Positions 1 through 64,000 of a stretch of DNA of 64,000 nt are shown here, one piece after another. The notes under the pieces were generated by a model. It ran no database searches. It was not told where the DNA came from and saw nothing but the letters and a program-made list of their open reading frames with translations. Position 1 is the first letter of the stretch. Every line of letters begins with the position of its first letter. The translations under genes were made by a program, and so were the position numbers. The stretch lies in the NCBI GenBank assembly GCA_000231825.2, contig JH720320.1, positions 747,554 through 811,553 on the forward strand, read 5' to 3'. The stretch comes from Tetrahymena elliotti 4EA (taxonomy: Eukaryota; Ciliophora; Oligohymenophorea; Hymenostomatida; Tetrahymenidae).

Positions 1-576
1 CATGTAGCTAAACACCATCAAATCCTGCCTTTTTAGCTAAAAGAGCAGAGTTATGGAACTCTTCTAAAATTTTTTAAATTTGAGGCTTTGTAAGCTCTTT
101 AGGGGTTTCATAGGGTTTTTAAGTCAAGAAATCTATTCCATTAATAGCTATTGGGGAGGGAGCTACAGAATCAGCTCCTAATATGGCTTTATTTCCAGAG
201 CGACCAACATGATAGAGTTAGATGGATACCTTTCCTCCATTTTTGTGAACTTTTTCTAAAACTTTCTTCCATGCTTCAAGTTATTTATTATTAAAAAGAG
301 CTCCATTTCCTATTAATTATTAATGAATGAAATAAAAATTTTAATAAGTTTCAAGATATATTTATTAGATATACCAGGATATGTATTTGCGTAAGGATTG
401 ATAAAACTTGCTTCTGTAACTATAAGTCCAAAAGAGGCTCTTTGACTGAAATATTCAGCCATAATATCAGTAGGAGTACCGTCAAGTTCTGCTCTCATTC
501 TAGTCATAGGAGCTAGAATGAATCTGTTTTTAAGATTTAATTTTCCTAATGTAATTGGGGTTAATAAATTTTTCAT
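1..576 (-). CDS. NADH:flavin oxidoreductase / Old Yellow Enzyme, N-terminal part
   Basis: This is an FMN-dependent ene-reductase of the Old Yellow Enzyme family, which reduces activated C=C bonds using NAD(P)H. Exon 1 (576-375) starts MKNLLTPITLGKLNLKNRF and carries the FMN-binding LAPMTRMRAE segment near residues 22-31. A 65-bp GT..AG intron (374-310) interrupts after Pro-Gly. Exon 2 runs to the window edge and reads through LEAWKKVLEKVHKNGGKV, the family motif QLYHVGR, and ends at GFDGVQLH, the strand before the active-site loop. Four TAA and two TAG codons in exon 2 must be Gln; at least the one in QLYHVGR falls where the family has Gln. About the first half of the usual 360-400 residues is present; the rest lies outside the window. 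The next gene is divergent and 2 kb away. Confidence 0.93.
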
Positions 577-2559
577 TTTTATCTTCCTAATAAATTTTTT
601 GATGATATTAATATTATTTATTTGTTTGCTCTAACTTTGTTTTGTTTTATTTAAATAAAAAATAATTTGTTATTTAAATTTGCATTTGGATTTATTCTGG
701 ATTTTTTCTTTTTTGATTTTTGCTTAAATTTAATTCAAGCTTTCTAAATTACCTTCAAATTTATTATTAAATTTTTAAGCTTTTTAGATTAAACTGATGT
801 TTACAAGGAAGAAATTGTAAATCTTTTTTGAAGTCTTATAACTTTGCCTGTAAACCAACGTGCCAGAATTAAAATCAAAGTTGGAAAAATTTCATAAAAT
901 TAAAACAATAAAATCCATAATGATATCTATCTTTTTTGCTAAATCTCTTTTTAAAAAAATCTTTCTAAAAATTATTAAGAAATTAATAACATTAAAATTA
1001 AAGTATTATTCTATTGATATTTTCCTTCTGGGTAAAACTCAAAATTTATTTTTCTTTTTCAGATAATTAATTATTTTTAAATTACAATCAGATAATAGAG
1101 CCACCTTAAAAAATAACAAACAAGAAATTAGCAATTAATTAATATTTGATTCTATTTGAAGTATTTATAAATTTTTGAGATAGTTTTTTTATAATATTAG
1201 AAGAAAGATACTTCAAATTAATTGAAATAATAAAATTTATATATAATTTATCAAATTATGCTAAAAATAAATTTTTAACTCTCAAAGAAAACATAAATTA
1301 TTGGATGAATATTTGAATTTTAGATTTATACAAATCTAATTTTTAATTATTTATTTTTAGAAAGAAAAAATTATATTAGCAATAATGTTTTTAAAAGATT
1401 TCGAGATAAAATAATAATCAAAAGTTTTTGAGTGGCAAAAATAATTGAGTAGATTTTTGAAGCATAAAGATGAGGTTTTTAATTAAATAGGCTTAAAATA
1501 TTTTGTAATTTTACTTAATAAATTCATCAAAGACTAAATCTAAAAATGTAGATAACGATTGTAAATTAACAATAGTAAAGATTTTTATGTTTTGATTAAA
1601 TTTATCTTCATATTAAAAAAAATAAAAATAATTTAAAAAAATTAATTTAGAAAATTGCAAAGTAACATAAAAAATATTAGATTAGCCAAATGAATGGAAA
1701 AGTATTGTCTTTTTAATATAAAAAGTCTTTAATTAAAAAAGAGAAATATATTTTAATAAATTTGGTTATTTATATCAAAGAAGCTTTGCTTCAATTGGAA
1801 ATGTTAAAAAATTTTCAAATTTTTCATTGGTAAACTAAGTTCAAATTATTTTAATTAAGAAAGGTATTAAGCTATTCAATAAAACTTATTTTTTATTAAA
1901 TTTTATTATTTTCTTTTTAAGTTATATTCAGCAAATTTAAATTAATGACCCACCCATATTTTTAAACAATAATATTTTTTTGAAATAATGTGGAAATATG
2001 TGGATTATTTTTTTTAAAATTTATTAAAAAAGTTTTATTGAACATATATATATTTAGAATTTAGTTTATAATTTTGATATGTAATATCTATTAAATTTAG
2101 CTATTATTTGATATCCCAGTCTCAAAAATCTTCAATAATATCCATATTTTATTTAATAAATTACACTTTAAAGTTAATTTTTATGCAATTAATAAAAAAT
2201 TAAATAAAATAATAAAAAAATAGTGCCTCATAATTTTATACATTTGAATTTATAACAATTTTGAGAGAAACCCTCATCACAAAATTCCTTTTGAATATGA
2301 TTAAGAATTTAAGAGTGAATAATTAAATTAGTACATAAGGGTGAATGAAAAAAGGAATAATATTTTTTCAAATAATTTGAAGAAACACAAAATTTATTAG
2401 ATTTTTTTCAAAACAAAATTCCTTTTAAATGTGAGTATTCATAATAAATACGCATTATTAATCCAAAAAAGAGAATAATATTTTTTTTTAAACATTTCAA
2501 AGAGAGGTTAAATTTTTTAGTTATTTTTTAAATGAAAAAAATAGATAAATTTTAGAATA
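577..2559. other. AT-rich intergenic region
   Basis: This separates the divergent Old Yellow Enzyme and RBR ligase genes and presumably holds both promoters. It is very AT-rich with long A and T runs. I see no gene I can support. A 102-codon ORF at 1385-1693 (+) is within chance expectation when only TGA stops translation. A short imperfect direct repeat around CAAAATTCCTTTT occurs near 2280 and 2410. Confidence 0.5.
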
Positions 2560-5500
2560 ATGCTTTCAATCTAAGAAAATAGTGAAAAATTGGAAATAAT
2601 TGATTGCATAGAACTAGCTAGTTCTATTTAATCATCAAACTAAAACAAAGATCTTTTTATCTTTTTAGCTGGAGTCACTTATGCTAAAAATAAAATGACA
2701 AAAAAAGAATTGGGTGACTTTATTCAATAGCTTTTGTAATACTCTTTGTATGAGTAAAATAAAATAATAGCAGAATAAAATTTCTATTTTCTCTTGAATT
2801 ACTAAATATAAGAACCTATAAAGTTTATGAAAGAGCAATCTCTTAAATATACTTAATAAATTTGCTAAATCTGTTTTTTGTAAGAAGATTCTGGTCAATT
2901 GACATATTTTCTTTCTTGTTGTAATTAAAAATTTCATAAACAATGTCTGTTAGAGTGTTTTGATGCCTAGGAGAGCCAAAATTTGTCTAACATAAAATGT
3001 CCTAATTTCGATTGCTTAAAAGATATCTCACAAACTGATATTTAAACAATTAAAGAATTTAATAATTCTTAATAACTTTCGTTTATTTAATCAGAAGTTT
3101 ACATCCCTAGAATGAGTGTATAATTTTTTACATTTTACGATTTTACTTTTTTTAAATAAAAAAGTTAAGGTTGAGGTATGAAGTTTAAGATTAAAAAGAA
3201 GTCAAAGATGAGTAGAAAATAGAGAGTAGCTCATTAGTTAAAGATAAGATACAAAACTGTGAGATCTGTTTTGAAGAAATGTCTGAAAATTCCTTGTAGA
3301 CTCTTAATTGTCAGCATAAATACCATAAAGAATGCTTGGAATAATACTTTAATTTTGAAACTTCACAAAAGAGATTTCCTCTTAAATGTCCTAAATAAGA
3401 TTGTTTAATTGAAATTTAGTAGTCTGTAGTAAAAGAGACCCTAAATTAATAAGATTTTGAAAAATATGAGAATTTTTAGTTGTATAACTACATAGACATG
3501 AATTCATCAGAAGTAAAATGATTATTGTATATTTAAATTAATTTCTATTTTTTAACAGACTAAATGGTGTCTTACACCAGATTGCAAATATGCTTTCATC
3601 AGCGATATTGGTTTTATAAAATTCAGTTGCCCAATTTGTGATAATGATTATTGTATAGCTTGTTAATCTGATTGGCACTTTAACTAAACATGTTAAGAGT
3701 ACTAAAACTAAAAAGATTCTATGGTAAAAGAATATTAAAATTATTTTTCCATTTCTTAAGTTAATTTATTTAAGATAAGAGGATTAGATAAGTAATTTGA
3801 AGATTTAGCCACAGACAAAAAATTTAAGAAGTGCACTTCTTGTAAAATGTGGATTGAAAAAAACTAAGGGTAATTTTTTATTAACACTTAGAGTTTAATT
3901 TGATTTTTACTCAACACATTATCATATTTATTATAAAGCTGTGTACATATGACTTGCAGATGTGGCTATGAGTTTTGCTATGAATGTGGAGGGCCTTATA
4001 ATGCATGCAATTGCATGTCTTCAAACTAGATATTTTTATAATAAGCCCCAATTATTGTTAATTAACCAAATTAATTCTTAGAATAAAATAATAGAAATAA
4101 TAATTAAATTAATTCACAAGAATTTGTTTTGAATAATTAACAACCAAATTAATCTATTTCTTACAATTTAAACAATGGTTAATTTCTAAACAATTAAAGT
4201 CTTTCAGTTTAATAATCTCCATTTTAACTTTAAGAGAGTATAAGTTTTAACGATCAAATTAATAATCCAAATTAAAATAGCTATTAATAAATTAACTCAA
4301 ATTAACAACTGGTTTCATAGAATTTAAACACAGAAGCTCCATCATTTCCTAACTTACCTAAAGAAAATATAAATTCTAATTTTTAAAACAATTCATTTAG
4401 TTTATATTAGAACTCTAAATAAGATTAATCTCTTCCTTAGAATTTAAACAATGGTTAATTTCTATATTAAAGTCTTTCAGTTTACTAACCTCCATTTTAA
4501 CTTTAAGAGAGTATAAGTTTTAATTATTAAACTAATAATCCAAATTAAAATAGCTATTAATAAAATTAAGTTGAGAATTCAAACATAGAAGTTCCATTAT
4601 TTCCTAACTTACTTAAAAGAAAAATAGATTCTAATTTTTAAAACAATTCATTTAATCCACTTTAGAACTTGGAATAAAATTAATCTATTCCTTCGAATTT
4701 AAACAATGGTCAATTTCAAAGAAAGTAAAGTCTTTTAGTTTAATAGTCTCCATTTTAACTTGAGGATTCTACAAGTTTAAATTATTCATTTAATAATCCA
4801 AATCAAAATAGCTATTAATAAAATAATTAAAATTAATTTCAGGTTTCTTAGAATTTAGACACAGAAACTGCATTATTTCCTAACTTACTTAAAGAAAATA
4901 TAAATTCTAATTTTTAAAACAATTCATTTAGTCCATATTAGAACTCTAAATAAAATTTAAAGTCAAACAATTAGTAGTTACCAAAAAGTTCTTCATCAAA
5001 TTTTTACAATCATACAGAACCAACTAATTAATTTAGAGATAATTAAAATTTTAATCCTTCAAGTAATAATAACAATTCATAAAATTTCAACAGATTTAAT
5101 GTTAATTCTTAATAATAAAGCTAAAAATTTGGCAATTAATTAAGAGGTAATTATAATAACTATCAATCAAACAATACTAATTAGCCTTAAATGACTAATC
5201 TAAATTCATAGAATTAAAAATAAGCACTTAAATTTTAAAACACTTCTAATTAGTCTGATTAATTTGCTTAATTTGAATATTAAGATTCATTAAATATGAT
5301 TTCTCCAATTAAAATATCAAATAATTTGAACCGTTTTAAAAAATAAGATGAACTTAATATTACTTTTTAAAATAATTAAAACTAACAATCATTTTAAAAT
5401 ATATAACAATACTTAGAAAAATATCCACCTTATCACTAAAGAAACACAAGAAGCAATCAAAATGACTAACAAATTTAAAGAAATCCAAGAAATAAATTGT

Positions 5501-5955
5501 CTTTAAATGATCAATTTGTTTCAAGTACATCTAATTATTAAAATAAAATAGTTAGTTAAAGCACAAAAAACCAAATTAGAGGAAATTAATTTCCCTAATC
5601 TAACTATAACCAGCATTATTTAAACAACAATGATAATTCTACTTAAAAAAGTTTCTAATTTGAAATTCCTCAGAAATAATAAATTACTTTACTGAGGAAA
5701 TATCCTGAAAATTATAGTAATAGTACAGAAAATCAAAATTAACTAAACTTTGCTCAAAAAAATTAAATTTTAACACCAATAAACAGAGCCCAAAGTCCAA
5801 TTATTTCATCCTAAGTCAGATCCTCTACTTCTCTGCAAACATTGAGAAAAATTGAACCTAAATAATAATAATAAATTAATTATACACAAAGATCATCAAG
5901 GTAAGAGTTTTTTTTAACAACAATAAATGAAAATAATTAATAAAATTATGATTGA
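2560..5955 (+). CDS. RBR (RING-IBR-RING) E3 ubiquitin ligase with an extra N-terminal RING-like domain and Gln/Asn-rich tail
   Basis: This is a predicted RBR E3 ligase, which passes ubiquitin through a thioester on a RING2 cysteine. Exons are 2560-3117, 3165-3512, 3559-3869 and 3939-5955, giving 1077 codons plus TGA. The order is: a RING-like domain (residues ~102-152, CQICF...KFHKQC...CPNFDC), a complete RING1 (~218-266, CEICFEE...NCQHKYHKEC...CPKQDC), an IBR (~303-347, WCLTPDCKYAF...CPICDNDYCIAC) and RING2 (~395-430, CTSCKMWIEKNQGCVHMTC). The catalytic Cys of the GC-x-HM motif is present. In the first RING the expected His of the C-x-H step is Gln, so it may not bind zinc normally. The remaining ~640 residues are low-complexity Gln/Asn/Ser with three tandem ~90-residue repeats. 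The start is the first ATG after an in-frame TGA at 2533. A possible splice donor (GTAAGA, ~5901) near the end leaves the last residues slightly uncertain. Confidence 0.88.
4165..4950 (+). repeat. Three tandem ~255-276 bp coding repeats in the RBR ligase tail
   Basis: Units begin at 4165, 4441 and 4696, each opening with a Asn-Leu-Asn-Asn-Gly-Gln-Phe coding segment. Each then passes a Pro-Pro/Ser-Pro-Phe-Gln-Leu block and a Phe-Pro-Asn-Leu block. Unit lengths are 276 and 255 bp, differing by a whole number of codons, and the frame stays open, which suggests selection to keep the tail coding. Confidence 0.85.
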
Positions 5956-6658
5956 GCTATTTATTATAAATTTTAGCAATAATCACATTTTTTCTTTGAT
6001 TTGCAATTCATAAAATAATTTATAATTTTATTTTCAAAATTATTTATTTGTGGATATTATATTAAATGCTCTTTGTATTGTTATTGACAGTCAAAATTTT
6101 CTTTTTTTGATCTTTTAAATTAAAATAGTTCATTAGGATAAAATGATATTAAACTTAAAATAAGGATCCAATGTATTTTAATAGAATATCTATTTTAGAT
6201 TCAGTATATTATATTAAATCTTCGCTTTAGTTGTATTTTTTTTATGAAACTTTTGAAGCTTAGAGTGTTTATATAAATGCACTTTGTATTTGTTTTGTTT
6301 TGTTTTTTTTGCTTATCTAAAAATGGATTACTTTTAATAAATAAGAAGATTTCACAAAAAAGAAACTGAGCATTTATTTTAATAATCAACCAATTATGAT
6401 ACATTGATAGATAAATGAATGGAATTATAAATAATATTGAATTTTATAGTTTGATAGTAAAAACTTATTCAAACAAATAATTATTGATAATTTAATATTT
6501 ATATTTGAAAGTGGAATAAATTAAATAACTATCAATATTTTTTCAGCACAATTTAAATAAGTATTTAACAAATAGTTCATTGATAAGGCAATAATAATTT
6601 ATCAAGAACAGCACTTTACTCTCACAAGTACAAATAGAAATACATCATTTTATTTTGA
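5956..6658. other. Intergenic region upstream of CFAP58
   Basis: AT-rich spacer between two + strand genes, so it should contain the RBR ligase 3' UTR and the CFAP58 promoter. I see no gene or clear motif. The - strand ORF at 6201-6404 has the composition of non-coding DNA. Confidence 0.5.
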
Positions 6659-9600
6659 ATGTCAAATCAATAAGATCAATTTGGAGGAATAGAATAATAA
6701 GCATTCGAAGTCTTAGAAAGAGAATTTCAAGAAGTTTTGAATGATTTAGCTGCTGATTAGAGCTTAGATCGTTTCAGATAAGAGTTTGAAAAGTTTCATA
6801 GAGCATTGAAAGTTTCATAAGAAAATGAAAAACGTCTCTTGGCTAAATGCAGAGAATATACAAGTGATATAGGAGCTCATACTGCTAATTTGTAAGGAGC
6901 TCTTAAAATGACTCAAGAAGATAATACAACAATAGCTCATTTGAAGAGTGAATTAGAAAAAACATATAAAATTCTTGAGTTATCAAAGGATAGAGAAGAG
7001 AAAAGCAAGCAAAAGATAGAAAATTTAGATTTGGAAATCAAAAATTTGAATTAATTGATAGAAAGAAGTTCAGCTGCAAACAGTGGTTAAACTACAACAG
7101 TTGCTGATCTTTTAACTGCTAAAGAGGAGTTGACTAAAGGAAACAGACTTCTTGAAGAGCAAATCAAAGATGCAAAAAGTTAGTTAGAATTTTTGGAGAA
7201 AAGTATTGCAATCGCTGAAGATGCAAAGTTGAAGAATCAAGAGGCTTATTAAAATTTGTAAAATGAAAAGTAAGATCAAGAATAAAAAATGAATGTGCAT
7301 GATGAGAAAAAAAAATCTCTACAAAAACAACAAGAAGATTATAAGAATAATAATGACCAAGTCAAATAAAAGATAAAAACACTTACAAATAATAAAGTAA
7401 AGCTAACCAAAGAAATCGATGAAAACAAGAAGGTCGCCAACTTGCAAGACCAGGAAATTAAGGAATTCAAGAGCAAAATCATGAAATTAGAAATTTAAAT
7501 TGAAGAAATGAAAAGTCGTAAAGGGACACTTGAAAAAGAATTAGAAGAAAGAGAAATAAACTTAGAAGTTATCAAAGTAATAAGATTTTTTATCTTTAGA
7601 TTGATCTAAAATGTTTTATTTGAATTTATTTTACAAATAAATCAATTTTTCTTTCATTTATTCATTCATTAATATTATTCCTAATTTAAAAAGCAAAAAA
7701 TTGATCAAGATGAGAAAATAATTAAATATGAGCTTAAGTTCATTTAAGAAAAAATGGCTAAGAAAATGCAACTTTTATCTGAAATTGACAATCTTGAGAG
7801 AATTAAAGTTGAATCAGAAATAATTAAAAATTTGACTGAACAAGGTATTAACTATCTTGAATCTGAAATCAAAGAAGATAAAAAGCTTGCATCTGAAGGT
7901 AGAAGCATTTTAGAAGAACTAAGAAGAAACAGAGATATTCTCCAAAAGGAAATTGATAGAGCAGATAATAACAACAAGAAATAGGAAGAAGAACTTATTT
8001 AGAAGGAAAAAGTAGTCAAAGAAAAGAAAAATGAGTTATCAGGAATGAATAAGGAAATGGATAAATTCAATTATCATATTGCCTAACTCAAAAAAGAAAA
8101 GGAAAAATATGCAGTTTAAGTAAGATTTGTAACACAATTCCATTTATATTTAATCAATCAATTTTATCAATCCAGGCTGCAGCTGCCAATGCAAAATATT
8201 TCCACGCTTTAGAAGAAATAAAGCTTAAGGATAACCTAATTTCAGAATTCTAAAAGAAGAATATTGAAACTTAAGCTAAATTGAAATAACAATAAAATTT
8301 ATATGAGACAGTTCGTTAAGAAAGAAATCTCTACTCTAAAAATTTAACTGAAACCCTTGAGGATTTGGAAGAAATTAAAAGAAAGCAAAAGATTGTCAAC
8401 CATCAAATTTCATAGTTGAAGGAAGAAATAGATTCAAAGCAAAAGAAACTTTTACAAGAACATATCAATCATAAGAAAAAAGATGATATCAGTAAAGAGC
8501 ACACAGCCTAAAGCTAAAAGTATAAAAAGGAAATAAATGAAAAGGAGCAAAAGATTAAGGCTTTCTAATAAGATATTGCCAAGTTGAGATTTATGATTCA
8601 AGAATCGGAATAGCAAAGACAAAAGCTCCATGAAGAATATGAATTAGTTGTTGCAGAAAGAGATATTTTAGGTAAATTTATTTCCAATCTCATACTTCAA
8701 TTTTTAAAACATAAAATTTGAGTAAAAATTAGCATTTTATTGTTAAGTTTTTATGAGTCTCTTTAAATAGAAATTTAATATTTTATTGTGAAGCATTTAT
8801 GAATCATTTGAGTCTCTTTAAATAGAAATTTAATATTTTATTGTGAAGCATTTATGAATCATTTTTAATTTAAAAAATAGGAACGTAACTTATTAGAAGA
8901 AATGCTGAAGCAGCTCTTTTATATGAAAAGATTAAAATCAACTAATCTACTTTGAAAAAAGGTGAAATCTAATACTAGGAAAGATTAGGTGATATCATCG
9001 TTTGGAAAAGCAAGATTGCTGACTTGATCAACCAAATCAAAGAGTTTAAGGCTTAAGCTAATTCTATTGATGATATGAAGAGAGAAATTCACAATCTCTC
9101 TAAAGAATTGATTGAAGAGAAACTTAAGGTTAAGGCTCTTTCTGAAGAAATTTAGAATCCCATGAATGTGCATAGATGGAGAAAGTTGGAAGCTACTGAT
9201 TCTGAGACATATGAATTGATGACAAAAATATAATCCCTTCAAAAGAGACTCATCTTAAAAACTGAAGATGTAAATTCAAATTATTATTTAAGAAATATAT
9301 TGAAAATAACTTATAATGTTATAGGTGATTGTTAAAGAAAAAGTAGTCATAAACAAAGAGACAGAGTTAAAGAAATTAAAGTAGGAAATGAAGAGATAAC
9401 CAGGTGCTGAAGAAGAGAAATTAATCCCTGTTTATCAAGATTCTTTAAAAGAAAAAACAAAGCAAATGAGAGCTATGAATGGTGAATTAACCATGTATTA
9501 GAGCCATCTTGCAGAATATAAATTAGAAATAGATCGTCTAACTAAAGATTTATAAGACTCAAAGAAGAAATTCTTCGAATAAAAGAAAAGAGAACAACAA

Positions 9601-9705
9601 TAATACGAAGCATAATAAACTTAGTAAAAGGCCATGGCAATTCAAATTAACCTTCCAGATAAAAGATTCACAGGTGGTGGTTTTAATTTGGCAATCTATA
9701 ACTGA
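6659..9705 (+). CDS. CFAP58: Cilia- and flagella-associated protein 58 (CCDC147)
   Basis: CFAP58 is a long coiled-coil axonemal protein needed for motile cilia in animals. Exons 6659-7576, 7694-8119, 8176-8671, 8881-9269 and 9325-9705 join in phase to 869 codons plus TGA, almost the length of the animal protein (~872). Diagnostic N-terminal blocks are EREFQEVLNDLAADQSLDRF, ENEKRLLAKCREYTSDIGAH and QGALKMTQEDNTTIAHLKSE. Near the C terminus are NPMNVHRWRKLEATDSETYE and KQMRAMNGELTMYQSHLAEY. Almost the whole chain is heptad-like coiled coil with no membrane segment. All introns are short and AT-rich; intron 3 contains a 55-bp tandem duplication. Many TAA/TAG codons read as Gln at positions where the coiled coil needs a residue. 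Confidence 0.95.
8755..8864 (+). repeat. Perfect 55-bp tandem duplication inside CFAP58 intron 3
   Basis: Two identical 55-bp copies lie at 8755-8809 and 8810-8864, each opening GAGTCTCTTTAAATAG. They fill about half of the 209-bp intron 8672-8880. Their identity inside non-coding sequence indicates a recent duplication. Confidence 0.9.
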
Positions 9706-10415
9706 TTATACAAAATAAATAAATCAACTTTATATTAATTTTTTTGTACAAATAACTTTTTAGATATGTCAAACAAACATTCAAAAATATTTTCCATAGA
9801 AAAAGTTTACAAAATAAAATTTATTTTTTTAGCAAAACAAGAAAAACTTTTTGATTAAACAAATATTATATTCTTTATGTAATTACTAAATTCATAAATT
9901 TAGAAGGACTCAAATTTCAATCAAGAACCAATACAGTTTTGATTAAAAGAATGCTCAATAAATTAAATTGTTTTAACATATTTTTAATAATTCTTTTTTT
10001 ATTAAAATAACTTTTTTGAGTATTTGAATTTATTGAATAAAAATTATGAAGATAAATAAATAACTAATATAAATAGTGTTCTACTTATCTTTTTTTATGA
10101 TATATTGAATTAAATTAATATTTTTAAACTTTATATTAAGTTAATTTTATTATTTTAAATTTATATTTTTAGCATCGGCTAGCTACAAAAAGTACTTTAA
10201 ATATTGGTATCTTCATAAATAAATCTAAAGAGCATATTTTGGAAGCATTAACCAGAAAAAAACTTGCTAAATAATAATTAAACTTTAAGATACTTGAAAA
10301 TTGTTGTTAGCTACTGATAGGTTAGTTTGTAAGCAAGTAGATCTATTAATAATATCACAAATTTCTGATATTAATTTTAATCAAAATTAATTTAAAATAT
10401 ACTAACTTGATTTTA
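9706..10415. other. Intergenic region, possible extra upstream exon
   Basis: Spacer between CFAP58 and the next + strand gene. A frame open from about 10174 to 10415 runs directly into the next gene's reading frame and contains coding-like text (STLNIGIFINKSKEHILEAL). It has no clear start codon or splice donor, so I begin the gene at 10416. It could be an upstream exon. Confidence 0.4.
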
Positions 10416-12852
10416 ATGAGCAGCAAATCTAAATCTCATAAAAAGAAATCTTTTTCAATTAAAGAGATTCTCAGCAAGTATATTGATACTGCGTTCTCCT
10501 CTTTGAAGGCTCTACCAGTGTATTTATATGTTAATAATTTTTGCTTTCTCAATTGTAATTTTTTGAATCAGGAATGGATATAGAAGTAGATCTCAGCTTG
10601 TTAATGAATGTCCTAAATAAATAGCAAATGTATTAGAAAAGATGTAACTTGGGATTTAAATTTTAGAGTTAATCTAAATTCACTTTTAGTCTGAGTACCA
10701 CATAAATTCTATCAAAGTAATTACTCAATGTCTTATCAATTTTCTTAAATTTATTTAAAATTAAAGAAAAAGCTCAACTAAATTTAAAAGAATCTAAATG
10801 ATGGAAGTAATTAAATACTGAATAAAATAATTATTCCATAAGTTTATAATCAAGCCTAAGAGTCCGATAAATAATCTAGATCTAGCTCATATTTATCTGG
10901 GACTTATTAATACCTCCAATATAATAACTATTTAATGGGGAATTAAAAATACCCATTTATTTTAGATGATTAAATAGAAAGTTAAGTAGAAAATAACCTC
11001 TTAATTTCTAAAGAGTAATATGAATTCTTATTCAGACGTAAAATTTTGTAGCTCCATTTACCAAATACAGTTAAAAATGCTCAGTAATTGAATATTTTGT
11101 TTTAGAAAATTAAGTGATATTAATTTTATCAATAGGAGGAAGGGTCCATCACTTTAACTAGATTTTAATGGCTTTTAATTATTTTTTGAGTTAAGGCCCT
11201 TAACCTTTTAAAAAGATTAATAAAAAGATCTCTATTTATATTACTAGAATATCAGAATTTCAAGATGTCCAGAGATACATGAAAACAGAATAAATGAAAT
11301 CATCAGATAAGTATTTATTCAATTCATTTTTTAATTTTAATTATTCACTATTAATTTTAAGAAAATAGACTTTACTCTGAATACGTAGACCGAGAGGCAT
11401 TTTATCACATATTTGGAATACCTTTTCAAGAGAGTAGAATATGGGTACTTCTACTTGGAGAGAATATACTAATATACTTAGCAGAATAAATAAAATTTTG
11501 TTGATGTTAAATATCAGTTTAATAACATGAATTTAAAGTTTTATTATGCTAAATAATATGAGTTTATGGATGAAATTATGGGAGAAAATGGTTAGTTTTA
11601 AGTATCTCTATTGATAAATAAACTTAATTTTGACTAATTTGTTAGTTTTTCCAATAAAAAAGCCTTACAAAGAAAGCTTACAAAGGAAAATTCTTCAACT
11701 GAAAATTCAAGTTAAAATGGAAATAAATAAATACTTCATGAAGCATAAGATCAGCAAATTATTTAGATTAATGTTTATGGCTCTAGATTCAATAGTTTAA
11801 ATGAAAACTAAATTAAAATTCCTAAAGAATATGATGTAAATGAAGATATAAACATTATCATGAAGTATATTTAGCATTCTGTCTATTCTCTCAGTACATC
11901 CAGTACAGCTTTTGCTAATTTTGAGCTTAAATTATTTTCAAAATCTTACTATTAACTTGTTTCGAATCATTCTTAAATAAATATCAAAAAATAAGGCAAA
12001 GCTAAGTTTATTATTTTTCCTTAGTATCATGTAAAAGTAAAGAATTTCAAGAAGGACTTTCAAAAAATAAAAAATTTTAATGAAAAAAAATTAAGAGAAA
12101 TTCATTAACAAGAATAGGATATTTAAACAGAAACAGAAAGTGAAGTATGTTCTGAAGTTACAGAAAATTTAGATAATTAAGAGCAGAATTATTTTATTAA
12201 TTTTATTGCTTAGATTTATGTATACTAATAATAATCAGTTAATAAAATTAAAATTAGAAATATTAAAGGAGAGAAAATATTTGAAATTAACTAATTTACA
12301 AAGAAACATTTATCAAAATCTTATTAAAATTAAGTTTGTGTTAGAATAATAAAATACATTATCTTGAGTAATTTGAATGTCCATCAATACTCTATGACCA
12401 ATCAAGCTGATCTTAAATACTATTATGCAAGTAAACATACTTTTACTAACAAATAAACACAGTAAACTTAAACAATAAAGGTTAATTTGGATTTCTCAGA
12501 TCCATCACACATATCGATTCTTTTTATAACTATTATTGAAGATTAAAACTCAAATGAAAAAATTGTTGAAGAATTCTAGTTTGAAGATTTGGTTAAAAGA
12601 TTTTCATATTCAAATTAAACATCTGAAGAAGAGGATAGCATTTTTCAAGATATTCAACAAAATTGTAAATCCGAAAATGATTTCTCAAATTAATAAATTT
12701 CATATGAAAAATTAGAACTAATTTTTGATAATTTCATTCATTTCGTAAAATAGTAAATAACTAATGAAACTTTTCTTTATAAAGACGCATTAGTAAGGAC
12801 ATTTTAGTGTAGTAGCCAATAGCTTCAAATATAAGTTTAAATATGTTATTGA
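10416..12852 (+). CDS. Unrecognised 743-residue protein, weak resemblance to Mediator MED14 architecture
   Basis: Exons 10416-10519, 10572-10716, 10767-11083, 11136-11310 and 11362-12852 join to exactly 743 codons plus TGA, with canonical GT..AG at every join. The N terminus is basic (MSSKSKSHKKKSFSIKEILS) and helical. It is followed by RKILQLHLPNTVKNAQ, a Gln-rich linker, then mixed strand-rich segments ending in an acidic Glu/Asn-rich region. No signal peptide or membrane helix is visible. The order of a helical N-terminal module followed by an LxLP-type segment and a beta-rich body loosely recalls MED14, but I could not confirm any family motif, so the function is unknown. The gene is convergent with the CobW gene. 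Confidence 0.72.
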
Positions 12853-13253
12853 ATAACCTTAATTAAAAATAAATGTTGTTTTAGCTATTAATTAGTAAGA
12901 TTTTAATGCTTCATAAAATTAATTTGTAACAAAATAAACTTAGTTTAACATAAATTTGCGAATTAATTATTTAATTTATCTTCTTGATGTTTCTTTTTCA
13001 TAAACAACATTTAGTAATTATTTCTTATTAATTTCAGAAATGTATTTGTGGTAATATTTAAGATTATAAATTTTGTCTTTTTCAAAAACAAACCAAACAT
13101 CTAAGATTAAAAATATTTGATTAGATTTTATAAAATTAAATTCAGTGAATAGTGTATGGAGAGGATATGAAATAAATTAAATTTTAAAAGATACAAATCA
13201 TAAACATTTTTTATAAACTAAAATTACAAGAAAATTTTTATTTTATCAATTTT
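12853..13253. other. Convergent 3' spacer
   Basis: A 400-bp AT-rich spacer between the 3' ends of the 743-residue gene (+) and the CobW gene (-). It should hold only two 3' UTRs; I see nothing else. Confidence 0.6.
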
Positions 13254-15247
13254 TCATTTATTTTTTTATTTTTTTCTATCAGCTTTATCTTTTTTTTTAT
13301 CATCTTTTTCATTACCTTCCTCTTCATCATCTTCCCACTCTTCTTCTTCTTCATCTTCCTCATCTTCTTCTTCTTCTTCAGCAAAAGGATCGTCTTCAAT
13401 GTCTAAAATGAGTTCATTTTTTAGCATTTCTTACCATTCTTCTTCTGTGACTATACACTCATCTAAAGCTTTTTCAATTAACTTTTAGTCCATATCTTTA
13501 CCAATTAATACTAAATTAATTTCTCTATCACCAATAACTGGATCCCAAGTTTTTTTAAGTTCTTCATAATCAGGTACTAACTTTTACATTTCTTCATTCA
13601 ATGCAATACCATATTTTCCTTCAGGCTGAATTTAATTAATAATACCAGAGTGTTACCATCCCCAGAAATCTTCTTTATTATTGGCAATCCAGAAGAAACC
13701 CTTAGATCTCCAAACATTCTTAAAGGGACCTTTTTTCTTAAGCTCTGCAGCCTCTTCTCTTTGTTTTTTATATTCAAGAGCTTCCTCTTCTATTAATTTT
13801 TCCTCATCAACATCTCCTTCTTCTTCCTAATTTAAAAAATATAAAATTAATTTGATCTCCTTTATTTTTTTAATCTATATTTACTTTTTATTATTCATTT
13901 TCAGAAACTATCTTTGGGAAGGCAGAGGGCTTGACTGGTAATTTTTTATTTTGTTGTTGTTATTATTATTATTTATCTTCTTCTTTTTCTTTTTCTTTTT
14001 CTTCTGCTTTTTCAAGAGCTTCACTACTTTAATTGGTATTGATATTTTCTAAAGTCTCACTTTATGTTTCTTCAGATTCTTGACTTTTATTATGTTCTTT
14101 ATTTTCAGGTTCTTTTACATTAACTTATTACTCAGTTGTTGTCTCTTCTTCATTATTTTGATCATCTTACTCTTGACCAAATTAACCAAATGTTTTAAGG
14201 TAGCAATAGAAATTTTAATCTAAAAGCTTGAAAATTCTTAAATTGTGGAAAGGTCTCAGTCTACGATAAATAAAATGGCTTATACCAAATTCTACAGTCT
14301 CTGGGACAAGCTAATAACGATCTGTTCCAAGCCATTTGGTATTCTCAGCAGCTTTATCAAAATCGAATAAACCGGTATTGAGGATTTATTTCAGATCAAT
14401 GTCGCAATAGGATGACTCAATAATAATGGCATCTTTATTGAACTTTTTAATTGCAGCTTTGACAGATTCCTTCTACTCTTTTGATACTAAGTCAGTCTTT
14501 TTATAAAAATTGTTATTAATATTTTCACTTTATTATGAGATTTAATTTAAAAAATAGTTTTGATTTATCTACCTTGTTAACAACGATAACATTAGCGAAT
14601 TCTAATTAATCAACCATAAGCTCAGAAACTGTTCTAATATCTTATTTTTGAGGCTTTTCTTCAACAAATTTTTCAGGAAGTGACTCATGAGTTTCAAACA
14701 TTTCAAAAAAGTTTGTGCAGTCAACAACAGTAACACAGGTATCAAGAGTTGATACATCCTTTAAGCTATCAATATTCATTTCAGATGAGCTAAAGGTAAA
14801 TGTTTCAGCAACCTTTTATTTTAAAATACCATTATATAGCTAATACTTTTTAATAATTTAGTTACCTATAAAGGTTCAGAAATACCAGTTGATTCTATGA
14901 TAAGGTAATCAAACTCATTTGATTTAGCAATTGTGGCTACTTCTTTCAATAGATCCTCTCTAAGAGTGCAGCAAATACAACCATTTTGCATTTAGACCAT
15001 TTTTTCTTCTGTCTGGATGAGCTTACCACCTTTGACAAGCTGAGCGTCAATATTCAAGGCAGCCATATCATTAACAATAACAGCACATTTAAGATTTTAT
15101 TTATTTTAGAGAATATGCTTAAGTAGAGTAGTCTTACCACTACCTAAGAAACCACTGAGGACAGTTGTTGGAAGCTTCTTAAACTTGATTGAAAAATAAT
15201 TTGATAAATATAAAATTTAGTATTTCGTAAATTACTTCTTTGTTCAT
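13254..15247 (-). CDS. CobW/COG0523 metallochaperone GTPase (ZNG1-like)
   Basis: This is a G3E-family GTPase that moves metal, usually zinc, to client enzymes. Exons 15247-15236, 15183-14866, 14812-14573, 14496-13885 and 13826-13254 give 584 codons plus TGA. After a 4-codon first exon come the P-loop ([17 protein letters not shown]), the metal-binding C-x-C-C motif in [12 protein letters not shown], the [10 protein letters not shown] switch, and the guanine-specificity NVIVVNKTDL, which spans an intron. A Gln/Glu/Lys-rich low-complexity insert with a poly-Gln run (~13955-14160) precedes the conserved C-terminal domain ([12 protein letters not shown]). The protein ends in an acidic then Lys-rich tail. 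All catalytic motifs are intact. A pair of TGACTCA sites in a hairpin lies about 410-440 bp upstream of the start. Confidence 0.93.
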
Positions 15248-16980
15248 TTTTAAAAATATATAGGAATGAGAAAGGGTGATTCTTTAGTTTTTTTGATGTT
15301 TTTTTAGGTAAATAGATGAAATTTAATATTATTATTCAGATTTTAATCATGATTCACTCCTATTTTTAAAGTAAAGATAATACGTCATTTGCTTTTTAAA
15401 AATACAAAAAAATTGCATAAAATATTAGATATCTTTTAATTTTGGCTTTTCCAAAAATAAAGAAGGCAAAGACAAAAAATTTCAGATCTTTAAAAGGAAC
15501 AATAAACTCATATTAGTTCTCTTTTTTTTATTTTAAAACGTTTTTTTAACTTATTTAAAGAAATTTTTTAACACATCTTGAGTGTAGAGCTTTTTTAAAG
15601 TAAAAATTAACCATTCTTCAAATATTGTTGAATTTAAGAATTTTCAAATAAAAATTGACTCATGATTATTAAAAAATCATGAGTCAACCCTCAAATTTTT
15701 AAACAAAATATAAGCTGCTTATAATTAAAAGTAATTATTGAAACTCCAGCTCAAATAGGCTAGTAATGCATCATAGACCATAAAATTTAAAACATTTTTT
15801 TTTAAAAAAGTGAGAATTTATTGTAGCTAATTGACAAATCCAAAATAACAAAATGATAAAAAAGCTAAAAGTAAATCAGATAAATTTTCAGAATAAGTTT
15901 TTATTCCAATTTTTTTTTCTAATTGAGCAATAAATAATTTCTTTTATAGAATGATGATGATATAAAAAATATTACATTATTAACATAAAAAAACATTATA
16001 AACTAAATTTAACATCATCCATCTAAATAATAATTATTTCTAACTTTAAAATCAAGGATTTTAAATTATCCTATTTTTTTTTTCCTCAAAAATTTTAAAT
16101 TTTGGATTCATTCCTTATTAAATTAGCTTTAATAATAAAAAAAAATGTGTTCGTTCACTCATCAAAGATATACTCTCAACAATTTGTACTGATAAATTAA
16201 TTTTTTGGGTAATGTTAAATAAATAAGATTTTATTTGAAAAGGTCAACCTTTACAAGAATTATAAATATTTTAAAGAAAAGAAGATGAGATAAAGTTATA
16301 TTTAAATTTTGTCAATAAATGATACACAGTAAAAAAAAATAATAATATGAATTGTAAATTATAAAGAATTTAATAAATGTAAAAACAAAAAACAAAATTT
16401 AAAACTATGATATTATTATTATTATTATTTTATTATAATAAAATCAGGATTGATACTTTTTTCTAAATAAAAAAAAAAGAAGATACAATTTGATTAAAAA
16501 AATATTTGAAAATTAAAATATTTGTTTGTTTGTTTGTCTTATAGAAAATTAGATAGATTTGATTGTTCTAAATATCTTTTTTACTGATTCTTACTAATTT
16601 TGTTTTATTTCTTAAGAGTTTGTAAATAATAATTTATTTTGGTATAAAAATTAATTTAAGTGAGTTATTTTTGTTTCTCTTAACATTTTTTTTGGAATCA
16701 CCAGATAAATTTTTTTTCTTTTTTAAGCCTTTAAGAATTTTATCATAGCTGTAGTGGCTAAAGTTCTCTTAATTATGAAATTTATAAGACAAACAAATTG
16801 AAGATTGTATATTTTAATATAGATTTATAAATATAAACAAACTATTAAATTATAAAATGAAAAATTTTAGATGCCTTAACATTTAATATAAACAGTTTCT
16901 ATATATGAACAGTTAAAGTATTTAAAATTTAAAATTTGATAAAATTATATTTCATTTTTATTTATTATTCTATCATCAAA
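15248..16980. other. AT-rich intergenic region
   Basis: Lies upstream of the CobW gene and downstream of PHF5A, both on the - strand. I see no gene. Notable elements are a 13-bp inverted repeat at 15655-15687, an ATT microsatellite near 16411-16435 and a TTTG tetranucleotide run near 16520-16538. Confidence 0.55.
15655..15687. promoter_or_regulatory. 13-bp inverted repeat containing two TGACTCA-type sites
   Basis: Perfect arms TTGACTCATGATT and AATCATGAGTCAA enclose a 7-nt A/T loop. Each arm contains TGASTCA, the classic AP-1/GCN4-type bZIP site. It lies ~0.4 kb upstream of the CobW gene. It could be a bZIP-bound element or simply a hairpin; the sequence alone does not decide. Confidence 0.5.
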
Positions 16981-17313
16981 TCATCGTTTTTTGAAACCAT
17001 ACTTTTTACGCTCATAGAACAGATCTGTTTTAGCAGAACCTAAATTAATAATTTTTGGACATCCATCTCTATCTTTTTCTAATTGTACACATTCTTTACA
17101 ATAATAGGCATCAGAAATACCAGTACCTCCACAAATAACACATCTTCCTTAGAAGGAGCCATAATTACATTCATCACAAACTTTAACTAAACTGCAAGGA
17201 CGTACATAAGAATCGCAAATTACACATAAACCATCATGCTTTTCACATAATCTACCTATTGATATACCAGGCTATTTTCTACACATAATAAGATCTGGAT
17301 GATGCTTAGCCAT
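16981..17313 (-). CDS. PHF5A: PHF5A / Rds3 splicing factor (SF3b subunit)
   Basis: PHF5A (SF3b14b, yeast Rds3) is a small zinc-knot subunit of the SF3b complex of U2 snRNP and helps recognise the branch site. The 110-residue intronless ORF starts [20 protein letters not shown] and ends [12 protein letters not shown], the length and ends typical of the family. All the Cys pairs are present ([33 protein letters not shown]). One TAG codon falls at the family's conserved Gln after CRK and another in the CNYGSFQG stretch, strong internal evidence for the Gln reassignment. Confidence 0.98.
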
Positions 17314-17938
17314 TTTTCACTACTTTAATCTAATATGCTTGCAAAATTTTTGATTAATAATTAATAAATTAATTTAAATTATTATAGTTATTACTTTTGG
17401 TGTCTATCTATTAATTCGAATTACTTATTTCAAGGTTTTTCTATGATAATTTATGTTTTCTTACAAAAATATTCAATATATTAAAATTAAAATATTTCAG
17501 AATTCATTAAAAATAATTTCTACATTTTTACTAAAAATAAATTTTCATTTCTAAATATTTTTTAAAAAGTTTTATTCTTTTCTATTTTAAATGATAATTT
17601 TTTGAATACTTTCGACTAAAAACGATGTTTTTTATTTTTCTAATTTTTAAAATGTTTTTCTTCAATTAAATGCTGAGCTAAAAAAATTTTATTTTGCTTT
17701 TTTTGCTTCATAGAGTTTTTAATTTTTTTTCATTCTTCTTTTAATATTTAAATTTCATTTCAAAAATTTCCTTAAAAATTATTTTAAATTGATTCTAAAA
17801 GAATTAATTCGAACATTAAAATAAAGATATTATTTTAGTGATAGATTTATGATATTTTAATTTTCTTGGATAGAATAAAATGAAAATATTCTTTTTGTGT
17901 TAAAATAAACACCTTTTTTTGAAGAATTAATAGAGAGT
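17314..17938. other. Divergent promoter region
   Basis: About 0.6 kb of AT-rich DNA between the divergent PHF5A and EF-hand genes. It should hold both promoters. I see no distinct motif or gene. Confidence 0.5.
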
Positions 17939-20879
17939 ATGAATATTCAATAATAATCAGAATAAATTGGTTTTGGAGTTTTTTGGTTGTTAAAGAGTTA
18001 AAAATGAATTTGGTGTAGGAATGGTAAAAGATAAAAATTATTATGAAATTATGTATAAGTGTTGGTTATTTGTTAATGCATAATTTTGATAAATCAGTAT
18101 CCATAAAACAAATCATTAAATTAGTTTTTATTTCCTTTATATTTTATTGATTGGTAATTAATGATCTTAATTGTTTACTAATTTATTTTGATTGATATTT
18201 ATTATAAAAGCATTCCAAATAAATATTTACAAAAGCTTCTTAATTAATTAAAAGGTTTACATAATTTCGAGTTATCATCAATATATTTTCAACTTACTAA
18301 AGATCTTAGCAATTAATTAGCCAATAAAACGTTTAATCAATTAGGACTAACTTATAATCATGAATCAGGTAATAGAAATTTTTTCAATTAAGTTATGATT
18401 GCTTAATGAATCTATTTGCATTTAGATCTAAATTTGATACAATATATTTATTTTATTTTTCATAAAAGTCATACCGTCAAGAGTTTTAGTCAAATAATCT
18501 TCTTAAGCTTGCAAGAGCGAAGTTCAAAAAAGCTATTTTGGAGTAAATAGGTCATAGGGAAAATATTTTATATGAAGAATTTCTTTTGGTAGCTAAAAAA
18601 GTTAATTTTCGTTTTAGCGATTAAAATGATATCTTTTCGCTTAAGTATTACTTTAATTCTCATATGAAATTATAAGGAAATGGAGTTCCTTTTTACGATT
18701 TAATTAACCGCCTGAGAGTGAGAGAAAAAAATAGATAGGAGCAATAGTAAATAAAATATTTTAACTTCAACAAATTGGTTCAATTTTTTTATTTATTAGT
18801 TTAATCTACTTTGAAGTCCCTGAATCAACTAATACAATTTAACAAAACTAAGAAAATGATGAACTTAAGAACTTGTCATAATCTTAAAATTTAAACAAAT
18901 CTCTTCTTGTAAACAGCACTATTTAATCTAGGAGAGGCTCTACTCTTCTAGAATCTTCATAAATGAGCAATTCAAAGACTAAATAACTTAATGGTATTTA
19001 CACTTTTATATAATCAATTATATCTATAATTCAATTAGATCCTATCTATTTTACATCTGATTTAAAGCTTTCATAATCTTAATAAGGCTTAATTGCAAGA
19101 TTGGTTGGTATTTTAATTCAGAGTCAAATTGAACAAAAGGATTTATTATTTTAATTGATTTTTTTTTTTGATAAGTTATTAATATAATAATAGAGTAAAT
19201 GACAATTACAAATGCTAATAAACAAATCCCTATTTCCCTACTTTAGGAACTCCTTAAATATGATGTTTAAAGATCAGATTTAAAATGTGTAATGGATAAA
19301 TTAAATACGATGGAAAAAAGTTAAGGAGGGGAAGGATAAGTTGACACAGAAAAATTTTGGTCTTCTTGCAAAAGCTCATTTGGAGCTCAATTACAAGAAA
19401 TAATTAGGAAAGTAATAAATTATTGCTCTGTAGATGGTTAGGTAAGTTATTTTAAACTTGCTGGATTGAACAATGCTTACAACGAGCTAACTGAAAGTGA
19501 TAATTCTAGTAATCCATAAAATAAAATAAGTGCATAACGTGTTTAAACTGAGAATCCTAGACAAAAAAGAAGCTAATCTGCTGCTGGAAACTATGTCTTA
19601 AATTAAACTAATAAAAAATTGAGTTTACCAGAGCAAATTCAAAGCTTCAAGGCATATATATAATAAAAAATGAATGGGCCAAAAAGTGCATTTAATGTTT
19701 TAGATAAGGACCTAAAAGGCTACTTTACATAAAATGACTTTTTAATTGTATTTAAAAATAGTAACAGTGAATTAGGACATTAAGAACTTGTCAATGTGTT
19801 TAAATCTCTGAATTCTATTTCTAGTAAAAAATGTGGCCAAATAGACTTTGCTTCATTTTACTCATTCTTTTAAATGCCTGTTGAGACTATAGTTTAATAT
19901 TTACCTGGTGGAAATTTGTATTATCCTCCTACTCAAAGTCTTGATCAATTTTAATCATCTCAAATATAGTACCCAAACTAAAAGCTTCTAACCGAGCCTC
20001 CATAAATGGAATCAGCAACAAAAGAATATTTGCCTACTTAAGTGTCTGATTATGATGAAAGTTATTAATTCCTTACACCAATCAATTAGAAAAAACCAAT
20101 AAAAGTAAAAATTTAGTGCTAATATTAATTATTTATTTTAGTAAAATTAGTTTGATTCACATTCTCCAAATAGAAATCTAATAGGAGAGTATAAAACTAT
20201 GTATCCTTAAGACAGTACAGATAAATAAATAACCTCTTATGAGATGAAGAGAGCAGTTAAAAACAACCCTCTTGTCAGAAATCAAAGACACACAGATTTT
20301 AATTATAAAAGAAATGTAGATCCAGTCCCTTCAGACATAAATCCAGATTATAGATATGGTATAGTAAAGTAGCAAGCAGACACTATGTAAAATTTAGTAG
20401 AAGGTAACTATGGAAGAGCTTGGTTGGAAAATTCAATTGCTAACTAAAGAGAGAGAATACAAAGAATAGTCAACTCTCGCGTAAAATAAAATTTTAAGAA
20501 AAAATAGATAAATTTAAACATAAAAATATATATCAAATAGAGAATGTCTCAAGAAAAATCAAATGAAAACACAGCTAATATAATCAGAACTGAATTTATA
20601 AAAGATGGTATACATCAATCCCATTTAAGATCTGTTTCAAATCAAAAAGATTAGTCTAATAATTTATGGAAAATTACTAAGTTTAGAAATACTCAAGGAA
20701 AAATAACCACAAACTGGTCACCCGAAGAGTAAAATAGATTTCCAGCTCGCCTCAAAACAGAGGGGCTAAGTTCAAAAAACAATACCGATAATTACTAAGA
20801 ACTTTTAGAAGGATTTGTTGTAAATAAAGCTAACCTAATAAAACAAACAGATAGACATAATAAATCTGTTTTGTATTGA
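17939..20879 (+). CDS. EF-hand protein, possibly ciliary; exon joins partly unresolved
   Basis: Coding blocks on one strand share a Gln-reassigned frame style and end at TGA 20877-20879. Block 1 (~18211-18391) encodes IPNKYLQKLLNQLKGLHNFE and joins via an intron at 18392-18468 to SYRQEFQSNNLLKLARAKFK. An intron at 18994-19038 joins VNSTIQSRRGSTLLESSQMS to DPIYFTSDLKLSQSQQGLIA. A later block holds an EF-hand loop (FNVLDKDLKGYFTQNDF) and weaker EF-like pairs. The last exon begins at 20142 and contains DYRYGIVKQQADTMQ. A first exon from ATG 17939 (MNIQQQSEQIGFGVF) is tentative. The frame shifts near 18770-18810 and again near 19150-19200, both beside long T runs, with no canonical intron I can fit. 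The gene could be intact with odd introns, carry sequence errors, or be two genes. Confidence 0.6.
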
Positions 20880-21670
20880 AGAAATAAATGAATAAAAGAT
20901 AAAGTAAGTTAGGGTTATATATCAAAAATAAAAACAAAAGATTGTAAATAGATTAATATATATATATAAGATGTATATTGTATTATTTATTATCAACCAT
21001 CATATTTTTTTTTCTCATTATTTTTTTCAGTTGATCTAACTTTTGTAAATAACATTATTTAAAAGTAAATTATGAAATTAATTAATGGATAAATTTTCTA
21101 TTCTTTCTATTAACTTTCTTTTATTCTAAAATAAGCATTTGTTACAAAATTATATTTTAATCTTTCTGTTTATAAACGCAATTTTTATATATGTTATTCA
21201 AGCTCAATTAGTTAATATTATTAGCATTCCAGTCTATTTTAGATGAAAAATGATTTATCAATTATTTTAATTTTTGATATGGTTTCTCCGAATAGTTACG
21301 TATGATTTGAAGCATCAATCAAGACTAACTATTACTTAATAGGAGTTAAAAATTAAGCTTTTTATTTAAGAAATTATTACCATTAATGAAATTAAATAAA
21401 AAAGTAGGACTTAGAGTATTCAAAAACCATTTTTCTATTCCAAAAAAAAGAAATCAAATCAAAATATTTTTAAAATGAATATTCCATTTATTTGCTGATA
21501 AAATGTAAATAAAACAAAATTGATTTCTATTAAATTTTAATCACCTCATTAAAATTAATGACGTAATCATGTTCACATAAAAATAAATTATTACGTCACT
21601 ACATGAATACTGACTGATTTAAAAAGAAAAAAATTTCCTTAGTAATTAATTAAAAAGAAAATGACTTTGA
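20880..21670. other. AT-rich intergenic region with an inverted CRE-like pair
   Basis: 3' UTR of the EF-hand gene and promoter of the small downstream gene. Apart from the TGACGTAAT pair annotated separately I see nothing distinct. Confidence 0.5.
21559..21598. promoter_or_regulatory. Inverted pair of TGACGTAAT (CRE/ATF-like) sites
   Basis: TGACGTAAT at 21559-21567 and its exact reverse complement ATTACGTCA at 21590-21598, 22 nt apart. They lie about 75-110 bp upstream of the ATG at 21671. GC-containing palindromic half-sites stand out in this AT-rich DNA and match the bZIP CRE/ATF core TGACGT. A regulatory role is inference from sequence and position. Confidence 0.4.
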
Positions 21671-21972
21671 ATGAACACTAAACAAAAAACAGAAAGTAAA
21701 GAAGGTGACTCAAATAGTGATTAAATTGAAAAAAATAATAAATAGGATTAGACTAAAAATACTTCAACAGAATTGAATATCTAAGGGATATAAGAAAAAT
21801 AATATGAAAAGGTATTTTGTATAAATGAAATTAATGGTAAGTATTGTCACTAATAGGTTAATGAATCATGAAAGTAATTTTTTGTTAAGATTTACTGAAC
21901 TCTGAATTTTTCTCTTTTATTTCTAAAGAAATTGAACAAAATTATCCAAAAAAACAGTTAGATCAACTATGA
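21671..21972 (+). CDS. Small hypothetical protein, 69 residues
   Basis: Exons 21671-21836 and 21929-21972 join through a strong donor (GTAAGT) and a TTCTAAAG acceptor to exactly 69 codons plus TGA. The protein opens MNTKQKTESKEGDSNSDQIE, is very hydrophilic and rich in Lys, Gln, Asn and Glu, and ends YPKKQLDQL. There is no signal peptide, membrane segment or recognisable domain. The precise phase at the join and the CRE-like pair just upstream support a real gene. A chance ORF remains possible because only TGA stops translation. Confidence 0.45.
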
Positions 21973-23326
21973 ATATCAAAAAAATATTTTATTAGAAAGA
22001 AAAATTGGACATAAATTCATGATAAAAAGCAAGGAGTCTATTCTTTTTATTAGAATCACTAAAAACGATAAATTAACTCAAAAAAAACAAAAAATAGTTT
22101 TTTATTCATAATAAATCAATTCAATTATTTAAAAATTTTAACATTTTTTTTATTCACTTGTAATTTAAAATCTAAATTTTGTGTGAACTCTTTTTCATAA
22201 TTTACTTTTTTTCAATTTAAAAAAGATTTGTTGCATGATACTTTTAATTAATTATTTTTCAGCCAATGATTTTTTAAATAGGGGTTTAGAGCTATTAATA
22301 GCTCTAAAAGCATAATTACTAAAATTGGTATTAAAAAAAATTAAACAAATCTTTCAAATAAAAATAAAAATTTTTCAATTATTTTCTAAGTCATTTCCAA
22401 ATTTTTATCAAAATTCCAAAAAAAATAAAGTTTTAAGTTTTATTTTAGACTTTTCTGAGATAAATAATTGCTTGTTTTCTGCACAGCTTCTTCAATAAAA
22501 TAAGCAATTTTCTTATTAAAAATAAAATATTTTGGTTTTAAGAAGACTCTTTAAAATAATTAATATTTTTTTCACTCACAGACTTGGGATAAAAAACAAC
22601 TCCTTTCATCTTTTTTCATAAAGAAATAAATATAAAAATGAATTATCCAAAGTTTGTCAAGATAGATAATTAATTGCTTATATTATTTTGAATTTCGAAT
22701 ATTTTTAATTATTTTTATTGAAAGAAAGTTTTCTTCATTTAGCAATATGTATTTCATGTATTTTTATCAGAATATGCTATTAGTTGAACTAATTATAATC
22801 ACAAACATAATTATGAATACTTAGTTTTTTAAAAAATCTTTGTTTCAAGTTTTCTGTGAATTTTCTTGAGTGTAAAATCTTTGAGTAATTAAATAAATTG
22901 ATAAATTCTAGAATTTAGAATTTTAATGAAAACTTCTTTTAAATTGATTTTTAAGGAATTGTTTTATTGAAAACTTAATGCTATTTATTCTATTCAATCA
23001 TCTGAATTAGAATTTATTTAATTTAAATGAATGAATTTAATTTTAAATGCTTTTATTCAAAGAAAGATACCATATTTAAATATTCTTATTTAAATTGATA
23101 GGATTTAGAATTAATTTCTGATGAAAAGATTAACATTCAATTTATTATTCTAATCATAGAAGACTTAGAGAATGTTTATTTTTTATATTTCAAGACTATT
23201 TATGATGATTTTTTGTTGCAACAAAAGATATATGAAGAAGTAATTTATTTTTGTAAATTATAAACAAATTAATTTAAATACAAATATCTAGATTTATTAA
23301 TCTTAAATAAATATCAACAAAATTAG
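21973..23326. other. AT-rich intergenic region
   Basis: About 1.35 kb between the small gene and the SDR gene, with no gene I can support. It contains a perfect 24-bp palindrome at 22285-22308. Confidence 0.5.
22285..22308. repeat. Perfect 24-bp palindrome
   Basis: TTTAGAGCTA followed by TTAA and TAGCTCTAAA is an exact palindrome with no spacer. It is the longest perfect palindrome I noticed in the window. It could form a cruciform or be a dimer-bound site; it lies ~1 kb upstream of the SDR gene. Confidence 0.7.
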
Positions 23327-24761
23327 ATGGGCATTTTGGCTGTTGCAATAATCCTAATTGTCATTAAAAAATTGTACAATTGGATTCAAGTTAAGTTAGT
23401 TAAACCAAACTTCGAAGGCAAGGTAATCAATGAAAAAAAAATATAAATATATAAAAACATTTAAGCTTATGCATTTTAAATTAATAATTACTGTAAATAA
23501 AACATCTCATTAACTCATCATCATTTCAATTATTGATAATTTTTTAAATTCAAAAAAAAGACTGTATGGATCACAGGTGCTTCGTCAGGTATAGGAGAAT
23601 AGCTAACAAAAGATTTCTCTAAATTAGGAGCCTCATTGATCATTTCCTCTAGAAAAGTTGAAGATGTAATTTTTAAAAATTTGTTTTTATCATTTATTTC
23701 CAGACCAAAAAACACTAAAAGAAATGAATGAATGATTATGCTACAATAATTAAATCATACAATTAAATGAAATTAAACAAAATAGCTAGAGAAAATCTTT
23801 TTTATTTTTTGATAGACTGAATAAAAACTTCTAACAAATAAAAAAATTATTTTCAAAAAACTAAAAAAGGATTAAGATTTTCTTAAGTGGTAGTTTAAAA
23901 TATGAATCAAAATGTGAATAAATAATTTAATTTATGTTATTTTTTAAATTATTTAGTTAGAAAGAGTTAGAAGATTATGCAAAGATCCTTCTAAGGTAAC
24001 TGTTCTACCATTAGATATGAGTAAGACTAGGGAAGTTATTAAGTAAACTGAAGATTTCATTAAAGATCTTGAAAAGAAAAATTAGAAGCTTGATATTGTA
24101 ATTGAAAATGCAGGTGTTTCAATGAGATCTGAATTTAAGGATTATTCATATGAAAATCACGAATACATGACTAATCTTAATTACAATGGACCAGTAGCTC
24201 ACGTTAAGGGTTTGATTGATCACTTTGTACGCAACAAATCTGGCCATATTGTATTGGTTAACAGTATTGCAGGTTTACTCTCTCCTGGTATGAGAACCAG
24301 TTATGTAGGATCTAAGCATGCCTTGAGAGGTTTCTTTGATTCACTCAGAGCCGAAGTAAATCTAAAATAAATTTAAAAATTAAAGAATAATTTAGCTGAA
24401 TTTTAATTATTATAATTTTTAATACTTATTTTTTAATATAAAGATCGCAGAATTCAATGTTAAAGTTACCTCCATCTATCCGGGATATGTTTAAACAAAT
24501 GTAAGTGCAAATGCTCTCTCTGGTGAAGTTGGTTAATCTTTTGGTAAGACTGATAGCAATATCTAAGAAGGAGAAACTATTGAAAAGTTTGCTGAACAAG
24601 CTCTTTTAGCTATTTACAAGCAAAAAAATGATGCTGTTATCACCAAATCAATCAAACACGAACTTGGTGTTTACATGCGTAATGTTTCCTTTGATTTGGT
24701 TCACTGGTTAACTCGTAAAAATCTCTAACAACAAAAGGATGCTCTCAAGAAAGCAATTTGA
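23327..24761 (+). CDS. Short-chain dehydrogenase/reductase, DHRS7-like
   Basis: This is an NAD(P)(H)-dependent SDR, probably membrane-anchored. Exons 23327-23422, 23561-23665, 23957-24355 and 24444-24761 give 305 codons plus TGA. An N-terminal hydrophobic anchor (MGILAVAIILIVIKKLYNWI) precedes the Rossmann motif TGASSGIG, with the loop continuing GEQLTKDF. Further motifs are the NAG strand motif (VIENAGVS), the catalytic Ser (LVNSIAG) and the catalytic Tyr-x-x-x-Lys (SYVGSK), followed by YPGYVQTNVS. The anchor, the motif order and the YPG..T segment best match the DHRS7 group, whose members act on steroid or retinoid substrates; the substrate here is unknown. All catalytic residues are intact. 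Confidence 0.92.
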
Positions 24762-25156
24762 ACATTCATAAAAAGAATATATTAAATATTTTGTTTTAAG
24801 AAGGACTTAATAATAATCCTAAATGTATTTATTTTTATGTCAAAGTAAATCAAATTTTCAAACATTTTTTAATCCTTTAAAATTCTATCAAAAAACTATG
24901 AGAATTCTCTCAATAAAGTTTAAAATTATTTTATTAAAAACACAAACCCATTTATTTAATAAGCTTGGTTATGAAAAAATATGCGTATTGGTTGGTTCAT
25001 CAAAAGCAATCATTTTATTAAAAGTTAAATAGTTTATTTATTTTTTTAAGCAAATATTTAATTTTATTTGTCATAATATTTTGTAAATTAAGATTTAAGG
25101 CTTAAATAGAAGTTTTATTCATAATTTATAAGGTTATTATTTTTAGATTAAATCAA
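24762..25156. other. Intergenic spacer
   Basis: AT-rich, about 0.4 kb, between two + strand genes. The 69-codon ORF at 24823-25032 has no coding character; I see nothing else. Confidence 0.6.
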
Positions 25157-26296
25157 ATGATTAAGTTAGAATCTTATGAATTTGCATAGCTTTTAAATAG
25201 CTTTGCATTTAAGCTTTACCATGAAACAAGATTGAGTGATTAAAATTTGATACTTTCACCAGCTTAAATGATGATTTCTTTGGGTTTATTGGCTATGGGA
25301 TCTGACTAGAATACTGAAAAATAATTTTAAGTATTACTTGGTTATGGAGATCCAACTAAACTTGGAAAATGTATTCAGTAGGGTATTAAAGAAGTTCTGC
25401 ATTGGGTAGAGAAGTTTAGTATTACAAATATCAGAATTGAGAAAAGTTTAACTATAAAGTAAACATTTCCATAGCATTTAAGGTAGTGTGGATTAGACTA
25501 TGATATGTTTTTTGGCTAAGTAGATTTTGTTAAAGGCAGCTAAGCCTATAAGAATGAAATTAATGAATAAGCTGATTAATAACTTGGGATACAAAAACTG
25601 CTACCAGATGGATATTTAAATTCATTTGTCAGAGCTATAGCTATAAATTCAATACGTTATTAATGTGTATTCCATACTCCATTTTCTGAAAAATTAACTC
25701 AATAAGATACTTTTGTTATAAATAATAGAAATACTAATTACAAAACCTTATTAGTGGAAGTATTTATGATGAATTAAATAGAATACTATAAATATTTTGA
25801 TGACAAAATAGCTACTTTTGTAGCTATTCCACTCAAAGATTTTAGATTTCATTTGGATATCATAATCCCTAAAATTAATATCAAAGAATATGAATCTCTT
25901 ATCAATTATGCAGCATATGTATAATATATTCTATAGTCTAAAAAAACTAAATTACATTTAAAGCTGCCTCGCTTTAGAATTTAAGATTAATAAACAAAAT
26001 CTTTTAAAGATATTTTAATAGGAATGGGTTTAACAGACATATTTTAAAGCATGAAAAGCGATTTAAGCAAAATTGAAAAGACAAAAAGTGCATGTTTGAG
26101 TGAAGTATTATCAAGACCTATCATCGAAGTATTTGAAGATGAATTAAGTCCTGAATAATCACTAGAATTACCAAAATACACATAACCACCTATAGCCGTT
26201 ACTGTGAATACTCCATTTTTATATAGTATTAGAGAGACCTTAACTAATTCTATCCTAATATTTGGGAAACTAATAGATCCATCTCAGATGGAATGA
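25157..26296 (+). CDS. Serpin-fold protein
   Basis: Serpins are ~380-residue proteins, many of which trap serine or cysteine proteases. This intronless ORF is 379 residues. Family signatures are the SPAQMMISLGLLAMGSDQNT block (serpin helix B region), IAINSIRYQCVFHTPF (strand 3A, breach region) and the C-terminal signature NTPFLYSIRETLTNSILIFG followed by KLIDP. The hinge and reactive-loop region (VLSRPIIEVFEDELSPEQS) lacks the run of small Ala/Gly/Thr residues that inhibitory serpins need for loop insertion. It is therefore more likely non-inhibitory or a divergent inhibitor. No signal peptide is visible, so it is probably cytosolic. It is convergent with an unknown - strand gene. Confidence 0.85.
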
Positions 26297-26961
26297 TGAA
26301 ATAAAATGAATTAAAAATATTTTATTATAGTAATATTAAGACGCTCTTTTCTTTTGATAAGTTTGTTAATCATCCTTGAATATTTCAATAATTACTATTT
26401 ATTAAAATAAATTTGGGTTTAAAATAGATATTATAATGTTTCTAAGAAAAATTCACTAAAATAGATTCAAAATATATCTACATAGTTATTGGTGTTTTTA
26501 AGTGTTAAAAATTGATGATTTATTTCATAGAATTATTTGACTTAAAAACTAAATTTAATATTTTAAACCTTTAAAAATAGTAATAAAACTAAATGTATCA
26601 AAATCAAATTCATCAAGCACAATAAGTTTTGAATTTTCTATCTATTTTTGATGCATTTGCTATTTTTTATTTGAGAATATCATAATTTCATAAAATTAAT
26701 CTCTATTTTTTGTTTTGATATTTAAAAAAAGGTTATTAATTAAAATATTAGTACTCTTATTTATATCCATTTTTCTCTAAAAAATTGAAATTAAGAAATT
26801 TGCAAGAAGATGCAGTTTTGATAGTATCAATATTATAAAGATAAACAAATACAGGATAAATAATTGTAATAGAACACAAATAATAATTTTTTGGATAACA
26901 AATATTTTTAAAGAATATTAACTGATTAAAAGATATAGAATCTCTTGATCATTTATTTAGA
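26297..26961. other. Convergent 3' spacer
   Basis: AT-rich spacer between the 3' ends of the serpin gene (+) and the following - strand gene. I see nothing distinct in it. Confidence 0.55.
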
Positions 26962-27804
26962 TCAATCTATATATATTTCCCTTTTCCAATTTTTGTAAAT
27001 TTTTTTCATATTCTTTAAAGCTATTGTTTAAAACTGGAATAAATAGTTTTAGAAAATAATTTAGGTTTGATTATTTTAAGCAAGATGAAGTAGTCCAAAA
27101 GCTAAATTTGTGCTAACATCATATGATTAAAATATTTTAAAGAGAAGATTATCTTCTTTTATTGATAGTATATAGCAAATTTGAATTAAGTTTTAATCTT
27201 TGATTTCTACATTCAATGGGAATTTAGAGTTGAAGTTAAAACTCTAAATAAAATTGAATAAAAGCTCTTTTTTTTAGGAGTTCAATTTGATATTTGAAAT
27301 TTAACAAATTATTTGAATGGAATATTCTTCATCTTCACATTATCCATATTCAAAAAACTTATCATCATCTTATTCTTACTATGGTCCCGTTAATTGAGTA
27401 GTAAATTAAATATTGTATTTTTTGATAGAATATTTGGTTTTTGTTTCAGATCTTTGCAAATTATTATCAATTAGTTATTATAGATGGAATTACTATGATT
27501 TAGCTATTGATTTTTGATTTTTATCATTTAATAATTTAGTGCGTAGTTGAGAAGTTTCTTGAATGAATAAATTTAAAGTAACTAAAATCTCTTCATAGTA
27601 TTTTGATATCTAATTTTCATTTTCAAGGTTGGGCTTGTTCATAAAATTATTTAAGTATTCATTTTTAGATTTTAATAAATTTATGCAGTCCAAGTTTTAA
27701 AATAGGTTTATAAAGTAAAAGAGTTCATATGTATTTAAATCAACCTACTTCATAGTCATTTACTGAAGAATATCATCTTCTTATTTTAGTTAACTAAGAA
27801 TCAT
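26962..27804 (-). CDS. Hypothetical protein, 280 residues
   Basis: A continuous - strand frame of 280 codons from ATG 27804 to TGA 26962, far longer than expected by chance. It opens MILSQLKQEDDILQQMTMKQ and continues into a helical segment (YELFYFINLFQNLDC, then EYLNNFMNKPNLENENQISK). A Gln/Asp-rich linker (GPQQEQDDDKFFEYGQCEDE) precedes a second helical part. I recognise no domain, signal peptide or membrane helix. The 3' half is slightly more AT-rich, so the true C terminus could come earlier through splicing. Confidence 0.6.
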
Positions 27805-29474
27805 TTATTTCTTTTTTTTTAATTTTTAAAAAATTTATTTCTTTTTTTATAATGTAAATTAACTTTAAATAATAGATTGAGCCTACTTAAATTGAAATAA
27901 TTAGAAAAGAGAAATAAACACATTTGTTCTTAATTCTAATGTGTCATTAATTATTTTATTAATCAAAATTATTTGTCATTTTATTAAAATAGATATCTAT
28001 TTGTAGTAAAGTAATAACATTATTAACTTATTTTCTCTTTTAAATGTTTAATTTATTAATTTCTTTTCCCCTTCCATCAATCAAATAAAATGATTAGATA
28101 CATGATTGGAATTAATTTTTTATTGAAATCAATAGTTTTAAATCTTGAAATGTTATGCAAAATTAAATGTAATAATAGAATTATTAAAATAAACTTTCTA
28201 ATTTAGTTCATTTAAAAATGCTTTCATTGATTTATTGATATTTTTAAATAGACTTTATAATAAAAGAGAAGATAACTCAAATTTATATTTCAAATTTTGA
28301 GATAGATATTTGATTTAAATTGATTAATCAATCATATTTTTTATTGCGTGTTATATTTTAATTGAATCATATTTTCTTATAAGTAAATTAAAAATATATT
28401 TATCTGTTTAATTAGTTCCTTAAAGATTTTTAAACATATTAACAAAACTTAATTAAATAATAAAACTAATTTACAGCTAATAAGAAAAACATATTTGTAT
28501 TAAAATTAAAAAGTTTTAGTTTTATCAAAAGAAGGTTATTGATAAATATTATTTTTAAACTTTTATTGTAAAAGATAATTCAAGTTTATTTTTCAGATTG
28601 TCTTAAAAATAGATATTTGAAATTTACTGACCAGTCATTTTTTTTATTGCATATGGATGGTATTTGTATTTTTATTGAATAATACAATTATTTATTTAAA
28701 ATTCTTTCTATTCTACAAAAATTTATAATTTATTTGAGTTTCTTAAAGATTTTTTAAAAATTAACAAAGCCAAATTAAATGATGAAAGAAGGTGTATTAT
28801 ATTTTGATCAAATAATATTTTCTTGTAAAAAATATTTATTTAAAACTATATTGATAATACAAAAATGAATAATTTATTTGTTTGATCGATTGATTTATTG
28901 ATTAGTCCTTTAAAGATTTTTAACAAAATTAACAAAACCTAACTAACTAATAAAACTAGTTTGAGAATGATATTTTATTAATTTGGAAAAAATTTTAAAA
29001 CAAGAATTATGAACAAAAATTAAACCAGAAATTTATGTTATTTTTGATAGATAAAAAAAATAAAAATTTTGATGGAAAGATAAAATTAATTAAAGGGCTG
29101 AAAGTTCAATCAATTAAATTACACTTTTTGTAATTATTCTTCATTTTCTTTTATAATTGAATAATATTTTGGGATTATAAGATGGTAATTATCTCTACAA
29201 AAATGAGTAAGCTACTATTTTTTACAATAATAAATAATCCATCAATTATCTTTTTATTGTCTCAAGTCTTTAAAAAAATTATTCATAAAAGATTTACTTG
29301 CATATTCCTTTGCTATTTTAACTTATTGAGAAATGACCCACTTTTTATCATGTATATTTAATCTTTAATTAATTATCTTTATTAAGAATTTGCAAAGTAT
29401 TTAAATAATAATTTGGACTCTCTACAAAAAGCTTTACACAGTAATTATTAATTAATTAAAAATTAATTTGGAAA
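27805..29474. other. AT-rich intergenic region with degenerate ~300-bp repeats
   Basis: Lies between divergent genes and should hold both promoters. It is dominated by three degenerate copies of a ~300-bp sequence (annotated separately). I see no gene. Confidence 0.5.
28260..28960. repeat. Three degenerate tandem repeats of ~300 bp
   Basis: Copies begin near 28260, 28555 and 28830 (the last partial). Shared blocks are AAAAGA-AAGATAA(C/T)TCAA, AGATATTTGA, a TTTTTTATTGC block and a conserved TTAAAGATTTTT..AACAAA(A/G)C end. The copies are diverged and non-coding, so the duplication is old. Confidence 0.5.
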
Positions 29475-30389
29475 ATGAATTAATAAGAGAGAATAAGTGT
29501 GAGTTATCATTATAAAAACAATGACTCTTCTAACAATAATCAGAATTAAGCTCATTCATCTAATATAACAGAAATACCTACCAGTTTAGAAAACTTCTTA
29601 ACTCAGAGCAGAATTCTAGACCATTACACATTTGAAAAGTAAGCTGATGAAAACTAAATGCAAGATGATGAAAATAACTTGAAGTATGTTAAGGTACTAG
29701 AACTATGCTCACAATTTATAAATAAATAGAAGGAAATATTTTTATATAGAGATTATGAATGTTGCACGAAACATTTTTTTAGGCAAAAAGTTTTTCATAA
29801 ATCTGAATAAATATCTTCTATGACAGTAGAATTTCCAAGGAGAGATTGTTTTGGAAAACTCTCCAGATGCCTAACAAATTTATTTTTTGAACATAAAGAG
29901 CAGCTTTCTGCTGCTTCATCTTTGCAAGATAGTCTGAGAATTTAAGTATTTGGAAAAGCTAAAATGGGATTAGTAACAATAGGAGGGATTCCTATTGGTC
30001 GATTTGAAGCTGTTTACCCCTCAGTTTGCAAGTCTTTCTTTTGCAATGCTTCAATATAAGTAGAAGTGGAAGCTTTTTATGGAGAAAAAAGTCAAATTAC
30101 TATTGAAAGAGATGCAAATAATAAAAAGCTGTTTATGGAAACTCTTTTATCTTGTATTTGTTGCTCCTAAAATACAAAGTAAATGAGGATTTTCAAAAAT
30201 GGTAATTAAGTTAATACATTTTCAATTGATAGATCTTGCTGGAATCACTTCATACAAATATTTTGTTCATCATGTATAAACGCTAAGTGGGAAGTTACTT
30301 AAATGCCTGTAAGCACTAATTTGCTGAGTGATTTAGAAAAGGTTTTAATCATAGCAGCATGGTTATATCAAATTGAAGAGATAAAATGA
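29475..30389 (+). CDS. Phospholipid scramblase-like protein
   Basis: A single-exon ORF of 304 residues from ATG 29475 (MNQQERISVSYHYKNNDSSN). Two features recall the scramblase / Tubby-C superfamily barrel. One is Cys-rich paired segments (DYECCTKHFF, RRDCFGKLSRCL, LLSCICCSQNTKQMRIF). The other is a C-terminal block, TNLLSDLEKVLIIAAWLYQI, that resembles the family's K-A-x-LIAA-x-LIDF ending. Strand-like segments (IPIGRFEAVYPSVCKSFF) also fit. Animal scramblases move phospholipids between leaflets in a Ca2+-dependent way; no Ca2+ site is obvious here. The match is by eye and remote, so the family is likely but the activity is not shown. The N-terminal ~50 residues are low-complexity. Confidence 0.55.
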
Positions 30390-31343
30390 GCAGAAAAAAG
30401 TTGCAGAAATTAAATTTTTCTCTTCATCAAATCTTCCTATTCCTGATATTACTTTTAAGCTAATAAGGCATACTCATAAGGATTTATTCTGATTTAATTT
30501 TTTTGATATAATTAAAGTAGAAAACAAACCAAATTCATAACAAAAGTCTATTTATTAAATTAATAAAATTCATTTTTAATAACCTCTCTCTATATAAAGA
30601 ATAATAAAGTTATCAAAACTCACAATATTATTTTACAATCAATTATCAAAGTCAAGAACAAGATTCTTATTTTAATAAAAAAACTCTAAAGGCTTGAGAA
30701 AATTTATTTTATTTTAGATTAAAATTGGTAAGGAATTTAATGAATCAATATCTTTCGATATCCATCTCTAAATAATAACCAAATCTAATAAAAAAATGAA
30801 ATTTTATATACATAAAATAATAATAAATAAATTATAAATATTTAACAATAATTAGTTTTTTTCGTGTTACTTCCTTCTAAATTATTAATTTTAAAAAATA
30901 TATTTAAAATTCAACATAATCTATTTTCTTAACTTTTGAAAATTTAATTGAAATGTATTTTGAACTTTTATTTGATGTATTTTTGTGAAAAAAAGGTATT
31001 TGTAAATTCAACTTTTTTTATATTAATTAATGAGGTTTACAGTATATTGTTTTGATATTGTACTAGTATCTTATTTAAAATAGCTAATTTGGATGTTAAT
31101 GATTTTGAATAATTTTAAGGACTGTTAACAATAAATATCAATATATACAATACATTTTTTTTTAAGAAAAAAAGGTATTAATTAATAAGGATCAACATTT
31201 ATAATTTATACATTATTTTGACTTCGGAATATTTAATTTTTTGGCATTTTATCAATTAAGTTAAAATCTTTCCATCTTTCCTTTTACAAAAGAAATTTTT
31301 TTAGAGTTAAATTCCAATTCCTAGAAAAATTTTCTCATTTTTT
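30390..31343. other. Convergent spacer containing the start of duplication unit A
   Basis: AT-rich spacer between the scramblase-like (+) and protease-like (-) genes. No gene seen. From about 31195 the sequence is repeated at 33779 onward (see the duplication entries). Confidence 0.55.
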
Positions 31344-32591
31344 TCATTTGATTTTATACTTAATCTATTAGAGATATTCCTTTTTGGTGTAATTATATGT
31401 TTTTGCAAAAAAGATAGAAAATGAAACAAGGCTGATTAAAGATAAACTATTCAATAAAGACATTATGATCATAAAGTATTTGAGATTCATATGTGATACT
31501 GTATCAACACCTATAAATTTTAAGCTATTTGTTTCCTTTTGATACATAACACCAGTATTTGTTGCTGTTTGGTAATTAGTTTAAAAATAAAAGTAGTTTT
31601 GATAACTTTGTAAACTAACTCTGCAATTAGTTTATTGAGTATCTGGATTATACATTTTCTCAAGATACATTTATGGATTTATTTCAAAAACATATTCCTC
31701 AGTTACTATTTTGAATTTTGGTAATTTTTAAACTTATGGACACTCACAATTAAAACAGCTATAAATGAATCCATCTATGATAGCATTATAAGTATCTGGA
31801 TCATTTCTAAGTATATCATTTAGATCAGTTGGAATTACAAGTGCTGAATTTAAATTAGGTGTATCAAAATTGATTGTTAAATGCTTTAAATAGTCTGTAA
31901 CATCTATATCATTATAGTATACTCCATGTGCTTTAACTAAAAATTCATCACCTGGAATCATTCTATTTGATGGGTAACTGTAATACTCAGAATCTTTATC
32001 TAAATCAAAATGCAGATCTATTTTGTAACCTTTTAGATAATTTTCTTCATAAGATGACATTTTCATTACATAATCACTTGATTTTATTTTATCTTGCTGA
32101 TACATCAAATCGAAAATATTATTTTAATATCTATTTAAGAAAGTTAGCCCATTCATAATAGAATATAATTATTTTTCATAAGTTGCACATAAAAAACTAT
32201 AATTAATTACTGTATCCCCAACTTAAAGCACATCTTATACATTATTTCCTAAGATATATCCTCCATAGTCTTCATCTTCATATTCCATTTCTTTGGTTTG
32301 CTTAGGATCTATTACAGCAGTAGTACTCTTCTTCATATCATATAAAGTATAATCTTTGAGAAAAGTTTCATAATACTGATTATCATTTATCATTATTGAC
32401 TGATCAAATAAAAACTAGCCTAAGTTGGTACTAGACAACTTACCTATTATTAGTGACAGCTTTTAGCTAACAAGTGGAGTTCCCACTTATACAATCAAGG
32501 AAGTTTGATAATTTACTAGATTGGCAGTAATTACTTATTCACAAATTATTATTTGCAAAATTGAAAGAAGCACAATTAAATAAGTGAACAT
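31344..32591 (-). CDS. Pepsin-fold (A1 aspartyl protease-like) protein lacking both catalytic Asp motifs
   Basis: An intronless ORF of 415 residues. It has an N-terminal signal peptide (MFTYLIVLLSILQIIIC) and a C-terminal hydrophobic segment (FMIIMSLLNSLSLISLVSFS), so it is probably secreted or membrane-anchored. The layout follows pepsin-like proteases: YQTSLIVQVGTPLVSQKLSL aligns with the strand before the first active site. LGNNVQDVLQVGDTVI and ATYEKQ fit the mid domain. NSALVIPTDLNDI aligns with the second active site, before a C-x-C pair (FNCEC). But the first D-T/S-G-S position reads IIGKLSS and the second D-S/T-G-T reads IPTDL, so neither catalytic aspartate is where the fold needs it. 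It should be a pseudoprotease, perhaps a binding or surface protein. The family call rests on pattern order and is moderately sure. Confidence 0.6.
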
Positions 32592-33090
32592 TTTTTTATT
32601 ATTTATTAAATATTTTTTTTATACAATTAATTATCAATAAATGATTTTCATTTTACTTGAATCTAATAAAGTGCCAAACAAAAAATTAATTTCCATCCAA
32701 AAAATTCTATAAGAAACTAATTCAATCATTTATTTAAATTTAAAAATCATGGAAATAATCAGAATATGAAATACACAAAATAGCAAAAATTTATTGCTTG
32801 TGAACACTCTATCAACAAATATCAAATTTCCTCCATTATTCTCTATTTTTCATATAAAAAATTTCTAAATAAATTGCTATTATTTTTTACCTATCTTGAT
32901 TTTTCACTTTTTAGTTTGACGAAATTATATTTTATTTGAAAGTAGAAGGTTTTAAAAGCTATTTCAGAAAAAGTTACTATTTGATAAAAAAATAATTGCG
33001 CTTAGAAATTTTATTTTCTTAATTAATTAATTTTTTTCAGACAAGAAATAAAGTAACTCAGCACTCTAATCACAAAATCTTGAAAGAAAG

Positions 33091-33315
33091 TTAGAAATTA
33101 ATATTAGGGAACCTTATTATCAAAAGACTGTCTGAGTAGATAATAGGAACATTATTAGAATACCTGGTGAAGATTAGGCCTTTGTTATCAACTTTAATCA
33201 TAATATCTTAAAAGAAATATTATCAATTAATATTAAGAAACTCAATCTTATTATGAAAAGACTGTCTGAGTTGTTAATAATAATATCATTATGATACCTG
33301 ATGAAGATTAGGCAT
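33091..33315. repeat. Two conserved ~100-bp core elements in unit A
   Basis: Cores at 33091-33180 and 33208-33315 share TTATTATSAAAAGACTGTCT, then GAGT and an A/T spacer, and end ATACCTGRTGAAGATTAGGC. They recur in unit B. They are better conserved than their surroundings and relatively GC-rich, which suggests a constrained element. Confidence 0.6.
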
Positions 33316-33778
33316 TTTTTAAATTTACATCTGCCAAAAAATCAAATTTCAAAAGCTTTATTTATTTTTGATTTTTGAACAAAATAATAATATTAATTAA
33401 TAAAATTCTTTATTGCGTAAAAAAAATATAAATTTTTAATTTAACTTTATTAAATAAAATAATAATTTTTAAATTAAAATGATTTTAATATCTTAATTTA
33501 TCCTTTCGGCAAATAATTTTTATGAAAGAAAAATTAAAGAATAAGAATTTATGTATGGATGTATGTAGATTCAACCTTATTTTGCTTTTAATTAATTTAG
33601 TTATTTTTCTATTACTTCTACAAAAAATGTTTATTGAAATAAAATTGATTATTTTGCTGTTGAAGAATAGAATTAAAGCCATACCAGTAAATAATAATTA
33701 TTTAATTAGTATAAAAAGTTTCAATCTTCTCAATTAGTTACCTTAAATAATGTATTTTTTTTAATTTTAAACCTTTTA

Positions 33779-35095
33779 AATAATTAATCAAAGTATAATT
33801 TATACATTAGTTTGACTTAGGAATATTTATTTTTTGGCATTTTCTCAATTAGGTTAAAATCTTTACTTTTATGAAAGAAATTTTTTTGAGTTAAATCCAA
33901 ATTCCTAGAAAAATTTGCTCATTTTTTTCATTAGATTTTATACTACAATTAATTATTTATAAATGATTTTCGTTTTTTACTAGAATTTAATAAAAGAGTA
34001 TGAAACTAAAATGAACTTATATCAAAAAAATTTTAATAGAAAATAATTCAATCATTTATCTAAATTTGAAAATCATGAAAATTATCAGTGGTTGATTGAA
34101 ATAATCAGAATATCAAATACATATTTAGTAGCAAAAATGTATTGCTTGTTAGTGTTCTATCAATAAATATCAAATTTCCTTCATTATTGTCTAAAATAAC
34201 TATTTTTAATATATAAGATTTTTAAAATAAATGTCTATTAAATCTTATCTATCTTGATTTTTAACTTCGTAGCTAAACAAATTAGTCTTCTATTTGAAAG
34301 TAGTAGATTTTAAAAGCTATTTCACAATAAGTTACTATTTGATAAAATATAAATTGTTGCTTAAAAATGTTATTTACTTAATTAATTAATTATTTTCAAA
34401 CAAGAAAAAAAGTAACTCAGCCCTTCTGGAAAGAAAATTAGAAATTAATATTAGGGAACCTTATTATCAAAAGACTACCTGAGTAGATAATAGGAACATT
34501 ATTAAAATACCTGGTGAAGATTCGGCCTTTTTCATCATATTAATCACAATATCTGCCAATATCTTGAAAGAAATATCATTAATTAATATTAGGAAATCCA
34601 ACTTATTATGAAAAGACTACCTGAGTTGATAATTGGAACATTATTATTATACCTGGTGAAGATTAGGCATTTTTTTAATTTACATCTGTCAAAAAATCTA
34701 ATTTCAAAAGCTTTATTTATTTTTGATTTTTAAACAAAAGAAATGAAATTCTTTTAAAAAAAATGTATTTTTAATTTACTTTATGAAAGAAAATAATAAT
34801 TTTTAAATTAAAACGATTTTAATATCTTTATTTATCCTTGCTGCAAATAATTTTTGTGAAAGAAAAATAAAAGAATAAGAATATATGTGTGGATATTTTA
34901 ATTAATTAATTTATTTTTCTAAAACTTCTACAAAAAATGTTCATATAAATAAAATTGATTATTTTACTGTTGAAGAATACTTTTAAAAATTAAAAAATTG
35001 AATTTTGAGAATAAAAACCATACCAAAATAATAATTATTTAATTAGTATGAACAGTTTCAAATATACATTCCATTAAATTAATTACCTATTTTGA
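33779..35095. repeat. Tandem duplication, unit B (gene absent)
   Basis: Matches the flanks of unit A but joins the equivalent of 31359 directly to that of 32622 at a TATAC-type microhomology (33940-33948). Only about the last 16 bp of the protease-like CDS remain at the join. Confidence 0.75.
34431..34670. repeat. Two conserved ~100-bp core elements in unit B
   Basis: Cores at 34431-34528 and 34561-34670 match those at 33091-33315. The ACCTGGTGAAGATT(A/C)GGC end and the GAGTxGATAAT middle are nearly unchanged while flanks have drifted. Confidence 0.6.
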
Positions 35096-35717
35096 AAAAT
35101 TTTTTTGAGATATTTTTTACTGTAATTGTTCTTAATTATTTTTATTTTACAATATTTTGATTACTTTATGATATTGAATTTAAATTATATAATTATGTGG
35201 AGGTATAATAAAATAGGTTAATCTAAATATGTGTAGCAAGTCTACTCTCGTTAAAATGTTTTGAAACAAATGATCAAAATTTTATTTTTTGCAATCAAAC
35301 AAATTTTTTTAAAGCTAAATTATGAAAGAATTTGAATGAAAAATTATTTCAATAAAAATAAAATAACTAATTAAATTCTATTTACAATATTTCTTTTAAA
35401 TTTAATAATAGCTTTATAAGGATCAGTAATAATTAAAAAAAGAATAGTCATTTTAGAGTAATTAAAATTTTTGATAAAATGAAATTGATTATAAATCAAA
35501 AGCAGTATCAAAATATCAAATTAAAAAAGTAAAATAGATAGTATTTTGGATGAAAAATTTTAAATGAAAAAGAAATAATTTAACTCTTACTTACAACAAG
35601 ATAAAATAAAGACAAATATATTTTAGAAGTTTTTGATGAAAATGCCTTTATGAAATAATTTTATATCTAATAACTCAATAATAATCACAAAAATATTGAG
35701 GAGCTATATTTTCTTTG

Positions 35718-37079
35718 TCAACTCATAAAGAAATCTGTCTTGTTATACAAAGTGTTTTATACTGGAGAATGAATCTTACGGAATCTATTTCCTCTGTTTG
35801 CTAATTAATATTCAATTACTATTGGTTTTTGTTGTTGTTGGTTATTCTTTTGTTGGACATTTTGCTATTAAATTACCTTCTTAAAAGTCTTTTTAGTGTT
35901 ACCAAGTTCTTTTTCAAGCATTTTAGAGAACCCATCTTAGAGGTCTTTGAAGATTTTGGAGTTGTGGTAAAATTAAACTTTATTATTATTTAGCTATTGC
36001 TGATTGTTTGCATTATTGCTACTATTATTACTGTTATTAGCTGGGTTTAAACCTCCTGGATTATTAGTTTAAAAGGAATTTATATAATTGTTGTTTGGAT
36101 TCTAAGCACTTGTGTTTTCAAGGTTTTATGTATTTTGATTTAAAGACGAGCGGTTTTCTACATTCTATAAATTTTGTTGTAGATTTTATAGTTGCTAGTT
36201 TTTAATATCCTTTTTGCACTTTTCGCATTTTTAGCAGTTATATGGATCTGAATCTAAATATCTTATAAACTACTCAAATGTCTTTTACCCAGTTAACTTT
36301 TTCCAAAGTAAACATATTTTGACAGATCTTTTAAATTTTTGCTAAGGAGTGTCTTAACCTTTTGTGCTCTGTTGATGGTAAGTACGCATATGTAAGAATT
36401 ATTCAAAAAATTTGATGTATTCAATACAACGGAAGAAGCACACACTCAAAGAAACAGGATTAATTTACTCAGAAATAGAGTTAATCATATTTTCAAACTG
36501 ATGTAACATTAATTTAAAGGTGTTTTTTAGCTCATCAAACCACAAATCAGAGTCATTTTCAGTTATTTTCTCAATATAATTCTTAAGCATGACAAAATAT
36601 TCTTTGATTTTCAACAAACTCTCAAATTAACTCATTAAAATAGGGTCAACTCTATTCCTTGTATTGCTAATATTCAAGAAATCTAAGCTCATTAAAAATG
36701 TGTAAAAATCATCATAGTTTGTTTTATCCTTCGTCTTGTCTAATAAATCTAAATTTTAGATGTGTAAAGTAGGACTTTTTTTGTCATCCTCTTAATCTTC
36801 TGCAACATTATTATAAACTGAAAACTTGCGAACATTTTCTTATTGACTTTAATACTTTTATACTGTAGAACTGCTGTTCATTCCATTTTATACCATAGTA
36901 TTTCTCTACTTACTTTCAGTAGGCGACCTATCGTCATTCATGTTTGAATCAGGTTATGAAATGAGTCCTTAAAACTCATGAAAATCAAAGATCAAATATC
37001 CATCAAAGTTATTATCATTCTTAGATTTATTATTCTATTAAGAGACCGGAACAGAAGCTGTTACTGGAGTGGAATTCAT
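35718..37079 (-). CDS. Hypothetical protein, 453 residues
   Basis: Intronless frame from ATG 37079 to TGA 35718, 453 residues. The N-terminal third is disordered-looking (MNSTPVTASVPVSQQNNKSK). A helical core follows (KTNYDDFYTFLMSLDFLNIS, LKNTFKLMLHQFENMINSIS, SVCFFRCIEYIKFFEQFLHM) and ends with a short Cys cluster (NCQKCEKCKKD) that could bind a metal. The rest is Gln/Asn-rich with a final basic segment (KMLEKELGNTKKTFKKV). No known domain is recognised and no membrane segment is seen. The length and helical core make it a confident gene of unknown role. Confidence 0.75.
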
Positions 37080-37164
37080 TTCTATTTATACGTTGATTAA
37101 AAATAAAATATAAATATCATTTCAATTTCATATAAAATAATGAAAATAAATAATATTTTAAAGC

Positions 37165-38012
37165 TCAGACAAGAATGAAAAGGGCTAGAATTATCTAGAT
37201 GCTATTTTTAAAAATGAATTTTGTTTTTATTTCAGATTGAATTCGCACTTTTAAATTTTTCATGTTAAATATTGTAATTATTTTTGATAACTAAATCCCT
37301 ATGAATATTTATAAAATTATTGAAACATCTTTTACATAATTAGTTAGTACTGAAGTATTTTATTAGGGTCCTACTGCTTTTATCTTTATATCAACAACCT
37401 TCTATAGTTTTATTATAACTGATTAAAAGTTAGGGCTACTTTATTAATGTATTTGTTTATACTTTATGCTAATTAAATAGTTAAGAGGGATTAAATTCTG
37501 ATCCTGGCTTTTTTACTTATTAATAATAAATTAAATATTGTTTTTTGGAAGGAGAATAAACTAAAAACTTATATGATTATATTTTTTAATAATTTATTCA
37601 ATTTCGTTTCTTAATAAACTAATTTCAACTTCTAGTTTATTGAAATTGACTGGTAGTTCTTTATTACAAAATATATTTCTAAAAATAATTAATATAATTA
37701 TAAAAATGAATATTTAATAAATAATACATGTAAATATATTTAAAATTATGTAATGAAGAAGATGATTGCTTTATTCTAAATTTAACATTTTCAAAGAATA
37801 AAAAATAAATAATTTACTTCATTAAAAAAACCTTTAACCTATCAAAAAAAATTAGTCTGCAATAAAAAAAGAAATAATACTTTTCTTGAAAGCATTTTAA
37901 TCTCCAAAGATTTTTAATTTTATTTTTTTGAATTAAAATTTATTTTGATTTAAACCCTTTTTTTTTGAGAAGCAAACCATTCATTATTTTTCTCATGGTG
38001 TTGATTCGACAT
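37165..38012 (-). CDS. Possible small membrane protein, 5' exons unresolved
   Basis: The main exon (37678-37165) keeps a 171-codon frame: KELPVNFNKLEVEISLLRNE, then IEQIIKKYNHISFQF. It ends in a hydrophobic C-terminal segment (SIQIILALFILV) that could be a tail anchor. A plausible first exon starts at ATG 38012 (MSNQHHEKNNEWFASQKKR). The one or two joins between them, in 37679-37955, are not settled. The middle part resembles a coiled coil, and coiled coil plus tail anchor would fit a SNARE-like or organelle-tethering protein, but no family is recognised. Chance open frames of this length are uncommon but not impossible here. Confidence 0.4.
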
Positions 38013-38957
38013 TTTAGTTTGTAAATATATATTTTTAGTTAAATTAAATTTTTTTTAATTTTAAAATAAATGAATTATTCTCTGAATATTCATTTTTAAT
38101 AAAGCTAATGAGTAATTTTAGAAGAAAGCATTTCCTATGGACCAACGAAATTAATTAGTAATTATTTATTCATTAACAAAAATTAAGTTTTACAATATGA
38201 AACTGAAATTACTATTTTACAAATAAAATTCTACATGAATTTTTTAATTAAATTGATGTTAAAGTATTTAAACACTTTTAAGAAGTTTAAATCTAACAAA
38301 GAGAAAGAGAGTCCAGTAGATGTTTAAAATTTAAATTGAAAATTGAAAAAAGAAGTATTTTATTTAGATAAAAATTGTGAACAAAATTCCAGTAAAACAA
38401 TAACAAGCTGTGATAAAAAAAATTAAGTAATTATGGGTATTTTTATATACATTTAACTAAATAAGAAGAAAGAAGAAATAATGGATTAATAAATTTAATG
38501 AAATTAAAGTATCGTCAATAAAATAATGTAGTTGATTGATAGATAGATATATGTTTAACAATATCTTCATAATATAATGAAAAATGTTAAAAATTGCTTG
38601 ATTTTTTAATTAATATTACCTTATTAGTGAATCAGTTATTTATTATGTTAATTAGTCTGCTATTTATTTATTGTATAATCGACTAGTATATTTATCATTA
38701 TCATTATTATTATTTAGCAATTAAGTTAAAGTCAAACAATTGAACATAAATATTACATCTCAACTCCTTAATAATAATTATTAAAACTTAATAAAATTTC
38801 AGCTTTTTTTTAAATAAGTGAATAATTATACTAAGAAATCAATCAAGCAAGGCATAAAGAAAGGGTTCAATCAATCGCTTAACTAAAAAGAAATAAAAGT
38901 ATGAGCTCAAGCGGTTAACGCCCAAGCAATTTAATATCATAGCAAGGTTAATAGCAA
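38013..38957. other. Divergent promoter region upstream of the dynein-like giant
   Basis: AT-rich DNA between divergent genes. No gene is seen. A short GC-richer stretch just before the start codon (38880-38935) looks a little like a tRNA D-arm, but no full tRNA fold is possible. Confidence 0.5.
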
Positions 38958-41900
38958 ATGAATGAATAGAATAAAACAAAAACAACCTTTAGATCTACTA
39001 AAAAGGATGAAGCCCGTTTGCTTCCTCATGAGGTGTTTGATTCTATGGAAGAATTGTAAAATCTGAAAACAAAATATCCCTCTTTGAGATAAACATATAG
39101 AGTGGTAAAATAACATGATTAAATATTTTTTTGTTAATGCAGAAGAATTAGCTTTTTTTGAAAAAAATCATTTACAAAGACACTTCTTTTTCTAAATTTG
39201 ACATAGCTTAATTTCATATTTAAGCTTTAAAAGATAGCGCTAATTCAACTTTAAATTTTTAGTAGAATTTAATAAAAATGAATTTATAAATTTTTTAAAT
39301 ATAAAATTTAGATTAAACCTAGCACTACTATGAATAGAAGTATTTCATCTAACTTCTTTCCTTCTAGTAAGCAAAATCCTAACTAGCCAAGATCAAAATA
39401 TGATTTAAATGCTTACTTCAAAGTTAATACTGATAGATGGTATAGTGGGTTGGATGAAGCAAAGCCTCTAAACAAGCATAATGACTCTTTACAAGAAATT
39501 AATCATAGAACATCTCGCACATTGATATTCCGTTAACAAGATGTAAGGCTATTTGAAACAAATTACTTTTTATTTGAACAATCAAGATAGATTTCATTAT
39601 TTTTTAACTACTTATAATTGTCTAGCATAGTTATATTAATTTTAGCAAAAACAAATCAAGATAGCAAAAAAGCAAACAAAATAGAAAATAATTTTATGTT
39701 AACAATGATTCTTTGAGAAAAAAGATCTCTAAGTTAAACAATACTCCATTAAATAGAATTATAAATAAATTGCATCAGTAAATTTTGATCTTTAGCTTTA
39801 TATATATCTTAGAGTACTATCATTATTATATTTTAGTTAAGTTAAGAAAGCATATGATTTTAAATATTTAAGCAATCAATTAGAAAAAAGATGAAAATAA
39901 AAAATAATTTTAAGACTTATCTTAAATAAATGTGATAAAATGAATAAATATTTTTATTTTAATTTAGTGATTTTCTCGAAGATAAAATTAAAGCTGTTAT
40001 AAATTCGTTTTTAAATTATTAATAGGAACCAAAGTTTTTTAGATAAGAATCAGGATCAGGAGGCCACTCAAACCAATAAAGTATGCCTTAGACATTAAAT
40101 AATGTGTAGTCTTCTGATGATTTATTTAGACAGCTTCCAAGAAATTTATAATCAGCAATTAATCTTCCAAATTTATATTCTTAAGTTGAGGAAAATGAAA
40201 GAATGATAAATCCTTTAAGATCTGACCACAATTTGTTAAACCCTTATATCTCTAATAACCAACTCTAAAATAAATCAAGATAGTCATCTTTAACAAATAT
40301 AAATTTTAAAATAAAAAAGCTTCATAACACATATTACAATTCAAGTTAGCGTAGTTTAATAGAAAATACAGGAGAAACCAAAGAAACTAATCCATTCACC
40401 TATATAGATTTTTTTTAATAAGGAGATATGATTCATATCAAAGTATCAAATCTAAATAATTTTAAGGTATTTTATGAGTTAAATTTATTTATGAAAAATA
40501 AAATTTTGATAAATTTCTGATCAATCAATCAAATACCTTTTTAATTTAGGTTGAGCCTCTAGAGAAATTTGATGAAGGCAGACTTTATGATGAAGACCCA
40601 AGAGTATATTTAAATTCTGGTGTCTTTAGAGGATATAGCAAATGGCAGGAACCAGATGGCTCTTTTGTTTGGAAAGATTGTTTAGTCAAAGACTATAATC
40701 CAGTAACAGCTAAGTTTACTATTTAATGGGTAGCAAACAAAAAAATAAAAGAAGTTAGTCGTTTAAATTTGATGTATGATCATGAAAATTAAGAAATAGC
40801 TGATACAAGGTATATTATGTTTTATCAATATTCTTATCAAATCATAATAATTTTAAATGAGATGAGAAGGAGAACCAGATTAAAATTTAAAAGGAGCTTT
40901 TGAACAAAATAATTTTAATTTAATCATTTTAGCAATTACGAATATAAAAGATTTATTTATTTAAAGATATAAATTAGCTAAAGAGAAGCGTGAGTAAATG
41001 CTCTACTTTATTAGTCTGAAATAAAAGATCGGTGAAACGTCAAATGAATCAAAAGAAATTCTGTTTAGAAAGAAAAATTTGATTCGTATTTTGGATTTGA
41101 TTTTTAATACTGAATTTTTAAAAGAAAATGAGGAAAGTTGGAAAAGATAAGTCATTAATGATATTCTTTAAGCTTATAAATTTGATGTAATAAAGTTTGT
41201 TTATTAAGCAAATACTGTTTAGAGCTTATATGAGCTATTTAAAACGTATTTTAATTTTAGGTTATTTACTCTTCTTAATATTTTCTTTGAATTCATTTAA
41301 TTAGCTATTATCCAGATGAGCTTGTAAGGAGAAAGCTAAAAAGATACAATTTATAATTGAATTTAAAAGAAATTGAAGAATATACTAATGAAGCAACAGC
41401 AAATGAGTAAAAATAATAAGAACCTTAGAATGGCAAGAAAAAATATCAAAATTCATTCTTTATTCCTGATAGAGTAAAAGAAGAAGAACCAGAATAAAAT
41501 ATATTTGAATATTATTACAATATTAAAAATTGGGTTTATGAAACAGAAATCCCCTAATAAAATTAAGCTGTTGAACCTGATAAAATTTAATCTACATTCA
41601 CTACAGCAGTTGAAGGGCAAGTACCATAAAAACTCAATAACCAGTTATTTAGAAAAATAACTTTAAGCTCATTAGCTATAGCTAAGAACTCATTCTTAGA
41701 ATACATTATCAATAATCTAAGTAAGAGTTTAAGATTTAATTATGATCCTAAATTTTTATAACTACACACTACATTGCCTCAAGTAAAATATTTTTAACTT
41801 GGTATGATTTTATTGATTAAAACTTATTAAATTCTAGTTCATGAAAGCCATCAGTAGCTTAGAAGAAACAAAAATATTTTAGTATTTTGCTAGTTCTGGA

Positions 41901-44900
41901 TAAAACTATTAATCTGATGTTTTTCCTGAGTTTGACAGTAATTGTTTTATTTAAATTTAAATAATTTTAACAAATCAATTTATTAGGAATGAACATTGAA
42001 TTCAACAAATAAAAATTTAAAATTGAGAAGATTTTTGATAAGATTGAGGTAATTTTAATTAATGACAATTATTTAATGTTTGTATTAAAAAATTATTTTT
42101 AATGATATAAATTAGCTTTCAATCAATGAAATAATCTTTGATGTTACTAGAAATATGGGGTTTGAGAGTAAAGAAATTAAGAAGTTAAATTTACACCATA
42201 AATTAAAGGAGTGTATGCAAAAAATAACTAATTTCCTTGTTCAAAGTTATATGTCTAAAACTATTTAAAGCTCTATTTATTAATTATGTGAATCTTTCTA
42301 AAAGTATTATGCTGTTCTTCCTTATGAGGATCTAAACTCTTAGGACCTCCTTCTAATTGATCCAGAGATTAAGATTATTCGTCTTTTGAAGAGACTCTGC
42401 TACAGTTATGATAACCCTGTAAATTAACGAAATTTCAAATATAAATATTAAAATATTTCAATTAATAGGACATCTAAATTAACAAAAGAGGATCTTTCAT
42501 AAATCAAACTTAATTTTTAATGGTAAGTTTAATAAATATTAATTAACTTAAAAATTAAAGTATTTTATTAAAATAGAGCTTCTAAGAGTTTGAGAATGAT
42601 CAATAATAACAATCTTAATAAGAATTAGCATAAGAATAAGCAAATAAAGTATTTTAATTTACATAAAAACTAAATTTAACTTATTTTTTTAATAATATTT
42701 AGATTCCTACTAATATTTGCCTGCCTTCAATATATGAATAGAATTAGGTAAAATAAAACTATATTATTTGGAATAATTAAATATTTTTAATAAATATCAA
42801 TAGGTATTATCTAGTAAGGACATACTTTAAAGGTTTGGAAACATCTTTTAAAATACACCTGAAACTTAGACTAAGAAAAGACTCTCAACCAATAAAATCA
42901 TCTATGAAATGCCTGAAGATCCTATGACTCCTAATGAGAACTTGCTTAAAAAGAAAAAAAACGACCAAATGGAAGCAGCCAAAAGAGAAAGTGCAGCTTC
43001 TATCAAAAACCTTGAAATTCTTGATGAAGAAAATGAAGATCCACTAGACGATTTTTCATCATGGAGATGGATAAGAGATTCAAAAATAGTGTTTATGATC
43101 TATACAAAAATGTGTGAAAAATATATGAGTGATTAATTTTTAAATAATAGATATAAATAAATTGAAAAGAGCCCTATTCAACCTTTGTTTAATCTTCGTG
43201 TTGTTATCAACGATGACAAAAATCTACCAAAGAAAATAAAATCCCTTTATAAAACATTTAGATTCAATAAAATGGATTAATAAAAAATGTCTGATATCCT
43301 CTTCCGTAGTAGGGAATAATTATATTCATACAATGATCTAACATTTGAAGATATGTTTTATGAAATCGCTGCTCGTAATGATCTTGAATACTCCATAGAG
43401 AATATTGATAAAGAAGTATACATATTTAAATAAATTGTTAATGATTTATCATTTTATATTAAAAACTAAGATTGGACAAGCAACTATCACCAAAGGACGT
43501 CTAGGTTGGTTTAATTATAACTCCTTTTTGGTAACATTTGAACCTCCTCTTGAAACTTTTGAAGAGAAATTCAAAGATTAATTTTCGAATGCTCTCATAA
43601 ATATTAAGAATCTAAATAAAATATTTGGAGAATTTGGTAAAATATTTTCCAAATTTTCACTCAATATTGAATTTGTTTTATTATTTTTTAAAGCTTCAGA
43701 TAAGGTTTTCAGAAGTGATGATGCATTTTAGAATCAAGTTTAGCTTATTAATGAAAACATAGATTCATTTTTGTTGAATGGTTTGTATTCAGCATACTCC
43801 TTACTACATTTATTAAATAGATTTGAGTTCTACTACTTACATTCTGAAAACTATGAAAAATTTATTAAGGGAATGTATGATGATGATCAATTGACAGAAG
43901 TATTTAGAGAGCAAGAAAAAATAAAAAAAGACTTAAACTTCTTTGAGTAGAGATTGCCAGATGAAATTAATTTAGGATTTATTGTTATTTATTTGAAGGA
44001 ATTTAAGAGCAGCACATTAATTGAAATCAATAAAAAATTAGATTTAATCAAGGTGCTCAGCAAGGATAAATTTAAAAATGTATTGGATAAAAATATTCAA
44101 AGTCATGAAGAAATATTAAAAAATATGGAAAAGGAACCAACTTCAATTTAAGAATACATAGAAATTCTTTTATATGTTCAAGGAAATGATTTGTAGAATC
44201 AAATAAATACCATGGATATCTATTAAGAAATGGCTACTTATTTATATGATAAATTCTATGACTAATTAATTATTATTGACTCAGATATGCTTATACTCTA
44301 TTTTAATGCTAAAAGCATGCTTATGGATGTTAAAAATCACAGAGAAGCAAAAATGTTCTCATTAAAAAAGATTAAATAGAAATTCGAAGAATTGCATCAT
44401 ACTGATAAGACAAAAGTAAAAGACAACATTGAATCTTTAATGAAAAAAATAGAATAGCTTAAGTAAGAAACAAGCTTTGATAGAGCTTTTGAAGTAGCTG
44501 GTTTATCACAAGAAATCTTGACAGAGTTAAATTATGTTGAATATAAAGTAAAAGTTCTTTAATATGAAGAAATTCATCTTTCTGTAAATGCTGACTAATA
44601 TCTCAACATCTAAGAAGATGCTTTTAATTTCCGTACCTATGATTAATTATGGAAATACACATCAGAATGGAAAATGGTAATATTTTATTCAGTTATTATT
44701 TTTATGTGCTTACAAATAATTAATAGAAAAAAGAAGAATGGCTCAAAAAACCTCTGTTGAGTCACAATGTCGGAGGATTCACTAATGCAGATATCAAAGA
44801 AATATCTCAAACTTTAGATCAAGGTATTAAAACCCTCAAAGAAGTAGAACCATATTTCAAACAATACAATCAAAAACTTATGCCTTTGATTGAAACATTA

Positions 44901-47900
44901 ACAAGTGACATAGGATAGTTTGAAAGAGTCTATGAGTTACTAGTTCAAGTAAAGCATGAAAGTTTTAAAAGTGAGCACTGGGCTGTAATTAATTATAAAT
45001 TGACAAATAAAATATATTTAATTTATTCTTAATTTTTAGCAAATTTTTGAAGTCATGTATTAAGACAACCAAAAGAAGGTAGATGAAATGCTTGCATGCT
45101 TGAAAACTCCCTAATTTAACTTAAGCTTCTTAATTGCAAATAATGCTCTTGAGCATTTAGGTTTTGTCTCAAATATAGCAGGAGTAAAAAATTATTATTT
45201 TGTATTTAAAAGACTATTATTTAACTATCTATTTTCATAATAGGAAGCATAAGAAGAATTTAAAAGTTAAGAAACTATCGATAACTTGAAAAATGAATTC
45301 TAAAATATTAACTTTGATACAATTGATTTCCATAATATTCCTCTTATTTTAGGTTTAAAAGATAGAGTTTCTGACTTGCGTCATTAATACTTTACAGTGT
45401 AAAGATTTCAATAAATTTACATTTTCAATAAAATTATCAATATCGAAAGCAAAAATTTAAATTTAATATTTTATCAAATAAAATTATTTTAATATTAAAG
45501 TGGAGAAATGCTTCGTAACAAGATATATTAGAGAAATGACTTCACTGAGAAGCTAAGCTAATTGGAATATGTAGTCAAAAATACTATGAAAGTTTTAAAA
45601 CGTATTGCAAAGATTTAAGACAGATTAGTTGCCTATGCCCCTCTTTACAGATTTAAAAAAAATGAACCTTATCTCAAACAATCAACTATTATATATAATT
45701 AAGTAGTAGAAGATTTCAAAAAAACTGCTAAAGATATTGAAAAAAAGGGAATGAAATATTTTACTGCCTTATTTGTTAAAGAAGAAGAAGATAGCAAAAC
45801 ATAATAAGAAATCCATGAAAAATTCTCCAGCATTTACACAAGATCAAATTATGTTCGTTAGCTTGTCTAAATCATGGCAAGATAGATTCGTTTTGAAAAT
45901 CCCAGAATGGCATTCTTCTCTGATGAAAAAATAATCCAACTTTGTTCTTGCCAATTTTATCCAAAGGTAAATTTTATTAAATCTAATAATTATATAATTC
46001 ATATCTCATTATGAATGAATAGGAATTCTTCTAATATATCTCTGTTGTGTATCCTGGTATCAAAGAATTCGTTATTACAAAGACAGAAAACGAAACAAGA
46101 CCTGGTTAATACGATTTGTCTGTAAAATAAATAATAAATGAGTATGGTGAGAAATTGGATTTACTCTACACTGTTACTTACTAGCTTGGAAGAACTGATG
46201 AACCACCAGTTTTTACATTTATGAATGAGATAGAAATGTAGATGAAAGAATACTTTAAGAATTCTCTGCAGAAGAACATAAAAGGAATAAGTAAAACTTT
46301 TAATTTTTTTAATTTCGACTTGAATTAGAATGATAATAATTATTAAATAAAGGTAACTGCTATTATAATTATTAATAAATATGGACATCATACATATCTA
46401 GTGGGGCAGTGCCATTCTAAATTTTATATCTAATTAATGATATTTGCTTTTATCATGATGTAACTGCGCTTTTAAGCATCAATGACAGTTTAGAAGATCT
46501 TAATGAATACTCTTCTCCATAAGAAGTAAAGGCTAGAACTAAAGATTCTGGAATAAATAAGTTAAGAAACATATTACAAACTCAACTTTCTAACTTTTCG
46601 GTGTATTTCTAATAAGTGATTAAGCACAATAATAACCCTAGATTTGTTTTACCTTTCACTCAATTTATTCTTTAAATTCAGAATCATATTAATATTTTAG
46701 GTTATCTACTAAATAATTTGGTAAACTCTTTTATCGTTTAAAAGTGAAATCATATTAAAATGTAAAATAAAAAAAGGCTTTTAGATTAGATTCATTTGAG
46801 TATCTCTCCCTCCCTAAATTCTCTTTAGAATTTAATAGAAAAGAAGTTGATAGACAATTATTTAATAAGGTTTAAATTCAAAATTTAAATGCTTTGACTG
46901 CAGCTTCATTGGCAGCTCAATAAAAAAAAGAGTAAGGTGAATAAATTCCTGAAGGAGAATAAACTAAGAAATATACTGAAGGAGATGATGGCACAACAAA
47001 GAATCAACAAAAACCAGCTTAAGTAATTCTTCCTAAAAACTGTGCTGAAATTATTTAAATGACATATACTGCCACAAAGTAAGCCTCTGCTATGTCATAT
47101 GGATAAAATGATTTACCAAATATAAATGCAAAATCTCTCTTCATGAATTTAGTATAAGAGTATCCCTTTGATGTGGTCCTCCTCAGTATGAATTATAAGC
47201 GTTTATATGGTTATGAAGTTAATCCCATCTTCCAAAATTACGTTTTCACTGAATCATCAAACAGAATATTTGCTAAAATATTAGGAGCATTCTCAGCAAG
47301 TTTAGGTAATTTTTTTATAAAAATTTTAGTTTTTAAATCTTAATAAATTTATTTAAAGGTGCTTGTTTGAGAAGTCCTCCATAGTCAGGTAAAAGAGAAA
47401 ATGCTAAAGCTTTGAGTTTCTTATTAGCTAAACCCTTCTTTGAATGGACTTTTGATGAGAGAATGGACTCATTCACAGTATAAAATATTTTAACTGGTTT
47501 TGCCTCTGGAAATTATTGGCTATATGTCACTAACCTAGAAAAATGTAATATGAGCGTTATCAGTACAATGGCATAAGTTATGTTTGCTGTTAAGAAAGCT
47601 CTTGTATAAGGATATACTTAGTTCCCCTTTGGTGACTTAACTCTCCCTTGCAATAATCAATTTGGTTTGATGTGCTCATATTCTATCACTTAAGATGGTA
47701 ACAAAAACTCTTTCGAAATCCTCCCAAAAAGTCTTTTAGAAAACTTTAGAATCATAAACTTCATATAACCCGATATCGAACCCATATTCAGAGTAATTCA
47801 TTTTTGTTTACAGAAAAAAAAGCTTATTTTTTACTTAAATAAACATTGATTTAAATACATTCTCTTTTATTAGCAATATTTCTTGATGCTTGGAGTCAGA

Positions 47901-50900
47901 GATTATTTGGTTGAAGAAAAATTGAAATAATTTTTATTGTTTTTCTCATTTTTATCCAGCTCCTTTGACAAGTAGTACTTTTTGTAAAAAAATATGCTGA
48001 CAGAATAAGACTTAGGAGATATTAAATACAGCAAATTTGAAGGAATGCATAATGTATTTTCAATGAAGAGCTTGATTAAATTCTTGCATATATCCTTAAT
48101 GGCTTAAATTAATAGCAAGTATGAGTCAGACCCTATTGAAATATTAAAGAATTAATTAGATCTGCAATTACAAGCAACCCTTTCTTAAAGTGCTTACTAA
48201 TTTATTAAAATCACATTCACTAGATTCTTCACTGAAAGCACTCATAAAAAGAAGTTTATAAAAAAAGCAGCTGTTATCAAAAGAAGCAGTGATCCTAATA
48301 TTTAGTTAGTAGAGGAGTTACCCTCACATGTGAAAATGCCTGATTTTGAGCTTTTAAATCCTCTTAGTTATTCCACAATAGAAAAATATTTGCCACATAT
48401 CCATCAATTTTTGGAAACAAATTACATTTAACCAACTGAAAATCTTTTTAATCTTATTTCTACATTAATACCTATCACTATGAACAAAATGCCTGTTGTT
48501 TTCTATGGAGCACCAGGAAAGAAGAAAACTACAATGATTAAACTTTTAGCTTTTATTTAAGCAAAACAACAAAGTATAAACTTCAATATCAATTTTATCA
48601 AATTAGACGCTGTCACCTCAGAATCACTTTTGGGTTATAAAAATAAAAGTAAATTTATTGCTTTCTTTTAATTTCTGAAAACATAATCTTATATTTTATT
48701 ATTCATTCAGAGGGTATTTTTAGAAGAGGGCTGGTAGAATTAATTATTGAGGGTATTAAATACTTCTAACCTGATGATAAAGAAATTAAAGATGTTTTAT
48801 ATGATTTTGAAAATCAATTTTGTACTATTCCTGCTGCTCCTTATACACAAAATAAAGAAAATAAATTAAAATCTGATCCTAAAATTATACTTAAAAAGAA
48901 AGTCCAAAGTAACAAACTGACTGAAAATGATTGGATAGTTGTAGAATCTTCTTCTGCTTTAAATAAAAACCCCCACCAAACATATTTAGATTATGCCCTT
49001 GATGGCTTTTACAAGGTAAAATTATTAAGAAAAAATATTTACAAGTATTAAAAATTAAAAAATAGAAACACTTTAACTTGATCAATAGTGATATTGTTAA
49101 GATCCCAAGAGATATTTACAGCATATTTGAATTGGAGTCTTTAACAAATCTTTCTCCATCAAATATTCACAACTACTTTTTGTGTTATTTTAGTTAAGAT
49201 ATCTTTGATTTGAAATAAGAATTCATTCATTGGTTTGAGGTAAAATGTAGCTAAAATAGCTATTTCTCTTAATTTGGTACTATCCTAAAGATTTTATTTG
49301 CTTTCTTCTTCCTTGAGTATATGAAATAAATTGACTACTTTCACAAAGACGAAGTAATTTTTTGAAAATTTTTAGAACAATAATTAATTTATCATGATTT
49401 AATTAATAGACATTCCTTTACAGATTATCAAAGAAAGCATATCTAAGAAACTTCCTGCATTATCTTGAAATCTTCTTTAATGAAATAAGAAAATTTGATA
49501 TTGCTTGTGGTGAATATGAAGTTTCCAATTCAAATATTCCTGTTATCAATTTAAGGAGATAGAGAAAAAACAAAAGACAAACATAACTTATTGAATTTGA
49601 ATAACTTTCAAATAATTTGGCAGCTAATTTGAATACAGATTAAAGTGAAAGTAAAAAAATGTTTTTTAAATTAAAATTCTTAAAATTTTTTTGTTTAATT
49701 AATTATATAGTTGGAGGAGTCGATCCAGGAATTAGATTGATTTGTACTATGGAAAGTATATTTATATTTGCTATGACATATAGTGTTGCTATTAACCTTA
49801 GAAATGAGAAGAAAATATATTACCAAGAATTTATTGAGAAGTAAATAAATGAATACATTTCATATAGAATAAGAAATACAACTTGCACATTTGATTAAGA
49901 TAAATATCCCTTTGGATTAAATTTGAGAGATTTAGTAAGCACTGAAAGAGTTAACTTATTTGACATTTGCTATGACATTTCAAATCAAACATGGATCAAA
50001 TGGAAGAATGTTACACTTGAAGAATATGGAGGTGTCATTAGTGGTGACTTTACTCGAGATACTTTAGACTATAGAGAAATAGTTAGATTAAATTATGATT
50101 CTATTGAATATCTAAAAGGAAAGATTCATTAAGAAAAGAATGTAATTTTCATTCCTGAAAGTGGAGTATTTGTTGAGACAAACGCTACTAAAATAACTAA
50201 ATTTTTAATGCAATTTGCTGTTTCATACAGTAAGCCTACAATAGTTATTTCATAAAATCAAAATGGTATTACAAGCTGTATATAAAATAAATTAAAAACT
50301 CTTATTGAGCATCATTCCTACTCTACTGCTTACATTTCTTTAGACAGGGGAACAACAGTCAAATAAGTATTCTATATAATAGATAATTTCTTTTTTATAT
50401 GTATAATAAATATTAAAAAATAGTTCCAAAAAAGAGTTGAAAGAAATCTAATTTGGAAGAATAATAATCACTTAACATCTGTTTATGACACAAACACTTT
50501 AGTAGTTATTGATGATTTAAATCTTGCTATGGAGTAAATAAAATAATTTACAATCTTTTTAGTTAATTTATTTAAAATATAATTTAAGCGGAGTTTCACC
50601 TATTGGAGCATTAAGATATTTCTATGAGAATGAAGGATGGTTCTCTAATAGTAAGATGAGATTCATTTAGTTTTCTCTAACAAGGATGCTTGCTATTTAT
50701 GGATATAGTCCATATGCATCTTCAAACATTTTTGATCCAGCCTATACTGTCCTATCAAATAGCATTTTAGAAAAATCGATGATTCTAAGAATGCCTGAAA
50801 ATGACAATAGAGATTTAGCTAGTATCTTCTCAGCTTACAATTAGGTTGATGTTCTATTAAATATTTAAGAAAAGAAAACATTTTTAAACACAATGAAATC

Positions 50901-53900
50901 CTTGTGTGCTATTATGGCTATCACTAATATTGAATACTAAGAAGAATTCTCTTTAATTGCGAATATTGTTAGTGGCAATTTTTCAATTCGTAAAGGTATT
51001 GAAGTCATTAAAAATATGAATTATTTTGAATATTTCAGCAGGAACAGGACATAAATAATGCCAGAACTTTTCTTTAGAGCTATTGTTTATTTGTAAGAAA
51101 TATCTAAATGTTTTTCATTTTAATTTAATAATTTTTTTAATTTTAATAAGAATGAATTAGTACTATGCTTCAGAGTTTATTTACAATAAAATTGAGGATA
51201 AAACAGTTAAATAGCGTGTAAATGGTTCAATTAGTGAGACAGAATTAAGAGAGTAAAGCTAAAGAAATGAAGACTATTAATCTATTGAAGGCAATATCAT
51301 GTTAAAAAGAGCTTCATTCTCTAAAAAAGAAAGCACTGAAGGAGACTACTAAAAGAGAAACAGCTAAACAGGAATGAGTGAAGGAGCAGGTATTTAATAA
51401 ATGAGAGATAATTATGAAGAGGAAGAATATAGTGATGATGTAATTGAGGATGATAAAATTAAAACAATGAGTGCAAAAAAAAGAAGAAGTATTTAGCTGA
51501 AAAAAGAATAAACTAAAAACTTGCTACCATTTTCTCATGAACCTTTGATACAGAATTTAGATGAATTCAATATTTTGAATAAATAACCTATTCCTAACAC
51601 ATAAAAAGTCCTTTATTTCTTAATGTTCGCAGACCAATAAGAAAACTCACTCGAGTAGCTTATCCTTAAGATAGGAGCAAACACAGGTGCGCTAGATGAA
51701 ACAGGCTTACTAAATAAAAATAACTATGCTCCAATTTACACTAAATAAAAAGAAGAGTATTTAACAAAAGTAGATGAGCTTCAATCGCCTTTAAACCAAC
51801 TAAGGCGTAATGATAAGTAAGCTTAGTTAAATGATATGCTAGATAACATCCCATCGCCCTAGCGTAAGCCTGCTAATTTTAAGAGAACTCCCTTGCGCTA
51901 ATAATCTCTTCTTTTAGAATTACGTAAAATTGAACAGTAGGATAATATAAATCCTATAAAAGAAGAGGATGATGAATCTTATATACAAACAGCAAGAAAA
52001 TAAGAATAAGAAGGCACACCATAAAACTTAGATTCAGCAGCTTTAGATAGTAAAACATCTCCTAAATAAATATTTGACTTCTAAGAAAGAGGTCAAGTAG
52101 TATTGACACGTAAATAGAAAAAAAGTTTTACCACTGCTTTTAAAAGCAGCCCATCTAATTAACTCTAAGGAACTGCTGGAATAAAAGGGTATGTGAATTC
52201 TCCTTAAAGATTTGGAGAAGAATCAAGTAAAGTCTCTTCTGATAAATTATCATAAGCTCAAAGAGAAGCAGATGGGGCAGTTCCAGAAGAAACCCTCTAA
52301 ATGATGCGTTTGGAGCAAAAAGTAGCTATCTAGATGGCAGCTCCAAGCAGAGATATAACGAATGCCTATAAATCCAAATTTTAAAAAGACACTTCAAATA
52401 AACACAAACGTCTTACAGTTATTTTAAATAAAGAACAAGAAGAAGAATTATTTATAAGGAAAATAGAATCAAAGATAGATAATCAAATGAATATTTAATT
52501 TGAAGAATTAGCAACTCTTCCAGATTAGCTGGTAAGAGAATTTAGTAGAATGTTAGAGAGTGAATTGCTAGAATCAAACTAAGGATTAACTAAATAATCT
52601 AATGCTGTTTTGTTATTCAGACATGAGCTTTAATTCTTTAATTGGTCACTGCTAGATGATGTTAATGATGATAATAAAAGTGTTGATAGTAGAAGTAAAG
52701 ATATGTTTAACTACCAATTCTGTTTAGTTACTAAAAAGAGAGAAAAAAGAGTTTTTGATTTCATACTTCAAAAATTCAGAGATTTTTCTATTAAAAATCC
52801 TTTCCTATTAAATAATTTCTTAGTGAGAGAATGTAACTTCGAATCTCTATACTTCCATACACTAAAACTTCTTCATCTTCTTTAGATATCAAGTAGTCAC
52901 ATCTTCTTAAATTCATAATTTAGCAAAGAAAGCACCAGAGAAATAATTAAATTCATATCTAAAATCCTCCACCTTAAACTTTATGAAACAGATATCACCA
53001 TTAATACTATTGAATAATTCAAACAGACTCTCTTTGAAGCTTTAAAAGGTATTTCTTATTTTAAGTTTATTCAATTGTTATTTTTTCTTAAAATTACATT
53101 TTTGAAACATTAAAACCTTTCCCATCTTATTACTTTAAAAATATCTGTTTATCTCAAAATTTTAAATTTATCAAAATAGATCTTTTTGGACATGAATAGT
53201 ACTCAATATTCTATTTGAGAATATCTAAAGATGGTGTAATTGGTAGCTCTATGGCAGATTATAATTAGAAGGATATGAAAGAAAGCTTTAAATTAACTAA
53301 GGTACTAGAAATAATTCATACATTGGTATCAGGAAGTGAAATTTTGAGTTTATTCACAAATGAATAACTTGAAACATTAATTTCGCATTGGAAATTGTAA
53401 AAAAGATTCTTCGGTATGAATAATCACATTCTATATCATATTATTTCTAAGAGAATAAGAAGTCATTTAAAAATCATTATTTCTTAAGAGCCACTACCTA
53501 AAGATAAAAACATTTTTTACTCTCTTTATTCTAATCTATTCAAAGAGTTTAATAAATATTTGATGATTCCTATCCATGCCTCTGAAGACTCAGAAAAGAA
53601 AAACTGGCTGCAAGATCTTATTTAAATATCTGTTTCTTAGAGTAAACTAGACTTGATTAAAAAAATATATTCCATAGAATTAGAAATCTCCCGTATCTAT
53701 GAAAGTTAATATTTCAGCAATATTAGAAGATCTTTTGAAGAGAATCTCTCTCTTTTCTATTTGACTTAAAATATTTTTAAAACTCAAATTCGTCTAAAAG
53801 AAAAGAAACTGCGTGAAAATGGAAAATATCCTTAAATGATTCAACTTATGGAAGAGAAGTTAGTTATTTTTGAAAATTAAATAGAAATAAATGATCATAA

Positions 53901-56900
53901 TCTTGAAACAACTAAACAAAAAAAGTAAGATTTAGAAGAAATTCTTCAAAAAAATATTGAAATTTCCAAACAACTCCATACTGAAATTTAAGGTAATATT
54001 ATTATAAATTACATCAATAAATATCTTTGTTTTTTCATAGACTTGCTTAATGAAGAGGCCAAAATACAGTAGCTTATTAACAGAGTTTAGTTTTATGAAA
54101 AGCATGTCTAAGAATTTGAAGCAAGAAGTAAAGAATTAGTTGAAAAATTGAAAGTCAAAGATGCTTAAACTTACAACGATGATGTAAAAAAAAAATATTT
54201 CTTTTTTATTTAAAAATAAAATTTTTCATCAAAAAATTTTTAATTTAAATGTTTGTATTTTAAAAGATTAAACCTCAAAAATTCTTAGAAGTTGTAAGCA
54301 TGAATGTTTATTGTATTGCTTTCTTCATTACTATGAATGATTTCCTTGAAGAAAAATTCAGAGTTAACTTTAACTAGTTGGAAGAGGATTTAAAGAACAC
54401 CAAAAATAAAACTCACTTTTTAGATATGCCTAACTTAGATTTCTATAAAGAACGTTTGGTTGAAGTAGTTTCTGATTTCTCATGGATTAAATATGCTTTG
54501 GATAACATGGAAGAACAAAAAGTTACTGATAAGCACTTATAGTTGCTTTAAATGATCAACAAAGAATATGGAGGTGGACAAGAAACTAATTTAATCTCTC
54601 TTTAGAGTGGTTTTAATGTTTCTTAACTCTAAACAATTAAGTTTATTGATATAGGAATAGATTTTGTTCGTATCAGTATTGAAAAACGTAGATTCCCTGA
54701 ATCTTCTTAAGTCATTTAGGAAAGATTAAACATTGTTTAGTAGAAACGTATTGCTAAAGAATAAGAAAAAGTTGAACCTGATAATTTGTGTGCTAAACTT
54801 CCAGGGGAAATAGAATAATTAAGAGTTGAGTAAAAGAATTATATGAATGCTTTATCTAAGAAAAGATAGGGTTTGACTCATTTCTCTCTATGCTTAACTT
54901 AATCCAAAGACCTCTTTGAAGAATTTATCCGCCTTGAAACTTAAGATTTGAAAGATAAAAAATTATTATCCTAAGTATCATAGTTAGTTTCTATCCTTAT
55001 TAATACAGGAATGAAGTATCCTTAATTCGTGACAAAGAAGATACTCACTCTTTTCAAAGAAAAATTAAATCTCTCTTTTAGATATTTCTAAAATTAATAC
55101 AAAATTTCTACAGTTCTCAAGAACTTGCAATATTATTATGAAGTTCTCAAACTTGAAGTTCCTCTCAATTAAGATATGGTTGATTTTATAGCTATTATTG
55201 ATTTCCTCATAGATTATGATATGTTCTATTATCCTTTCATTAGAGATCCTTCAGGTATATACTCGGAGTATGTTAAGGCCAAGTTCACATCTAAATTCAG
55301 ACATGAATAATATACAGTTGACCCTCAATCAGAAGTTAACATTGAAGAAGTAATAAATATTCTACATTTCAAAAAAGAAATTGAAACAAATTTAAATCAA
55401 TAAAGATCACCAAAAATTATTTTTTTGATCACTAAGACATTTTAAAAACTTATTTCAGACATTAATGTAATATATTTTTATACTTTATAATTAATAGGCA
55501 TTAGTTAGAGGAGAAACTCTTATAGTTGAAGATTTCGATTAGGATTTACTTGAAATGATTATGCCAATTATTGAATGGAAAAATGAAAGAATGTAAAAGC
55601 TCCTATTTTATTATATGAAAGACCCTGCAGATACTGATCTTGTAAGTTTAAAAATAAATCAAGAAAGACATCCTCTATTAATTAATGGAAAAGAAATAGA
55701 AGTTCACCCAGATTTTAGATTAATTATGATTTATTAAGGAGACAGAATGACCTTTTCACATACTTTCTTCACAAAAGTGTTTGTTATGATTATGGAAATA
55801 GAAGATGAAGAAAGATGGAAACAAACAATTACTGATCATTTGATTAATGGATTCTACATTAAGGAAAAGAAAAATATATTAGAAATTGTAATCATTCATA
55901 ATTTAATTTATCTTTAATATTAAATAATAAATTTTATTTTTTAACTTAAATAGAAAATAAATGAGCTAATAGATAGGGAACAATCACTTAAGAATAGTTG
56001 CTAGAATGTCTATGATAAGTTACTTAATGTAGAAGCTTCTGATGATTTAGATTTCATGAATTTTGTTATTGAAGAAATAAAAAGTTAAAAGTCAATAATT
56101 TCACCACAGTTAGAAACATAAAGTAGCTTAGTAGAAGATGATCTTTAGATAGAATAAAATGAAGCTATTGCAGAAGATGAAGAATTTGAAAACTAAGACT
56201 TCTTCAAAGCCATGCAAATGCCTGAACCTGAAAAACCTTAAGAAGAAAATAAAATTATGGAACAATAACAAACATAGTCTTCAAGACCAGCACTTAAACG
56301 TCCCCCTATGGTAAAGAGACCATAAAAGCCTATTCCAGTTGCTCAGTAACTTTTTTAAAAAAAAAAATAAAGTTAAATAATATTTTTATGCGAATAGAAA
56401 AAAGAAGCAAATAGCTGCAGCTAAAAAATAACAATAGTTAGAAATAGAAGAGAAAAATAGGGAGATTATGAGACATAAAAATAACTTATTGAAGGCAAAA
56501 TAAGAAAGCCATTTGTTTACTCCTTCTCATTCTTCTAGATTGATGTTCGATAATAGAAGAAAAATGATGAATATAAAATAATAAGCTCTCAAGAGTGGTT
56601 CAGATTAGGAATATGTTAAAAAGTTCTACCATAAACTTGATGAGTTATTTGAGTTCTCATCTCTCTTTTTAGGAATTTTGGAATTCATTTATGCAGTTAA
56701 AGTCAATTGGATGAACGTCTAAGAAGCTATGGGATCTATTTACAGTTTCTCAGATAAAACATTTTTACTGCTCATCAGCTCTTCAATTGAAAACTGTAAA
56801 CGCCACAATAACCTTCCAAAATCTTAAACAGTAAAATAACTATTTTTATATAAGTTAATGATTTGTTTATTTCTTTTAGGAAAATCAACTCAGCCAAAAG

Positions 56901-59900
56901 TTCTTAAAAGCTTTTTGTGAAACCATTTATTCTACTTTAGTTGGTGGATTAAGAGAAGATCATCAAAATTTATTCTGCTTATACTTTGCTCTTATGTTTT
57001 TAAGAGGTATGAACCAATTTACTGAATTTGAATGGAAGATGTTTATCAACTGGAATATTGAAGCTAGCGAGTCACAAAATGTATTCTATGATAATTTGTA
57101 TGATAGCAAGTGGTCTACTATCAAAAATCACTTGATTTCCTTTTATAATTTATCTAATAATTTACTTGCTCCACTTCTCACTTTGAAATCAAGTAAATTT
57201 TTTGTTTTATTATTTTTTAACATTTAAATTCTAAAAAATAAATAAAGATGATGTTACTAAAGGTCTTTTGACATAAAGTAGCTAATTGAATCTATCTCAA
57301 GTATAAAGCGATCAGAGCATGCTCAGCAATATACATCCTAATAAAACTGATTAGAATGAATAACTAGATAGTAGTATAGACTAGAGCTTCAGTGCTCACT
57401 TTAGTTTACAGTAAGGTAAAAAAATTGATAAGAGAAGTTTGTTTGCATTAAAATTCTAGAAAGCAGTAAGTAAACAACTCCAACAAGAGTAACATGAAAA
57501 TTAACATGAAAGTTAAAAAGATAAGTTTGAGATCTTCCTTTAAAAGTAGTAATCATCACAAAGACAAAAGGCCTTATCTAATGAAAAGCCTATTTTAACT
57601 AAAGACAAATTGTCTTCTCTAAAAGAGTAAGAATTAATTGAATTAAATTTCAAATAAACTGAATCTTAATATTTTAAACATAATTTATTTTAAAATAGAT
57701 AACTTCCCATCACAAAAGAAGAAGAAGATGAAATTTCTATCTCTTCAAAGAATTTATCTGATAATGAAATTAATGAAGAAGATGAGCTAAAAGAAGAAAG
57801 TTCCTAAGGCTCTAGATCTAGATCAAGCAGTTAAAAAGAAGAGAATTTAGAATAAAAAAGTGATAATATTTTAGATGATGATTAACAAGATTTCAACAAG
57901 TATGAAAAAGAAGACGAATCAGCCTTTTCTAACTTCAAAAGAATGGAATCAGACAATCCTTTTTCACTTGATTAAAATAAATAAGATGATGACTTAAATC
58001 TATCAGAGTAAGCTATTTCAGCTGCTTCTATTAATAGTGAAGAAGATGACCTTAAGAACAGTTAAGGTCTCAAACCACAAAAAACACTACAAGAAATCCA
58101 AGCTTTAACCAACAACTTTAATGTATAAGACGCTTTAGAAAATGTTTCAACAAGAAATTAAATAAAGATTGGCAAAAAAGCATTTGAAGGATTCCTTCAT
58201 CTTTTTAGTTTATTCCCACAAAGAACTCAAATGAAGCACTTAGTTAACAGTTTACTATCTAAGTTGAGCCATTGGATAGATTTCCAAAACACTTCACTAA
58301 AGATGAAGAATTATGATTATAACAAAAATATAATAATTCCTACTTTAGTCTAAAATATTGAAAGAAAAGTAACTCCTCTCTAACTTCTCTTATTTGTCAA
58401 GCATTTCAGGTAAATATCTTAATAAATTTATAACATCATTTAAAATATAATTTATTTTAATTCATTCTTACAGACCTGATGAACTCTAAAGATTTGCTAA
58501 ATATTTCTTCAGAAAAGCATTCAAAGGCTATATTGAAGAAATCCCATAAAATAACTTCGATCAGCATTGCCAAACTGGTATTTATTTATTTATTATTTTG
58601 TTTTTAAATATTAATCAAACAATACTTTGTGAAATCTTGTAAATTAGAGAATAAACTCATAAAATTCATTCAATTTTTGAAAGATTTTTTATTGTTTGAA
58701 AAATTTTATTTAAATTTAACAAATGTTAAAATTTTTAAATAAAGATTGGATGAGAAGACCAACAGCATTATTCCATCACTCTGTGTAAAAGAGTATGTTT
58801 GAAGCTTTGGAGCTTAAGATGATGAGCTTATAAATAGAAGGTGGGTTAGTGAGACTGCCTATGGGTATTCTACCAATAAAGAATGTACTTGAAAAGATAA
58901 CAGAAGCTGGTGGTGCAGGATAATGGCTTGCTATAGAAAATATAGAATTATTAGGTAGAAAAGATTTGCTTTAGGTTTTAAAGAAGATAGATCAAGAATT
59001 GCTTGAATCTACTTCTAGAAGAACTTTCAAGGTTTGGCTCATTTTTAACTTAAATGATGAAGGTGAAAATTATGAAAAATCAAATTTCTCTAAAAAAGTT
59101 TTACCTTTGCTTTAAAGCTACTTGGAGAGGTGCTGGAAGATATATATTAATAGTCCTCATAAGATTGCTCGTACTTTAAATATTATGTACAATATAGAAA
59201 TATAAGAGCATAGAGCTAGGTAACAACTATAACGTGATAATAAAAAGGTACAATAGGTTGTAGATCTAAATAAACTAGCTGCATCTTTGCTTGATAATGG
59301 TCCTGAAAAACATACTTCCATCAGCAATTCAGTTATTCAGTGTTATATTCATCGTTATATATAACATAAATAGAAAACTTTGAGAGAAGACAGAGCAATT
59401 GCATTAAATCTTCATTGTTTCCTTGACAGAGAAAAGCTCAAAAAAGATAATTTTGTATTTGAAGAACGTATTGTTGACTATGAACATAAATACAAGTTTG
59501 CCCTCTCATTTATGTTTGCTACACTCAGACAGAGAGTAAAGTATGAAAGATTATAGTTCTGCTACTATGTTTAAGAACCATTCATGTATGTCAGTGACTT
59601 CGATATACAAGCTATGCAAGACGAAATGTTCCTCTTTTTATAAGATTATACAATGGATATATAAGTCTTCATTACAAAATTCTTAAGTCATTGGTTTAGA
59701 GACACATATAAGTATGGTTACTCTACATATTCATCTTAAGTAATCAGAGATTTATCAAGGATATTTGTTTTCACTGCTTAAGAAAATACAACTAAAATTA
59801 CTGTTCATAATAACATTCCTACTTTAAGAGGAATTGTAGAAAATGATAATACATTTGATTATGAAATCTATGATTTCCACTAAGGTGTTTACCCAACAGT

Positions 59901-62425
59901 AGAAGAAGCTCTATACAAGTCAATCAAGGCTTTACCTAATGAAGATCCAATCAAGATACTCTCATTGTAACTTACTTTCTTTGACATTCGATAAAGAAAA
60001 CTTCTATAATAATATTAATTTTTGATTTGATTTAAACAAATATTTTATTTATAAAAATAGGAATTAAAACTCAGAGTTTTTGTATAATTATAATCAATCA
60101 TAAGGATTGATGAACAGAGTTATGGAAGTCGAAAAGAAATGGGAAGAAAATAAATTGGCAAAACTAATTACTATGCTTGATAAAATTAAATTCACACAAG
60201 AAAACATTTAGTCTGATTATATGAACTAGTAAGTTAGGTCATTTTTCTATGTTCATCTACATCGCTACTTACATTAACATGAAGCATAGCTTGAAATAAC
60301 TTAACTTATACACTATTTACTAGAAGTACTTGATTTTAATTTTGATCTCAAGACTATTAGCTTCTTTAAAGTTAAATCTCAAAGGGGAGATTCTTTCTAA
60401 GCTGTTTTAGAAAACTGGGTTGAATCAGTTTAAGCCTCTATACCTTCCTAGCACAATTCTTTACTAATTAACCCAGATGGCTCTCTTTTAGATTAGGTTA
60501 TAAGTAAAGATCTCATTAAGCTAAACAAATATGCTAGTTATCAAACAGGAGGTTAGGGCAGCGCTCAAAAAAATTCTCGCTAAAACACAACATTAATCCC
60601 TCAAGGAAGGGTTCCAACTTAGTCTTCTCAGAGTGCTATAAAATTGAATACATAATAATAAATAGAGCCATTTAATTTAGCTAGATAAGGTACCTTCAAA
60701 GTTAACAAAACTAACTTATCTACTTTTGGCGAGCAATCACCAAAAAATAAAAACTAAACCCTCAACGACGATATAATATCGAGCCCACTTGAGACAAACT
60801 AGATAAACCCTCATTCAAATGTTCATCATCGTTAATTATTCAATAGAAATACACGTAAGCATGAGAGTAAATTCTTGAAGGCTTTACTCCATGAAAAAGA
60901 GGAGAGTAAACTTAGAATTACCAGAAATAGAAATGACTCATCTTTCTAATAAAGTGAGAATAGAATGCAAACCGATTTAAGCAATACTTTAGGTCACCTC
61001 TTGGGTTAACAAACTAACTAATCTTAGAATAGCTTCCATAATGCAGATGAAGAAGATTCTGATTCTCATGGAATGATTCCACTTTCACAATAACAAATTG
61101 TTACTAATTTAAGCTAAATCCACTAAAGAAGTTAGAATGCCTCTCACTTTTTGCAAGATGAAGGTACAGGAGATGATGATAATGATTTTAATCTTAACCA
61201 ACAAAACGTTTATAAAATACTTCTTTTAAATGAAATCATTAGCGCTCACAGACTCATTGAAACAATACGCTAAGACCTTTAATCAGTTTTAGATTATGTT
61301 ACCAATAGAACTGAATTTACTACCAATTTATATATTTAAGATCTACTTGACTGCTTATTAAATAATAGAGTGCCAACAAATTGGTGGAAATAAGGTTTCT
61401 TGCTCAATAAAAAAACTCTCTATGATTTCATATAATCATTCCTATGCAAGCATGAGCATTTAAATATAATTATAAATAATAGATAAGGCCAGCTATTCCC
61501 TATTATTCCTCTCTAAAAGCTATTCAATCCTATTTAATTATTCACATCTCTTTAACTCTAATTCTGTTTGCTTAAAAACGTAAATTAATATTGTTAATTT
61601 TAACAATTTTATTTTATTTTCAAAGCAAAAAAATTAAAATTTCTAAAATAATTTTTAATTAAAAAGTTTAAACTTCATGAAGTTAAATTCTAATTAAGAA
61701 AGCTCAGAAAGATGGATTCCAGATAACCTTCTGAAGGAGGTATTTATGTAAGCGGGCTTTATCTGAAAGGAGGTAGAATCAATATGGAGAACTTTATGTT
61801 AGAAGATGAAAGATGCAGAGAATTCGAAAGCTAATTACCTCCTTTCCATGTTCTTTTAACTCTCAAATCTAAATTGAGATAAGAAGTTTACTTTAAAGAG
61901 GTAAAATTATTTAAATATTATTTTTTATAAATTAAATGATGAATTATTAATTAGGAATATAACTATGAGCCTAACATTCCTTTCGAATTATTTGGCGGTG
62001 AAAATAATCCATAGGGCACATTTGACAAAGAAAATGAATATTTCTTCTTCCAGGCTCATCCTGTATAAACTTATCAGCATGAAACTAAATCTCACATATA
62101 AGGATTAAAAGTAAAACCAGGAAAAGAAAAAGATCTTAAAGATTAGAAAAAGATGTCAATCCTTACATCAGAAGAGCAATAGAAATTACTCTAAGAATAA
62201 ATTTAAAAAGTAGTAAACAAAGACAAATAAAGATTCATAGATTTTGAAAAAGCCAGTCAATTCCCTGCTATGAATTATATAGTGCGTATCCCTATTGTAG
62301 ATTCTAATACTACTTCACTTTTCACTTAATTCCCTGCTAAAATGTATCTATACATAACTTCTAAAAAACCTTAAGAATATTGGATCAGAAAAGGAACAGA
62401 AATATATATCGAAAAACAATTTTGA
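38958..62425 (+). CDS. Giant dynein heavy chain-like protein with degenerate nucleotide-binding sites
   Basis: One gene with roughly 45-50 short introns; by rough estimate the protein is 6,500-6,800 residues, against ~4,000-4,700 for usual heavy chains. Exons fitted at the 5' end include 38958-39104, 39312-39542, 39665-39777, 39968-40466, 40550-40809, 40967-41260, 41305-41782 and 41838-41937, all phase-consistent. The order is: Gln/Asn-rich extension, axonemal-dynein tail block (WANKKIKEVSRLNLMYD), linker (SEHWAQIFEVMYQ), AAA1-AAA4, coiled-coil stalk, AAA5-AAA6, C-terminal domain (GGIYVSGLYLKGGRIN) and TGA at 62423. The frame stays open through all blocks, so it is not a pseudogene. P-loop and Walker B residues are altered in several AAA modules (separate entries), so it is unlikely to work as a normal ATP-driven motor. 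A structural or regulatory axonemal role is inference. DNHD1-type non-canonical dyneins are one possible relative; orthology is not shown. Confidence 0.85.
40550..41304 (+). other. Dynein-like: axonemal-type tail block
   Basis: Encodes VEPLEKFDEGRLYDEDPRVY, then WKDCLVKDYNP, the conserved VSRLNLMYDHENQ and DTRYKLAKEKREQ. In axonemal heavy chains a like block (strand, R-I/L-x-x-MF, D-P, then R-x-x-A-x-x-x-R) sits at this place in the tail. This favours an axonemal rather than cytoplasmic origin. Confidence 0.6.
43469..46722 (+). other. Dynein-like: linker region
   Basis: Linker landmarks in order: SEWKMKKEEWLKKPLLSHNV, HESFKSEHWAQIFEV (family: ERHW-x-x-I), NALEHLGFVSNIAG, then NPRMAFFSDEKIIQL (family: PRFFFLSNDDLLEIL) and KNIKGISNCYYNYQQIWTSY with ISSGAVPFQ just after. 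The linker is the mechanical lever of dynein; its preservation suggests the fold is kept even though the motor sites are not. Confidence 0.7.
46777..47873 (+). other. Dynein-like: AAA1 with destroyed Walker A and Walker B
   Basis: YGYEVNPIFQNYVFTESSNR matches the AAA1 entry motif. The P-loop, normally GPAGTGKTE, reads SPPQSGKRE (47373-47399), so the Mg-coordinating Thr is Arg. Walker B, normally CFDEFNR, reads LYVTNLEK (47520-47543), losing the Asp and catalytic Glu. The sensor-1 block TMNPGYAGR reads SYSITQDGN. The later FR of the arginine-finger segment is present. AAA1 is the main motor ATPase in true dyneins. Confidence 0.85.
48490..49238 (+). other. Dynein-like: AAA2 with altered P-loop
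   Basis: The P-loop reads YGAPGKKKTT (Gly 48507 to Thr 48533) where GPSGSGKT is usual: the Gly before the invariant Lys is Lys. The following LYG-D motif survives as SLLGYKN. A Glu/Lys-rich insert interrupts the module near 48840. The Walker-B-like strand, usually W-x-V-F-D-G, is DWIVVESSS. The next conserved block is SIFELESLTNLSPSN. Confidence 0.75.
49923..51060 (+). other. Dynein-like: AAA3, P-loop lost, Walker B kept
   Basis: The strand, P-loop and helix read NVIFIPESGVFVETNATKI (PESGVFVE at 50154-50177) in place of LFVGPTGTGKS, so no P-loop remains. Walker B is intact as VVIDDLN (50502-50522), followed by GVSPIGALRYFYENEGWF, the usual P-P-I-E-L-L-R block. Confidence 0.75.
51160..52640 (+). 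other. Dynein-like: ~430-residue low-complexity insertion between AAA3 and AAA4
   Basis: Open frame rich in Glu, Lys, Gln and Ser (for example RRSIQLKKEQTKNLL, KQEQEGTPQNLDSAALD, KQKKSFTTAFKSSPS), with many Ser/Thr-Pro pairs. No counterpart exists in ordinary heavy chains. It may be a disordered, phosphorylated linker. Confidence 0.65.
52700..53480 (+). other. Dynein-like: AAA4 without a P-loop
   Basis: HIFLNSQFSKESTREIIKFI (NSQFSKEST at 52910-52936) stands where GVGGSGRQSL is expected, followed by LYETDITINTIEQFKQTLFE, the usual Q-I-E-x-T block. A later SGSEILSLFTNEQLETLISH matches the segment after Walker B (usually SGEVPNLF). Confidence 0.7.
53560..54900 (+). other. Dynein-like: coiled-coil stalk and tip
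   Basis: CC1 is a long Lys/Glu/Gln heptad region (LKEKKLRENGKYPQMIQLME to KVKDAQTYNDDV, with an intron near 53992-54040). A ~130-residue tip region lies at ~54270-54700. CC2 follows (QERLNIVQQKRIAKEQEKVE to LRVEQKNYMNALSKKRQ). A conserved-looking descending segment (SQVSQLVSILINTGMKYPQF) comes after. The stalk is intact in outline; whether its tip still binds microtubules cannot be told. Confidence 0.7.
55130..55890 (+). other. Dynein-like: AAA5
   Basis: MFYYPFIRDPSGIYSEYVKA matches the RWPLMIDPQGQ block of AAA5. VRGETLIVEDFDQDLLEMIM fits G-x-x-LIE-x-x-x-x-x-LDP. VHPDFRLIMIYQGDRMTFSH fits the F-R-F-Y-x-T-T-K-L strand. A Glu/Gln/Pro-rich insert (to ~56600) follows. Confidence 0.75.
57248..58120 (+). 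other. Dynein-like: ~290-residue acidic low-complexity insertion
   Basis: Open frame dominated by Ser, Glu, Asp and Lys (for example SISSKNLSDNEINEEDELK, then DDDLNLSEQAISAASINSEE). It lies between the AAA5-AAA6 link (GGLREDHQNLFCLYFALM) and AAA6. Confidence 0.65.
58160..59250 (+). other. Dynein-like: AAA6
   Basis: LLLFVKHFRPDELQRFAKYF aligns with the LLLxRCFRPDR block of AAA6. EAGGAGQWLAIENIELLGRK replaces the usual G-x-WVLLQNCHLA. RRTFKVWLIFNLNDE aligns with F-R-L-W-L-T-S-x-P. Confidence 0.75.
59250..62425 (+). other. Dynein-like: C-terminal domain with a ~270-residue insertion
   Basis: YKFALSFMFATLRQRVKYER and DIQAMQDEMFLFLQDY match the K-x-x-F-x-L-x-x-F-H-A block and the following L-R-x-S-L-x-x-L. 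The region continues to HQGVYPTVEEALYKSIKALP (G-x-Y-x-x-P...I-x-x-LP). A low-complexity insert covers ~60400-61200. The final domain (GGIYVSGLYLKGGRINMENF ... YWIRKGTEIYIEKQF) is the standard C-terminal cap. Confidence 0.8.
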
Positions 62426-63200
62426 TCAAAAATAAATTTGAATAAATTAAAAAATCTAATTTTTTATTATAACTATCCTCTTACTACTTATAGATTCTAT
62501 TTATTCATTCATTCTCTATATTATTTTCATTTTGTTAATATATAATTTAAATAAGTATTAAAATTAGTTGTTAATTGTTCATTATTTCTCACATTTTTAA
62601 GATTATTTTCTTGAATTGAAAAAAGTTTTGTTATTTTTTGAGGATGTTTTTAATTTCAAATTTAATTATAAATGTTCATCTTTTTGTCTGTTTTTATGGC
62701 ATTTAAGCAGTGTTTTAAAATGTATTCATTTTTGTAATTTTGTTTAGGCAAATTGAACAAGTAGCTTTTCAAATATACTTTACTTCCATACAAAATCTTA
62801 ACTTTAAAAAATAACATTTAAAATTTATTTGCAAAATGTTATTCCTTGAAAAAATTAAATGAATTTAATATTTATCCTATTTTAAAAGTAGTAGTTTTTT
62901 GAATCAATAATTATTTTTTTAACTTTCTAATTTATTTTTAATTAATCCATAAATTGATTTTTTAATTTTTGATAGATAAATTGTAAATAAAAATTATTTA
63001 GAATATGAATGATTTTTTAATTTTTGATAGATAAATTGTAAATAAAAATTATTTAGAGTATGAATTATAAAATTTTTTTCAAAATGAAAATGAAATAATA
63101 ATATACTAAATTAATATAAATATTTTTTTAAAAATACTGATTTTGATTCATTATTCTAAAATATTTTTAAGAGAATAAAATGGTAGATTAATGATGCTTT
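62426..63200. other. Convergent 3' spacer
   Basis: AT-rich, between the 3' ends of the dynein-like gene (+) and the last gene (-). It contains a 55-bp tandem duplication and no gene. Confidence 0.6.
62955..63064. repeat. 55-bp tandem duplication, near-perfect
   Basis: Two copies, 62955-63009 and 63010-63064, each opening TGATTTTTTAATTTTTGATA, with one mismatch near the end (GAATA versus GAGTA). The sequence is unrelated to the 55-bp repeat in CFAP58 but the unit length is the same. Confidence 0.85.
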
Positions 63201-64000
63201 TCATATGATATTATTAACCATATCGTCTAGCTTAGTAAATGTTCTCAAATTCCTTTTTTACCTTTGTAAAATATGTTTGTTAATTTTATTTACGTTTTAA
63301 ATTTCTGAAATGCATTGCTTGTTCAGATTAATAACTTTTTCGATAAAGCTAGCATTTGATATTCTATTTGTTTTTAAAGATGAGTAGCTTTACTAATTTA
63401 CTTTTTCAGATCCTTGTAAGTGAGATATACTAATATTTCTTATATTTTAGAAACTTCTAACTCTTCCCACACTATCGCTTTTTCCTTAGGCTTTTTCAGA
63501 ACGAGCTGATTAATTTTATTTGTACCTTAACCTAATATCAGGAGATTCAGCTGTTGTGTTACGATTACTCATTGAAATTTAGTCTTTTTGAGGATTTTCT
63601 AAATCATTAATTACTTTTTAAGGTGTATAGTATTGAGTTTAATTAGCTTACTTTTAAAAATGATTTATTTTATCTTCCTTCATCCTTTTTACAAGAGGAC
63701 TATTTATTTCTTGTAAATTTTATGGTTAGTTGAACTCTTATTGCTAAATCTTTATCCTAAACTTATTATCCTTATTACATTCATTTAATTTACTTTCACT
63801 TTCATTTTTTAATTATGACTAAACATTGAAGTTATCCTATTACTAGCCAATTGTATTCATTTAATTATTATTATCATTGCTATTAGTAAGTCCTTGATCA
63901 TCTTATTTATTTGAAATTTAAATTTGAAACTTTTATTATGTATTATTTTAACCTTTGAAAATATTATTTAAAGTTAAAGGAGATTTATCTCTCTTTTGCT
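63201..64000 (-). CDS. C-terminal part of a hypothetical Gln/Asn/Ser-rich protein
   Basis: A - strand frame open for 266 codons from the right window edge to TGA at 63201. It is rich in Gln, Asn, Lys and Ser (LTNSNDNNNQMNTIGQQQDN), with a more ordered end (SNASFIEKVINLNKQCISEI, then INKHILQRQKRNLRTFTKLD). No domain is recognised. The start lies outside the window. Length and even codon use support a real gene; function unknown. Confidence 0.6.

Follow-up and report, generated by a model that had tools for sequence, protein, structure and literature searches.

Whether a dynein heavy chain can lose its catalysis and still be kept by selection as an intact giant protein is the question raised by a gene of Tetrahymena elliotti 4EA, which lies in the 64,000-nucleotide stretch of DNA analysed here (the window). 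Its extent was modelled with a purpose-written gene finder that relies on codon bias and GT-AG introns (mostly 50-60 bases), applying the ciliate code in which TAA and TAG encode Gln and TGA is the stop. The raw model of this gene, hereafter W, spans 38256-62425 on the + strand and ends at 62425. A database search identified a counterpart, P0003 of T. thermophila SB210, a 'dynein heavy chain family protein' of 6626 aa that aligns with W end to end at 92.1% identity (6089/6613 aligned residues). As the first residue of P0003 corresponds to the Met codon at 38901, this position is the most likely start of W; the first 89 aa of the model (38256-38900), which have no counterpart in P0003, are probably non-coding. 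The start of the original prediction, 38958, lies in the same gene, 57 bases inside the more likely one. The resulting gene is as follows.

38901..62425, + strand: whole W gene, a single gene with 44 introns and 6631 codons encoding 6631 aa (own spliced model; end-to-end match with T. thermophila P0003)

After this Met, W and P0003 differ in length by indels of 1-3 residues alone. P0003 covers the whole of W, in agreement with the original prediction of one open giant gene, and no split into several separate genes was seen, given this end-to-end match and the introns that W shares with three of five paralogues (see below). With 6631 aa, W is about 40-67% longer than the full-length chains among the matches listed (3960-4755 aa); the excess first put at 40-50% is thus real and its range wider. 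Two other gene models of the window are recorded here: a 584 aa model at 13254-15247 on the - strand, the start of which presumably resembles a CobW/COG0523-type GTPase, and a merged model at 2560-26296 on the + strand, the first part of which resembles what we take to be a RING-IBR-RING ubiquitin ligase and is followed by Asn/Gln-rich repeats.

The domain architecture of W was examined with Pfam, run on model residues 348-6720 in three pieces with one cut lying in the stalk, and with a block-by-block hhalign comparison of W against profiles from five canonical chains (values in % probability). The recognised blocks follow the order of dynein heavy chains, namely the linker (DHC_N2), six AAA blocks and the C-terminal domain:

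40550..41003, + strand: N-terminal domain, model aa 382-480, with one internal intron (family conservation, profile matches)
44626..46274, + strand: linker, DHC_N2, Pfam bounds (PF08393, E 4e-32; hhalign 99.6)
47101..48194, + strand: AAA1, bounds set by us (AAA_6, PF12774, E 5.5e-22; hhalign 99.8)
48375..49532, + strand: AAA2, bounds set by us (hhalign 98.2)
49728..51217, + strand: AAA3, bounds set by us (AAA_7, PF12775, E 6.7e-15; hhalign 99.0)
51218..52612, + strand: AAA3-AAA4 insert of ~465 aa, low-complexity by eye (86% identity to P0003; no hhalign match)
52613..53643, + strand: AAA4 (hhalign 84.6, the weakest matched block)
53644..54854, + strand: position of the stalk and microtubule-binding domain (MTBD), sequence unrecognisable (hhalign 3.6, versus 100 between canonical halves)
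54855..56058, + strand: AAA5, bounds set by us (hhalign 96.8)
58117..59307, + strand: AAA6, bounds set by us (hhalign 97.9)
60992..61897, + strand: dynein C-terminal domain, Pfam bounds (Dynein_C, PF18199, E 3.3e-27; hhalign 98.6)

Pfam also detected an AAA lid (E 2.5e-7), while AAA_5, AAA_8, AAA_9, MT and DHC_N1 gave no match at E<=1 in this three-piece run with its cut in the stalk. The joint presence of DHC_N2 and Dynein_C rules out a Midasin/Rea1 identity. Off-diagonal hhalign values were mostly below 5, and the exceptions all fell between AAA domains (AAA1 versus AAA2 88, AAA3 55, AAA5 38 and AAA4 13; AAA2 versus AAA3 14; AAA5 versus AAA6 22), so the AAA4 assignment in W owes as much to position as to score. 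W 5761-6100, W 4991-5180 and the AAA3-AAA4 insert matched no canonical block in the block-wise comparison.

The statement that every architectural block is kept therefore holds for DHC_N2, AAA1-AAA6 and the C-terminal domain, in order, but not for the stalk/MTBD. At an hhalign probability of 3.6, a canonical stalk is not recognised in W, and a diverged stalk may still lie at this position. As a control, the canonical set was split into halves, which matched each other at 100 in each of the nine blocks, including the stalk. The MT domain is likewise absent from the precomputed domain list of the full-length P0003, whereas nearly all canonical matches have one. Within the family of W described below, W, C4, C59 and C94 compared with C29 and C115 scored 99.5-100 in seven blocks, with AAA4 at 20 and the stalk at 0.15. 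Canonical chains, too, show their lowest conservation in the stalk (0.29 mean identity); part of the divergence of the family stalk is thus general, but the loss of recognisability is not.

The ATP sites of W were then read from the sequence, with the following motifs on the + strand:

47373-47399, + strand: AAA1 Walker A relic SPPQSGKRE, GK retained (canonical GPAGTGKTE)
47520-47546, + strand: AAA1 Walker B relic LYVTNLEKC (canonical CFDEFNR)
47721-47750, + strand: AAA1 LPxxLxxxFR, retained
48507-48533, + strand: AAA2 altered Walker A GAPGKKKTT
within 50502-50528, + strand: AAA3 IDDLN, retained
50250-50276, + strand: AAA3 Walker A relic SQNQNGITS, Lys lost
52904-52936, + strand: AAA4 Walker A relic FLNSQFSKEST
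53203-53226, + strand: AAA4 possible Walker B relic SIFYLRIS, read by eye (hhalign pairs that Asp otherwise)

None of AAA1-AAA4 fits the full Walker A consensus, which confirms the predicted alteration of the ATP-handling residues, to an unequal degree: AAA1 retains its GK, and in AAA2 the K-T pair is retained and the second Gly of GxxxxGKT is the sole loss. P0003 carries the same degenerate motifs, with a single change of S to T within the AAA4 relic. The same gene finder returned GPAGTGKT and the D-E pair of AAA1 intact in all ten canonical genes checked (10 of 25 loci), and a 329-aa AAA1 stretch of a canonical T. elliotti dynein is identical at all but one residue to the outer-arm beta heavy chain of 7k5b, a structure we take to be from T. 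thermophila. Without the Walker B motif of AAA1, no dynein power stroke is expected. Since the AAA1 Walker A and Walker B motifs for ATP hydrolysis are not intact in W, we class it as a non-motor relative and not as a dynein motor.

A search of the T. elliotti genome (90 Mb, 134 contigs) showed that W is not alone. Weak AAA_6, AAA_7 and DHC_N2 matches elsewhere in the genome led to six further loci, five of which are colinear with W (C4, C59, C94, C115 and C29:137-164 kb) and match it from the N-terminal domain to the end at 22-43% identity per matched stretch. The sixth locus, on C20, had become a candidate through its DHC_N2 match (G000:C20:343873-344292, E 6e-12), beside which its contig has no listed match to AAA_6, AAA_7 or Dynein_C; at E<=1e-3 the locus does not resemble the family, and it was rejected. 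W shares 17, 17 and 19 of 46 introns, in the same phase, with C4, C59 and C94, respectively, and five and two of 46 with C115 and C29; shifted positions, used as a control, gave a mean of 0.5-0.6 and a maximum of 4. Because the gene finder fuses neighbours on long stretches, the outer ends of the paralogue models are unsure, and the sole model with end-to-end confirmation is that of C4, to which P0004 of T. utriculariae (7332 aa) aligns at 83% and 77% identity over its two halves. C4 is also matched by P0073 of T. malaccensis at 81% identity. In a further database search, just P0003, P0004 and P0073 ranked above the first canonical chain, itself at E 6e-6; this search requires shared words and a length above ~4030 aa, and distant ciliates and shorter T. 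thermophila models could escape it. Under the same constraints, it returned no T. thermophila counterpart of C4. By our count, T. elliotti has 25 loci with canonical AAA_6 clusters, and the six pseudo-dyneins are additional to these; for T. thermophila, Table 6 of PMC3341644 gives 25 heavy chains.

The alteration of AAA1 extends across the whole family. All six members have lost the Walker B acids of AAA1 and all six retain its Lys, while the AAA1 Walker A varies, from broken in W and C115 to close to the consensus in C59 (GPQATGKSS). AAA3 keeps its GKT in C29 and C115, and its Lys is lost in W, C4, C59 and C94, suggesting that decay is more advanced in the latter clade. Among the individual loci, G000:C59:545088-571354 has an AAA1 Walker A that still fits the consensus despite the lost Walker B, and G000:C115 (- strand) and G000:C29:137631-164024 are the most divergent paralogues. 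C115 and C29 are possibly the earliest branches of the family.

The pattern of conservation indicates what has been kept. Between W and P0003, identity is 92.7-97.5% in the AAA blocks, 97.8% in DHC_N2 and 97.5% in the N-terminal domain, versus 91.4% at the stalk position, 77-89% in the inserts and 74.5% in one acidic stretch; as the AAA blocks, DHC_N2 and the N-terminal domain are better kept than the inserts, conservation of W tracks the fold. AAA1 is the best-kept block of canonical chains (0.59 mean identity versus 0.29-0.38 for the others, four chains), whereas in the family it does not stand out (0.29 versus 0.19-0.30 in the other blocks), which suggests that the constraint imposed by hydrolysis is gone and that imposed by the fold remains. 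Furthermore, the catalytic residues of AAA1 were kept in 27 of 96 cases and the other canonical-invariant AAA1 residues in 121 of 342 (Fisher p 0.22; column permutation p 0.26). This absence of preferential loss of catalytic residues points to a general release of AAA1 rather than a targeted loss.

The origin of the family was addressed with a tree of AAA1-AAA3 (692 columns, 17 rows, comprising six family members and eleven canonical chains); P0002 was left out, as its sequence showed no canonical AAA1 motif. The six family rows were split from the eleven canonical rows by a branch with 100/100 support, so in this 17-row tree the family lies outside the canonical rows and not within a canonical group. 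Six placements of the family among canonical dyneins gave AU p values of 0.171, 0.173, 0.183, 0.0689, 0.205 and 0.375, none of which is rejected at 0.05, and with the long branch of the family the tree does not single out a nearest canonical class. The N-terminal domain is more informative. No other part of the family is conserved as well as this domain (in W 401-500, at least five of the six members agree at 26 of 100 positions), and the family profile of the domain matches 8glv_JG (E 1e-12), 9y6s_6k, annotated 'IDAa heavy chain' (4e-8), and 9e5c_6a (8e-8), the next match being at 0.06. Profile matches place the same domain in two canonical genes of the genome (E 5e-10 for C65 and 6e-4 for C38):

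G000:C65:205557-205796: N-terminal domain in a canonical gene
G000:C38:250332-250502: N-terminal domain in a canonical gene

C65 and C38 pair in the tree (90/94); a grouping of the two with the family is neither favoured nor rejected (AU p 0.171). Against Pfam, the domain found no good match (the lowest E value among the six members was 0.006, reached by one of them), and folded alone it gave a low-confidence model (pLDDT 49) of strands only. In Chlamydomonas and humans, radial spoke 1 has IDA-a at its base, and this arm carries p28/DNALI1 together with actin (PMC10266980). The N-terminal domain shared with IDA-a type chains suggests a probable origin of the family among the single-headed inner-arm dyneins.

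Overall, we consider it likely that W is a selected, non-motor giant pseudo-dynein with linker, ring and C-terminal domain, one that would serve as a static docked arm, tether or regulator. The original prediction had pointed to such a protein, and its core is upheld by the intact frame, the 92% identity kept in T. thermophila, the six-member clade and the loss of the Walker B acids in all six members. The family would have arisen within or beside the axonemal inner-arm dyneins and would have lost catalysis early, and with it the ATP-driven power stroke; selection since then may have acted on shape and binding. Like single-headed inner arms, the protein would dock by way of its tail and N-terminal domain; once docked, it might be a static arm, a spacer or a tether, or it might compete with active arms and so determine their positions. 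With the hydrolysis constraint gone and the fold constraint kept, we read W as a static docked scaffold or tether that possibly occupies or spaces docking sites. More tentatively, and with rather less than even confidence, the six giant catalytically dead dyneins could be private to Tetrahymena, each a different static 'dummy arm' or tether docked by its inner-arm-type N-terminal domain; a share of the dynein-like proteins of Tetrahymena would then be scaffolds rather than motors.

Among the alternatives, the best surviving one is a ring that binds nucleotide without hydrolysing it and serves as a switch in the regulation of true dyneins. The AAA1 Lys present in all six members, the AAA2 of W one residue short of consensus, the Walker A of C59 and the AAA3 GKT of C29 and C115 make nucleotide binding possible, and in W itself the GK at AAA1, the K-T at AAA2, IDDLN at AAA3 and LPxxLxxxFR are all kept; on the other hand, no site of W fits the full Walker A consensus, and single-headed inner arms, the nearest kin by the N-terminal domain, are not known to pair with other heavy chains. 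On balance, such a switchable ring seems unlikely, though it would be compatible with the residues retained. Less probable is that W represents the ciliate form of DNHD1, an animal orphan dynein-like gene with a link to defects of the sperm flagellum. The two have in common their length, their dynein-like character and a position outside the numbered classes, and DNHD1 is termed an orphan (PMC8754002), but its name does not appear among the 70 matches, which counts weakly against the identity as only word-sharing candidates were scored. We regard it as slightly more improbable still that W remains a motor in which unusual residues at AAA1 or at another site hydrolyse ATP: the conserved AAA1 Lys, the near-complete AAA2 motif, the retained IDDLN and the intact AAA3 GKT of two paralogues would allow it, but the D-E pair of the AAA1 Walker B is missing from every member, Walker A is broken in both AAA1 and AAA3 of W, and the stalk/MTBD is unrecognisable. 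Finally, a decaying pseudogene whose frame is open by chance, as its fast evolution and degenerate motifs might suggest and as is discussed for the orphan DNHD1 (PMC8754002), is hardly credible in view of the full-length T. thermophila protein with its small in-frame indels and block-wise conservation, the six open paralogues and the presence of C4 in two more species.

The preferred reading of W as a selected, non-motor pseudo-dynein would carry some weight beyond this gene. Pseudo-enzymes are common among kinases; for dyneins, an entire clade of dead but intact full-length chains would be out of the ordinary. As the six genes fall outside the standard Tetrahymena count of 25, they may have been overlooked in work on ciliary dyneins. 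Among the titles and abstract openings listed by searches of open-licence PubMed Central, none concerned these genes. The portions available of two T. thermophila proteomic papers (PMC12399478, PMC9776847) use Dyh numbers up to 25, and neither Dyh26 nor Dyh27 was found in the portion of one of them, which bears neither way on ciliary presence. Since T. thermophila can be tagged and knock-outs are possible, the idea that a dynein ring may persist for structural reasons alone is directly testable.

Compared with known systems, W is most like the IDA-a type inner-arm chains (8glv_JG, 9y6s_6k), with which it shares the ~75-residue N-terminal domain, linker, ring and C-terminal domain, and from which it differs in the lost AAA1 Walker motifs, the altered other ATP sites, the unrecognisable stalk/MTBD and ~2000 extra residues, much of them low-complexity by eye. 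The best matches outside the family are DNAH1, DNAH3 and dynein d, with detectable similarity in AAA1; these, however, are canonical motors with 19-27% identity to W over part of the length. DYH1-DYH25 of Tetrahymena belong to the same protein superfamily as the six pseudo-dyneins, which lie beyond those 25. DNHD1 of animals, described as an orphan dynein-like 'ghost gene' and a possible pseudogene in the making (PMC8754002), resembles W by description, as an orphan dynein-like chain outside the motor classes. Unlike DNHD1, the family is represented by six genes in a single genome and has members that persist in other species, W in T. thermophila and C4 in T. utriculariae and T. malaccensis.
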